Source: Hyphomicrobiales bacterium
Lineage (GTDB): Bacteria; Pseudomonadota; Alphaproteobacteria; Rhizobiales; Beijerinckiaceae
DNA length: 40,589 nucleotides
Direction: 5' to 3'
Assembly: GCA_947455725.1 (NCBI GenBank)
Contig: CANGPL010000021.1
Span: 1 to 40,589, forward strand
Part shown: in pieces, positions 1-40,589 of the stretch
How the letters are laid out: each line of letters opens with the position of its first letter
Position numbering within the stretch: the first letter of the stretch is position 1
The notes under the pieces: generated by a model
The model's input: only the letters and a program-made list of their open reading frames with translations
Told to the model about the DNA's origin: nothing
Database searches by the model: none
Program-made: the position numbers and the translations under genes

Positions 1-1310
1 ATGATTTCCGATTTTGCGCCGATATCAACCCCGATCGTCGGCTCATCGAGGATGAGTAATTTGGGCTCGCGCACCAACCATTTTGACAGAACAACTTTTT
101 GCTGGTTGCCGCCCGACAAGAGATTGACGTTCTTATTGGGACTATCTGTTTTAATTTTAAGTCGGTTGATGAAATCTGCAACCTTCGCCGAGCCTTCACG
201 CGCCTTGATAAATAATCCGCTGATGAAGAGGCCGAGATTAGGCAGCATGAAATTTTCGAGAACACTATGATCAAGAACGAGGCCTTGCAGCCGGCGGCTT
301 TCGGGCACCAACGCAATGCCTGCTTCCATCGCCTCATTGATCGTGCGTACTGCTTTGCCATTCAGGCGGATTTCACCCGATTGAGGAGGATTGATTCCGA
401 AAATCGCTTGCGCAATTTCCGTACGGCCAGATCCCATAAGACCGGCCAAGCCAACAATTTCCCCGGCCTTAATAGAAAAGGAAATATCCTTAAATTTCCC
501 TGACAGGCTGATTTTATCGACATCGAGAACGATAGGCGCATTGGCATGGAGTTGACGCTCCTGCCATTGCATCGAGGATTCGCGACCAGGACCAAGCATG
601 GCCTCGATCAGTCCTTCCATCGAGACATGGCTACAATCATCGGTCAAAACGGTTCGACCATCACGAAACACGGTGACGCGATCACAAATCGCAAAAATCT
701 CGGCCATGCGGTGCGAGATATAGATGATCGAAATGCCGCTGTCTTTTAATTTCTTAACGATACGAAAGAGCGTTGCCGTTTCATGCTCTGATAGCGACGA
801 AGTAGGCTCGTCCATCACCAAGATTTGTGCATTTTTCGAGAGCGCTTTGGCAATTTCTACCATTTGGCAGGCGCCCGTGCTCAAATCCTCAACGCGCATC
901 TCGGGGTCAATTTCTTCGCCGAGATCCAGCAATAATTCGCGCGCACGCCTTACCGCTTCTTTATCATTTAAAATGAAGCCATGCCGCGGTTCGCGTTGTA
1001 GAAAAATATTTTGCGCAACGGTGAGGGTAGGCACAAGGCTCAGCTCTTGAAAGATCATCGCGATTCCGGCTGCCTCTGAATCGCGGGGGGATAAAAATTC
1101 GTGACGTTCGCCATTCACAAAAAGATCTCCGGAGTCGCGGCGATACACTCCGGTTAAAATTTTCATGAGGGTTGATTTACCGGCGCCATTCCCACCCATC
1201 AGGGCGTGTACTTCGCCTTTCCGCAGTGAAAAATTGACTTCCTTGAGCACTGGAATGCCTGCAAACGACTTTTGCATGTTGTGCAATTCGACGGCGTTCA
1301 TACGGTTCAT
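1..1310 (-). CDS. Sugar ABC transporter ATP-binding protein, two-domain RbsA/MglA/XylG type (partial)
   Basis: This is the cytoplasmic ATPase of a sugar importer of the ribose/galactose/xylose class. The frame is open from the ATG at 1310 to the left window edge, so about 436 residues are visible and the C-terminus is missing. The first nucleotide-binding domain has a Walker A GGNGAGKST at residues 39-47, a variant signature LSTGACQ and a Walker B ending VMDEPTSSLSEHE. The second domain has the degenerate Walker A typical of this family (GLMGSGRTE), the signature LSGGNQQK and Walker B LLILDEPTIGVD near the edge. A second in-frame ATG lies three codons downstream at 1301. It follows the binding-protein gene by 108 bases and belongs to the same leftward operon. 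The permease is expected just outside the window. The substrate cannot be told from the sequence. Confidence 0.95.
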   Translation of the reverse strand, partial: MNRMNAVELHNMQKSFAGIPVLKEVNFSLRKGEVHALMGGNGAGKSTLMKILTGVYRRDSGDLFVNGERHEFLSPRDSEAAGIAMIFQELSLVPTLTVAQNIFLQREPRHGFILNDKEAVRRARELLLDLGEEIDPEMRVEDLSTGACQMVEIAKALSKNAQILVMDEPTSSLSEHETATLFRIVKKLKDSGISIIYISHRMAEIFAICDRVTVFRDGRTVLTDDCSHVSMEGLIEAMLGPGRESSMQWQERQLHANAPIVLDVDKISLSGKFKDISFSIKAGEIVGLAGLMGSGRTEIAQAIFGINPPQSGEIRLNGKAVRTINEAMEAGIALVPESRRLQGLVLDHSVLENFMLPNLGLFISGLFIKAREGSAKVADFINRLKIKTDSPNKNVNLLSGGNQQKVVLSKWLVREPKLLILDEPTIGVDIGAKSEI

Positions 1311-1347
1311 GGCGCGCACAATAAGCGTTAAGGGTTCCAGATAAGAA

Positions 1348-1373
1348 CTGGCCGACATTTTACTGTCGGCCAG
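1348..1373 (-). promoter_or_regulatory. Stem-loop between binding-protein and ATPase genes
   Basis: A perfect 10-bp stem CTGGCCGACA/TGTCGGCCAG closes a 6-base loop. It lies in the 108-base gap between the binding-protein stop and the ATPase start. On the transcribed (minus) strand it is followed by a short, weak T-rich run. Stem-loops here commonly protect the upstream message or stop part of transcription, giving more binding protein than ATPase. That role is inferred. Confidence 0.7.
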
Positions 1374-1418
1374 AATGAGAGGTAAGCGGATAATCGATAC
1401 CCGGTCAATACAAGTCGA

Positions 1419-2603
1419 TTACTTCGCGAGCTCAGCGGCCAATTCAGCCGGAATGTCCTTGCGATAAATCGTTTTGTAGGACGCTACGAGATTGCCGCGG
1501 TTAACAGCCAATGGCGGAACGACAACGTAAGGAGGGGTCTTTTCGCCAATCAGAGCAAGCAAACCAACCTTTGCTTCGGCTACGCCCTGATCATAAGGAC
1601 GTTGCGACGAAATGCCGGCAATGAAGCCCTTCTTCGCCATATCAGCAGCAACGATCTGGTCGAAGTTTTCGTTCGCAATTTTGAACTTATCGGACGAAAG
1701 ACCAGCTACCTTAGCTGCCGTCGCTGCACCCATGGCCGGAATGCTCCACGAGGCATAAAGGCCGTTCAGCTTTGGGAAGCGTGCGAGCATGGCTTGAGCG
1801 ACTTCTTGACCCTTGTTCGGATCGTCGTGACCGGCAACGGTAACGAGCTTCACATCAGGATATTTTGCGGCAAGACGAGCAACGAAGCCGATATAGCGAA
1901 GATTGGTGACGTAGAAGTCATTAGCAAAATACATCGCGCCAACGTCGCCCTTACCACCAATGGCGTGCGCCAATTCATCGGCGATATACATGCCAAGCGC
2001 GAGATTGTCGGACGAAACGATCGAGACGTAATCTTTGCCTGGATCCATTCCGTCAACCGCCTGGTCGATAAAGACAACCTTGCTGCCTGCGGCTGCGATT
2101 TTTTTGAATGCGCCGGCAGTCGTTTTGCCGTTCAGCGGGATCGATACCACGAGGCTAGGTTTGAGAACGCCAATCGTGTCGAGGTTCGAAATCTGCTTCG
2201 CATCATCCCAGTCTGCGTTGGTTTCAGCGACGACTTTAACGCCATATTTTGCGAACGTTTCTTTGAGACCAATCAGCTGTTCAGAAGCCCAGTCGTCACC
2301 AAGCCAGCCCATGGCGATACCAACGGTAAAATTGCCAGCCTTGATTTTTGCAGCCTGCTCATCGGTGATTTGGATCGACGAACCAAGAACACCCTTTTCA
2401 CCACGCTGACCGTCGCTGACGACGGTATTCGAAAGATCGTCAATCTTGGCAAGTTCCATCGTCTTTGCCGATGGCTCTTGATACCAGAGCGGTTGCTGAA
2501 GGTTGGATGCAATATTGCTTGCCGCAAAGGCGCCCATCGGCAATGCGGTGCTGGCGAGCAGGCCCATGGCCAACTGCATTAGTTTACGTCTAGTTGTCAT
2601 CAT
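1419..2603 (-). CDS. Periplasmic sugar-binding protein of ABC transporter
   Basis: The product (394 residues) is a type I periplasmic binding protein that would deliver a sugar-like ligand to the transporter whose ATPase lies downstream. A signal sequence with paired arginines (TTRRKLMQLA) and a hydrophobic run ending GAFA is visible, and it resembles a twin-arginine signal. The mature part opens with an unusual segment of about 70 residues before the canonical first strand (FTVGIAMGWLGDDW). A GTG lies three codons upstream at 2612, but the ATG at 2603 has AGGGAG eight bases before it, so it was chosen. The protein is longer than typical ribose-binding proteins (about 300 residues) because of the N-terminal addition. 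The ligand is unknown. The adjacent hydrolase suggests that the imported compound, or a product of it, is hydrolysed. Confidence 0.88.
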   Translation of the reverse strand: MMTTRRKLMQLAMGLLASTALPMGAFAASNIASNLQQPLWYQEPSAKTMELAKIDDLSNTVVSDGQRGEKGVLGSSIQITDEQAAKIKAGNFTVGIAMGWLGDDWASEQLIGLKETFAKYGVKVVAETNADWDDAKQISNLDTIGVLKPSLVVSIPLNGKTTAGAFKKIAAAGSKVVFIDQAVDGMDPGKDYVSIVSSDNLALGMYIADELAHAIGGKGDVGAMYFANDFYVTNLRYIGFVARLAAKYPDVKLVTVAGHDDPNKGQEVAQAMLARFPKLNGLYASWSIPAMGAATAAKVAGLSSDKFKIANENFDQIVAADMAKKGFIAGISSQRPYDQGVAEAKVGLLALIGEKTPPYVVVPPLAVNRGNLVASYKTIYRKDIPAELAAELAK

Positions 2604-2660
2604 CTTAGTCACTCCCTTTAAGTTTAAGTTAGATATCCCCTGCCCAATGGCTCTTTAGGT

Positions 2661-3572
2661 TCAGCGATTGAGCATGAATTCACGCAGCATGTTGGCCAAT
2701 CTGTCTTCTGCTTCCCAAGACAGGCTGTGCCCGCATTCCTCGAAGACCTCCGCGCGCTCGACACCCGTCGAGACTTTCCGCATTTGATCTTCCACAAGCG
2801 GACCAAAAAATTCCGGCGCGCCAATCGTCATGATCGGCAAGGTCAATTTGGTCTTTTTGAGTTCCTTGTTGATGCTCGCGTTCTTCAACCCGGCGCGATA
2901 GGTTTCCAAGCATCCTCTCAAGCCGCCGGGTGCGGACAAACGTGAGATCCATTCGGTAATGGCTTCGTCCGTTATCGCGTTCGGATTCCAGGTTTCGGCC
3001 TTGATCCAGAATTCCCAGAATTCGCGCTCACGTCCGTTGATCAACATTTCGGGAAGATGAGGGATCCAGAAAAACGGAATATGCCAGACCCACACGCCTT
3101 GTTGGCGGAATTGCGCGGAAATATTTTGTGGGGTGAAATTGGACCATTCTTCAAGTCCTTCACCCGATAAAAGCATTTCGCAGAAGGAGAGCGTTTTCAC
3201 GCGAGCGCGCTCAGTTGCGGCTAAAGCGTACGCAAATTCAGCGCCGCGATCTTCGCCGTGAACATGGAAGGTTTCATGACCCAAAAACGTCATCAACTCG
3301 CTGACATCCTTGGCGTTGGTAAGCGAGTCGTAGCCTTCTTCCGCTGGTGGCTTATCCGTGTAGCCAAAGCCGCGCAGATCGGGCGCCACGACGGTGAAAT
3401 GCTCAGTCAGTAGCGGGAATAACTTGGCCCAATAAAAACTCGTTTTTGGCGTGCCGTGCAGCAAAAGGAGTGGCTCACCCTTGCCTGCGGTGACGTAATG
3501 CATACGAATGCCGTTAACCCGCGCACGGCCATGTTTTACGGGATTACCCGCATGATCATAAATTTCAGCCAT
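2661..3572 (-). CDS. Alpha/beta hydrolase, epoxide hydrolase / haloacetate dehalogenase-like
   Basis: This 303-residue cytoplasmic enzyme belongs to the alpha/beta-hydrolase fold group that uses an aspartate nucleophile. The oxyanion-hole motif HGTP is at residues 39-42, PDLRGFGYTDKP follows at about 64-75, the nucleophile elbow GEDRGA places Asp108 as nucleophile, and the catalytic His is probably His282 (ECGHS). Relatives usually have GHDRG or GHDWG, so the Glu before the Asp is a small variation. These enzymes cleave C-halogen bonds or epoxides, and some act on esters or lactones. The gene is first in the leftward operon with the binding protein and ABC ATPase, which suggests that it acts on the imported substrate. 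No signal peptide is visible. The exact reaction cannot be assigned. Confidence 0.85.
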   Translation of the reverse strand: MAEIYDHAGNPVKHGRARVNGIRMHYVTAGKGEPLLLLHGTPKTSFYWAKLFPLLTEHFTVVAPDLRGFGYTDKPPAEEGYDSLTNAKDVSELMTFLGHETFHVHGEDRGAEFAYALAATERARVKTLSFCEMLLSGEGLEEWSNFTPQNISAQFRQQGVWVWHIPFFWIPHLPEMLINGREREFWEFWIKAETWNPNAITDEAITEWISRLSAPGGLRGCLETYRAGLKNASINKELKKTKLTLPIMTIGAPEFFGPLVEDQMRKVSTGVERAEVFEECGHSLSWEAEDRLANMLREFMLNR

Positions 3573-4781
3573 AGCTTCCCCCCAAATCTTCCATCGTCCA
3601 ACAGCGGACCGGGTCAGTTTAGCCCCACTCCAACCGATCCGTCAGGGCGCTATTTTTAGCCGCCAAGACTGAATTGGCTTTCGCCGAAAACAACGTGACG
3701 ATGTAAATATGCACGTTTGTCTTCTTCAGAATTTAAAAGTTCAATATTTTAGAACTTTTGTCAACACACAAAAATTTATGTTCTAAAAAATATTTCGATT
3801 AAAGTTGAGGCAATTAGAAATAATTATGAAAAAAGGTCTTAAAAAAATAGTTATAAGAATTATTTCCTTTATTTTCTAAAATATTTTTGAACATTTTTAA
3901 AATTTATTACGAAAATAATCATGAAACGGATGGCTTGAACTCAGCGCTTTAAGCATTGCTAACGTCGCTGAAATGCGTCCGATGGTCTTTGACGAGGCGT
4001 CGGCGGGGTTCAATGGTTCGCATTTCAGACTGGCAACGTTAGTGGTAACAGTTGGATCTATCGCTAGGGCGCAAGAGCTAACAATCGAACTAAGAAACGA
4101 ACGTTTAGGATGAGCAGAGCGATGGGTCACGACAGCTACTGAGTAATCGTAATAACCTTGCCAATTTCACGGTGAGGTTACAGATTGAAAACTCTCTTTG
4201 ATATTATTTGGTAGCGGAGGAAGGCTACGGTCTATACAGCGTGTTTTGGATTGAGCTGCCCAAAAAGTAGATCTATCTAGTATAAATAATTGATTTTATT
4301 AATAAATTCAGATTATAGATCTGTCAGTTGCGGTTCACGCAATCCCCGAGACTTTCTAGTGCCTTGCAATCTATAGTGTGTGTGTCGCTATGTTGTCGGG
4401 TAATGCTTCGAATAGTATCAACAGATCGACGCTAAAATTATGCTTATATTATAAGTCTTCATATGGCGCGCCATTTTCTAACCCACTAAATCACTACTTA
4501 ACTGCTGTAATGCAACGATAATTCAATCGTGACTTATGGTGTTAGAATCATGCGGGTCGAACAGTGGGGTACCTATTGCCCCAAATACTATTTATCAAAC
4601 TGGGCTTTCCTCCGCGTATACAGCAAGTTCCCAAAGCCTTGCAAGCTAGCGTTCAAAAGCAGTAATAGTGCTTTTCTTGGATCCTCGTAACAAAATTGAT
4701 TTCCTTGCTTGAGGTGAAGCAATCGCTTGAGCACCGTTAAATTGGCACCGCTCACCACCAATCTAATGTCCGTCATATCCG
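3573..4781. other. AT-rich intergenic region without a convincing gene
   Basis: About 1.2 kb separates the hydrolase operon from the LacI gene. The part from 3700 to 3900 is strongly AT-rich and carries the palindrome listed separately. Short open frames exist on the minus strand (77 codons ending at 3897, 62 codons ending at 4588), but I recognise neither and neither has a clear ribosome site. The 12-mer TGGTAGCGGAGG at 4209-4220 recurs at 26173-26184 in another gene-poor gap. The region may hold decayed mobile DNA as well as the hydrolase operon promoter. Confidence 0.5.
3735..3759. promoter_or_regulatory. Candidate operator, perfect 8-bp inverted repeat
   Basis: The arms AAAAGTTC and GAACTTTT are separated by nine A/T bases. 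The element lies about 165 bases upstream of the hydrolase start. Imperfect copies of the GTTC...AATATTTT theme occur nearby at about 3780-3795 and 3875-3895. A regulator site for the leftward hydrolase/ABC operon is plausible. The binding protein is unknown, although the LacI gene at 4782-5810 is the nearest candidate. Confidence 0.4.
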
Positions 4782-5810
4782 TTAAATATTTTCACGCGTG
4801 AAAATATCAAACGGCAGGATCGTTGTTTGAGTACTGTGCGTGGCACCTTCAAGCTTTGATTTTATCATTCCCGCAATGGTCGTTTCAGCGAGCCGTTGCA
4901 AGGGATGAGAAATGACCATAGATAAGGTGCCATCAAGCAGCGCCTCTCGTGTTGGTTCCATCAATTCATATCCGACACAATCAATAATGCCAGCTTTGCC
5001 ACTCGAACGCAGAGCCGATAACGCACCCGAAATTCCACCGCCGGAAATGAAAAGACCACTGAGGTCTGGGTGCTCTGCTAGAAGCTGTTCGGTTACTTCT
5101 TGGGCAATGGAGCGGGTTTCAAAGGTCGGTATGGATTCAATCAATTGAAATTCAGGTGCATATTCACGAAAATATGATCGGAATCCCGCCTCATTCATTT
5201 CCTGGCAGCGAAAGCGGTGGTTACCAACGAGAACGCCAATTTTGCCGGGCTTTTGACTGAATTTATGGAAAGCCCACGCCGACATGCGCCCGACTTTCCA
5301 ATTGTCGAGCCCGACATAGTTGAAGCTTCCCGTTGCCGACAATTCGGAAATTAGACCGAATATGGGAATTCCAGCACCTGAAACCTCGTCAATTACTCGC
5401 GTAATTTGCGGATGAACGGGTGCAACAATGCCAATGGCATTGCATGTCTCCCCGAGTTCCAGCAGCTTGGAAGCAAAGAAATCGGGAGAAAGATCTTCAG
5501 CAAAGACAATGTGAGTTTCAATCGCTGGTGTTTCACTGCGTGCGGCAGCGGCTTCAAGAGCAGCTCCAAGCATTTTGTAAAAGGTACGCGTTGGTTGCAG
5601 GAGCAGAAATCCGAATTTAACCTTCGGCCTTTGCGCGGATAAGCGATAATCAATGGTCCGCAGCCCATGATACCCCAATTTGTTCGCGGCATCCTTGATC
5701 GCTTGGGCTGTTGCGCCCTTTAAACCGCCCTCCCCCTTCAGCAGACGGTTGACGGTGGAGACCGATACGCCGGCCTCTTTGGCAATGTCCTTGATTGTTA
5801 TTCGTGCCAT
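4782..5810 (-). CDS. LacI-family transcriptional regulator (LacI-A)
   Basis: This 342-residue regulator has an N-terminal LacI helix-turn-helix (TIKDIAKEAGVSVSTVNRLL, residues 5-24, hinge to about 60) and a sugar-binding type effector domain. It is clearly paralogous to the LacI protein at 11890-12921. Both share the segment GFRSYFREYAPEF, the FGFLL..P...FY.. opening of the effector domain and an ending like PxDFYxxENI. It is transcribed away from the membrane hydroxylase at 5960 and shares a 149-base divergent control region carrying two AAACG-centred repeats. Likely roles are autoregulation and control of the hydroxylase, and possibly of the hydrolase/ABC operon downstream. The ligand is probably a cyclitol or related compound, by association only. 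Confidence 0.92.
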   Translation of the reverse strand: MARITIKDIAKEAGVSVSTVNRLLKGEGGLKGATAQAIKDAANKLGYHGLRTIDYRLSAQRPKVKFGFLLLQPTRTFYKMLGAALEAAAARSETPAIETHIVFAEDLSPDFFASKLLELGETCNAIGIVAPVHPQITRVIDEVSGAGIPIFGLISELSATGSFNYVGLDNWKVGRMSAWAFHKFSQKPGKIGVLVGNHRFRCQEMNEAGFRSYFREYAPEFQLIESIPTFETRSIAQEVTEQLLAEHPDLSGLFISGGGISGALSALRSSGKAGIIDCVGYELMEPTREALLDGTLSMVISHPLQRLAETTIAGMIKSKLEGATHSTQTTILPFDIFTRENI

Positions 5811-5829
5811 TGAGCCCCCCGTAAAAATC

Positions 5830-5856
5830 TCAAACGTTTCAAATTAAACGGTTCAA
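5830..5856. promoter_or_regulatory. Tandem LacI-type operator candidates
   Basis: Two 13-base elements, TCAAACGTTTCAA (5830-5842) and TTAAACGGTTCAA (5844-5856), match at 11 positions and repeat every 14 bases. Each has the central CG typical of LacI-family operators. They sit 20 bases upstream of the LacI-A start and in the shared control region with the hydroxylase, so LacI-A is the natural candidate binder. Confidence 0.55.
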
Positions 5857-5959
5857 AATGAAAGAAATAAAACAAATTAAAGCTATAAATATGTCTCAGA
5901 TTGAATTGAAAATTTCATTGTGTCAATTTTTCCCATCATTTTAGTTGGGTAGGTTGACG

Positions 5960-6964
5960 ATGGACGATCTCAAATACGGAACGCGCAATAAACGTGGCGA
6001 TTGGGCGCCATCAACCCATCCAGAGATCGCGTTTTTCTGGAAAGAGCCCTTCAATTTCCGCAAATGGGGAAAGTTTATACTTGGCTATGTGTGGCCATGG
6101 AATGCGTTTCACATGGCTGTCACGCTGCTGTATTGGCGCTTTGTGCTTCCCGATTGGGAGGTGATGAAAACGCTGAACTTGGATTGGGCGCTGTGGCTTT
6201 ATGCCGTAAACGGCATCGGTATTTTCTTGACGTATGGCTCGATCGAGCTCATCTATTACGTGAAACGCAAACAAGGTGCGCGTTTCAAATATAATTCGAA
6301 GTTCCCCTCCGATCAGCCATCGGATGTGTTCTGGTTCAAAAGCCAGAATATCGATAATTTTCTGCGCAGCTATCTTTCGGGAATTGTCTTTTGGACCCTG
6401 GTCGAAGTGCTGATGCTCTGGTGCTATGCCAACCACTATGTTTATTGGTTGAACTGGTCCGAACACCCCGTCTGGCTAACGCTTTTACTGCTGGCGACAC
6501 CCTTGATACACGAACTCAACTTCTTCGTGATTCATCGTCTGATCCACATTCCCATCCTCTATAAGTGGATCCATTCCGTTCATCATAATTCGATCAATCC
6601 CTCGCCTTGGTCATCGCTCTCGATGCACCCGGTTGAAACCTTCCTCTATCATGGCGTTGTTTGGTGGCATCTCGTTCTGCCTTCCAACCCGCTCATTGCG
6701 TTGTTTCAATTGCATATGGCAGGCTATGGCGCGTTGAACGGTCACATTGGATTTGACCGACTTGAGCTGACAGACGACAGCGCACTCGATAGCCATGCCT
6801 ATCTGCATTACCTGCACCATAAATATTTCGAAGTGAATTATGGCGGCGATGGCCTGATCCCTTTGGATTACTGGTTCGGCACTTGGCATGACGGCTCGAA
6901 AGAAGCCGATGCTTTGATGGAGGCTCGCTACGCGAAGAAAGTGGCTAAGCTTAATCCACAATGA
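5960..6964 (+). CDS. Membrane fatty acid hydroxylase / sterol desaturase family protein
   Basis: This is a 334-residue integral membrane di-iron oxygenase of the fatty-acid-hydroxylase superfamily. The histidine clusters expected to bind two irons are visible: HELNFFVIH (residues 184-192), HSVHH (205-209) and HAYLHYLHH (279-287). Hydrophobic spans around residues 40-60, 78-97, 138-158 and 170-184 fit a membrane protein. A TTG at 5945 is in frame, but the ATG at 5960 has GGGTAGG six bases before it and was chosen. These enzymes hydroxylate or desaturate lipids, sterols, carotenoids or alkyl groups using O2 and an electron donor. Here the donor could be the MocE/MocF pair 3-5 kb away. The substrate is unknown. 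The gene diverges from LacI-A and is followed by the PanB-like gene. Confidence 0.9.
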   Translation: MDDLKYGTRNKRGDWAPSTHPEIAFFWKEPFNFRKWGKFILGYVWPWNAFHMAVTLLYWRFVLPDWEVMKTLNLDWALWLYAVNGIGIFLTYGSIELIYYVKRKQGARFKYNSKFPSDQPSDVFWFKSQNIDNFLRSYLSGIVFWTLVEVLMLWCYANHYVYWLNWSEHPVWLTLLLLATPLIHELNFFVIHRLIHIPILYKWIHSVHHNSINPSPWSSLSMHPVETFLYHGVVWWHLVLPSNPLIALFQLHMAGYGALNGHIGFDRLELTDDSALDSHAYLHYLHHKYFEVNYGGDGLIPLDYWFGTWHDGSKEADALMEARYAKKVAKLNPQ

Positions 6965-7044
6965 AAGTCATCATTGCTTATGAGGATGACGCCGTTACTT
7001 GGCCCACGCGTGATCTTCCGCCCATGCAATCATTTGCAAGATAA
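6961..7044 (+). CDS. Possible tiny ORF coupled to the hydroxylase stop
   Basis: An ATG overlaps the hydroxylase stop as ATGA and opens a 27-codon frame starting MKVIIAYEDDAVTWPTRDLP and ending in TAA. The 4-base overlap is the usual form of translational coupling, but so short a product could equally be the remaining start of a decayed gene. I recognise no family. Nothing else is evident in the rest of the gap up to 7163. Confidence 0.25.
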   Translation: MKVIIAYEDDAVTWPTRDLPPMQSFAR

Positions 7045-7163
7045 TGGCGGTGAACCATTGAGCGTTGTCGCCTCGCGCGGTAGCCTCGAACCATTATAAA
7101 AGCGGCAGCGTAAAATATCGATTTTGTCTGCCAGCATTTGTCCACGAGAACAGAGGAAATGCC

Positions 7164-7958
7164 ATGCAGAACAAACGGATGACGATTGCGGACCTTCGGG
7201 CCCAAAAGGGCAAGCGTCAAATGACAATGTTGTTTGTCGAAACCCCTGACGAGGCCGCAGCAGCCTCTGCGGCGGGCATTGACTTGCTCTCGATCATCGC
7301 GCCTTTATGGACGCCCGAAATGCGCGAAGCGGCAGGCGATTGCTTTGTTCAGGTTGGCCTTTTGTATGGCGAACTAGTTACTTATGAAGATTATGCGCGC
7401 GCGGCCTTCGCAGGCATGAAAATCGGCGGGGATGCCTTTTATTGCGCTGGTAGCCTCGATACGATCGCGAAACTATCGGCTGAAGGCATACCGGTTATTG
7501 GCCATGTCGGTTTAATTCCTTCTCGCGCGACCTGGACTGGCGGATTTAAAGCCGTCGGCAAAACGGCTGACACGGCGATGTTAGTATACAACCAATGCAA
7601 AGCGCTCGAAGCGGCCGGCGCGGTTGGTGCCGAGATCGAGGTGGTGCCCAGTAAAGTTACCGCCGAAATTGCCAAACATACCTCCCTCGTCCTGCTCTCA
7701 ATGGGTGCAGGGACGGGAGGCGACGCGCAATATCTTTTTTCCGAAGATGTACTCGGATATACCCGCGGCCACAAACCGCGTCATGCCAAGACCTATCGTA
7801 ATTTCCGTGCCGAATATGATCGCCTTCAACACGAGCGGATCGCGGCCTTCCGTGAATTCCGCCGCGATGTCGAACAGGGTCTTTATCCGGAAGAAAAGCA
7901 CCTTGTTCCGATTGCCGACGCCGAGTTCGATGCCTTTATCCAATCATTGCCACATTAG
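7164..7958 (+). CDS. PanB-like (ketopantoate hydroxymethyltransferase family) protein lacking metal ligands
   Basis: This 264-residue protein follows the PanB fold family over its whole second half. GIPVIGHVGLIPS matches the PanB GHLGLTPQ segment, GGFKAVGK matches GGYKVQGR, and IEVVP keeps the catalytic Glu (Glu159, equivalent to E. coli Glu181). By hand alignment to E. coli PanB from memory, the three magnesium-binding positions (Asp45, Asp84, Glu114) are Ala46, Gly65 and Ala95 here, and about 20 residues between the first two are deleted. Normal PanB transfers a one-carbon unit from methylene-tetrahydrofolate to 2-oxoisovalerate. Without the metal site this reaction is doubtful, so a changed activity or a binding role is likely. 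The ATG at 7164 has GAGGAA just upstream. Its stop overlaps the convergent mocF stop by two bases. Confidence 0.8.
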   Translation: MQNKRMTIADLRAQKGKRQMTMLFVETPDEAAAASAAGIDLLSIIAPLWTPEMREAAGDCFVQVGLLYGELVTYEDYARAAFAGMKIGGDAFYCAGSLDTIAKLSAEGIPVIGHVGLIPSRATWTGGFKAVGKTADTAMLVYNQCKALEAAGAVGAEIEVVPSKVTAEIAKHTSLVLLSMGAGTGGDAQYLFSEDVLGYTRGHKPRHAKTYRNFRAEYDRLQHERIAAFREFRRDVEQGLYPEEKHLVPIADAEFDAFIQSLPH

Positions 7959-9169
7959 GCCGTTAAAAGACTTTTTAATTTAAGAGCAGGATCGCCAAGC
8001 GCAGCCGGATCGGGAAGCGAGCGCTTGGCAATCAGCATTTCAGCGACCCGGATATCGCGGGCCACACTATTGCCCAGGCCTATGCCGCTGGCGGCTAGCA
8101 GGCGGCCATTGTCCGAAAGATGGAAGAGGATAAAGCATCCATCCCCCAGATCACGCCGCACGGTTTGTGAGGCTTCGCCCGATAGCCCTGCTATCTGAAG
8201 GCCGAGCTCATATTGATCCGACCAAAACCACGGAACGGATTGATAGTCGTCCGTAGCCCCGAGCATGGCACGCGCGGCATGCGCGCCTTGCTCTTGCGCC
8301 GCGCGCCAGCTCTCGATGCGGATGCGTTTGCCGTCATAAAGCGGGTGCGGGAATGAACAGCAATCTCCCGCCGCAAATATCAACGGATCGGATGTTCTGA
8401 GCTGGCCATCAACGGCGATGCCATTATCAATGACGAGGTCCGCAGCGGCGGCAATGTCCGTCACCGGAACAGAGCCGATGCCCGCGACAACGAGATCGCT
8501 TGCAATCGTCCTTCCGTCCTGCAGCGTTATTGAACCCTTCGAATCCACATCGACGATGTTAGCGCCACATATCACTTCAACGCCTTCGGCCCGATGACGG
8601 GCTTCAATCACGGTGGCAATCTCGGCCGGCACCGCGCGGCCGAGGAGCCTCGGCGCTGCTTCAATCAACGTGACGTGGGTTTCCTTCGAACGAGCCTGAA
8701 CGGCCAATTCAAGACCGATAAACCCGCCACCTATGATGGTCAGTCGGCTGCCTTTCGTTACGCGTTCAAAAATCCGAACCGCATCGTCATAGGTCCTGAG
8801 ATAGGCGAGGTTTGGAACGTGTCGGTCATTCCATAAAAACGGTCTGGATTTGGCCCCAATCGCGATCAACAAGCGGTCATAGGCAAGGCTTTCGCTGTTC
8901 GAGATCAAAACCTGCTGCGCCGTTCGATCAATCGCTGTCGCGGCGAGATCTTGATGCAGCGTGATCTTGTTTGGACCTAAATCAAGGGCACCCATAATCG
9001 GCTTGAGCGACAAACCATCGGCACACGGCTTTGAAAGAGGTGGACGTTCATAAGGCGTGTGGGGTTCGCCATGGATCAGGTCAATGGTTCCCGTAAATCC
9101 CTCCTCGCGAAAGGTGAGCGCCGCCCTTATGCCACACTCGCCCGCCCCGATAATGACCACCCGATCCAT
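7955..9169 (-). CDS. mocF: FAD-dependent ferredoxin reductase, MocF-like
   Basis: This 404-residue cytoplasmic flavoprotein would pass electrons from NAD(P)H to the Rieske ferredoxin encoded upstream in the same operon. The N-terminal FAD-binding motif IIGAGECG is at residues 6-13. The segment TPYERPPLSK is a hallmark of oxygenase-coupled ferredoxin reductases (BphA4/rubredoxin reductase type). A second nucleotide-binding motif, IIGGGFIGLE, lies in the middle for NAD(P)H, and GDCCSF gives the second FAD contact. It is the last gene of the leftward run mocD-mocE-iolG-mocF, 76 bases after iolG. Its stop codon overlaps the stop of the convergent PanB-like gene. The symbol follows the rhizopine mocDEF system. 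The family is certain and the specific partner is inferred from context. Confidence 0.85.
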   Translation of the reverse strand: MDRVVIIGAGECGIRAALTFREEGFTGTIDLIHGEPHTPYERPPLSKPCADGLSLKPIMGALDLGPNKITLHQDLAATAIDRTAQQVLISNSESLAYDRLLIAIGAKSRPFLWNDRHVPNLAYLRTYDDAVRIFERVTKGSRLTIIGGGFIGLELAVQARSKETHVTLIEAAPRLLGRAVPAEIATVIEARHRAEGVEVICGANIVDVDSKGSITLQDGRTIASDLVVAGIGSVPVTDIAAAADLVIDNGIAVDGQLRTSDPLIFAAGDCCSFPHPLYDGKRIRIESWRAAQEQGAHAARAMLGATDDYQSVPWFWSDQYELGLQIAGLSGEASQTVRRDLGDGCFILFHLSDNGRLLAASGIGLGNSVARDIRVAEMLIAKRSLPDPAALGDPALKLKSLLTA

Positions 9170-9245
9170 GATGCATCCTTGCGCTTGGCAAAAAGACTTA
9201 CCTTATGTCCGGCTTTTCAATCGGCCTGTTGTATGCCCGGTTACT

Positions 9246-10241
9246 TTAGACGGAAACCTTGACTTCCATGCCCGTTTGCATGGATTTGACCGCCGCATCG
9301 GCGAGCTCGAGCGCCTTAAGGCCATCAAGGCCCGTCGGCGAAATCACCGCGTTACTCTCGATCGCTTTGACAAAGCTTTGCAGTTCGGTGCGATAGGCGA
9401 CCGCATAACGCTCCATGAAGAAGTCAAGCAAGGGTGCATTGTGATAGCCGTCTTTATTGGCAACCGATACGGTGTTGGTGTGCACATTTGCCGCACTTAC
9501 CGCGCCTTTAGAGCCATGCACTTCAATGCGTTGGTCGTAGCCATAGGTCGCGCGGCGCGAATTGGTAATAACGGCGATCTTGCCAGACTTTGTTCGCAGC
9601 GTCGCGGAAGCCGTATCGACATCGCCTGCCGCCCCAATCGCCGGATCAACCAGCACCGATCCCGCAGCTGAAACCGCGATGATCTCGTCATTCAAAAGAA
9701 AACGCGCCATATCGAAATCATGGATCATCATGTCGCGGAAAATACCGCCCGAACGCTTGATGTAGTCAACCGGCGGCGGGCCCGGATCACGCGAGGTGAT
9801 TTGCACAAGCTCGACCGTACCGATGGCACCGGCATCGATCTGCGCGCGAGCGGCGGCAAAGTTCACATCGAAGCGACGGTTGAAGCCGATCATCAGCTTG
9901 GCCTTCGTCTCTTCCACAACCTTCAAACAGGCGCGTACGCGATCCGTCGATAAATCAACGGGCTTCTCGCAAAAAATAGCCTTTCCCGCGCGGGCAGACA
10001 ATTCGATCTGGTCGGCATGCATATCGGTCGGCGTGCAGATCAGAACGGCGTGAATTGTCTTGTCTGCCAAGATCTCCTCGACACTGGCACGGCGCGCGCC
10101 CGACATTGCGACAATATGCTCTGCCGCCGCATCCACCGGATCGAACACGGCAGCGAGTTTGGTGCCGATAATTCCCATCAGTGCGGTTGCGTGGGTCTTG
10201 CCGATGCGGCCAGCACCCAATAGCCCAAAATTGATTGTCAT
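9246..10241 (-). CDS. iolG: Inositol 2-dehydrogenase
   Basis: The enzyme (331 residues, Gfo/Idh/MocA family) oxidises myo-inositol with NAD+ to 2-keto-myo-inositol (scyllo-inosose). It matches rhizobial IolG closely. The Rossmann motif GLLGAGRIG is at residues 6-14, the EKP motif with the catalytic lysine at 92-94, SRDPGPPPVDYIKRSGGIFRD at about 150-170, and the catalytic Asp170/His174 pair in FRDMMIHDFDMARF. Of the three Gfo/Idh proteins in the window this is the best inositol dehydrogenase. It is unusual in lying inside an oxygenase operon, 28 bases after mocE and 76 before mocF, and not with the other iol genes at 18-26 kb. That position suggests the oxygenase product is an inositol that IolG oxidises next. 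Confidence 0.92.
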   Translation of the reverse strand: MTINFGLLGAGRIGKTHATALMGIIGTKLAAVFDPVDAAAEHIVAMSGARRASVEEILADKTIHAVLICTPTDMHADQIELSARAGKAIFCEKPVDLSTDRVRACLKVVEETKAKLMIGFNRRFDVNFAAARAQIDAGAIGTVELVQITSRDPGPPPVDYIKRSGGIFRDMMIHDFDMARFLLNDEIIAVSAAGSVLVDPAIGAAGDVDTASATLRTKSGKIAVITNSRRATYGYDQRIEVHGSKGAVSAANVHTNTVSVANKDGYHNAPLLDFFMERYAVAYRTELQSFVKAIESNAVISPTGLDGLKALELADAAVKSMQTGMEVKVSV

Positions 10242-10269
10242 GCTTGTGCTTTCTCGTTGTTATCGGTCT

Positions 10270-10581
10270 TTAGCCAATTTCGATATACAGATCGCCACCG
10301 TCGATCTTCACGGGATAGGTCTTTAAATTGATGCACACTGGTGCGCCCTTGGCGGCACCAGTCCGGTAATCGAAGCGTCCATTGTGTTTCGGGCATTCGA
10401 TAACATAATCCATCACCAATCCATCGGCGAGATGGACCTTTTCATGCGTGCAAAGGCCAGCAGTGGCATAAAACTGATCGTCCTTGCGATAAAGCGCAAA
10501 GGTCTGCCCCGCATGATCAAACCGGATGACATCCTCGTCCTCAATATCGTCTGTTGCACAGGCTCTTATCCATTCAGCCAT
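10270..10581 (-). CDS. mocE: MocE-family Rieske [2Fe-2S] ferredoxin
   Basis: This 103-residue soluble electron carrier shows the Rieske cluster motif: C44-T-H46 and, 16 residues later, C63-P-K-H66, followed by NGRFDYRTGAAKGAP. It agrees over its full length with the MocE ferredoxins of rhizobia, including the opening W-x-x-ACA-x-DDI and the stretch HLADGLVMDYVIECPKHNGR. It would carry electrons from MocF to the membrane oxygenase MocD. The ATG at 10581 has AAGGA nine bases upstream. It sits 36 bases after mocD and 28 before iolG, in the same operon. Small size and the absence of a membrane span fit a free ferredoxin and not an oxygenase subunit. Confidence 0.92.
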   Translation of the reverse strand: MAEWIRACATDDIEDEDVIRFDHAGQTFALYRKDDQFYATAGLCTHEKVHLADGLVMDYVIECPKHNGRFDYRTGAAKGAPVCINLKTYPVKIDGGDLYIEIG

Positions 10582-10617
10582 CGAATAATATCCTTCATAT
10601 ATTCTTGTGAAACGATC

Positions 10618-11718
10618 TTAATGTGCCGGAACAGGAGCCGGTTTGAACGGGTGAGCGGTGGGCGGCAATTCGCGATGCACAAAATAAGTTGGGTCGCGCA
10701 ATTGCTTGATCATCGTTGGTAAAATTTCACTATACGCGTCGGCAAAACTGGAATAGGGCTTTGGACAATCCGCCAGCATTTCTTTGTGGAGCTCCGGCAA
10801 CGCGTGGTACGGCACCATCGGGAACATATGATGCTCGACGTGATAATTCATATTCCAATAGATGAAGCGGCTGAAGGGGTTCATATAGACCGTGCGGCAA
10901 TTGAGCCGGTGATCTAAGACATCTTCGGCCAAGCCGACATGTTGCGTCACTCCGCATACAATGTGATGCCAAGCGCCGTAAAGACGCGGAAGACCGATGA
11001 TCATCAAAGGCAGAACGGTGCCCCAGTAGAAGCAAGCAGCAACCGCGAAGGCATAGATCACCGTCCAGATACGCGCCACTTTAAAGACTTTTGATTGCTC
11101 TGATTCTGGAATGTAATCCTTTTCGTCCTTGTTCAAAAGGCCAGCCGAATAGCGCAGCATCGCCATCAGCGCGACGGGAAAGTCGATTAATCCAAACAGA
11201 TTGAGGGCTAGGCGAAAAATATCTGGCGGACGCATGGCGGCGATTTCCGGATCGCGACCGACAATAATCGTATCGGTGTGATGACGTGAGTGGCTCCAGC
11301 GCCAGACCACCGGATTTCTCGCAATCATGAAGCAAGCGATCTGATAGACGGCATCATTTTTCCACGGCGTTTTGAATGCTGTCCCGTGGCCGCATTCGTG
11401 CCAACGGCTGTCGCTCGCCGAACCATAGAGGACGCCATAAACCGCGAAGAATGGTGCACACCAAAGACTTGGCCAAAGATAACTGCCAATTGCCGCGGTC
11501 AGAATCATTAATCCGAACCATAGCAATGTATCCCGTGTCGCTGGACCATCGGAGCGCTTCATCAGCTCCTTCATTCGCGCACGCGGGATCTCGGTTTTGT
11601 ACCACTCCGCATTGGCAAGCCCAATCTCGACGGCTTGCTGGTTGAGCGGGCCCGTGAGGCTGTAATCGCGGGGAAAGTGTACCGATGGGTTGCTGACATG
11701 CTCGTTCATTGGAAACAT
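10618..11718 (-). CDS. mocD: MocD-like membrane di-iron oxygenase (fatty acid desaturase fold)
   Basis: This 366-residue integral membrane protein has the three histidine boxes of the desaturase/alkane-hydroxylase superfamily: HECGH (residues 107-111), HSRHH (143-147) and HVEHH (293-297). An extra GAWHHIVCGVTQH stretch lies before the third box. Hydrophobic spans are visible at about 66-100, 172-190 and 216-245. With MocE and MocF it forms a complete oxygenase chain. In Rhizobium the mocDEF genes are needed to convert 3-O-methyl-scyllo-inosamine, apparently by O-demethylation. The embedded iolG and nearby iol genes support a methylated cyclitol substrate, but lipid desaturation remains possible. 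ATGs at 11718 and 11709 are both usable. It is the first gene of the operon and diverges from LacI-B. Confidence 0.85.
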   Translation of the reverse strand: MFPMNEHVSNPSVHFPRDYSLTGPLNQQAVEIGLANAEWYKTEIPRARMKELMKRSDGPATRDTLLWFGLMILTAAIGSYLWPSLWCAPFFAVYGVLYGSASDSRWHECGHGTAFKTPWKNDAVYQIACFMIARNPVVWRWSHSRHHTDTIIVGRDPEIAAMRPPDIFRLALNLFGLIDFPVALMAMLRYSAGLLNKDEKDYIPESEQSKVFKVARIWTVIYAFAVAACFYWGTVLPLMIIGLPRLYGAWHHIVCGVTQHVGLAEDVLDHRLNCRTVYMNPFSRFIYWNMNYHVEHHMFPMVPYHALPELHKEMLADCPKPYSSFADAYSEILPTMIKQLRDPTYFVHRELPPTAHPFKPAPVPAH

Positions 11719-11761
11719 TGCCTTATGTAACGGTCCGGACCGCAGCGGTCCCTAGTTATAG

Positions 11762-11854
11762 CGATAGTATCGGGTGTTTCCGTGGTGCTCAATATCGCAA
11801 TGATGTAATCTTGCATTTTCTATCAAATCGTATCTTATTAGCGTGAAGATAGAA
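11762..11854. promoter_or_regulatory. Divergent mocD / LacI-B control region with TTCTATCA elements
   Basis: The 171-base gap between mocD and LacI-B contains TTCTATCA at 11818-11825 and its inverse GATAGAA at 11848-11854, 23 bases apart. It also contains an 11-base palindrome CGATAGTATCG at 11762-11772. The same TTCTATCA word occurs twice upstream of the transporter operon at 12956 and 12977. A shared binding protein, most simply LacI-B, is inferred. Confidence 0.5.
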
Positions 11855-11889
11855 TGCATAATAATGAAGCGCGAAAGGGCATATGAGAG

Positions 11890-12921
11890 ATGGCACGCCG
11901 TCCTACCATCAAGGATATTGCCGAACGTGCTCTCGTCAGTGTCGCGACAGTTGATCGCGTTCTTAATGGTCGACACCCGGTCCGCGAGGAGACCGCCCGC
12001 GCCGTTTATGACGCGGCGGCTGCGCTCGGATTTCATGCAACAGGGCTTATCCAGCAACGCTTGGCCAAAGATCTACCCACTTATCGTTTCGGCTTTTTGC
12101 TGCAACGGCCCAACCAGCCCTTTTATCAAAATTTCGGCAAGGCGTTGGAAGGAGCTGCCGCCAGCTCATCTAACGCCATCATCCATCCGCGTATTGAATA
12201 TTTACCGTCGCAACGACCGACCGAAGTTGTGACCCACCTAATGGCAATGGCCAATAAAGTGTCGGCGATTGCGATAACGACCATCGACCATCCCAAGATA
12301 TCCGAGGCGGTTGCCGAGCTGAAAATCCGCGGAATTCCCGTTTTTGCCATGCTATCTGATATCGCTCCCGGCATTAGGCAAGGGTATATCGGCTTGAATA
12401 ATCGCCGTGCTGGACGTATGGCCGCCTGGGTCATCGCCCGAACGGCCAAAGCACCCGGTCGGGTAGCCGTTTGCGTCGGCAGTCATCGATTTCAAGGGCA
12501 CGAATTGCGTGAGACGGGATTTCGCAGCTATTTCCGCGAATATGCGCCGGAATTTACGATGTTGGAGACCCTCGTCAATTTAGAAGCCCGCAGCATTGCG
12601 TATGAAGCGACCCTCGATCTGCTGCAGCGTTACCCTGATCTTTCCGGCATCTATGTGGCCGGCGGCGGCATGGAAGGAACCATCAATGCCCTGCGCGAAG
12701 AAAATATGGCCGACAAGATTGCCGTCGTGTGCAATGAATTGACCCCCGATTCCCGCGCAGCCCTCGCTGATACCATTGTGACAGCAGTTATCGGAACTCC
12801 GCTGGACCAGTTAGCACGAGAATTGATGGGCTTAATGATCAAATCGATCAGCAGTGAGGCTGATTCCGTTCCGGGGCAGACTTTTTTACCAATTGATTTC
12901 TACATTTCAGAAAATATTTGA
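11890..12921 (+). CDS. LacI-family transcriptional regulator (LacI-B)
   Basis: This 343-residue regulator has the LacI helix-turn-helix at residues 6-25 (TIKDIAERALVSVATVDRVLNG) and a periplasmic-binding-protein-like effector domain beginning FGFLLQRPNQPFYQNF. It is a paralogue of LacI-A: the stretch GFRSYFREYAPEF and the C-terminal PIDFYISENI are shared. It is transcribed divergently from mocD and lies directly upstream of the IolI-like gene and inositol-type transporter, so it is well placed to control both. Inverted and direct TTCTATCA words lie on both sides of the gene. The inducer is probably an inositol, methyl-inositol or inosose, which is inference from context. Alphaproteobacterial iol operons are more often controlled by an RpiR-type IolR, and none is seen here. 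Confidence 0.92.
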   Translation: MARRPTIKDIAERALVSVATVDRVLNGRHPVREETARAVYDAAAALGFHATGLIQQRLAKDLPTYRFGFLLQRPNQPFYQNFGKALEGAAASSSNAIIHPRIEYLPSQRPTEVVTHLMAMANKVSAIAITTIDHPKISEAVAELKIRGIPVFAMLSDIAPGIRQGYIGLNNRRAGRMAAWVIARTAKAPGRVAVCVGSHRFQGHELRETGFRSYFREYAPEFTMLETLVNLEARSIAYEATLDLLQRYPDLSGIYVAGGGMEGTINALREENMADKIAVVCNELTPDSRAALADTIVTAVIGTPLDQLARELMGLMIKSISSEADSVPGQTFLPIDFYISENI

Positions 12922-12947
12922 GATAAAAAGTGCGATAAGCCAAAAAT

Positions 12948-12984
12948 TGATAGTTTTCTATCATTTAAGCAATTGTTTCTATCA
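12948..12984. promoter_or_regulatory. Palindrome and direct repeat upstream of the transporter operon
   Basis: A perfect inverted repeat TGATAG-TTTT-CTATCA lies at 12948-12963. Its right half, TTCTATCA, is repeated at 12977-12984, exactly 21 bases (two helical turns) downstream. The word also occurs in the mocD/LacI-B control region. This is the strongest operator-like signal in the window for co-regulation of uptake and the oxygenase operon. Confidence 0.6.
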
Positions 12985-13108
12985 TAAATGAAACAAAATA
13001 CACAGCAATAGTCATTGCTCGCCGAGACTGTTTCGCTCCAAACTCTTTGTCATAAACGCGGGAGGCAACATCCCGCTTCGAAGATGGTTTGAGGGAGTTA
13101 ACCGGCTC

Positions 13109-13936
13109 ATGAGAGCACCTATGCGGACATTCGCGATCAATCATATTACAGCTCCGGAGCTTGATGTGGCAGGCTTTTTTGCACTCGCCCGTTCTCTTGG
13201 TCTCCGTCACGTTGAAATTCGCAATGATATTGAAGGGCAAGCCCTTCTTAATGGCACGTCACCGGAAACCGTCCGATCCGCCGCCCAAGCGGCGGGCGCC
13301 GAGATTATCTCCATCAATGCCCTGCAGCGTTTCAATGAGTGGACGCCGGAACGAGCCGCTGAAGCCAAAGCCTTGGCTGAGTATGCTCAGCGGTGTGGTG
13401 CCCATGCCCTTGTCTTAGTACCGGTCAATGATGGCAGCGGGCGCGCGAATGGCGAGCGTCAAGGCAATCTTCGTAACGCTTTGCGGGAACTTGCTCCTAT
13501 ATTATCCGCGCATGGCTTGATGGGCTTTGTCGAACCACTCGGCTTCGAGATCTGCTCGCTGCGGTCAAAAAAAGAAGCGGTCGAGGCGATTAATGCCTTG
13601 CATCTTTCTGACCGGTTCAAGGTCGTTCATGACACGTTTCATCATTTTCTCGCGGGAGAACCAGAGTTTTTCCCGACCCAAACCGGCCTTGTGCATATAT
13701 CGGGCGTAACCGATCCGACGGTTGGTGTTAGCGCGATGCTGGATGCCCATCGGGTTTTGGTGGATGACGCAGATCGCTTGGGCAACATCACTCAACTCGC
13801 AACCTTATATGCAAGCGAATATAGCGGACCGATTTCGTTCGAACCTTTTTCCGCTTCGGTTCAACAGGATCCGGACCTGCGTTCAAAACTTGCAGCAAGC
13901 ATCGATTTCATCAACCGACATCTGACGGCTGAATGA
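13109..13936 (+). CDS. iolI: IolI-like TIM-barrel isomerase/epimerase
   Basis: This 275-residue sugar-phosphate-isomerase/epimerase-type TIM barrel resembles Bacillus IolI, which interconverts inososes (2-keto-myo-inositol to 1-keto-D-chiro-inositol). Corresponding motifs are HVEIRND near the start, ISINALQRFNEW at about 67-78, and probable metal ligands Glu142 (FVEPLGF), Asp175 (VHDTFHH), His196 (LVHISGV) and Glu245 (ISFEPF). An isomerase of this kind would let the cell feed several inositol stereoisomers into one pathway. GAGGGAG lies 11 bases before the ATG at 13109, slightly far, and a second ATG is at 13121. The gene is first in a rightward operon with the binding protein, permease and ATPase. 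MocC of rhizopine catabolism is a related alternative name. Confidence 0.78.
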   Translation: MRAPMRTFAINHITAPELDVAGFFALARSLGLRHVEIRNDIEGQALLNGTSPETVRSAAQAAGAEIISINALQRFNEWTPERAAEAKALAEYAQRCGAHALVLVPVNDGSGRANGERQGNLRNALRELAPILSAHGLMGFVEPLGFEICSLRSKKEAVEAINALHLSDRFKVVHDTFHHFLAGEPEFFPTQTGLVHISGVTDPTVGVSAMLDAHRVLVDDADRLGNITQLATLYASEYSGPISFEPFSASVQQDPDLRSKLAASIDFINRHLTAE

Positions 13937-13939
13937 ATA

Positions 13940-13987
13940 ACCCCGAATGGGGTATCCCAGCCAAATTCGAGGGTGAACTGGGCACCC
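13940..13987 (+). promoter_or_regulatory. Two small stem-loops in front of the binding-protein gene
   Basis: ACCCC-gaat-GGGGT spans 13940-13953 and GGGTG-7-CACCC spans 13971-13987. Both lie in the 72-base gap between the isomerase stop and the binding-protein ribosome site (GGAGGA at about 13995). Together with the larger stem-loop after the binding-protein gene they bracket that cistron, which fits a processed, stabilised message. The role is inferred. Confidence 0.45.
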
Positions 13988-14008
13988 CTCAACTGGAGGA
14001 AGAGCACA

Positions 14009-14956
14009 ATGAAAAAATACGCATTTGTAGCGGCTGTTGCGGTGACCGCAATTATGTCGTCTTCGGCGATGGCCGCAAAAATCGGTGTCTCGATGGCGAA
14101 ATTCGATGATAACTTTCTGACCGTTCTCCGTAACGGCATGATTGCACAGGCCAAGGGTATGAGCGGTGTCGAGCTTCAGGTAGAAGACGCTGGCAATGAT
14201 GTGGCCAAGCAGCTTGACCAGATCAAGAATTTCATCGCGTCCGGCGTTGACGCCATCATTGTTAATCCGGTTGATACCTCGGCGACCCAAGCCATGACCG
14301 ATGCTGCAGCCGCTGGCAAAAAGCCTTTGGTTTATGTGAACCGTCAGCCCATCAATGTCGATACACTTCCAGCCAATCAGGCTTTCGTCGCTTCGAACGA
14401 AGCGGATTCGGGCACGCTCGAAACCAAAGAAGTTTGCCGTATCTTCAAGGCTGCCGGAAAGAAGGAAGCCAATGTGTATGTCATCATGGGCGAACTGTCG
14501 AACCAAGCTGCCGTGCAGCGCACGAAAGACATCGAAGAAGTAATCGCCACACCGGATTGCAACTTCATCAAGATCATCGACAAGCAGACCTCGAACTGGA
14601 ACCGCGACGAAGCCCAGAATTTGATGACCAACTGGCTCTCCACCGGTAAGAAATTCGACGGCGTCATTGCGAATAACGACGAAAGCGCGATCGGTGCCAT
14701 CCAGGCTTTGAAAGCTGCTAAAGTTGATCTTAAGACCGTTGTTGTCGGCGGCGTTGATGCCACACAGGATGCGCTTGCTTCCATGAAGGGCGGTGATCTT
14801 GCGGTTACCGTATTCCAAGACGCTGCCGGTCAGGGTGCTGGCGCTCTTGACGCGGCTTTGAAGTTGGCCAAGGGCGAGAAGGTGGATCGTAAGGTCTATG
14901 TTCCTTTCAAGCTTGTAACGCCTGCGAATATGAACGACTTCATCAAGAAGAACTAA
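14009..14956 (+). CDS. Inositol/rhizopine-type periplasmic binding protein
   Basis: The product is a 315-residue secreted ligand-binding protein. The signal peptide MKKYAFVAAVAVTAIMSSSA ends in AMA just before AKIGVSMAKFDDNFLTVLRNGM. The motifs VEDAGNDVAKQLDQI, ILVNPVDT-like IIVNPVDTSATQAM, VGGVDATQDAL and the C-terminal VTPANMNDF agree with rhizobial proteins annotated as rhizopine/inositol-binding (MocB-like). An upstream in-frame start at 13973 is rejected because GGAGGA lies eight bases before the ATG at 14009. It is followed by a strong stem-loop, then permease and ATPase genes, the FrcBCA-like order. The ligand is inferred to be inositol or a methylated or aminated inositol. The sequence alone does not separate these. 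Confidence 0.88.
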   Translation: MKKYAFVAAVAVTAIMSSSAMAAKIGVSMAKFDDNFLTVLRNGMIAQAKGMSGVELQVEDAGNDVAKQLDQIKNFIASGVDAIIVNPVDTSATQAMTDAAAAGKKPLVYVNRQPINVDTLPANQAFVASNEADSGTLETKEVCRIFKAAGKKEANVYVIMGELSNQAAVQRTKDIEEVIATPDCNFIKIIDKQTSNWNRDEAQNLMTNWLSTGKKFDGVIANNDESAIGAIQALKAAKVDLKTVVVGGVDATQDALASMKGGDLAVTVFQDAAGQGAGALDAALKLAKGEKVDRKVYVPFKLVTPANMNDFIKKN

Positions 14957-14982
14957 GCGCCGATGGGCTTTTGCGCCTAAAG

Positions 14983-15012
14983 ATCGGGAGCAGACAATGT
15001 GCTGCTCCCGAT
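14983..15012 (+). promoter_or_regulatory. Strong stem-loop after the binding-protein gene
   Basis: A perfect 11-bp stem ATCGGGAGCAG/CTGCTCCCGAT closes an 8-base loop, 27 bases after the binding-protein stop and about 120 bases before the permease start. There is no T-run after it, so message protection or partial attenuation fits better than full termination. The same placement is seen in the other two ABC operons. Confidence 0.75.
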
Positions 15013-15133
15013 TAAACAAGCGAAAAATCTATTGTGAAACCTATGCACCCGGCTTCATATTGGAATAAATATCGTAACGAGAAGACGGCATTCATAGCCG
15101 CAGATCTAACGAGGCATGGGGAGGAAACGACCA

Positions 15134-16210
15134 GTGGCAGCAACGCAAGCCGGACCAATTTCGCGCGAGTCTGATCGTTCGTTAAAGTCCAAATTTCCCG
15201 AGCTCAATGTTCTTATTGCTCTGGTCGTTATTGTCGCGACCTTCGAAATTCTCGGTCGCGTTTTTATGGGCGACAGTTTCCTTTTCAATACCAGAACGGA
15301 TGTAACCGGCTTGTTCAATGAACAGCGGCTGCAAATCATCATTCTTCAAGTTTCAATCGTTGGTATCATTGCCGTTGGCGTAACGCAGGTGATCATCTCC
15401 GGCGGAATTGACCTTTCCTCCGGTTCCGTTGTCGGCGCTACAGCAATGATTGCCATGTCATTTGCACAAGTATCGATGGTCAATGGCAGCCCCAACCCGA
15501 CAGCCGTCTTCAAAGGCACAGAATGGCTCGATTTACCCGTTCTCGTTCCCCTAATAATCGCTTTAGGGTGCGGTATTATTGCCGGCGTAACCAATGGGGC
15601 GTTGGTAGCCTATACACGTATTCCACCCTTTATCGCGACGCTCGGCATGATGGTAACAGCGCGTGGCATTTCCAAATGGATTACAAAGGGAAAACCTATT
15701 TCCTTTCCAACCGAGGCCTATACAAAAATCGGCTCTGGAATGATGCCTGTCGTCATCTTCATTTCGATCGCCATTCTGTTTCATCTGATCATGACCTACA
15801 CAAAATATGGTAAGCACTCTTATGCGATCGGTTCGAACGAAGAGGCAGCACGCGTTTCCGGGATAAAGGTCGAAAATCACCGAATTTTGGTTTATACGAT
15901 TGCAGCGTGCCTCGCAGCCTTAGCAGCCGTTGTTGTGTCATCGAAAAATCTAACCGCGCAATCGGGCATGGGTGTGATGTATGAACTCGATGCCATCGCA
16001 ATGGCCGTTATCGGCGGCGTCTCACTATCCGGTGGCCGAGGCTCCATCATTGGCACGGTGCTGGGGGCCCTGATTTTCGGTGTGATCATTTCTGGCTTCA
16101 CCTTCATGCGCCTCGATGCCTATTACCAGGAAATGGTCAAAGGCGTGATCATTGTCGGCGCTGTCGTACTCGATCAGTGGCGCCAACGCAGCCGTAGCTT
16201 AAGAGGTTGA
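15134..16210 (+). CDS. Sugar ABC transporter permease (inositol-type)
   Basis: This 358-residue multi-spanning inner membrane permease belongs to the ribose/fructose/inositol class (RbsC/FrcC/IatP). Hydrophobic segments are plain at about 29-48, 79-101, 129-154, 157-175 and 195-215, and throughout the C-terminal third. The family signature ISGGIDLSSGSVVG appears after the third segment, and GGVSLSGGRGSIIGTVLGALI lies in the cytoplasmic loop that contacts the ATPase. An ATG at 15116 is in frame, but the ribosome site GGGGAGGA lies after it, nine bases before GTG 15134, so GTG is preferred. It forms the channel for the ligand delivered by the 14009-14956 protein. Three bases separate its stop from the ATPase start. 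Confidence 0.92.
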   Translation: MAATQAGPISRESDRSLKSKFPELNVLIALVVIVATFEILGRVFMGDSFLFNTRTDVTGLFNEQRLQIIILQVSIVGIIAVGVTQVIISGGIDLSSGSVVGATAMIAMSFAQVSMVNGSPNPTAVFKGTEWLDLPVLVPLIIALGCGIIAGVTNGALVAYTRIPPFIATLGMMVTARGISKWITKGKPISFPTEAYTKIGSGMMPVVIFISIAILFHLIMTYTKYGKHSYAIGSNEEAARVSGIKVENHRILVYTIAACLAALAAVVVSSKNLTAQSGMGVMYELDAIAMAVIGGVSLSGGRGSIIGTVLGALIFGVIISGFTFMRLDAYYQEMVKGVIIVGAVVLDQWRQRSRSLRG

Positions 16211-16213
16211 GCC

Positions 16214-16984
16214 ATGAATGACCTGATTCTCAAAATTGAAGGCCTGACAAAATATTATGGTGGTGTTCACGCCCTTGAAAATGTCAATTTCGAGCTTCGC
16301 AAAGGTGAGCATGTTGCCATTATGGGAGATAATGGTGCTGGTAAATCGACCTTCGTCCGTCAATTGACTGGCGTTGAACAGCCCACACGTGGAAAAATTG
16401 TGTTCAATGGTAATGAGGTTGTCTTTCGCAGCCCCATCGATGCGCGCGAAGCAGGCATTGAAACAGTATTCCAAAATTTAGCGCTTGCAGATGACCTTGA
16501 TGTACCTTCCAATCTTTTTCTAGGGCGCGAAAAAATTCTTCTGAACCTGGGCCCCTTTTCAATTCTTGATTTCAAAGGAATGCGTGCCGCAACAGAGGCT
16601 GCGCTAAAACGGACGGCTGTTAAAATTCCCGATATCGGCAATATGATCCGCAATATGTCAGGTGGCCAGCGGCAATGCGTTGCAATTGCCCGCACAGCGA
16701 CGTTTGCGTCCAAATTGATCATCATGGACGAACCAACAGCGGCCTTGGGCGTGCAAGAAACCTTGCAGGTTGAAAACATTATCCGCACGCTTAAGGCGAA
16801 TGGTGAGCCGCTGATTCTGATTTCACATAATATGCGGCAAGTATTTGATCTCGTTGACCGGATCATTGTGTTTCGTCGCGGTCGCATCGTTGCAAATCTT
16901 CGTAAAGAAGAGACGAGCGGCGAAGATGTTGTCTCCTATATCACGGGAGCCAAAACAGGAGCGGAATTCGCCGAAGCGGTTTAA
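16214..16984 (+). CDS. Sugar ABC transporter ATP-binding protein, single-domain
   Basis: This 256-residue ATPase has one nucleotide-binding domain like FrcA, not the doubled RbsA form seen at 1-1310. Walker A is GDNGAGKST at about residues 36-44, the Q-loop segment is ETVFQNLAL, the signature is MSGGQRQCVAIARTA, and Walker B is LIIMDEPTAALG with the switch His in ISHNM. It begins three bases after the permease stop, so translation is probably coupled. It powers uptake for the inositol-type transporter and is last in the four-gene operon that starts with the IolI-like gene. Confidence 0.95.
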   Translation: MNDLILKIEGLTKYYGGVHALENVNFELRKGEHVAIMGDNGAGKSTFVRQLTGVEQPTRGKIVFNGNEVVFRSPIDAREAGIETVFQNLALADDLDVPSNLFLGREKILLNLGPFSILDFKGMRAATEAALKRTAVKIPDIGNMIRNMSGGQRQCVAIARTATFASKLIIMDEPTAALGVQETLQVENIIRTLKANGEPLILISHNMRQVFDLVDRIIVFRRGRIVANLRKEETSGEDVVSYITGAKTGAEFAEAV

Positions 16985-17274
16985 GCGTTTGATGTACAAA
17001 CCCTACCTTTTTAGCTCAAACTGAACGATCTTACGACGAAATATCATTCTGATTTTCAAGATTTAACAATAATTTCATCAACATAAACGTTATCATCTTG
17101 ATATCCACCGGCGCGGCAGCTTAGATGTTGAGCTATGATGCCACCATGACGACATGTGAGTTCTGTCAAACGAGCCGCGATAGCTAATAAAAGTATAACT
17201 TTATTTAAGGCCTCGCCAAAACTAGAGAACTCATTTAGCTTGATCACATGGGATTGATCATAGTGTGAGCCGAG
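16985..17274. other. Intergenic region ahead of LacI-C
   Basis: No gene is seen in these 290 bases. Two TGATCA palindromes at 17241-17246 and 17255-17260, 14 bases apart, lie just upstream of the LacI-C start and could be an autoregulatory site. I see no strong terminator for the transporter operon. Confidence 0.35.
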
Positions 17275-18291
17275 TTGTCTACTCTCAAAGACGTTGCAAA
17301 ATTGGCGGGCGTGTCAACTTCGGCGGTGTCGCGCGCGTATACCGACGGTGCCAGTGTTTCTGCTAAAACAAGGCAAAAAATTGAAAATGCCGCAAGCACT
17401 TTAGGGTATGCACCGAGTCTAATCGCCCGCAGCCTTGCGACGCACCGCACAAAACTTATCGGCCTTGTGGCAAACAATTTTCAAAATCCAGTTTTTTTAG
17501 ATGTGTTCGATTTATATACGCGTGCATTACAACAGCGCGGCTATCGGCCTCTTCTTGTCAATCTCACCGATCTGTCGGACTCCGAAAAATCGGCACGCTT
17601 GCTGAAACAATATAATGTTGACGGTGTAATTGTCGCGACATCGACACTGCCGCAGGCTTTACCGATCACCTTCCGAGATGCTGGTCTAAAAGTTGTTCAT
17701 GCCTTTGGCCGCGCAACGCAAAAGCCGTCTGTCCATGTTGTGGGAATTGACAATCTTGCCGCCGGACGGCTGGCAGCAAGAAGCCTAATGTCGCGCGGTT
17801 ATCGCAAGCTCGGCTTTCTTGGTGGCCCTGAAGCAGCAACATCAACACAGGATCGCGCCAGAAGCTTTGTTGCCGAACTTAAAAAAGCGCGCCTGCCCGC
17901 GCCGCTCCTCTGTTATGCCCGCGCTTATTCTTATGATGCGGGACGTGAGGCTATCGGCGCGTTGCTTCATGATCGCGATATTGAAGCGATCTTCTGTGGC
18001 GATGATTTGATCTGTATGGGGGCGATTGATGGGGCCCGCGCAGCGGGATTAAAAGTACCAAAAAATATTGGCTTTCTTGGCTTCAATAATATGGCCATGG
18101 CCGGCTGGAGCGCCTATAATCTCACAACAATAAATCAGCCGATTGCTGATATTATCCGCAAATCCGTTGAACTGCTGCTAGATCTTGTCGAAGGCGAGAT
18201 GATCACGCCATCCTCGACGATTCTGTCGTGTTCGATTATCGAGCGCGGAACCCTGCGCCCCATTCAAATAAAATCCGCGCGAAAGCGCTAA
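17275..18291 (+). CDS. LacI-family transcriptional regulator (LacI-C)
   Basis: This 338-residue regulator has a classical LacI/PurR-type helix-turn-helix (TLKDVAKLAGVSTSAVSRAYTDG, residues 3-25) and the hinge ARSLATHRTKLIGLV. The effector domain includes VHVVGIDNLAAGRLAARSL and a conserved GFLGFNNMAMAG segment. The start must be TTG at 17275: an in-frame stop is three codons upstream and the helix-turn-helix begins at once. It differs from LacI-A and LacI-B and is not their close paralogue. It converges on iolJ with a 14-base gap and is the regulator nearest to the iol operons. The TTGCAATCGGTTGCAA site between those operons is a candidate target. This assignment is inference. Confidence 0.9.
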   Translation: MSTLKDVAKLAGVSTSAVSRAYTDGASVSAKTRQKIENAASTLGYAPSLIARSLATHRTKLIGLVANNFQNPVFLDVFDLYTRALQQRGYRPLLVNLTDLSDSEKSARLLKQYNVDGVIVATSTLPQALPITFRDAGLKVVHAFGRATQKPSVHVVGIDNLAAGRLAARSLMSRGYRKLGFLGGPEAATSTQDRARSFVAELKKARLPAPLLCYARAYSYDAGREAIGALLHDRDIEAIFCGDDLICMGAIDGARAAGLKVPKNIGFLGFNNMAMAGWSAYNLTTINQPIADIIRKSVELLLDLVEGEMITPSSTILSCSIIERGTLRPIQIKSARKR

Positions 18292-18305
18292 CGCAATCAC
18301 ACTAG

Positions 18306-19133
18306 TCACGGCGCAAGATTATTGATCACTTGAACGGCAAGATCACGCATCGGGGCGATGGTCGCCGAGAGGATTTTCAGCCGGTCGAATTCAGCGGGAT
18401 GATCCGCGAGAAAGCCCCGCAAAGAACGACTGAATTCTTGCCTGAATTCTGTGCCTATATTGAATTTTTTGACGCGATATTCTGTTGCCAACAGCCTTCG
18501 CATGGCAGGATCGATTCCGCTCGCCCCATGCAAAACAAGTGGCATCGGTGTTACCGCTTCAATGGTTCGCAACCGGTCAAGATCGATCGTTGTTGTGTGG
18601 TCAGTTTGCAGATGCAGATTGCCGATCGATATAGCCAAGGCATCGATCTTCGTCTCGCGCGCAAATCGCTCGGCTTCATCTACATCAGTAAGTGAAGATT
18701 GCGCGCCATTCTGATACCCAACAGCTCCGATCTCGCCTTCGACCGAAAGACAATGGCGGTGCCCGAGCGCTACGACATGCGATGTCAATGCTATATTGTC
18801 TTCAAGTGGCAAGGCAGAGCCATCAATCATCAAGGATGTAAAGCCACACTCGACGGCCGTGGCACATTCTTCATAAGTGCGCGCATGATCGATATGACAG
18901 ACGATTGGCACTTTCGCAGCATCGGCCAAATGTCGAAACATCTGCCCCAAAATTGCAACCGGCGTATGTTTCCGGCACCCAGGACCTGCTTGCAGAATGA
19001 TCGGACGATTCGTTAACTCCGCTGCCTCGACATAGGCTTTCGCATCTTCCCAACCGTGCACAACGAAGGCGACGACGGCGGACTTGTCATCGCACGCCGC
19101 CGTGAGAACCTCGTTAAGCGTCGCGGCTGTCAT
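18306..19133 (-). CDS. iolJ: Class II aldolase, probable 6-phospho-5-dehydro-2-deoxy-D-gluconate aldolase
   Basis: This 275-residue zinc-dependent aldolase belongs to the Fba/GatY/IolJ family. Motifs are CHIDHA with the catalytic Asp and a zinc-binding His, SVEGEIGAVG with the glutamate region, LHGASGI with the last zinc His, and KKFNIGTEFR for phosphate binding. In the inositol pathway it splits 2-deoxy-5-keto-gluconate 6-phosphate into dihydroxyacetone phosphate and malonate semialdehyde. The role is assigned from its operon: its start overlaps the iolB stop as ATGA, and it is last in iolD-iolC-iolB-iolJ. Fructose-bisphosphate or tagatose-bisphosphate aldolase activity cannot be excluded from sequence alone. 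In many rhizobia this step is instead fused to IolC, so a separate IolJ is notable. Confidence 0.83.
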   Translation of the reverse strand: MTAATLNEVLTAACDDKSAVVAFVVHGWEDAKAYVEAAELTNRPIILQAGPGCRKHTPVAILGQMFRHLADAAKVPIVCHIDHARTYEECATAVECGFTSLMIDGSALPLEDNIALTSHVVALGHRHCLSVEGEIGAVGYQNGAQSSLTDVDEAERFARETKIDALAISIGNLHLQTDHTTTIDLDRLRTIEAVTPMPLVLHGASGIDPAMRRLLATEYRVKKFNIGTEFRQEFSRSLRGFLADHPAEFDRLKILSATIAPMRDLAVQVINNLAP

Positions 19134-19972
19134 TTGAATTTCGCAATCATATCCTTGATGCCCGGGATCGTCTCGATCTGATAGGCATGTGTCGGCTGAA
19201 AGAATTGCACCAGCGGTCTTTGGCTCAACCCGCCGAGAATGGTGAAATAATACATTTCATAGCCCGGCGCAGCGACACACGGATGATAGCCTTGTTCGAG
19301 CAAAATTGTTGATCCGTCAACAATATGAAACGCATCCCCGACTTTTCCGTCTTCTCGTTGGATCAGTTGCATACCGAAACCATACGATGGCCGAAAGCGA
19401 AAATTGTAGGTCTCGTCATGGCGTGTCTCGAACGGCAAGCGGTCCGTATCATGCTTATGCGGCGGAAAGCCGGACCATCCGCCCTGCCCGACGGTGAACA
19501 ATTCCGATACCAAAAGGCGACCGACGCGATCGCGATATTTTGCGCCGAGAATATGTTTGATTTTCCGATGTGTTTTTGTTTCATCCGACCCGTATTGCAC
19601 AAGATCAATATCGGCAACGCGCACATCGAACGGCTCAAGAACACCCTCAAACCTTGCTCCGGCAATAAAGATTTCGGCATTATTCGACACACATGTCATC
19701 GCAGCACGCGCGCCTGTGGGGACATAAACGCCTTCCGGCTCGCCACCCCACACATCATCAACGCGATTGCCAACGCGATCAAACTTCACGCCTTCAATTT
19801 CGACATCTACAGTTCCCGTTGCCGGAACAATCGAAGTTTCATATTGCGGCACCTGATATTCGAAATGCTCGCCACGCTTTAATTTGACGATGTTGAAATA
19901 ATTAAGCGGCACGCGCGAGTCATCGCAATCAATAATCGGTCGATTGTGATTGTCATGTGGAGGAATATGCAT
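19130..19972 (-). CDS. iolB: 5-deoxy-glucuronate isomerase
   Basis: This 280-residue cupin enzyme converts 5-deoxy-D-glucuronate to 2-deoxy-5-keto-D-gluconate in inositol catabolism. The metal-binding cupin segment is GFPPHKHDTDRLPFETRHDE at about residues 168-188, supplying two His and a Glu, and a later His is in LEQGYHPC. Full-length agreement with IolB includes GYEMYYFTILGG and the N-terminal PL-x-x-FNIVKL-x-x-GE. It lies 15 bases after iolC and overlaps iolJ by four bases, so all are probably co-translated. Confidence 0.93.
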   Translation of the reverse strand: MHIPPHDNHNRPIIDCDDSRVPLNYFNIVKLKRGEHFEYQVPQYETSIVPATGTVDVEIEGVKFDRVGNRVDDVWGGEPEGVYVPTGARAAMTCVSNNAEIFIAGARFEGVLEPFDVRVADIDLVQYGSDETKTHRKIKHILGAKYRDRVGRLLVSELFTVGQGGWSGFPPHKHDTDRLPFETRHDETYNFRFRPSYGFGMQLIQREDGKVGDAFHIVDGSTILLEQGYHPCVAAPGYEMYYFTILGGLSQRPLVQFFQPTHAYQIETIPGIKDMIAKFK

Positions 19973-19987
19973 CCGCGTTGCTCCGAT

Positions 19988-20959
19988 CTAATCGAGGGAA
20001 TGTTTGGCCATGAAGGTTTGGAGATCAGACAAATCAGGATTGGCCGATGAACAGCCGACGCGAGTGACAACGATAGCGGCTGAAGCCGAGCCACGCTTAA
20101 CACTGTCTTTCAGAGATAAACCCGTTGCCAACCCCGTTACAAAGCCGCCCATGAAGGCGTCACCCGCACCCGTTGGCTTTAGTGCGGTCACGCGATAAAC
20201 CCCGAGTGAGAATTCACCGTCCTTGGTGATTGTGATAGACCCTTTTTCACCTTTTTTATAGATAACAACCGCGGCGCTCTCCCTCGCGAGCGCTCGCCCT
20301 AATTCAAGTCCGTCACCACCTTTTGCGAGGACTGAAAACTCCTCGTCATTGCCAATAATGATATCGCATTTCGCGACAGCATGGCGGCAGATATCGGCTG
20401 CCTCCGCCTGATCCCGCCACGAATAAGCGCGATAATCGATATCCATGATGACCGGCAAATTGGCATGATGCGCATGTGAGATTGCGGCAAATGTCGCCGC
20501 GCGTGAGGGTTCCATGGCAAGAGATGTGCCGGTAATGATTAAAGCACCTGCGTGTTCATACGGTAGATCCGCGACCTGATCCACCGACAGTTCAAAATCC
20601 GCAGCACCATTCCGATAAAGAACAGATTGGCAATTCTCGGATCGGGTCTCGACAACGGCCAAAGATGTCCGCACGCCGCCATCGTCCTCGCGCACATAGG
20701 CTTTACTAACGCCGTAACGTATCAATTCCCCTTGAATATATCGCCCGACTGCGTCTTTTGACACGGTTGTCACAAGCGCGGCTTTGCCACCAAGCTGCGT
20801 GATTGCTGTTGCAATATTGGCCGCCGAACCACCGAGTGCGGGGAAAAACGCGCGCGCCTCTTCTATAAGCGTTCCCGGCGGATCGGCGTAAAAATCCATC
20901 CCTGCCCGCCCTAGCACGAGGAACTCATTGCGATGAAGGCGGGCGAGATCCAATTTCAA
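19988..20959 (-). CDS. iolC: 5-dehydro-2-deoxygluconokinase
   Basis: This 323-residue PfkB/ribokinase-family kinase phosphorylates 2-deoxy-5-keto-D-gluconate with ATP. Visible motifs are GRAGMDFYADPPG near the N-terminus, the first PfkB signature around GGSAANIATAITQLGGK, and the second signature KPTGAGDAFMGGF with the catalytic Asp. Downstream GSASAAIVVTRVGCSSANP is typical of IolC. The start is TTG at 20959, sharing TTGA with the iolD stop, so translation is probably coupled. It is about 320 residues and lacks the C-terminal DUF2090 aldolase-like domain found on many proteobacterial IolC proteins. That absence fits a separate IolJ in this operon. Confidence 0.92.
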   Translation of the reverse strand: MKLDLARLHRNEFLVLGRAGMDFYADPPGTLIEEARAFFPALGGSAANIATAITQLGGKAALVTTVSKDAVGRYIQGELIRYGVSKAYVREDDGGVRTSLAVVETRSENCQSVLYRNGAADFELSVDQVADLPYEHAGALIITGTSLAMEPSRAATFAAISHAHHANLPVIMDIDYRAYSWRDQAEAADICRHAVAKCDIIIGNDEEFSVLAKGGDGLELGRALARESAAVVIYKKGEKGSITITKDGEFSLGVYRVTALKPTGAGDAFMGGFVTGLATGLSLKDSVKRGSASAAIVVTRVGCSSANPDLSDLQTFMAKHSLD

Positions 20960-22842
20960 ATTCCCTGCCTTTGTTTCAAACGGCCGCGCGCGACGTCATC
21001 GCGCGCTTTGCGGATGCTCTCACTCTCCGAGACTTCAGGAATGCCGATCTCCCACCAGGTATGACCTTCTGTTGTCCAGCCTTCATAAGCGTCCGTCTTC
21101 AACGCGATCACGTAAGTGCGCACCGCTTTACGCGCACGCAAGAAGGCGTCCTTCAACCCTGCGATCGAATTCACCGTTTCCGCATGGGCGCCCATCGCGC
21201 GCGCATGCGCTTCAAAATCCACAGAAAAGGGCTCGGTCTCGATCCTGCTATCTTTGATCAACGTGCTGAAGGAGACATTCCCCGTATTGTTTTGCAATTT
21301 GTTGATCACCGCGAAACCGCCATTGTCGCAAATGATCACGATCATCTTCTTGCCGGTGAGCACCGATGAATAAATATCGGAATTCTGGATGAGATAAGAC
21401 CCGTCACCGACAAAGACCACGGTTTCCTTTTCAGGCTCATCTTCCAATTGCGCCATGCGCGCACCCCATCCGCCAGCGACTTCATACCCCATGCAAGAGA
21501 ACCCATACTCGACGTCGACGGTACCTATGCCTTTTGTCAACCAATTCGCAGCAAGCTCTGACGGTAAGCCGCCAGCAGCCGATATCACGCGGTCGCGCGG
21601 ATCGCACACCTCATTGATCGCGCCAATCACGTGCGCATACGAAATCGGCCGATTGGTTCCCTCTTTATCCTGCGGGCTGATATTATCGCTCACATAATCA
21701 TGCCAAGCTTGGCGCTGGTCCTTGGCGAAGCGACTCCAGCTTTCCGACGCTCGATAGGACAAAAGCGCTTGGCCTAGATCCTGCAACGCGAGTTTAGCAT
21801 CGCCGACAACAGGCAATGCGCGATGCTTACCCGCATCATAACGACCAACATTGATGGTGATGATCCGTGCATCACGATCAAACGCCGTCCATGACCCCGT
21901 GGTAAAATCCTGCAAACGCGTTCCAATTGCGAGAATAACATCCGCCTTCTCGCCGATGGCATTTGCCGAGTTTGAACCCGTTACGCCAATTGCGCCACAA
22001 TTTAGCGGATGGCTTGCGAGCAAATTCGCTCGACCCGCAATCGTCTCGACAACGGGGATTTCATGCGCTTCGGCGAAAGCGCGCAGCTCTTCTGTCGCTT
22101 TGGAATATTGTACACCGCCGCCGGCGATGATCATCGGCCGCTTGGCGGTTTTCAGAAGCGCGACCGCATCGGCAATATCACGCGAATCGGGCGCTTGCCG
22201 TCTGATCCGATGCACACGCCGCTCGAAAAATTCAACCGGGTAATCATAGGCCCATCCCTGAACGTCCTGCGGAAGACCAAAAAAGGCAGGGCCGCAATCG
22301 GCAGGATCGAGCATCGTCGCAATTGCAGCGGGCAATGATTGAATGATTTGCGCAGGATGGGTGATGCGGTCCCAGTAGCGCGTAACGGATTTGAATGCGT
22401 CATTCACGGTAGTCGTCGGATTGGAGAAATGTTCGAGCTGCTGCAACACGGGATCAGGCAGGCGCGTGGCATAAGTATCGCCACACAAAAGCAAAAGCGG
22501 TAAGCGATTGGCATGTGCTACAGCCGCCGCTGTCACCATATTGGTTGTGCCCGGCCCCGCCGAGGCCGTTGCGAACATAATGCGTTGGCGCAGTTTGGCC
22601 TTTGAATAGGCGATGGCCGCAAGCGCCATGGACTGTTCATTCTGTCCACGCCACAAGGGCAAAATGTCACGATGCTGATACAGTGCCTCGCCCAAGCAAA
22701 TGACATTACCGTGCCCGAAAATGCTGAAACCGCCGGCGATGAGCCGCTCCTCGCCCTTTTCCGTCTCGATATATTGCGCCGCAAGATGTCGAACCAAGGC
22801 CTGCGCCATTGTTAGGCGAATAGTTTTTGCTGCGTGTTCCAT
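20956..22842 (-). CDS. iolD: 3D-(3,5/4)-trihydroxycyclohexane-1,2-dione hydrolase
   Basis: This 628-residue thiamine-diphosphate enzyme opens the ring of trihydroxycyclohexane-dione to give 5-deoxy-glucuronate. It matches Bacillus IolD along its length: KTIRLTMAQALVRHL-x-x-QYIE at the start, GHGNV, WRGQNEQSMALAAIAYSKA with the ThDP-activating glutamate, PDPVLQQLE, YWDRI, and the ThDP/Mg motif GDGSYLIQNSD...CDNGGFAVIN near the C-terminus. The ATG at 22842 has GAGAGG eleven bases upstream. It is first in the iolD-iolC-iolB-iolJ operon and diverges from a Gfo/Idh gene across an 81-base region carrying a LacI-type operator. Confidence 0.96.
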   Translation of the reverse strand: MEHAAKTIRLTMAQALVRHLAAQYIETEKGEERLIAGGFSIFGHGNVICLGEALYQHRDILPLWRGQNEQSMALAAIAYSKAKLRQRIMFATASAGPGTTNMVTAAAVAHANRLPLLLLCGDTYATRLPDPVLQQLEHFSNPTTTVNDAFKSVTRYWDRITHPAQIIQSLPAAIATMLDPADCGPAFFGLPQDVQGWAYDYPVEFFERRVHRIRRQAPDSRDIADAVALLKTAKRPMIIAGGGVQYSKATEELRAFAEAHEIPVVETIAGRANLLASHPLNCGAIGVTGSNSANAIGEKADVILAIGTRLQDFTTGSWTAFDRDARIITINVGRYDAGKHRALPVVGDAKLALQDLGQALLSYRASESWSRFAKDQRQAWHDYVSDNISPQDKEGTNRPISYAHVIGAINEVCDPRDRVISAAGGLPSELAANWLTKGIGTVDVEYGFSCMGYEVAGGWGARMAQLEDEPEKETVVFVGDGSYLIQNSDIYSSVLTGKKMIVIICDNGGFAVINKLQNNTGNVSFSTLIKDSRIETEPFSVDFEAHARAMGAHAETVNSIAGLKDAFLRARKAVRTYVIALKTDAYEGWTTEGHTWWEIGIPEVSESESIRKARDDVARGRLKQRQGI

Positions 22843-22892
22843 GGTGATGAATACCTCTCTTGACGATCAAGACTAATTACTATCCAAATAAA

Positions 22893-22908
22893 TTGCAATC
22901 GGTTGCAA
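22893..22908. promoter_or_regulatory. LacI-type operator between divergent iol operons
   Basis: TTGCAATCGGTTGCAA is a 16-base near-perfect palindrome with one mismatched pair next to the central CG, the usual form of LacI-family operators. It lies 51 bases upstream of iolD and 16 bases upstream of the GTG start of the Gfo/Idh gene, so one bound repressor could block both. LacI-C is the nearest regulator of classical type. Confidence 0.65.
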
Positions 22909-22923
22909 AAAGGATCCGGAACG

Positions 22924-24048
22924 GTGAAAGAGATCGGAATTGGAGTGATTGGCGCGGGCTATATGGGCAAAGCCCATTCGGTCGCGATGGCCGCTGTCGG
23001 CGCCGTATTTAAAATAAATTTGCGCCCCGTTCTCGAGATGATTTGCACCACATCGCCGGAGGGGGCCGCAGCCCGCGCGCGGGAATTCGGCTTTAAGCGG
23101 TCGACATCCGACTGGCGCGATTTGGTAAACGATCTAAAAGTGAACGCGATCATCATCGCAAGTCCACAGGAAACACATCGCGAGATTGCGCTCGCCGCAT
23201 TTGCAACAGGCAAGCCGGTCTTTTGTGAAAAGCCACTCGGTAATTCCATACAGGACGCGCGGGATTTGACGCGCGCGGCCGAACAAAGTGGCCTGCCGAA
23301 TATGGTCGGGTTCAATTATATCAGAACGCCCGCATCGCAGCTTGCGCGCGAAATCGTTCAATCCGGAGAGATCGGCGACATCACTTATTTTCGTGGCGAG
23401 CATACGGAAGATTTTCTCGCCGATCCGCGCGCGCCAGCCAATTGGCGAACCGATGGGCGCCCCAATGGCAATATGGGTGATCTTGCGCCTCATATTATCA
23501 ATGGCGCATTGGCGCTTTCCGGTCCTATCCGCTCCGTTGTCGCCGATATTGAGATTGTTCACAAGACTAGGCCGACTGAAAATGGCCCTCGCGCCGTCAC
23601 GAATGATGATCAAGCGCATATGTTATGCAGATTTGAAAATGGTGCGATGGGCTCGCTCTTTATCAGCCGCATCGCGACCGGTCGCAAGATGGGCTACGCC
23701 TATGATATTTATGGCACCAAAGGTGCTATCCGCTTTGATGGTGAAGACCAGAATGCACTGCATCTTTATCGTATGGATGGACGTAGTGACCGGCTGGGAT
23801 TTACAAAAATTCTAACGGGTCCGGAACATCCCGATTACAAAGCATTTTGCCTCGGTCCTGGCCACGGCACTGGCTATCAGGATCAGATCATCATTGAAGC
23901 GCGCGACTTTTTGTTGGCAATCGAAACAGGCCGCGCAGTCTGGCCTACCTTTCGCGACGGTTTACGCGTGAGTGAAACAATTGAGGCAGCCTTTCTCTCT
24001 CAACAGGAACGGCGCTGGGTTGAATTGACAGAAATTTCGGGAAGGTAA
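22924..24048 (+). CDS. Gfo/Idh/MocA oxidoreductase, scyllo-inositol/levoglucosan dehydrogenase-like
   Basis: This 374-residue NAD(P)-dependent dehydrogenase has the Rossmann motif VIGAGYMGKAHS near the N-terminus, the EKP motif (VFCEKPLG) and MGDLAPHIIN in the catalytic region, where Asp and His act. Its general plan, with GFN-Y-RTPA, TDGRPNGNMGD and a C-terminus around YQDQIIIEARDFLLAIE, recalls levoglucosan dehydrogenase and the scyllo-inositol dehydrogenase that oxidises L-glucose. It is not close to the IolG at 9246-10241. TTG at 22903 would put the start inside the operator, whereas GTG at 22924 has AAGGA nine bases upstream and was chosen. It probably oxidises another inositol stereoisomer to an inosose. 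It is followed after four bases by iolE. Confidence 0.85.
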   Translation: MKEIGIGVIGAGYMGKAHSVAMAAVGAVFKINLRPVLEMICTTSPEGAAARAREFGFKRSTSDWRDLVNDLKVNAIIIASPQETHREIALAAFATGKPVFCEKPLGNSIQDARDLTRAAEQSGLPNMVGFNYIRTPASQLAREIVQSGEIGDITYFRGEHTEDFLADPRAPANWRTDGRPNGNMGDLAPHIINGALALSGPIRSVVADIEIVHKTRPTENGPRAVTNDDQAHMLCRFENGAMGSLFISRIATGRKMGYAYDIYGTKGAIRFDGEDQNALHLYRMDGRSDRLGFTKILTGPEHPDYKAFCLGPGHGTGYQDQIIIEARDFLLAIETGRAVWPTFRDGLRVSETIEAAFLSQQERRWVELTEISGR

Positions 24049-24052
24049 AAGC

Positions 24053-24943
24053 ATGACAATAGCGATCGGCAATGCGCCATGTTCCTGGGGCGTGGAATTT
24101 CCGGATGATCCGCGCAACCCGCCTTGGCAGCGCGTCCTCGATGAATGCAAAGCTGCGGGATATACGGGCATTGAACTCGGACCAATCGGCTTTATGCCCG
24201 AGGATCCGCATGTGTTGGGTGATGCGCTCGCCGCGCGGGGTCTCACTTTGATTGGCGGCGTTGTCTTTCGGCCATTTCATGATGGCGCGAAGTGGGATGA
24301 GGTGATGGATGCGTCCGTTCGTACATGCCGCGCGCTTGTTGCGCATGGCGCCAAGCATCTTGTGTTGATTGATTCGATTTCACCACGTCGTGCACCGACC
24401 GCCGGACGCCCCGACGAAGCCGAGCAGATGGGAAATGATGAATGGAACGCTTTTTGTGACCGGTTTCGCACCATCGCGAAAATGGGAACAGAAGAATACG
24501 GCTTAACCGTTTCCGTTCATCCACATGCGGCTGGCTTTATCGATTTTGAGCGCGAGACGGAGCGACTTCTTGCCGAAATTGATTCCAAAATTCTGAAGCT
24601 CTGCCTTGATACAGGCCATTCACACTATGCGGGTTTTGATCCAGTAGCCTTTATGAAGCGGTATCGTGAACGACTTGCTTATGTGCATTTCAAAGATATC
24701 GATCCGAATATTCGCGCAAAGGCCGTAGCCAATCGAACCGGTTTTTATGATGCATGCGGGCAAGGCATTTTCTGCAATCTCGGTAAAGGTATGACCAATT
24801 TCAAAGCCGTGCGCGATCTGCTTCTCTCCACGGCGTATGAAGGTTGGTGCACTGTTGAACAGGATTGCGATCCGACTGGGCCGACATCACCTGTTGATGA
24901 TGCACGCGCGAACCGCCAATTCCTGACATCAATCGGATTTTGA
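24053..24943 (+). CDS. iolE: Inosose dehydratase (IolE/MocC-like TIM barrel)
   Basis: This 296-residue enzyme is predicted to dehydrate 2-keto-myo-inositol to 3D-(3,5/4)-trihydroxycyclohexane-1,2-dione, the IolD substrate. It starts IGNAPCSWGVEFPDDP as IolE proteins do, followed by DECKAAGYTGIELGP (about 30-44). Metal-site segments are SVHPHAAGFID (about 154-164), CLDTGHSHYAG with Asp186, VHFKDID with His212, and a late CTVEQDCD. It lies four bases after the dehydrogenase at 22924 and 14 bases before another, forming a three-gene rightward operon. MocC of rhizopine catabolism belongs to the same family and is an alternative name. Confidence 0.9.
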   Translation: MTIAIGNAPCSWGVEFPDDPRNPPWQRVLDECKAAGYTGIELGPIGFMPEDPHVLGDALAARGLTLIGGVVFRPFHDGAKWDEVMDASVRTCRALVAHGAKHLVLIDSISPRRAPTAGRPDEAEQMGNDEWNAFCDRFRTIAKMGTEEYGLTVSVHPHAAGFIDFERETERLLAEIDSKILKLCLDTGHSHYAGFDPVAFMKRYRERLAYVHFKDIDPNIRAKAVANRTGFYDACGQGIFCNLGKGMTNFKAVRDLLLSTAYEGWCTVEQDCDPTGPTSPVDDARANRQFLTSIGF

Positions 24944-24957
24944 GAAGGATAACAAAA

Positions 24958-26115
24958 ATGGCGATTTTGAAATGGGGTATGATTGGCGGCGGCGAAGGAA
25001 GCCAGATTGGTCCGGCCCATCGCATGGCAACATCCGTTGACGGGCTCTTTCAATTTGCGGCAGGCGCGCTTGATGTCGATCCCGCGCGCGGGCGTGAATT
25101 TGGCCAACGTTTTGGCCTTTCTAAAGATCGCGCATATGGTGACTGGAAAGAAATGCTTGCCGGCGAAAAAATTCACCCAGACCGGATTGATCTCGTCACC
25201 GTCGCAACGCCGAATTCAACTCATTACGAAATCACAAAAGCATTTCTTGAAGCCGGCATCGCAGTCTTATGTGAAAAGCCGATGACAGTGACAGTCGATG
25301 AAGCGGAAGATATTGCCGCCACCGCAAAACGGACCAAAACAATTTGTGCCGTTAATTATGGTTACAGCGGATATCCTTTGGTGCGTGAGATGCGCGCTAT
25401 GATCAAGCGCGGCGATCTAGGTAAAATTCGTTTGATCCGTACAGAATTTGCGCATGGATTTCATGCCGATGCTGCTGATGCCAATAATCCGCGCGTGCGT
25501 TGGCGTTATGATCCGGCACAAGCAGGCATCTCGGCACAGTTTGCGGATTGCGGCATTCACGCTCTGCATCTGGCAAGCTTTGTTTCAGGCCAAGATGCAA
25601 AAGAACTTTCGGCAAGTTTTGCATCACTACTGACCGAACGCACGCTAGAAGATGATGCGTGGGTGTCGATCCGAATGGACGGCGGCGCATTGGTCCGACT
25701 TTGGACAAGCTCCGTCGCTGTTGGCCGCATGCACGGATTTAATATTGAAGTATTCGGAGAAAAAGGCGGTTTGCGTTGGGCGCAAGAATCGCCAAACCAG
25801 ATGTTCTTCACGCCACTCAATGGCCGCACACAAATCGTCGAACGTGGTGGCGCTGGCCAGTCCCCAGAGGCCGCACGCGCAACACGCATCACCATCGGTC
25901 ATCCAGAAGGGTTTACAACTGCCATTTCGAATATCTATGCCGATCTTGCGGAAGTCATCTCTGCCAAGAAAGCGGGCCGTCAGCCAGATCCCCTTGCTCT
26001 GTCTTACCCAACCGCTGTTGATGGCTTGCGTTCGATTGCGGCGATCGGTGCAGCCGTTCAATCGAACAATGACGGAGGTCGATGGCTCGACGCGCGTCCA
26101 CCTTCACTGCGGTGA
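24958..26115 (+). CDS. Gfo/Idh/MocA oxidoreductase
   Basis: This 385-residue NAD(P)-dependent dehydrogenase is the third of its family in the window. It has the Rossmann motif MIGGGEGSQIGPAHRMA at the N-terminus, VLCEKPMTV with the conserved EKP, and DCGIHALHLASF in the catalytic region, where His is expected. The insertion GEGSQIGPAHR in the glycine loop marks a subfamily distinct from both other copies and often found beside iolE-like genes in Alphaproteobacteria. TTG at 24940 is in frame but ATG 24958 has AGAAGGA eight bases upstream. The substrate is unknown. An inositol isomer or keto-inositol, as for the pair in its operon, is the best guess. Confidence 0.85.
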   Translation: MAILKWGMIGGGEGSQIGPAHRMATSVDGLFQFAAGALDVDPARGREFGQRFGLSKDRAYGDWKEMLAGEKIHPDRIDLVTVATPNSTHYEITKAFLEAGIAVLCEKPMTVTVDEAEDIAATAKRTKTICAVNYGYSGYPLVREMRAMIKRGDLGKIRLIRTEFAHGFHADAADANNPRVRWRYDPAQAGISAQFADCGIHALHLASFVSGQDAKELSASFASLLTERTLEDDAWVSIRMDGGALVRLWTSSVAVGRMHGFNIEVFGEKGGLRWAQESPNQMFFTPLNGRTQIVERGGAGQSPEAARATRITIGHPEGFTTAISNIYADLAEVISAKKAGRQPDPLALSYPTAVDGLRSIAAIGAAVQSNNDGGRWLDARPPSLR

Positions 26116-26563
26116 CGGACATATAAGTATGCCAGTGACCTATCTGCTCCAGTAAATTGTGTAATTTAAAAATGGTAGCGGAGGGTCGCAGCTCACAAGG
26201 GAGAAGTTGCTTGGCTCAACTCAAATCGTCAGAGCGTCGTATTAAGGAATAGCCCTGCTCTTTCAAGCAGGACCACAGGCCTCTTGGGGAGATGTCTTAG
26301 TTAATTCTCTTAAGCGGCCTTGCGGATGACACCACGAGCAGGATCAACTGCTTTAGCATCTGTGAACAAGGCAGCCCTCTCGTCGACGATTATTCCAAGC
26401 TTGGTAAGGTTACAGTCTATCATATCGTAAGCTTCTGAACGTCTATTATACGATACTTGAAGACGCGGATACTTAAAACGGCCTTAGTTGCTGCCTTGGA
26501 ACTTCGGCAGTTTTGGTTCAAAATGTGAATCAAAATCTTTAGTTAAAATTCAGGAGCCATCTG
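26116..26563. other. Intergenic region with possible gene remnant
   Basis: No intact gene is seen in 448 bases. On the minus strand 26310-26483 is an open frame of about 57 codons ending LFTDAKAVDPARGVIRKAA, with protein-like composition but no start near its beginning and no recognised family, so it may be the tail of a lost gene. A hairpin CCTGCT-6-AGCAGG lies at 26254-26271. The 12-mer TGGTAGCGGAGG at 26173-26184 is shared with 4209-4220. The ribosome site AGGAG of the next gene is at about 26552. Confidence 0.4.
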
Positions 26564-27466
26564 ATGTCGATGCATTCCACCCCCGCTCATGGCACGTACC
26601 CAATGCTTTTTTCATTTTTCGATGAATTCCAGAAATTGCGGCGGAACGCTTTTGAACGACAAGTGGAAGCAGCAATTTTAAGTGGAGCGTCTGGTGTCGC
26701 CGTATTGGGGCTTGCAACGGAGGTTTCAAAACTTAGCTCAAGTGAACGTCGAAGCGCTATTGAGTGGGTCATACAGGCTGTAAAAGGGCGCGTTCCTGTT
26801 GCTGTCACCGTGGCGGACGGTAATGTTTACGATATGATCGAGAGTGCTCAATTCGCGGAGCGAGCGGGTGCTAACTGGCTTATTCTACAACCACCACGCC
26901 CACCCGCATCGGGTGCAGATTTAATTAAGTTTTTTGGTAGTGTTGCAGATTCGGTCACGATTCCGGTCGGGATTCAGAATGCGCCGGAATTTCTTGGCAT
27001 TGGATTGACGCCTTTTGAATTTATAACACTTGCCGATCAACATCCTAATGTACAAATTGCAAAAGCTGAATGTAGTGCAGTGATGGTTAAACTGTTGATT
27101 GATACAGTCGGTGATCGATTACGTGTCTTTAATGGTAGGGCAGGCCTTGAGCTTGTTGATAATTTTCGCGCGGGCGTCCACGGTATGATACCTGGCATTG
27201 AAGTGATCGATCTTCAAGTTGCTGTAGAGCGATCCATGCGCGAGGGCCGTGAGAGCGAGGCAGAGGCCCATTATGCAACCATGCTACCGGCCATCACCTT
27301 CGCCATGCAAGGCATCGCGCATCTTGTGCAATATGCAAAGTTGATTGCGGCCTATCGTCTCGGTATCGCTCCGAGCGTTGACCGTATTCCAGCCGATAAA
27401 GCGACAGAATTTGGCAAAGCAATCGCTAGACGATTGGCGGATCAGCTTGGACAACTTCCAGGTTAA
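26564..27466 (+). CDS. DapA/N-acetylneuraminate lyase-family aldolase or dehydratase
   Basis: This 300-residue class I (Schiff-base) TIM barrel belongs to the dihydrodipicolinate synthase superfamily. The segment VLGLATEVSKLSSSER (about 47-62) replaces the common GTTGE loop, and Lys167 in QIAKAE is the expected Schiff-base lysine. The usual catalytic tyrosine in YNxP is replaced: the sequence reads GIQNAPEF, with Gln138 at that place. Members near sugar-acid dehydratases often cleave or dehydrate 2-keto-3-deoxy sugar acids, and the DgoD-type genes at 32-34.5 kb make such keto-acids, so that role is inferred. It stands alone, rightward, with AGGAG seven bases before ATG, and ends at a terminator shared with the convergent ABC operon. 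Confidence 0.85.
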   Translation: MSMHSTPAHGTYPMLFSFFDEFQKLRRNAFERQVEAAILSGASGVAVLGLATEVSKLSSSERRSAIEWVIQAVKGRVPVAVTVADGNVYDMIESAQFAERAGANWLILQPPRPPASGADLIKFFGSVADSVTIPVGIQNAPEFLGIGLTPFEFITLADQHPNVQIAKAECSAVMVKLLIDTVGDRLRVFNGRAGLELVDNFRAGVHGMIPGIEVIDLQVAVERSMREGRESEAEAHYATMLPAITFAMQGIAHLVQYAKLIAAYRLGIAPSVDRIPADKATEFGKAIARRLADQLGQLPG

Positions 27467-27477
27467 GTCGCTCATAA

Positions 27478-27504
27478 AAAAGGCTGACTGAAAGGCAGCC
27501 TTTT
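27478..27504. terminator. Bidirectional rho-independent terminator
   Basis: AAAAGGCTG (27478-27486) pairs with CAGCCTTTT (27496-27504) across a 9-base loop, giving a stem flanked by A-runs and T-runs on both strands. It lies 12 bases after the DapA-family gene and 25 bases after the end of the convergent permease gene, and so can stop transcripts from both sides. Confidence 0.85.
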
Positions 27505-27529
27505 AAGATCTTCGGAAGACGTTTAAGTT

Positions 27530-28549
27530 TTACCGTCCGGTTATGGACTGACGCCTTACACGACGCTCGATGATGGTCTGCAAGACAACAGAGATCACGA
27601 TGACGAGACCGAAACAAAGCTGCGTATAAAAGGCATTGATGCCTGCCGAGACGATGCCGGCATTGATCGCACCGATAATATAGGAAGCGACCAGCGATCC
27701 CACGATGCTGCCTGTTCCACCAAAAACCGAAGTTCCGCCTAAGAAGACCGATGCAATCGTGTTGAGAAGAAATCCGTCACCCGTTGTAGGCCAGAAATAA
27801 AAACCAACAAAACTTGTCATCAGGCCAGCAAAGACTGCGACAACGCCGACCAGCATAAAGGCCCTTGTCTTCACGCTCACGACATTGATGCCCATCAACC
27901 GTGCGCTTGTTGGGTTATCTCCCACCAGAAACACATGAGCGCCAAACCGAGTACGGTTGAGCAGTACCCATAATAGGCCAGCAAATAGCAAGGCCCAAAG
28001 CGACTGAACAGGAACACCATAGATTGTGCTCGTGAAGAGAGCTTGTTCCATCGGATAATTTTCTTCGGTGAGTGGAACACCGGTGCCATTCATCAAGATC
28101 AGTTCAACGCCACGATACAGAAAGGATGTACCAATCGTAATAACAAGAGATGGAATGTTTAGGCGTGAAATCAACGCACCATTGACCCAACCGCAAAGCG
28201 CACCTGTTGCAAAACCGGCAAGCAGAGCAAGCCAATGAGGCATGCCTGCTTTTGCCATTAAGCAAAAAATGGCGGTACCTAGCGCCATGATGGAAGGAAA
28301 TGAAAGATCGATTTCGCCCGTGATGACAACGAAGGTTAAAGCTAATGCAATGATGGCAAAAAGTGGCGTTGTCTGGGCGAAGGCCGCGTAGATATCGGGG
28401 TCAAGAAAAACAGTGGGTGCGGCAATAACGAAGCCTAGCCACATTGCAATTCCAACACCGATGATGCCGATTTGCGAGCCGTAACGGCGCATGATGGATG
28501 GAGGCGCTACGCGGTTGTTTTTCGCGGGTGATTGAACGTCAGTGGACAT
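27530..28549 (-). CDS. Sugar ABC transporter permease
   Basis: This 339-residue multi-spanning inner membrane protein belongs to the RbsC class. Hydrophobic segments begin at about 26-48 and recur to the C-terminus. ITGEIDLSFPSIMALG is the family signature (usually SGGIDLS), and VFGGTGSIVGSLVASYIIG is the ATPase-contact loop region. A TTG at 28576 overlaps the upstream ATPase stop, but ATG 28549 has AAAGGA nine bases before it and is preferred. It is last in the leftward operon with the ATPase (28569) and binding protein (29440), presumably importing a sugar or sugar acid for the neighbouring galactonate-type pathway. Confidence 0.92.
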   Translation of the reverse strand: MSTDVQSPAKNNRVAPPSIMRRYGSQIGIIGVGIAMWLGFVIAAPTVFLDPDIYAAFAQTTPLFAIIALALTFVVITGEIDLSFPSIMALGTAIFCLMAKAGMPHWLALLAGFATGALCGWVNGALISRLNIPSLVITIGTSFLYRGVELILMNGTGVPLTEENYPMEQALFTSTIYGVPVQSLWALLFAGLLWVLLNRTRFGAHVFLVGDNPTSARLMGINVVSVKTRAFMLVGVVAVFAGLMTSFVGFYFWPTTGDGFLLNTIASVFLGGTSVFGGTGSIVGSLVASYIIGAINAGIVSAGINAFYTQLCFGLVIVISVVLQTIIERRVRRQSITGR

Positions 28550-28568
28550 GGTTATTAATCCTTTCAGA

Positions 28569-29351
28569 TCAATCAATTGAGCCGGAGCGGGCGACGCGAT
28601 AAAGGCGAGCGATCAAATCATCTATCGTTATTTCAGATTTACGATAAACGCCGGCAACACGACCACGATCGAGCACATATAGCCTGTCAACGACCGGATA
28701 GACGTGGAAAATATTATGGTCGATAAAGATCGCCGATTTTCCGGCCTTTTTAATGCCTTCGACGAAATCGAGTGTCTTTTTGGTTTCTGAAAGCGACAGG
28801 CCCATTGTTGGCTCATCGAGAATCACGAGTTTCGCATCAAAATAAAGGGCGCGTGTAATCGCAACACCCTGCTTCTCGCCCCCCGACATTGTGGTGACGA
28901 CGTTATCGGGATGAACGGCGGCCGAGGTAAAGCCCATATGCTGGCTCATCAGGCGCGCCGCTTCCGATCGCATGCGTTTAACGTCGAGTAGTCCCCATTT
29001 CGTTCGCGGTTCTCGCCCCATAAACATATTGCGCCAAATCGGTTGCTTCTCGCAAAGAGCGCGTTCTTGATAAACGGTCTCAATGCCGAGGGATCGCGCT
29101 CGAGCCGTTGACCAATCATCAATACGATTCCCGTTGAAAAAGATTTCACCTCCCTGATCAGGTGCGTGATAGCCCATGACAGTTTTAACGAGTGTCGATT
29201 TACCGGCACCATTGTCACCCAATAGACCGACGATCTCTCCGGGATAGACGGCAAAATCGACTTCCGATAGCGAACGGACTTCACCGAATGTCTTGGAGAC
29301 TTTGCGGAGTTCAATCACGGGTGTTTGCCCTGATTTTTCATGAACTGACAT
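28569..29351 (-). CDS. Sugar ABC transporter ATP-binding protein, single-domain
   Basis: This 260-residue ATPase has Walker A GDNGAGKST at about residues 45-53, ETVYQERAL for the Q-loop, signature MSGGEKQGVAITRAL and Walker B LVILDEPTMGLS, with the switch His in IDHNI. Like the one at 16214 it has a single nucleotide-binding domain and would act as a dimer with two permease copies. It follows the binding-protein gene after an 88-base gap filled by two strong stem-loops. Confidence 0.95.
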   Translation of the reverse strand: MSVHEKSGQTPVIELRKVSKTFGEVRSLSEVDFAVYPGEIVGLLGDNGAGKSTLVKTVMGYHAPDQGGEIFFNGNRIDDWSTARARSLGIETVYQERALCEKQPIWRNMFMGREPRTKWGLLDVKRMRSEAARLMSQHMGFTSAAVHPDNVVTTMSGGEKQGVAITRALYFDAKLVILDEPTMGLSLSETKKTLDFVEGIKKAGKSAIFIDHNIFHVYPVVDRLYVLDRGRVAGVYRKSEITIDDLIARLYRVARSGSID

Positions 29352-29374
29352 TTAAACCTCACCTTTAAGGGGCA

Positions 29375-29433
29375 GATGAGGGGCCTTTCGGTCCCTCATC
29401 CACTGGAGTAAAATAACACGCTAAACGCGTGTT
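29375..29433 (-). promoter_or_regulatory. Two strong stem-loops between binding-protein and ATPase genes
   Basis: On the transcribed strand AACACGC/GCGTGTT (29415-29433, 5-base loop) is followed by ATTTTA. Next comes GATGAGGG/CCCTCATC (29375-29400), which encloses an inner CC-GAAA-GG. They start six bases after the binding-protein stop. The first resembles a leaky terminator. Both could raise binding-protein message relative to ATPase and permease. Confidence 0.75.
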
Positions 29434-29439
29434 CGCCTG

Positions 29440-30453
29440 TTAGCGAATTTCTTGCGCCGCAAGAGGAGCAACCGCTGCCACGTTTGTCTTATCGACGAAT
29501 GCACCGGCGGTATTGATATCAAGACCGGAGAAACCAAACTTCTTTGTCATGCAGATGTTTAGGATTGGAATATAACCCTGCAAGAAAGGCTGTTGGTCGA
29601 TAACAAGATTTTGATACCCGTCTTCAATGGCCTTTGCAGTGTTGGGCGACATATCAAAACCAGCGAAGAGAACCTGACCAGGCTTCAACGATGCTGCCTT
29701 TGCATAAACGGAAACGTTTGACGTCAAACCGCCATGGTCGGTGACAACAACTTTTATTTCCGGGTTTTTCTTCATCACACCAACGAAGGTGGCCGTTCCG
29801 GCGTTCGGATCAGCGTTCGTAGCAGAGTCGATTTCTTGGTAGATAACCTTAACGCCTTGCTTCTCAAAAGCATCAACAACACCAACGGTACGTTGACCAC
29901 GATCACCGCCTTGTCCCTTAAGACCCCAGACAAATACGGAGTCGCCAGACTTCAGGCCTGCACGTTTGGCGGCCTCGGAACCGAGCGCGAAGCCGGCTTT
30001 GTAGTTTGGTGCACCAACATAGCCAAGACCTTGAGCGGAGTATTTTTCCTGCGCCTTTGGCAAGGACGTGTTGAGGCTTGTAAAGATCGTGCCCTGCTTG
30101 AAGGCCTGATCAACCAGCGGATCGGTTGCATCATCACCGCCGAAGCCATAGGTTGCAATGCCATCCACCTTGGTGGCAATGGCTTGCTTAATCTGGGTCA
30201 ACATTTTGTTTGGATCCCAGTCCGAGAAATAATATTGAACCGTTGGTCCAAGATCGAGCTCCGCTTGGCGGAAACCGTTATACACATTGTTGGCAAACAC
30301 GCCGCCTTGCGGACCGCCTGGGAAAGCAGCGATTTTTACACCTTCGCACCACTTCGCCTTCGGGTCCGTTGCAAATGCGCCAGTCGCTGTTCCCAGCAGT
30401 GCCGCGACACCAACAGAAGCCAAGACGGCCTTCCGGATCGTTTGAGCTTTCAT
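29440..30453 (-). CDS. Periplasmic sugar-binding protein of ABC transporter
   Basis: This 337-residue secreted type I binding protein has a signal peptide with a hydrophobic core (AVLASVGVAALLGTATGAFA, ending in AFA before TDPKAKWCEG). The mature chain reads KIAAFPGGPQGGVFANNVYNGFRQAE, then VDGIATYGFGGDDATDPLVDQ, and FAGFDMSPNTAKAIEDGYQNLVIDQQPFLQGY near the end, the usual ligand-cleft pattern of the ribose-type family. It is the first transporter gene in its operon, lying after GntR, SDR and DgoD-type genes. The ligand is probably a sugar or sugar acid, by context only. Two cysteines (in KWCEG and ICMTK) could form a disulfide. Confidence 0.9.
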   Translation of the reverse strand: MKAQTIRKAVLASVGVAALLGTATGAFATDPKAKWCEGVKIAAFPGGPQGGVFANNVYNGFRQAELDLGPTVQYYFSDWDPNKMLTQIKQAIATKVDGIATYGFGGDDATDPLVDQAFKQGTIFTSLNTSLPKAQEKYSAQGLGYVGAPNYKAGFALGSEAAKRAGLKSGDSVFVWGLKGQGGDRGQRTVGVVDAFEKQGVKVIYQEIDSATNADPNAGTATFVGVMKKNPEIKVVVTDHGGLTSNVSVYAKAASLKPGQVLFAGFDMSPNTAKAIEDGYQNLVIDQQPFLQGYIPILNICMTKKFGFSGLDINTAGAFVDKTNVAAVAPLAAQEIR

Positions 30454-30486
30454 TATCGTCCTCCCAATAGAACGCTTAAGGGTTGT

Positions 30487-30526
30487 CGGGCATTTGCTTG
30501 CCCGTTTAGCAGCCTGCTTTCGCAGG
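30487..30526 (-). promoter_or_regulatory. Two stem-loops between GntR and binding-protein genes
   Basis: CCTGC-4-GCAGG (30513-30526) and CGGGCA-6-TGCCCG (30487-30504) fill the 87-base gap after the GntR stop. No T-run follows, so processing or attenuation is more likely than termination. A separate promoter for the transporter genes may also lie here, but I cannot point to one. Confidence 0.45.
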
Positions 30527-30540
30527 ATCTCGGTAAAGCT

Positions 30541-31290
30541 TCACGCATTGAGGTCCTCGGCGGCAATATCGAGGAGGTGAAGCATTGCATGATGGGCTCC
30601 GTCGGGATCGCGCATTCGGATCCTTTCCAGAATATGCTTGTGAGCGTTCATGACGTCTGTATCCATGAATTCAGATGTAACAAAAAAAGCAGCGCGTAGT
30701 GCTGCTTCAATCGTTCCCGCAAGCGCCTTAAAAACAATATTATGGCTGGCATTCATGATCGCTCGGTGAAACTGAACGTCGGCTTCGTTGCATGCCAACA
30801 TATCATGAGGGACAGCGCGCTCCATGGCCAAAAAGGCCGCTTCAATTGCAGCAAGATCATGTGCGGTCGCGCGCTGTGCTGCAGCACGGGCCGCAGCGGG
30901 TTCCATGACACGGCGTGATTCAACAAGGCTATCGCGAAATTGATGGTCAGCGCGCAAATTTGGATGCCAAGACAAGACATCAGGGTCGAGAAATCTCCAA
31001 TCCTCTTGCATGCGGACGCGAATGCCAACACGGGGACGACTTTCAATGAGGCCCTTGGCAGACAGGACCTTTACCGCTTCTCGGATGGTCGTGCGGCTTA
31101 CACCGAATTTTAAGGATAATTCCGCTTCGCCGGGAAAGGCTTCACCGGGCCGATACTCGCCCGCTAGAATGCTTCCGCCAATTGAGCGGACCACGGAACC
31201 GTGCATTTTCCCGTTCGCGCCCGTCTCCGTTCGCGTCATTTGTGACGAGGGATCAATGGCCTCTGCGACACTCAAAAGCTTGTTCCTCAT
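30541..31290 (-). CDS. GntR-family regulator, FadR/FCD subfamily
   Basis: This 249-residue regulator has a winged helix at about residues 28-97 (SVVRSIGGSILAGEYRPGEAFPGEAELSLKFGVSRTTIREAVKVLSAKGLIESRPRVGIRV is the core region in short). A helical FCD effector domain follows, with the metal/ligand-type residues in D-x-x-FH (EADVQFHRAIMNASHN) and HKHILERIR. It resembles DgoR-type regulators of galactonate genes, which respond to sugar acids. Its ATG overlaps the SDR stop as ATGA. It probably controls the operon it lies in and the divergent dgoD, via a palindrome at 33294-33308. The inducer is inferred to be a sugar acid. Confidence 0.9.
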   Translation of the reverse strand: MRNKLLSVAEAIDPSSQMTRTETGANGKMHGSVVRSIGGSILAGEYRPGEAFPGEAELSLKFGVSRTTIREAVKVLSAKGLIESRPRVGIRVRMQEDWRFLDPDVLSWHPNLRADHQFRDSLVESRRVMEPAAARAAAQRATAHDLAAIEAAFLAMERAVPHDMLACNEADVQFHRAIMNASHNIVFKALAGTIEAALRAAFFVTSEFMDTDVMNAHKHILERIRMRDPDGAHHAMLHLLDIAAEDLNA

Positions 31291-32063
31291 TCGTGGTACA
31301 AAACGGAGCGGCCACCGTCGATTACAATGGCCGTTGCATTGATAAAGGGCGCTTCATCCGAGCCTAAGAAAACCGCTGTCATTGCAACCTCTTCAGGTTT
31401 GCCGATGCGCTTTGGCGGATGCAATTCGTAAGTGCGTTGTCGCTCTGCCGACGGATCTGGAAACGTGTTCCAGTATTCAACCGCAATCTGCGTTTCTATA
31501 TAACCGGGGGAAATGGCATTCACCCGAATTCCATCGGGCGCATATTGAATTCCTAAGGCGCGTGTTAAGCCTAGTAGGCCATGCTTTGCGACGGGATAAG
31601 GAAATGTATTGGGGATAATGGCGAAGGAGTGGACTGAGGCAATATTAACGATGGCTCCTGCCCCTTGCGCGCGCATCGACGGCAAGAGTGCTTTTGTGCA
31701 GTGCCAAACTCCTTCAAGATCCACCGCAAAACAGCGCCGCCAGTCCTCTTCCGTTGTTTCAAGCGGCTCACGAAAAACATTAATTCCAGCATTATTGACG
31801 AGAATATCGACGCGACCAAAAGCGTCCAGCGCGGTCTTTGCCATAGCCTCGCAGCTGGAAGGAATTGCGACATCTGTTTCGATGAGCAAAGCTTCAGCTC
31901 CTGAAGCCAGAAGCGATTCTACAACGACTTGACCGGTCTTGGCGTTGCGTTCGGCGATGATGACGGTTGCGCCTTCGCGCGCATAGGCCCGCGCGGTGGC
32001 TTCACCAATGCCTTGGCCGCCTCCTGTAACAACCGCAATTTTTCCTTTGAGGCGATCAACCAT
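31287..32063 (-). CDS. Short-chain dehydrogenase/reductase, probable sugar dehydrogenase
   Basis: This 258-residue cytoplasmic NAD(P)-dependent enzyme has the cofactor motif TGGGQGIG near the N-terminus, NNAGI, the catalytic serine in NIASVHS, the catalytic Tyr-x-x-x-Lys in YPVAKHG, and ISPGYIETQ after it. It starts five bases after the DgoD-type stop (ATG 32063), and its own stop overlaps the GntR start. The frame is open further upstream, but that part lies inside the preceding gene. Beside an SMP-30 lactonase and sugar-acid dehydratases it most likely oxidises an aldose to the lactone, which would make the first step of a De Ley-Doudoroff-type route. The exact sugar is unknown. Confidence 0.87.
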   Translation of the reverse strand: MVDRLKGKIAVVTGGGQGIGEATARAYAREGATVIIAERNAKTGQVVVESLLASGAEALLIETDVAIPSSCEAMAKTALDAFGRVDILVNNAGINVFREPLETTEEDWRRCFAVDLEGVWHCTKALLPSMRAQGAGAIVNIASVHSFAIIPNTFPYPVAKHGLLGLTRALGIQYAPDGIRVNAISPGYIETQIAVEYWNTFPDPSAERQRTYELHPPKRIGKPEEVAMTAVFLGSDEAPFINATAIVIDGGRSVLYHE

Positions 32064-32068
32064 CGGCT

Positions 32069-33241
32069 TCACCAATCGACAATGGTGCCATCTTCCAAGA
32101 CGGCATTGGTGGTATGATAAATTTCTGGCGCGAAAGGATGTGCCGCGCACGCCTTCTCATTAACTTCGATACCGAGACCTGGTGCTTCTGGCACTTCCCA
32201 GCACCCATCCACCATGCGGATCGGTCCTTGGACGACGTCAAAATACCATGGAACGGCGCCAACCATTTCTTCTTGTATTATATGATTGGGTGTTGAAACG
32301 GCAAAATGTAAAGCGGCAACACCAGCAATGGGCCCCAGAGGATTATGAGGTGCGACGCCGATTGAGCAAGCGTCGGCCATTGCTGCAATTTTCTTAGCTT
32401 CCAACAATCCGCCGCAATGGCAGATATCAGGCTGAGCAATATCGATCGCGCGCGATTGAAACAATTCATTGAATTCAATTCGATCAACTAATCTTTCCCC
32501 GGTTGCTAGCGGTACCTTTGTCTTTGCCGCTATTGCAATAAGCCCCGCAGTATCGCCCGGAGGTAGAACTTCCTCGACAAACATCGGCCGGCCTGGTTCG
32601 AGTGCTTCGATATAAGCCAATGCAGCGCCGACGCTGGCAGTGCGCCCATGAAAGTCGATCATGATCTCAACAGAAGGCCCCACGGCGTCTCTAAGCGCTT
32701 CCATCAGGCGGGCGACCTTGTCGATCTCGGCGAGCGGCGCATGAAAGTGTGTGTAGGGGATGAAAACCGCTTTAAACGCCTTATAGCCTTTATCCACGAC
32801 GTCGCGAGCACGTTGCACCAAGGGCTCTGCATCCATGGACTCATACACGGCTCGCATATCGCCAAGACCGAGATGGGTATAAACGGCCACCTTATCGCGT
32901 ACTTTGCCGCCTAAAAGTCGCCAGACCGGTACGTCTAAGGACTTGCCTAGAATATCCCAAAGCGCAATTTCGATCCCTGAAACGGCGCTCATTCCAATCA
33001 CGCCCAGACGCCAAAAGCTCTGCTTCTTCATGATCCGGACGAGTTGCTCAATATCGCGGGGGTCTTTTCCAATAAGAAGCGGTGCAAGGTCTTCAACTGC
33101 GCCAGCCACAGCGCGCGTCTTCCATTCGAGCGTCGCTTCACCCCAGCCATAAAGGCCGGGTTGGTCGGTCTCCACGCGCACAAAAACCCAATTGCGCATT
33201 TCGGCATTGACCACGCGCGTCGTGATGGACACGATCTTCAC
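32069..33241 (-). CDS. Mandelate racemase/enolase superfamily sugar-acid dehydratase, DgoD-related
   Basis: This 390-residue enzyme of the enolase superfamily removes water from a sugar acid to give a 2-keto-3-deoxy acid. Metal ligands and catalytic residues are visible in IDFHGR (Asp and His), FVEEVLPP (Glu), TGERL (Glu) and the late catalytic His in APHNPLGP, all as in galactonate dehydratase. An ATG at 33247 lies only one or two bases after GGAGGG. GTG at 33241 is better spaced and gives MKIVSITT, like the E. coli DgoD start, so it was chosen. It is about 390 residues and differs clearly from the neighbouring dgoD, so it may act on a stereoisomer. It is first in the leftward operon. Confidence 0.9.
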   Translation of the reverse strand: MKIVSITTRVVNAEMRNWVFVRVETDQPGLYGWGEATLEWKTRAVAGAVEDLAPLLIGKDPRDIEQLVRIMKKQSFWRLGVIGMSAVSGIEIALWDILGKSLDVPVWRLLGGKVRDKVAVYTHLGLGDMRAVYESMDAEPLVQRARDVVDKGYKAFKAVFIPYTHFHAPLAEIDKVARLMEALRDAVGPSVEIMIDFHGRTASVGAALAYIEALEPGRPMFVEEVLPPGDTAGLIAIAAKTKVPLATGERLVDRIEFNELFQSRAIDIAQPDICHCGGLLEAKKIAAMADACSIGVAPHNPLGPIAGVAALHFAVSTPNHIIQEEMVGAVPWYFDVVQGPIRMVDGCWEVPEAPGLGIEVNEKACAAHPFAPEIYHTTNAVLEDGTIVDW

Positions 33242-33293
33242 AGCCATTCCCTCCCGCCCTCCATTTTTGGAGGTTGCTCCAACCTTAAGTCGG

Positions 33294-33308
33294 AATTATC
33301 ATATAATT
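33294..33308. promoter_or_regulatory. Candidate GntR operator between divergent dehydratase genes
   Basis: AATTAT-CAT-ATAATT is a perfect 6-bp inverted repeat in the 144-base divergent region between the two DgoD-type genes. FadR-subfamily regulators bind short palindromes of this size. The GntR gene in the leftward operon is the likely binder. A rightward -35-like TTGGCA overlaps its right end at 33307-33312, without a good -10 at the proper distance. Confidence 0.45.
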
Positions 33309-33385
33309 GGCATTCTAAAAACCGATAATAAACTTTGTCAAGGCATGCACCGGTCGCCTGCCGATCTTTTTAGGGAGGGATAGCG

Positions 33386-34534
33386 ATGAAGATTACAGCG
33401 CTTAAAACCTATATCGTGGCTCCAAGGTGGCTTTTCCTAAAAGTCGAAACCGATGAGGGCATATCAGGCTGGGGTGAACCCGTCCTAGAAGGCCATGCCG
33501 AAACATTAGCAGCAAAAATTACCGAACTCTCCGATTTCGTCATCGGGTTGGATCCACGACGGATCGAAGATATCTGGCAGATGCTGTATCGCAACGGATG
33601 TTACCGAGGCGGGCCCGTTTTGATGAGCGCCATATCGGGCCTTGATACCGCGCTGTGGGACATCAAGGGGCGCGCTTTAGGGGTTCCCATTTACGAACTT
33701 CTCGGTGGTCCGGTTCGCGATACTGTGCGCAGCTATTGCTGGATTGGGGGGGACCGTCCAAGGGGCTTAATCGAAGGCGCAAAAGCATTGCGTGACAAAG
33801 GCTTTGATGCCGTCAAATTTAATATCTGCGAAGAACTACAAATGGTTGATACCTATGCAAAGGTTGATGGGATCATTCAAAGCTTATTCGAATTGCGCAA
33901 TGCTGTAGGGGCGACCATGGATCTCGCTTTTGATTTTCATGGTCGCGTGCATCTGCCGATTGCACGTGTCTTATTGAAAGAGCTTGAATCGCTTCGTCCG
34001 ATCTTTGTCGAAGATGCTGTCGTTTCCGCCATGGTTGAAAGCATGGCGGATTTGGCACGTTCAACATCGATCCCTTTATGTATCGGAGAGCGACTGCACT
34101 CGCGCTATGATTTTAAAAAAGTATTCGAACTGCGCGCCGCTCAAGTCATTAATCCCGATCCCGCGCATGTGGGCGGAATTTCAGAGACGATCCGAATTGG
34201 CCATTGGGCTGAGGCATATGATGTCGCCTTGGCACCGCACTGCCCGTTGGGGCCGATTGCTTTGGCTTCCTGCCTTCAAGTAAACGCTGTTTGCCATAAT
34301 GCTTTTATTCAAGAACAGAGCCTTGGGATTCATTATAATCAAGGCGGAGATCTCTTGGATTATACTTTGCCGGGACGCGGTTTCACATTGACGAATGGCC
34401 GCCTCACTATTCCTACGGGACCTGGGCTTGGTATCGAGGTGGATGAGGAAAAAGTGATTGAGGCATCCAAAATAGGCCATAAATGGCGCGCGCCGATATG
34501 GCGTCACCAAGATGGTTCAATTGCGGAATGGTGA
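33386..34534 (+). CDS. dgoD: D-galactonate dehydratase
   Basis: This 382-residue enolase-superfamily dehydratase converts D-galactonate to 2-keto-3-deoxy-galactonate. Agreement with E. coli DgoD is close along the chain: PPRWMFLK-like APRWLFLKVETDEG at the start, YRGGPVLMSAISGLDTALWDIKG, SYCWIGGDRP, DFHGRV with metal and acid residues, IFVEDAV, IGERLHSRYDFK, the catalytic His in APHCPLGPIALASC, QEQSLGIHYNQG, and WRHQDGSIAEW at the end. AGGGAGGGA lies five bases before the ATG. It is first of a two-gene rightward operon with the SMP-30 lactonase. One difference from E. coli is ED in place of EE at the third ligand segment (FVEDAV). Confidence 0.92.
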   Translation: MKITALKTYIVAPRWLFLKVETDEGISGWGEPVLEGHAETLAAKITELSDFVIGLDPRRIEDIWQMLYRNGCYRGGPVLMSAISGLDTALWDIKGRALGVPIYELLGGPVRDTVRSYCWIGGDRPRGLIEGAKALRDKGFDAVKFNICEELQMVDTYAKVDGIIQSLFELRNAVGATMDLAFDFHGRVHLPIARVLLKELESLRPIFVEDAVVSAMVESMADLARSTSIPLCIGERLHSRYDFKKVFELRAAQVINPDPAHVGGISETIRIGHWAEAYDVALAPHCPLGPIALASCLQVNAVCHNAFIQEQSLGIHYNQGGDLLDYTLPGRGFTLTNGRLTIPTGPGLGIEVDEEKVIEASKIGHKWRAPIWRHQDGSIAEW

Positions 34535-34583
34535 GCAAACCATCGGAATTAGGGTTCAATCAAATGAGTAGAAGGGCAGAACG

Positions 34584-35465
34584 ATGAAGGCCGAATTAGC
34601 GATGCAAGCCGCCAATGAACTCGGTGAGGGTATTGTCTGGTCCCAGTTCTATTCCGAAGTTTTTTGGACTGATATTATAGGCAAAACATTTTGGCGTTTT
34701 GATCCAGCAACCCAACTTGGACGCCCGTATAAACTCGATGAACGGCTCGCTAATTTTGCAATGCTACCCGATAATACCATGATCGCAGGGTTCGCTTCGG
34801 GATTAGCCCACTACAACCTTCAAACAAGCGAACGCACACCGATCGCTATGATTGAAGCCGATTTACCGACGACGCGCCTAAATGATGCAAAATTGGATCG
34901 TCAGGGTCGCCTTGTTTTTGGGACTATGGATGAGAGCGCCGGCGGACCAGAACCAATCGGACAGGTATGGAGCTATGACGGTCAAGCGGTGCCACGGGTT
35001 TTATTTGGAGGGGTTCGCATAAGCAATAGCATTGCATTCTCGCCCGATGGCCGTTTGATGTATTTTGCCGACACACCAAACCGGCGGATTGATGTATTCG
35101 ATTATGATCCAATAACGGGTACGCCTTTTAACCGACGCGTCTTCGCAGATTGCAATGAAGCAGCGGGCTATCCCGATGGTTCCACCATTGATTCGGAAGG
35201 CTGCCTGTGGAATGCTGAATGGGGTGGATCGCGTGTTGTCCGTTATACGCCTGAGGGAGAAGTAGATCAGATTATTGATGTACCGGCACCCTTTGTTACA
35301 TGCTGCTCCTTCGGTGGCCGCGATCTGAAAACTCTATATATCACAACGGCAAGGGTCGGAATGGGCCAATCAGATTTGCAAGCTGCCCCCTTGTCGGGAT
35401 CGCTTTTTGCCGTCGAGCTAGATGTGGCTGGATTAATTGATACTCAATTCAATTTTGTTATTTGA
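34584..35465 (+). CDS. SMP-30/gluconolactonase-family sugar lactonase
   Basis: This 293-residue beta-propeller enzyme probably hydrolyses a sugar-acid lactone. Metal-ligand segments are LGEGIVW (Glu15), RISNSIAFSPDG (Asn about 147) and YPDGSTIDSEG (Asp about 198). NAEWGGSRVVRYTPEG and YITTARVGM follow as in other family members. AAGGG lies seven bases before the ATG. It follows dgoD after 49 bases and would supply its substrate from the lactone made by the SDR enzyme. The precise lactone (galactono, fucono or arabinono) cannot be told. It is the last catabolic gene before the tRNA fragment that marks the integrated element. Confidence 0.92.
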   Translation: MKAELAMQAANELGEGIVWSQFYSEVFWTDIIGKTFWRFDPATQLGRPYKLDERLANFAMLPDNTMIAGFASGLAHYNLQTSERTPIAMIEADLPTTRLNDAKLDRQGRLVFGTMDESAGGPEPIGQVWSYDGQAVPRVLFGGVRISNSIAFSPDGRLMYFADTPNRRIDVFDYDPITGTPFNRRVFADCNEAAGYPDGSTIDSEGCLWNAEWGGSRVVRYTPEGEVDQIIDVPAPFVTCCSFGGRDLKTLYITTARVGMGQSDLQAAPLSGSLFAVELDVAGLIDTQFNFVI

Positions 35466-35501
35466 GTTTTACCATATGTCGTTATGCAGCTTTAATTTTA
35501 C

Positions 35502-35551
35502 TGGTGCTGCCGGAGAGGATTGAACTCTCGACCTCTCCCTTACCAAGGGAG
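35502..35551 (-). tRNA. 3' fragment of tRNA-Thr(GGT), element attachment-site copy
   Basis: Read on the minus strand, the 50 bases run from the anticodon stem to the encoded CCA: stem CTCCC, loop TTGGTAA with anticodon GGT, stem GGGAG, variable loop, T arm (GAGAG-TTCAATC-CTCTC), acceptor strand GGCAGCA and CCA. Upstream of the anticodon stem the sequence only briefly resembles a D stem (GAGA for GAGC) and then diverges, so the 5' half is missing and this is not a working tRNA. A tRNA 3' half beside recombinase genes is the classic trace of site-specific integration. Its polarity (CCA end toward the catabolic genes) places the inserted DNA on its right, and predicts the intact tRNA-Thr beyond the window end. 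Confidence 0.85.
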
Positions 35552-35704
35552 TTCTCAATAAATACCGCAGGTCTACCCCCGAATAAATAACCCACCCTGG
35601 AGCATGACATCTGGGTCGATTAAAGAGTTTGGCTTTGGCGCCCCTCACACAAATTAGTTTTTTTTGCTGTTGTATTTATGGTTTATATGTGTCATTAATA
35701 AGAA

Positions 35705-36364
35705 ATGGCTCATGATCTCGCACACCTTCAAACCCGCATGGCGACCCTCCGGCTTAACCACGGCCAGGTGGCTCAGGTCATGGACGATACAGGACTTGCA
35801 TCGGGCATGGTGCCGTCGGCTCGGCATGCCATGATCCGGAAATTGAGACGAAGTGACGTGCCTTTCGGCAAGGGCGAAATTGTCAAAGAAAGCGCCCGGG
35901 ACGAGGTCATTTACGAATTTGTCCATCTGGCCGAGCTCGGTTTGGCCATGAAACTACTTAGCGACGGGATCCGCTTCGGTCACGTTATAGAACTCGTTAG
36001 CAGACATCGGTCCGTGCTCCGGCCTTTTTATAAAGAAGCGCTCCTTGAGGCCGAAAGCGGACGGGGAACGTCAATCCCGCTGACAATGCTTGATCCAACG
36101 GGAACTAATCCGAAGAGCGGCGAGCCTGACTACCCTCAGGCGGCGGGTCTATATCTGGATTTTAGAGCCACGCAACAAAATGGGGTTCTCTTGTTGTCGG
36201 AGCCCAAATTGCTTGATCCCAAAGCTGCTATTTTGCATCTCACTGGCCTTCAAGATGGGCTTTACCCTCTGCCGCTCGTTTCACTTAGCCAAATTTGTAC
36301 CCGTATCGAGAAAGTCGCATCCGCGACGCTACCAGTTAAACGCGGCCCCAAACCCCGTAACTGA
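35705..36364 (+). CDS. Hypothetical protein of the integrated element
   Basis: I do not recognise this 219-residue protein. It has no signal peptide or membrane span. The middle (about residues 70-115, VHLAELGLAMKLLSDGIRFGHVIELVSRHR) looks helical and faintly like a MerR- or AlpA-type helix-turn-helix followed by a dimerisation helix, which is only an impression. The C-terminus is basic (LPVKRGPKPRN). The second half (about 130-190) is rich in short strands. The ribosome site is weak. It lies between the tRNA fragment and the recombinases and is followed 15 bases later by a small gene, so a regulatory or excision-helper role is possible. Confidence 0.6.
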   Translation: MAHDLAHLQTRMATLRLNHGQVAQVMDDTGLASGMVPSARHAMIRKLRRSDVPFGKGEIVKESARDEVIYEFVHLAELGLAMKLLSDGIRFGHVIELVSRHRSVLRPFYKEALLEAESGRGTSIPLTMLDPTGTNPKSGEPDYPQAAGLYLDFRATQQNGVLLLSEPKLLDPKAAILHLTGLQDGLYPLPLVSLSQICTRIEKVASATLPVKRGPKPRN

Positions 36365-36379
36365 TTAAGGAAACTCCCC

Positions 36380-36625
36380 ATGCACGAGGCGTCACGAATA
36401 ATTTATGATACAAATATAACGAATTTAGATAAGCAAAATGTTCAAAGGTCTCAAAATCAAAGCGCGCAGCCGCACCCTGCGCTGATCGAACTCGCCCGCA
36501 CACTAGGCCGGCAGGCGGGCCGGTTTTTCGCCGAAAACCGGTTTCGTGCACTCGGCGCGATCGAGCTTCATCGCCTCCAAATGGAAGCCAAAGCGAGGCG
36601 GGAACTGAATGGAGGAGCTGTCTAA
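36380..36625 (+). CDS. Small hypothetical protein of the integrated element
   Basis: This 81-residue protein has a polar N-terminus and a helical C-terminal half (PALIELARTLGRQAGRFFAENR followed by EARRELNGG-like residues). Short proteins with such an A-x-x-LGRQ-A helix are common beside recombinases in Hyphomicrobiales elements, but I know no function. AAGGAA lies seven bases before the ATG, and the gene starts 15 bases after the preceding ORF, so the two are probably one operon. Confidence 0.6.
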   Translation: MHEASRIIYDTNITNLDKQNVQRSQNQSAQPHPALIELARTLGRQAGRFFAENRFRALGAIELHRLQMEAKARRELNGGAV

Positions 36626-36776
36626 ATGTTGAAATCAGCCTCACCCAACCACAATTGGAAATCCTCAATTAAAACAATGCACTATCGAGTATGAAGATTT
36701 ATCGGTAATGAAGTTAACTTGCTACTTTAATACCGATGATCTATTCTCTTTTAACGTTCACAACCCCGAGTAGTCG

Positions 36777-38198
36777 ATGATGAAGACCTCATACGAGACA
36801 AATTTCAGGCAATTAGACAAAAATTCCGGCAAAAAGGGCCAGAAATCAGCCTATTGGTCGCTATTGATCAACGGAATCGTCGATACGTACGATAAATCGC
36901 ACATCAATCAATTCGGACGATACTGTTCAGAGGCCGACCTCGAGCCTTGGGAAGTCACGAATGGCATTCTCGACGCCTATGAAGGTAACGGGATCACATC
37001 GGGCAAAACACCTTCCCGAGCCAAACAGGCTCGGCGTGATTTAACAAAGGTGTGGAACAGCCTCGTATCAACCCAACCGGGTTGGCCCCAAATAAAATTG
37101 GACCTCATTGACAGCCGGCCAACACGTTCGCTCACCCTATCCGATCTACCGAATTCATTTGAAAATGACCTTTCAAGATTCCTCATTCGGTCTGGACCAA
37201 AAAAACTGTTCGAGAAGTCTAATTTCAAACCTCTCAGCCCCGCATCCCAACACGATCGCCACAAGAAGATCCTTTTGATGGTAACTATTCTCGTCCAGTC
37301 AGGAACAGCACCTGATACAATACGATCTTTAGTAGACCTCGTTAGCCCTCACGCACGAGAGGTCATATTAGGCACGCTTTGGGATCGTTCGGGAGAAAAG
37401 CCAAATGCCCACTTTTATAATTTGGCGCGCCTAATGAGCCAAATTGCTAAACATCATGTGAAGGTATCGGCTGACGAGTTGGAAAAATTCAAGGCCGCTG
37501 AAGCCAATTTGCGACCTGAGCACTCAGGTATGACAACCAAAAATGAAAAGCGTCTCAGACTACTCACAAACCCGGATAACATTAGAAAAATTATCCGCCT
37601 ACCCTTCGATACCATATTGGCTATGGATCATTCAAAGCCGACTGTACTAAAAGCTGTCGAGGTTCAATCGGCCATTGCTGTTGTCACACTTCTCATCGCG
37701 CCTATTAGAGAGAAAAATCTTGCCGCTCTCGATATTGATATAAACCTCCATCAAGTACGCGATGAAGAGTGGTTCCTTGTAATTCCGGGAAAAGATGTCA
37801 AAAACAAGCAAGACCTAAGTTTTCCGATCCCCAAAAATATCGTCGATCTATTTAAAACTTACATCAATATCTACCTGCCGCTACTTAAAAAGAGTCCAAC
37901 AAGGAAACTTTTTATTTCACTCAATGGTCGTGAAAAGAAAGCGAATGAAATTGGGTCCCAACTTCCAAAATTTATTAAAAAGTATACCGGCTTAATAATG
38001 AACGTACATTTATTTCGACATTTCGCGGCCTATCTTTATCTTAAATCTAACCCAGGCCAATACGAAACTGTTCGGCAGCTTTTAGGGCATACCGACATCA
38101 AAACGACCTATCGATTTTACACAAAACTGGAGCAAGAGGACGCATTTCGTCATTACGACAATATCCTGGATAATTTTCGAAAGGGAGATGTTAAATGA
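36777..38198 (+). CDS. Tyrosine recombinase/integrase (first of pair)
   Basis: This 473-residue recombinase has a catalytic domain in the C-terminal 200 residues. The catalytic set is visible: Arg in APIREKNLAAL, Lys in the beta-hairpin KDVKNKQDLSFPI, HLFRH as the His-x-x-Arg motif, LLGHTDIKTT with the second His, and the nucleophile Tyr in YRFYTKL. The N-terminal 250 residues hold a core-binding-like helical domain (NQFGRYCSEADL and on) and a long extra section. Tandem ATGs begin the gene, with a weak ribosome site. Its stop overlaps the next recombinase by four bases, so the two are translated together and may work as a heteromer, as in Tn554-like systems. Confidence 0.9.
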   Translation: MMKTSYETNFRQLDKNSGKKGQKSAYWSLLINGIVDTYDKSHINQFGRYCSEADLEPWEVTNGILDAYEGNGITSGKTPSRAKQARRDLTKVWNSLVSTQPGWPQIKLDLIDSRPTRSLTLSDLPNSFENDLSRFLIRSGPKKLFEKSNFKPLSPASQHDRHKKILLMVTILVQSGTAPDTIRSLVDLVSPHAREVILGTLWDRSGEKPNAHFYNLARLMSQIAKHHVKVSADELEKFKAAEANLRPEHSGMTTKNEKRLRLLTNPDNIRKIIRLPFDTILAMDHSKPTVLKAVEVQSAIAVVTLLIAPIREKNLAALDIDINLHQVRDEEWFLVIPGKDVKNKQDLSFPIPKNIVDLFKTYINIYLPLLKKSPTRKLFISLNGREKKANEIGSQLPKFIKKYTGLIMNVHLFRHFAAYLYLKSNPGQYETVRQLLGHTDIKTTYRFYTKLEQEDAFRHYDNILDNFRKGDVK

Positions 38199-39328
38199 TT
38201 AAAACTCCCGAGCTTGTCTTCCATTGCTTAAAGCTTCACGATTGGCCGGTTCATCATCAAAATCCGTGGAATAAATCTTTTAATAAGCGCGGCTTATTTT
38301 CTAAGCCTGGACCGGCAACTAAATGGCGTGAGAAGACAGTCCAAAAAAATAAAAAAGGATACGGTATTTGGCTAAATTGGATAATTTCGCGATCTGGAGT
38401 TTCTAAAGACGCGATCAATGCGAGCAAGCCGGATGATCTCGTAACACAGGAAAATGTCACAAATTATATTCTTGATCTACTGAACTCTCGGGCAAGTCTT
38501 ACAGTCGTAAATCGCATTCAGGAATTATATGACTGTGTTCGGGTTATGATGCCAGAAATGCCCAAAAGTCATTGGGAATGGTTAAAAAACGCTTGGATGA
38601 ACCTTCGTAACGATGCCTATCCTGTTCGTAATAAGCTCCTTCGATTAAAAGAAGCAGATCAACTTGAGGCATTGGGCTTCAAGCTCATGCAACAAGCTGA
38701 AACAGCGCAAATCAGAGATTATCATCAGAAATCAGGACTTACGGAAATTCAACGTGCCCTGATGTATCGCGACGGTCTGATGATAGCGCTTCTGATCCGC
38801 AGACCCTTTCGCATTGAAAATTTTTATTCACTTTCAATTGGTATTAATTTCCTGATCGATGATACGGGATCTTCATTCGTATTTCAGGCGGATCAAATGA
38901 AGGGGAAACGTGCCATGTCCGTTCCCTTTCCATCGAATCTGAATGCCTACCTCAAGCGTTACTTGGATATTTTTCGTCCAATACTTCTCAAGAATTCTCC
39001 AACATCTAAGAAAATTTCCAATAACGCCTTATGGATATCTCGTTATGGAACAGACCTAACCCAAGGTCCGTTGCGGGTTGCTATCTACAAGCGCACCCAG
39101 ATGGAATTTGACGTCAGAATTCCACCTCATTGGTTTCGCGATTCTGCTGTAACAACCATGATCCACGATACCCCAGAATCGGCTAAAATCACGGGGTTGA
39201 TCTTAGGACACGTAACACCGGATGTTTCTCAAAAGCATTATAATCAGGCCAAGATGATCTATGCATCACGCCGTCACTATCAAACTATCCACCAACTAAT
39301 CACTGATTTATACGCAGAAAATTCGTGA
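38195..39328 (+). CDS. Tyrosine recombinase/integrase (second of pair)
   Basis: This 377-residue recombinase differs from its partner but keeps the catalytic residues: Arg in RRPFRIENF, Lys in DQMKGKRAMSVPF, HWFRDSAVT as His-x-x-Arg, LILGHVTPD with the second His, and the nucleophile Tyr in QKHYNQA. An N-terminal DNA-binding region with WREKTVQKNKKGYGIWLNWI is present. The ATG has AAGGGAG seven bases upstream and overlaps the preceding stop as ATGA. The stop is followed 14 bases later by the serine recombinase gene. It is shorter than the first recombinase by about 100 residues at the N-terminus. Confidence 0.9.
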   Translation: MIKTPELVFHCLKLHDWPVHHQNPWNKSFNKRGLFSKPGPATKWREKTVQKNKKGYGIWLNWIISRSGVSKDAINASKPDDLVTQENVTNYILDLLNSRASLTVVNRIQELYDCVRVMMPEMPKSHWEWLKNAWMNLRNDAYPVRNKLLRLKEADQLEALGFKLMQQAETAQIRDYHQKSGLTEIQRALMYRDGLMIALLIRRPFRIENFYSLSIGINFLIDDTGSSFVFQADQMKGKRAMSVPFPSNLNAYLKRYLDIFRPILLKNSPTSKKISNNALWISRYGTDLTQGPLRVAIYKRTQMEFDVRIPPHWFRDSAVTTMIHDTPESAKITGLILGHVTPDVSQKHYNQAKMIYASRRHYQTIHQLITDLYAENS

Positions 39329-39342
39329 GCTAGGAGCACATT

Positions 39343-40589
39343 ATGCGCGCGGTAATTTACGCAAGATACTCATCTGATTTACAACGAGAGGCTTCAATCG
39401 AAGATCAAGTTCGCGAATGTAATCGCCTTGCGGAAAAGCTTGGCTGTCACGTGATTGGAACATTTTTTGATTCGGCCATCAGCGGATCAACCGATAATCG
39501 CCCCGGCCTTCAATCCCTTTTGCAGCAGGTAAAATCAGGGTTAGTTGATGTTGTAATTGCAGAAGCTCTCGATCGCATTTCACGCGATCAAGAACATATT
39601 GCGGGTATTTTTAAACAAGTCTCATTCTGGCAAGCAAAAATACAAACAATTGCCGAAGGAGAAATTAGTGAACTTCATATCGGCCTTAAAGGCACGATGA
39701 ATGCACTTTTCTTGAAAGATCTAGCCGAGAAAATTAGACGCGGACAAAAAGGAAGGGCGATTGCAAAACGTTCTCCGGGTGGTCTCCCCTACGGCTATGA
39801 TGTTGTTCGGCGCTTTGGTTCCGACGGTAAACCTGATTCAGGCTTGCGGGCGATCAACCCTGAACAAGCAGCCGTAATTCGAGAGATCTTTTGTAAATAC
39901 GGATCTGGTATCTCCGTTCGTACAATAGCAAAATCTCTTAATCAGTCAGGCATCAAGGCGCCGCGCGGCGGCCAATGGAATGTTTCAACCATCACCGGCA
40001 ACCGGGCGCGTCGTGACGGCATTTTATGGAACGAAGCTTATCTGGGCAAAGTTCTCTACAACCGTCAAAAGTTTGTAAAAGATCCAAAAACGGGAAAGCG
40101 TATACCGCGCATTAACCCTCAAAAGGATTGGGTTGTCACTGATGTCCCTGAGCTCAGGATTATCAGCGACGACGAATGGTCTTTGGTTCACCAGCGCCTC
40201 GATAGAAAGCAGGATTTACCTTTAACTAAAAGAAGGAATCCTCGCCGGCTATTCTCGGGTCTAATTCGTTGTAGCGAGTGCGGCGGCCCAATGACCATTG
40301 TTGGCGAAGGTCGAATTAGCTGCAGCAGTCATCGGGAAAAAGGTACATGTTCGAACAATAAAAAAATCTCGGTTGAGCGTGTGGAAAACGCCGTCCTAAA
40401 TGGCATTAAAGAGCAAATGTTAGAACCAAGCCTGCTCCAGGAATTTGAGAATGCCTTTAATTCCACAATCAAGGAATTAGCCGAGAACGACTCGAATAAT
40501 GCCCAAAGCCATCAAAAGTCACTTCTATCAATTACCCAGCAAATTGAGAGAATTGTCGATTCAATTACCGTTGCAGGACCAATGCCCTC
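39343..40589 (+). CDS. Large serine recombinase (partial)
   Basis: The frame is open to the right window edge, giving about 415 residues with the C-terminus missing. The N-terminal resolvase domain starts MRAVIYARYSSDLQ, with the nucleophile Ser in YARYSSD, and continues to AEALDRISRDQE. A recombinase domain follows (GRAIAKRSPGGLPYGYDV, then the segment with LNQSGIKAPRGGQWN and YLGKVLYNR). The zinc ribbon then supplies cysteines in IRCSECGGPM and ISCSSHREKGTCSNN. A helical, probably coiled-coil, region begins at the end. TAGGAG lies six bases before the ATG. It is the third gene of a recombinase operon otherwise built of tyrosine recombinases. Confidence 0.93.
   Translation, partial: MRAVIYARYSSDLQREASIEDQVRECNRLAEKLGCHVIGTFFDSAISGSTDNRPGLQSLLQQVKSGLVDVVIAEALDRISRDQEHIAGIFKQVSFWQAKIQTIAEGEISELHIGLKGTMNALFLKDLAEKIRRGQKGRAIAKRSPGGLPYGYDVVRRFGSDGKPDSGLRAINPEQAAVIREIFCKYGSGISVRTIAKSLNQSGIKAPRGGQWNVSTITGNRARRDGILWNEAYLGKVLYNRQKFVKDPKTGKRIPRINPQKDWVVTDVPELRIISDDEWSLVHQRLDRKQDLPLTKRRNPRRLFSGLIRCSECGGPMTIVGEGRISCSSHREKGTCSNNKKISVERVENAVLNGIKEQMLEPSLLQEFENAFNSTIKELAENDSNNAQSHQKSLLSITQQIERIVDSITVAGPMP

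Follow-up and report, generated by a model that had tools for sequence, protein, structure and literature searches.

Rhizopine is an O-methyl inositol amine. Oxidative O-demethylation of carbohydrates is carried out in marine bacteria by P450 demethylases of 6-O-methyl-galactose, with formaldehyde being freed. The mocDEF genes, within the set mocCABRDEF, are part of rhizopine catabolism (Bahar 1998, as cited in PMC10107442 and PMC5789663). They also occur in clusters of rhizobia linked to FixV, a LacI protein described in PMC3538637 as activating nifA2 in Mesorhizobium loti, and in Pseudomonas syringae, where the account in PMC5132102 places them beside xylA2 and without other moc genes. The latter arrangement makes other substrates possible for the MocD family. 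No biochemistry of MocD was retrieved by our literature search, and none of the matches listed from the open-licence PMC literature described a methyl-inositol demethylase or a link between panB or purU and moc genes.

The window analysed here, a stretch of 40,589 nucleotides from a Hyphomicrobiales bacterium, carries four leftward genes between positions 11718 and 7955, separated by 36, 28 and 76 nt. The first (10618–11718, minus strand, 366 aa) encodes a MocD-type membrane di-iron oxygenase of the FA_desaturase fold, as judged by PF00487 (130 bits, cut-off 29.7) and three His boxes, HECGH at 107, HSRHH at 143 and HVEHH at 293; its structure prediction (pLDDT 69.5; top fold match 8xqw_M, E 5e-4, others weaker) was not usable. 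It is followed by a Rieske ferredoxin of the MocE family (10270–10581, minus strand, 103 aa; TIGR02377, 171.2 bits, above the curated cut-off of 136.15) with the ligand pattern C-x-H...C-x2-H, and by an inositol 2-dehydrogenase, IolG (9246–10241, minus strand, 331 aa; TIGR04380, 427.5 bits, above the curated cut-off of 355), whose top PDB match, 4hkt, is also an inositol 2-dehydrogenase. The last gene (7955–9169, minus strand, 404 aa; PF07992 and PF14759) encodes an HcaD/AndAa-type ferredoxin reductase which does not reach the equivalog cut-off of any of its 25 top matches (317.5 bits with the HcaD model, cut-off 450). We call it MocF because of its position and its 51–54% identity to the reductases adjoining mocDE in three MocR-type loci. 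Coordinates, strands and profile scores thus bear out the short-gap leftward run of these four genes given in the preliminary description.

Compared with the rhizopine cluster, the locus has the same three protein families in D-E-F order, a MocB-family binding protein and a PanB-like gene nearby. It differs by the insertion of iolG between mocE and mocF, a LacI regulator in place of MocR, a second oxygenase, and a PanB-like gene that is convergent instead of downstream. No counterpart of purU was detected either: the PurU of the MocR-type locus L086 gave no tblastn match within the window at E 1e-3, and no PurU above cut-off was found in the genome itself. The FixV-linked clusters, as far as PMC3538637 describes them, share a lacI gene divergent from mocD followed by a TIM-barrel epimerase-like gene and a sugar ABC transporter; the window differs from them by the inserted IolG, another MocD clade and the lack of a complete GATAGNNNCTATC box, which most relatives have.

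The putative FixV-like LacI regulator divergent from mocD (11890–12921, plus strand; PF00356) is 56% identical to the LacI of L188 located upstream of nifA; about 60% identity to FixV itself, together with divergence from mocD, would mark a FixV-like LacI. Next come a xylose-isomerase-like TIM barrel, possibly Msi119-like (13109–13936, plus; PF01261, 90 bits), a MocB-family sugar-binding protein (14009–14956, plus; PF13407), an ABC permease (15116–16210, plus) and a single-domain ABC ATPase (16214–16984, plus). The binding protein is 61% identical to MocB of L086, and its best PDB match is 4yo7, which we take to be a myo-inositol complex. Further on lie a class II aldolase, possibly IolJ (18306–19133, minus; fruc_bis_ald, 215 bits, cut-off 343), an iolB-like gene (19130–19972, minus; TIGR04378, 150.6 bits, under the cut-off of 205), iolC (19988–20959, minus; TIGR04382, 313.8 bits, above 300), iolD (20956–22842, minus; TIGR04377, 831 bits, above 715), a Gfo/Idh/MocA-type dehydrogenase (22903–24048, plus), an iolE-like gene (24053–24943, plus; TIGR04379, 169.7 bits, under 290) and another Gfo/Idh/MocA dehydrogenase (24940–26115, plus). 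Since the binding protein resembles MocB and since IolC and IolD exceed their cut-offs, we place the operon in an inositol locus. IolB and IolE are under theirs, so that the carbon route may differ from the standard myo-inositol pathway. An IolA-type dehydrogenase above cut-off lies on another contig (C45). The earlier proposal of a self-contained methyl-cyclitol pathway was therefore too strong. A second IolG above cut-off, 90% identical, is present elsewhere in the genome.

The LacI/mocD control region (11719–11889) contains TGATAGAAA and lacks a full GATAGNNNCTATC. Among 96 such control regions, 84 carry GATAGNNNCTATC with at most 2 mismatches versus 6.6 expected from mononucleotide shuffles, an enrichment that is partly circular since the box was derived from the same regions. 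GATAGNNNCTATC was rejected as operator of the window, where, as in L003, L004 and L005, the only matches have 3 mismatches and are at chance level. A longer form of GATAGNNNCTATC gave 23 matches window-wide against a mean of 11.7 (1 of 100 shuffles had as many), none of them in 11719–11889, and we attach no meaning to them. Likewise discarded were a 12-bp palindrome at 11731–11742, which is outside the two best palindromes of the 18 relatives listed and has 5 near matches window-wide against a mean of 3.5, a chance-level count, and a GATAGNNNCTATC box between the fixV-like lacI and nifA, for which a single site with 2 mismatches per strain, in three related strains, was too weak. Promoters in a sigma-70 scan were also at chance level (6 versus 7.7).

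Next door to the four-gene run, and outside the feature 7955–11718 considered before, lie two plus-strand genes. One (5960–6964; PF04116, 65 bits) encodes a second membrane di-iron oxygenase, of the FA_hydroxylase fold, a type which recurs with MocE and PanB-like genes. It is divergent from its own LacI gene (4782–5810, minus; PF00356), whose product is 52–53% identical to the LacI adjoining FA_hydroxylase in L150 and L151. The other (7164–7958; PF02548, 121 bits) encodes the PanB-like protein; its ORF opens at TTG 7065 and ATG 7164 is preceded by GAGGAAA. It is convergent with mocF, tail to tail, the stop codons overlapping by 4 bp.

The PanB-like protein shares with PanB (ketopantoate hydroxymethyltransferase, KPHMT) the fold, the 28 best PDB matches being all KPHMT, and the C-terminal half of the sequence. 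Its TIGR00222 score, 95.3 bits, is under the KPHMT cut-off of 207.55. In the numbering of E. coli PanB, the sole canonical sequence in our alignment, H136 and E181 are retained in all 93 PanB-likes, whereas D84, K112 and E114 are retained in none. Position 45, D45 in PanB, is a gap in 93/93 and is A, S, G, P or Y in another alignment, of 47 sequences. We take D45 and D84 to be the Mg ligands of PanB and K112 its ketoacid residue; by the loss of these three residues, too, the PanB-likes fall outside KPHMT. Conversely, they have gained an invariant E at position 179 and a linkage to oxygenases.

To assess recurrence, we surveyed 109 different loci, each with a MocD above 50% identity. MocE is near MocD in 99, LacI of the window family in 84, MocF in 80, PanB-like in 58 and IolG (at least 50% identity) in 43; the mocD-E-F grouping is more than chance. 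The exact order mocE-iolG-mocF, searched for as the preliminary description had advised, was found in the window, L003 and L006; in L004 the locus is cut and the gene order incomplete. These loci group in one MocD clade. The nearest relatives are environmental MAGs rather than known plant symbionts, an observation which counts against a methyl-inositol substrate. An iolG insertion confined to the window's MocD subclade was rejected: besides the window, 13 loci have IolG in a same-direction run with MocE or PanB-like, and ten of these loci fall outside that subclade; the three IolGs scanned from such runs (L006, L054, L063) all score above the IolG cut-off. These runs favour passage of the oxygenase product to IolG, as had been suggested for the freed inositol.

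The PanB-like gene keeps similar company. In 397 genomes, 34 have both PanB-like and MocD, 4 PanB-like only, 24 MocD only and 335 neither; MocD is therefore present in 34 of 38 PanB-like genomes, and PanB-like was not found in 24 of 58 MocD genomes. Within 10 kb of MocD lie 42 of 61 PanB-like genes. Its absence near MocD in 51 of the 109 loci indicates that PanB-like is not obligatory; after mocF in 31 loci without it, the 12 largest gene clusters seem to consist of chromosomal genes with no relation to the locus and of shadow ORFs. For 18 PanB-like genes away from MocD, we fetched the neighbourhoods: eight lie near the FA_hydroxylase family, one near a distant MocD with MocE and one a Rieske oxygenase, three MocE with no detected oxygenase, and five have no such partner, L153 and L157 being at contig ends. 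PanB-like is beside the Rieske oxygenase in L141 and with MocD-like, MocE and M24 peptidase in L140. Among the 6 PanB-like loci from beyond the order, a MocD-type oxygenase is present in 4. This sharing of one PanB-like partner by oxygenases of unrelated folds fits a common C1 product. PurU is near MocD in 13 of the 109 loci, 12 of them with PanB-like (p 0.0025), and all three MocR-type rhizopine loci that we read carry mocDEF-panB-like-purU.

Gene identities, order, recurrence and the lost PanB residues are what we observed. On this basis we read the locus as an operon for oxidative O-demethylation of the MocDEF type, acting on methylated inositols such as pinitol, ononitol, sequoyitol or a related cyclitol, with PanB-like handling the released C1; we give this a probability of about 0.65. 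Substrate, regulation, electron path and what the two oxygenases and PanB-like each catalyse are what we infer. Electrons would flow from NADH through MocF and MocE to MocD, which would hydroxylate the O-methyl group, and the resulting hemiacetal would split into free cyclitol and formaldehyde. The free inositol would then be oxidised by IolG from the same run and processed further by IolE/D/B/C-type enzymes. The second oxygenase, of unrelated fold and with its own LacI, probably uses MocE too and acts on another methyl position or methyl cyclitol. The one-carbon unit would be taken over by PanB-like, most simply by loading onto tetrahydrofolate (THF); the C1 genes nearby fit demethylation. 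The proposed chemistry is like that of the 6-O-methyl-galactose P450s, here with a membrane di-iron oxygenase and a Rieske ferredoxin rather than a P450. Demethylation of an O-methyl cyclitol, as first suggested, is thus well supported by the inositol locus and the IolG runs, though not proven.

Rhizopine (3-O-methyl-scyllo-inosamine), also named at first, is a very unlikely substrate. The mocDEF homology and the MocB-family protein speak for it, but the MocR of L086 has no tblastn match in the window (E 1e-3), LacI 11890–12921 standing in its place, and the window MocD belongs to another clade than those of L086 and L159 (supports 100/99 and 100/100), the two MocDs labelled rhizopine-type by MocR and gene order only. 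The binding proteins at 14009 and 29440 score 29.7 and 68.4 bits against a rhizopine-model cut-off of 420, a weak argument since MocB of L086 is itself unmatched by this model at 1e-15. Less remote, yet unlikely, is a different methylated sugar, or else an N-methyl compound, as the substrate, with the iol genes as a separate locus. The partners of PanB-like in L140 and L141, the resemblance of two window dehydrogenases to levoglucosan dehydrogenase and the P. syringae mocDEF adjoining xylA2, as reported in PMC5132102, are compatible with it; the placement of IolG inside the run, in the clade of the window as in ten further loci, and the 4yo7 match of the binding protein, are not what it would lead one to expect. 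An action on membrane lipids is suggested for both MocD and the FA_hydroxylase by their lipid-desaturase or hydroxylase folds, but is extremely unlikely given the sugar transporter, LacI, IolG, PanB-like and PurU that neighbour them in many loci.

The role of PanB-like is less certain. It could be an aldolase that works on one of the pathway's carbon skeletons, or could have remained a ketopantoate synthase, instead of being a C1 handler; the PanB fold with its exclusively KPHMT matches, and the description of PanB as a metal-requiring class II aldolase in PMC4814558, make this a possibility, which we find somewhat doubtful. D84, K112 and E114 are missing from all 93 PanB-likes aligned, its partners are of unrelated folds, and no PanC was found in the genome of the window; a separate PanB above cut-off was present in 8 of 12 chosen PanB-like genomes and absent in 4. 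We know of no folate-using enzyme for formaldehyde capture. Tentatively, we propose that the PanB-like family may be one: a dedicated THF-dependent enzyme, descended from KPHMT with the ketoacid and metal sites dropped, which would transfer formaldehyde or a hydroxymethyl group from demethylases of unrelated folds to THF, with PurU as formate outlet in some rhizobia. The proposed capture on a carrier resembles that by Fae (H4MPT) and Gfa (glutathione) as outlined in PMC8879981, from whose description PanB-like is set apart by its protein family and by THF as proposed carrier. Condensation of formaldehyde with THF is presented there as spontaneous, and it is described as too slow in vivo for growth; PMC7073904 reports that deletion of panB and ltaE, as possible promiscuous catalysts, changed nothing in E. 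coli, and leaves room for an uncharacterised enzyme.

If this proposal holds, PanB-like would be the enzyme that THF-linked formaldehyde metabolism has seemed to lack, and would also be a component so far missing from the rhizopine pathway. Whether formaldehyde and THF are condensed enzymatically becomes directly testable with a PanB relative whose genomic position links it to likely demethylases. Two genes, panB-like and purU, are added to rhizopine clusters; both are unnamed in the 2022 locus paper (PMC10107442), in whose text panB, purU, hydroxymethyl, formyltetrahydrofolate, demethyl and formaldehyde are all absent. According to PMC8730688, pinitol and ononitol accumulate in Lotus nodules and ononitol is made by pea. 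The locus points to a way in which bacteria could use the methyl inositols which fill legume nodules, and methyl inositols or their products become candidates for the inducer of FixV, as this regulator is portrayed in PMC3538637.

The four genes form one leftward run whose order, strand and coordinates agree with the preliminary description. mocD (11718-10618, minus strand, as are the other three) encodes a member of PF00487 that has three His boxes, the mocE product (10581-10270) is over the TIGR02377 cut-off (171 vs 136 bits) and that of iolG (10241-9246) over the TIGR04380 cut-off (427 vs 355 bits), with the inositol 2-dehydrogenase 4hkt as its closest PDB entry. The last gene (9169-7955) is mocF-like and encodes an HcaD/AndAa-type ferredoxin reductase, to which none of its best 25 curated-model matches gives the name MocF. 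The successive gaps are 36, 28 and 76 nt. The observation of the run is sound, and its interpretation, namely demethylation of an O-methyl cyclitol, is good in outline.

A LacI gene (11890-12921) is divergent from mocD and is followed by a TIM-barrel gene, then by binding protein and ABC genes and by Iol genes, with IolC and IolD over and IolB and IolE under their cut-offs. On the other side, a PanB-like gene (7164-7958), whose product is related to ketopantoate hydroxymethyltransferase (KPHMT), lies tail to tail with the reductase gene with a 4-bp overlap. Past it, an FA_hydroxylase gene (5960-6964) is divergent from its own LacI gene (4782-5810). Further ABC genes occur at 3-3572 (a sugar-type ATPase truncated at the window edge, a binding protein and an alpha/beta hydrolase) and at 27530-30453, where the binding protein matches the rhizopine binding-protein model weakly (68 bits, cut-off 420). 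Genes at 30541-35465 (GntR regulator, SDR, enolase-superfamily protein, galactonate dehydratase, SMP-30 lactonase) look like a sugar-acid pathway, and two tyrosine-recombinase-like ORFs (36777-39328) are possibly a mobile element.

Contig C56 of the same genome (2.98 Mb, 90% complete) carries another version of the whole locus (FA_hydroxylase, MocD, PanB-like, Gfo, IolE, Gfo, IolD, IolC, IolB, MocF, MocE, ATPase and permease), with 76-77% identity to the window for MocD and 84% for the PanB-like protein. No IolG match was found in this C56 locus; elsewhere, contig C2 carries another IolG over cut-off (90% identical) and C45 an IolA-type dehydrogenase that also exceeds its cut-off.

A neighbourhood search for iolG between mocE and mocF, as had been proposed, recovered this order in the window and in loci L003 and L006; L004 ends after mocE and iolG. 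In a midpoint-rooted tree of 64 MocDs, thinned from 126 at 88% identity, the MocDs of these four form one clade (support 100/94). IolG adjoins the oxidation module in more than one gene order, because in ten further loci it shares a co-oriented run with MocE or PanB-like: mocDEF-panB-iolG (L054, L063, L068, L134), mocDE-panB-iolG (L116), mocE-panB-iolG (L150, L153), mocE-panB-iolG-mocF (L152), mocE-iolG-purU (L101) and panB-iolG (L164). IolGs scanned from 3 of the 13 loci besides the window (L006, L054, L063) were all over cut-off. Thus, only the mocE-iolG-mocF placement seems special to the window's lineage, and the recurrent runs favour the idea that free inositol is handed to IolG.

Rhizopine itself is an unlikely substrate. 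Searching for MocR at 60% identity or more gave 17 plasmid records, and in the three read (R. indicum pPR13E04, S. meliloti RCAM1115 p_1, P. zundukense unnamed2), labelled as rhizopine loci by gene order only, the published order mocC-A-B-R-D-E-F was found with PanB-like and purU directly after mocF. In the MocD tree, the sequences from two such loci, L086 and L159, belong to a 36-row rhizobial clade (100/100) and that of the window to a separate 13-row clade (100/99). The S. meliloti mocD (L158, about 14569-15620), unannotated and matched as two BLAST pieces, is probably broken.

The likeliest substrates are methyl inositols, no particular one being picked out by sequence. The binding protein encoded after the TIM-barrel gene shares 61% identity with the L086 MocB, and the mocD-side LacI is 56% identical to one upstream of nifA in L188. 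As described in excerpts of PMC3538637, M. loti FixV activates nifA2, its close relatives adjoin mocDEF, and an inositol derivative is a possible signal sensed by FixV. According to PMC8730688, Lotus nodules contain pinitol and ononitol, and ononitol also occurs in pea; PMC11387232 covers SM_b20817-20820, which make up the same LacI-mocD-mocE-mocF set in S. meliloti 1021. The presence of FA_hydroxylase, a second oxygenase, with its own LacI suggests a second methyl position or a second substrate. In L150 and L151, too, FA_hydroxylase is opposite a LacI akin to 4782-5810 (52-53% identity).

The box GATAGNNNCTATC, a candidate operator for FixV-like LacI proteins, occurs with at most two mismatches in 84 of 96 LacI/mocD control regions vs 6.6 expected from shuffles, a partly circular count as the box was derived from this set. 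The window control region (11719-11889) has no match at this threshold, only TGATAGAAA. Three related strains (L188, L189, L190) each carry one 2-mismatch version between a fixV-like lacI and nifA, and L191 a 1-mismatch site directly past the LacI gene.

To assess recurrence, we mapped the best 80 of at least 578 confirmed stretches, four plasmid regions and 39 additional MocD-bearing stretches, C56 being counted among the latter. Keeping MocDs of >50% identity followed by at least 3.5 kb (shorter loci and L002 excluded) left 110, one pair being the same locus, hence 109 different loci, many from close relatives and so not independent. Near MocD were found MocE (99), LacI of the mocD-side family (84), MocF (80), PanB-like (58), IolG at 50% identity or more (43) and PurU (13, an undercount at contig ends).

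Of the 397 genomes from the order that were searched, 58 have MocD, 38 have PanB-like and 34 have the two together (Fisher p 4e-29, without correction for kinship). At a distance limit of 10 kb, 42 of the 61 PanB-like genes have a MocD nearby, and 42 of the 75 MocD matches a PanB-like. Nineteen PanB-like genes lie apart from MocD, and 18 of them were retrieved. Eight have a relative of the window FA_hydroxylase within about 5 kb (L144-L148, L150-L152), one is in a run with a distant MocD-like, MocE and M24 peptidase (L140:3410-7021), one shares a 4-bp overlap with the gene of a Rieske ring-hydroxylating oxygenase (PF00848; L141:6253-8243), and three have MocE as sole such partner (L153-L155, L153 being at a contig end). 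None of these partners was found in five (L139, L142, L143, L149 and L157, the last at a contig end). A profile search that covered 398 genomes of the phylum found six PanB-likes outside the order, four of them no more than about 5 kb from a MocD-type oxygenase (L161, L163, L165, L166) and one, L162, without such a partner; in L164, IolG adjoins PanB-like and just a 28% match to a Rieske oxygenase lies about 4 kb off. We infer that the product common to these oxygenase partners is formaldehyde.

Ninety-three PanB-likes (stop-free matches of >200 residues, in which at least one locus is represented twice) were aligned to E. coli PanB. H136 and E181 are kept in 93/93, D84, K112 and E114 in 0/93; D45 is gone and a new, invariant E stands at 179. 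KPHMT is the best match of the predicted structure (pLDDT 84.9; E 3e-15, TM about 0.68, about 25% identity). Neither canonical PanB nor PanC was found in the window's 90% complete genome, so the PanB-like protein is probably not retained for pantothenate; this organism is possibly a pantothenate auxotroph, or the genes may sit in the missing 10%. A separate PanB over cut-off is present in 8 of 12 other PanB-like genomes examined and not in 4. PurU converts formyl-THF to formate, and 12 of the 13 MocD loci with PurU also have PanB-like (p 0.0025). On the simplest reading, the PanB-like protein would pass the C1 unit on to THF; against this, 51 of the 109 MocDs have no PanB-like nearby and no PurU over cut-off was found in the window's genome. 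The PanB-like gene is the part of the locus worth bench work.
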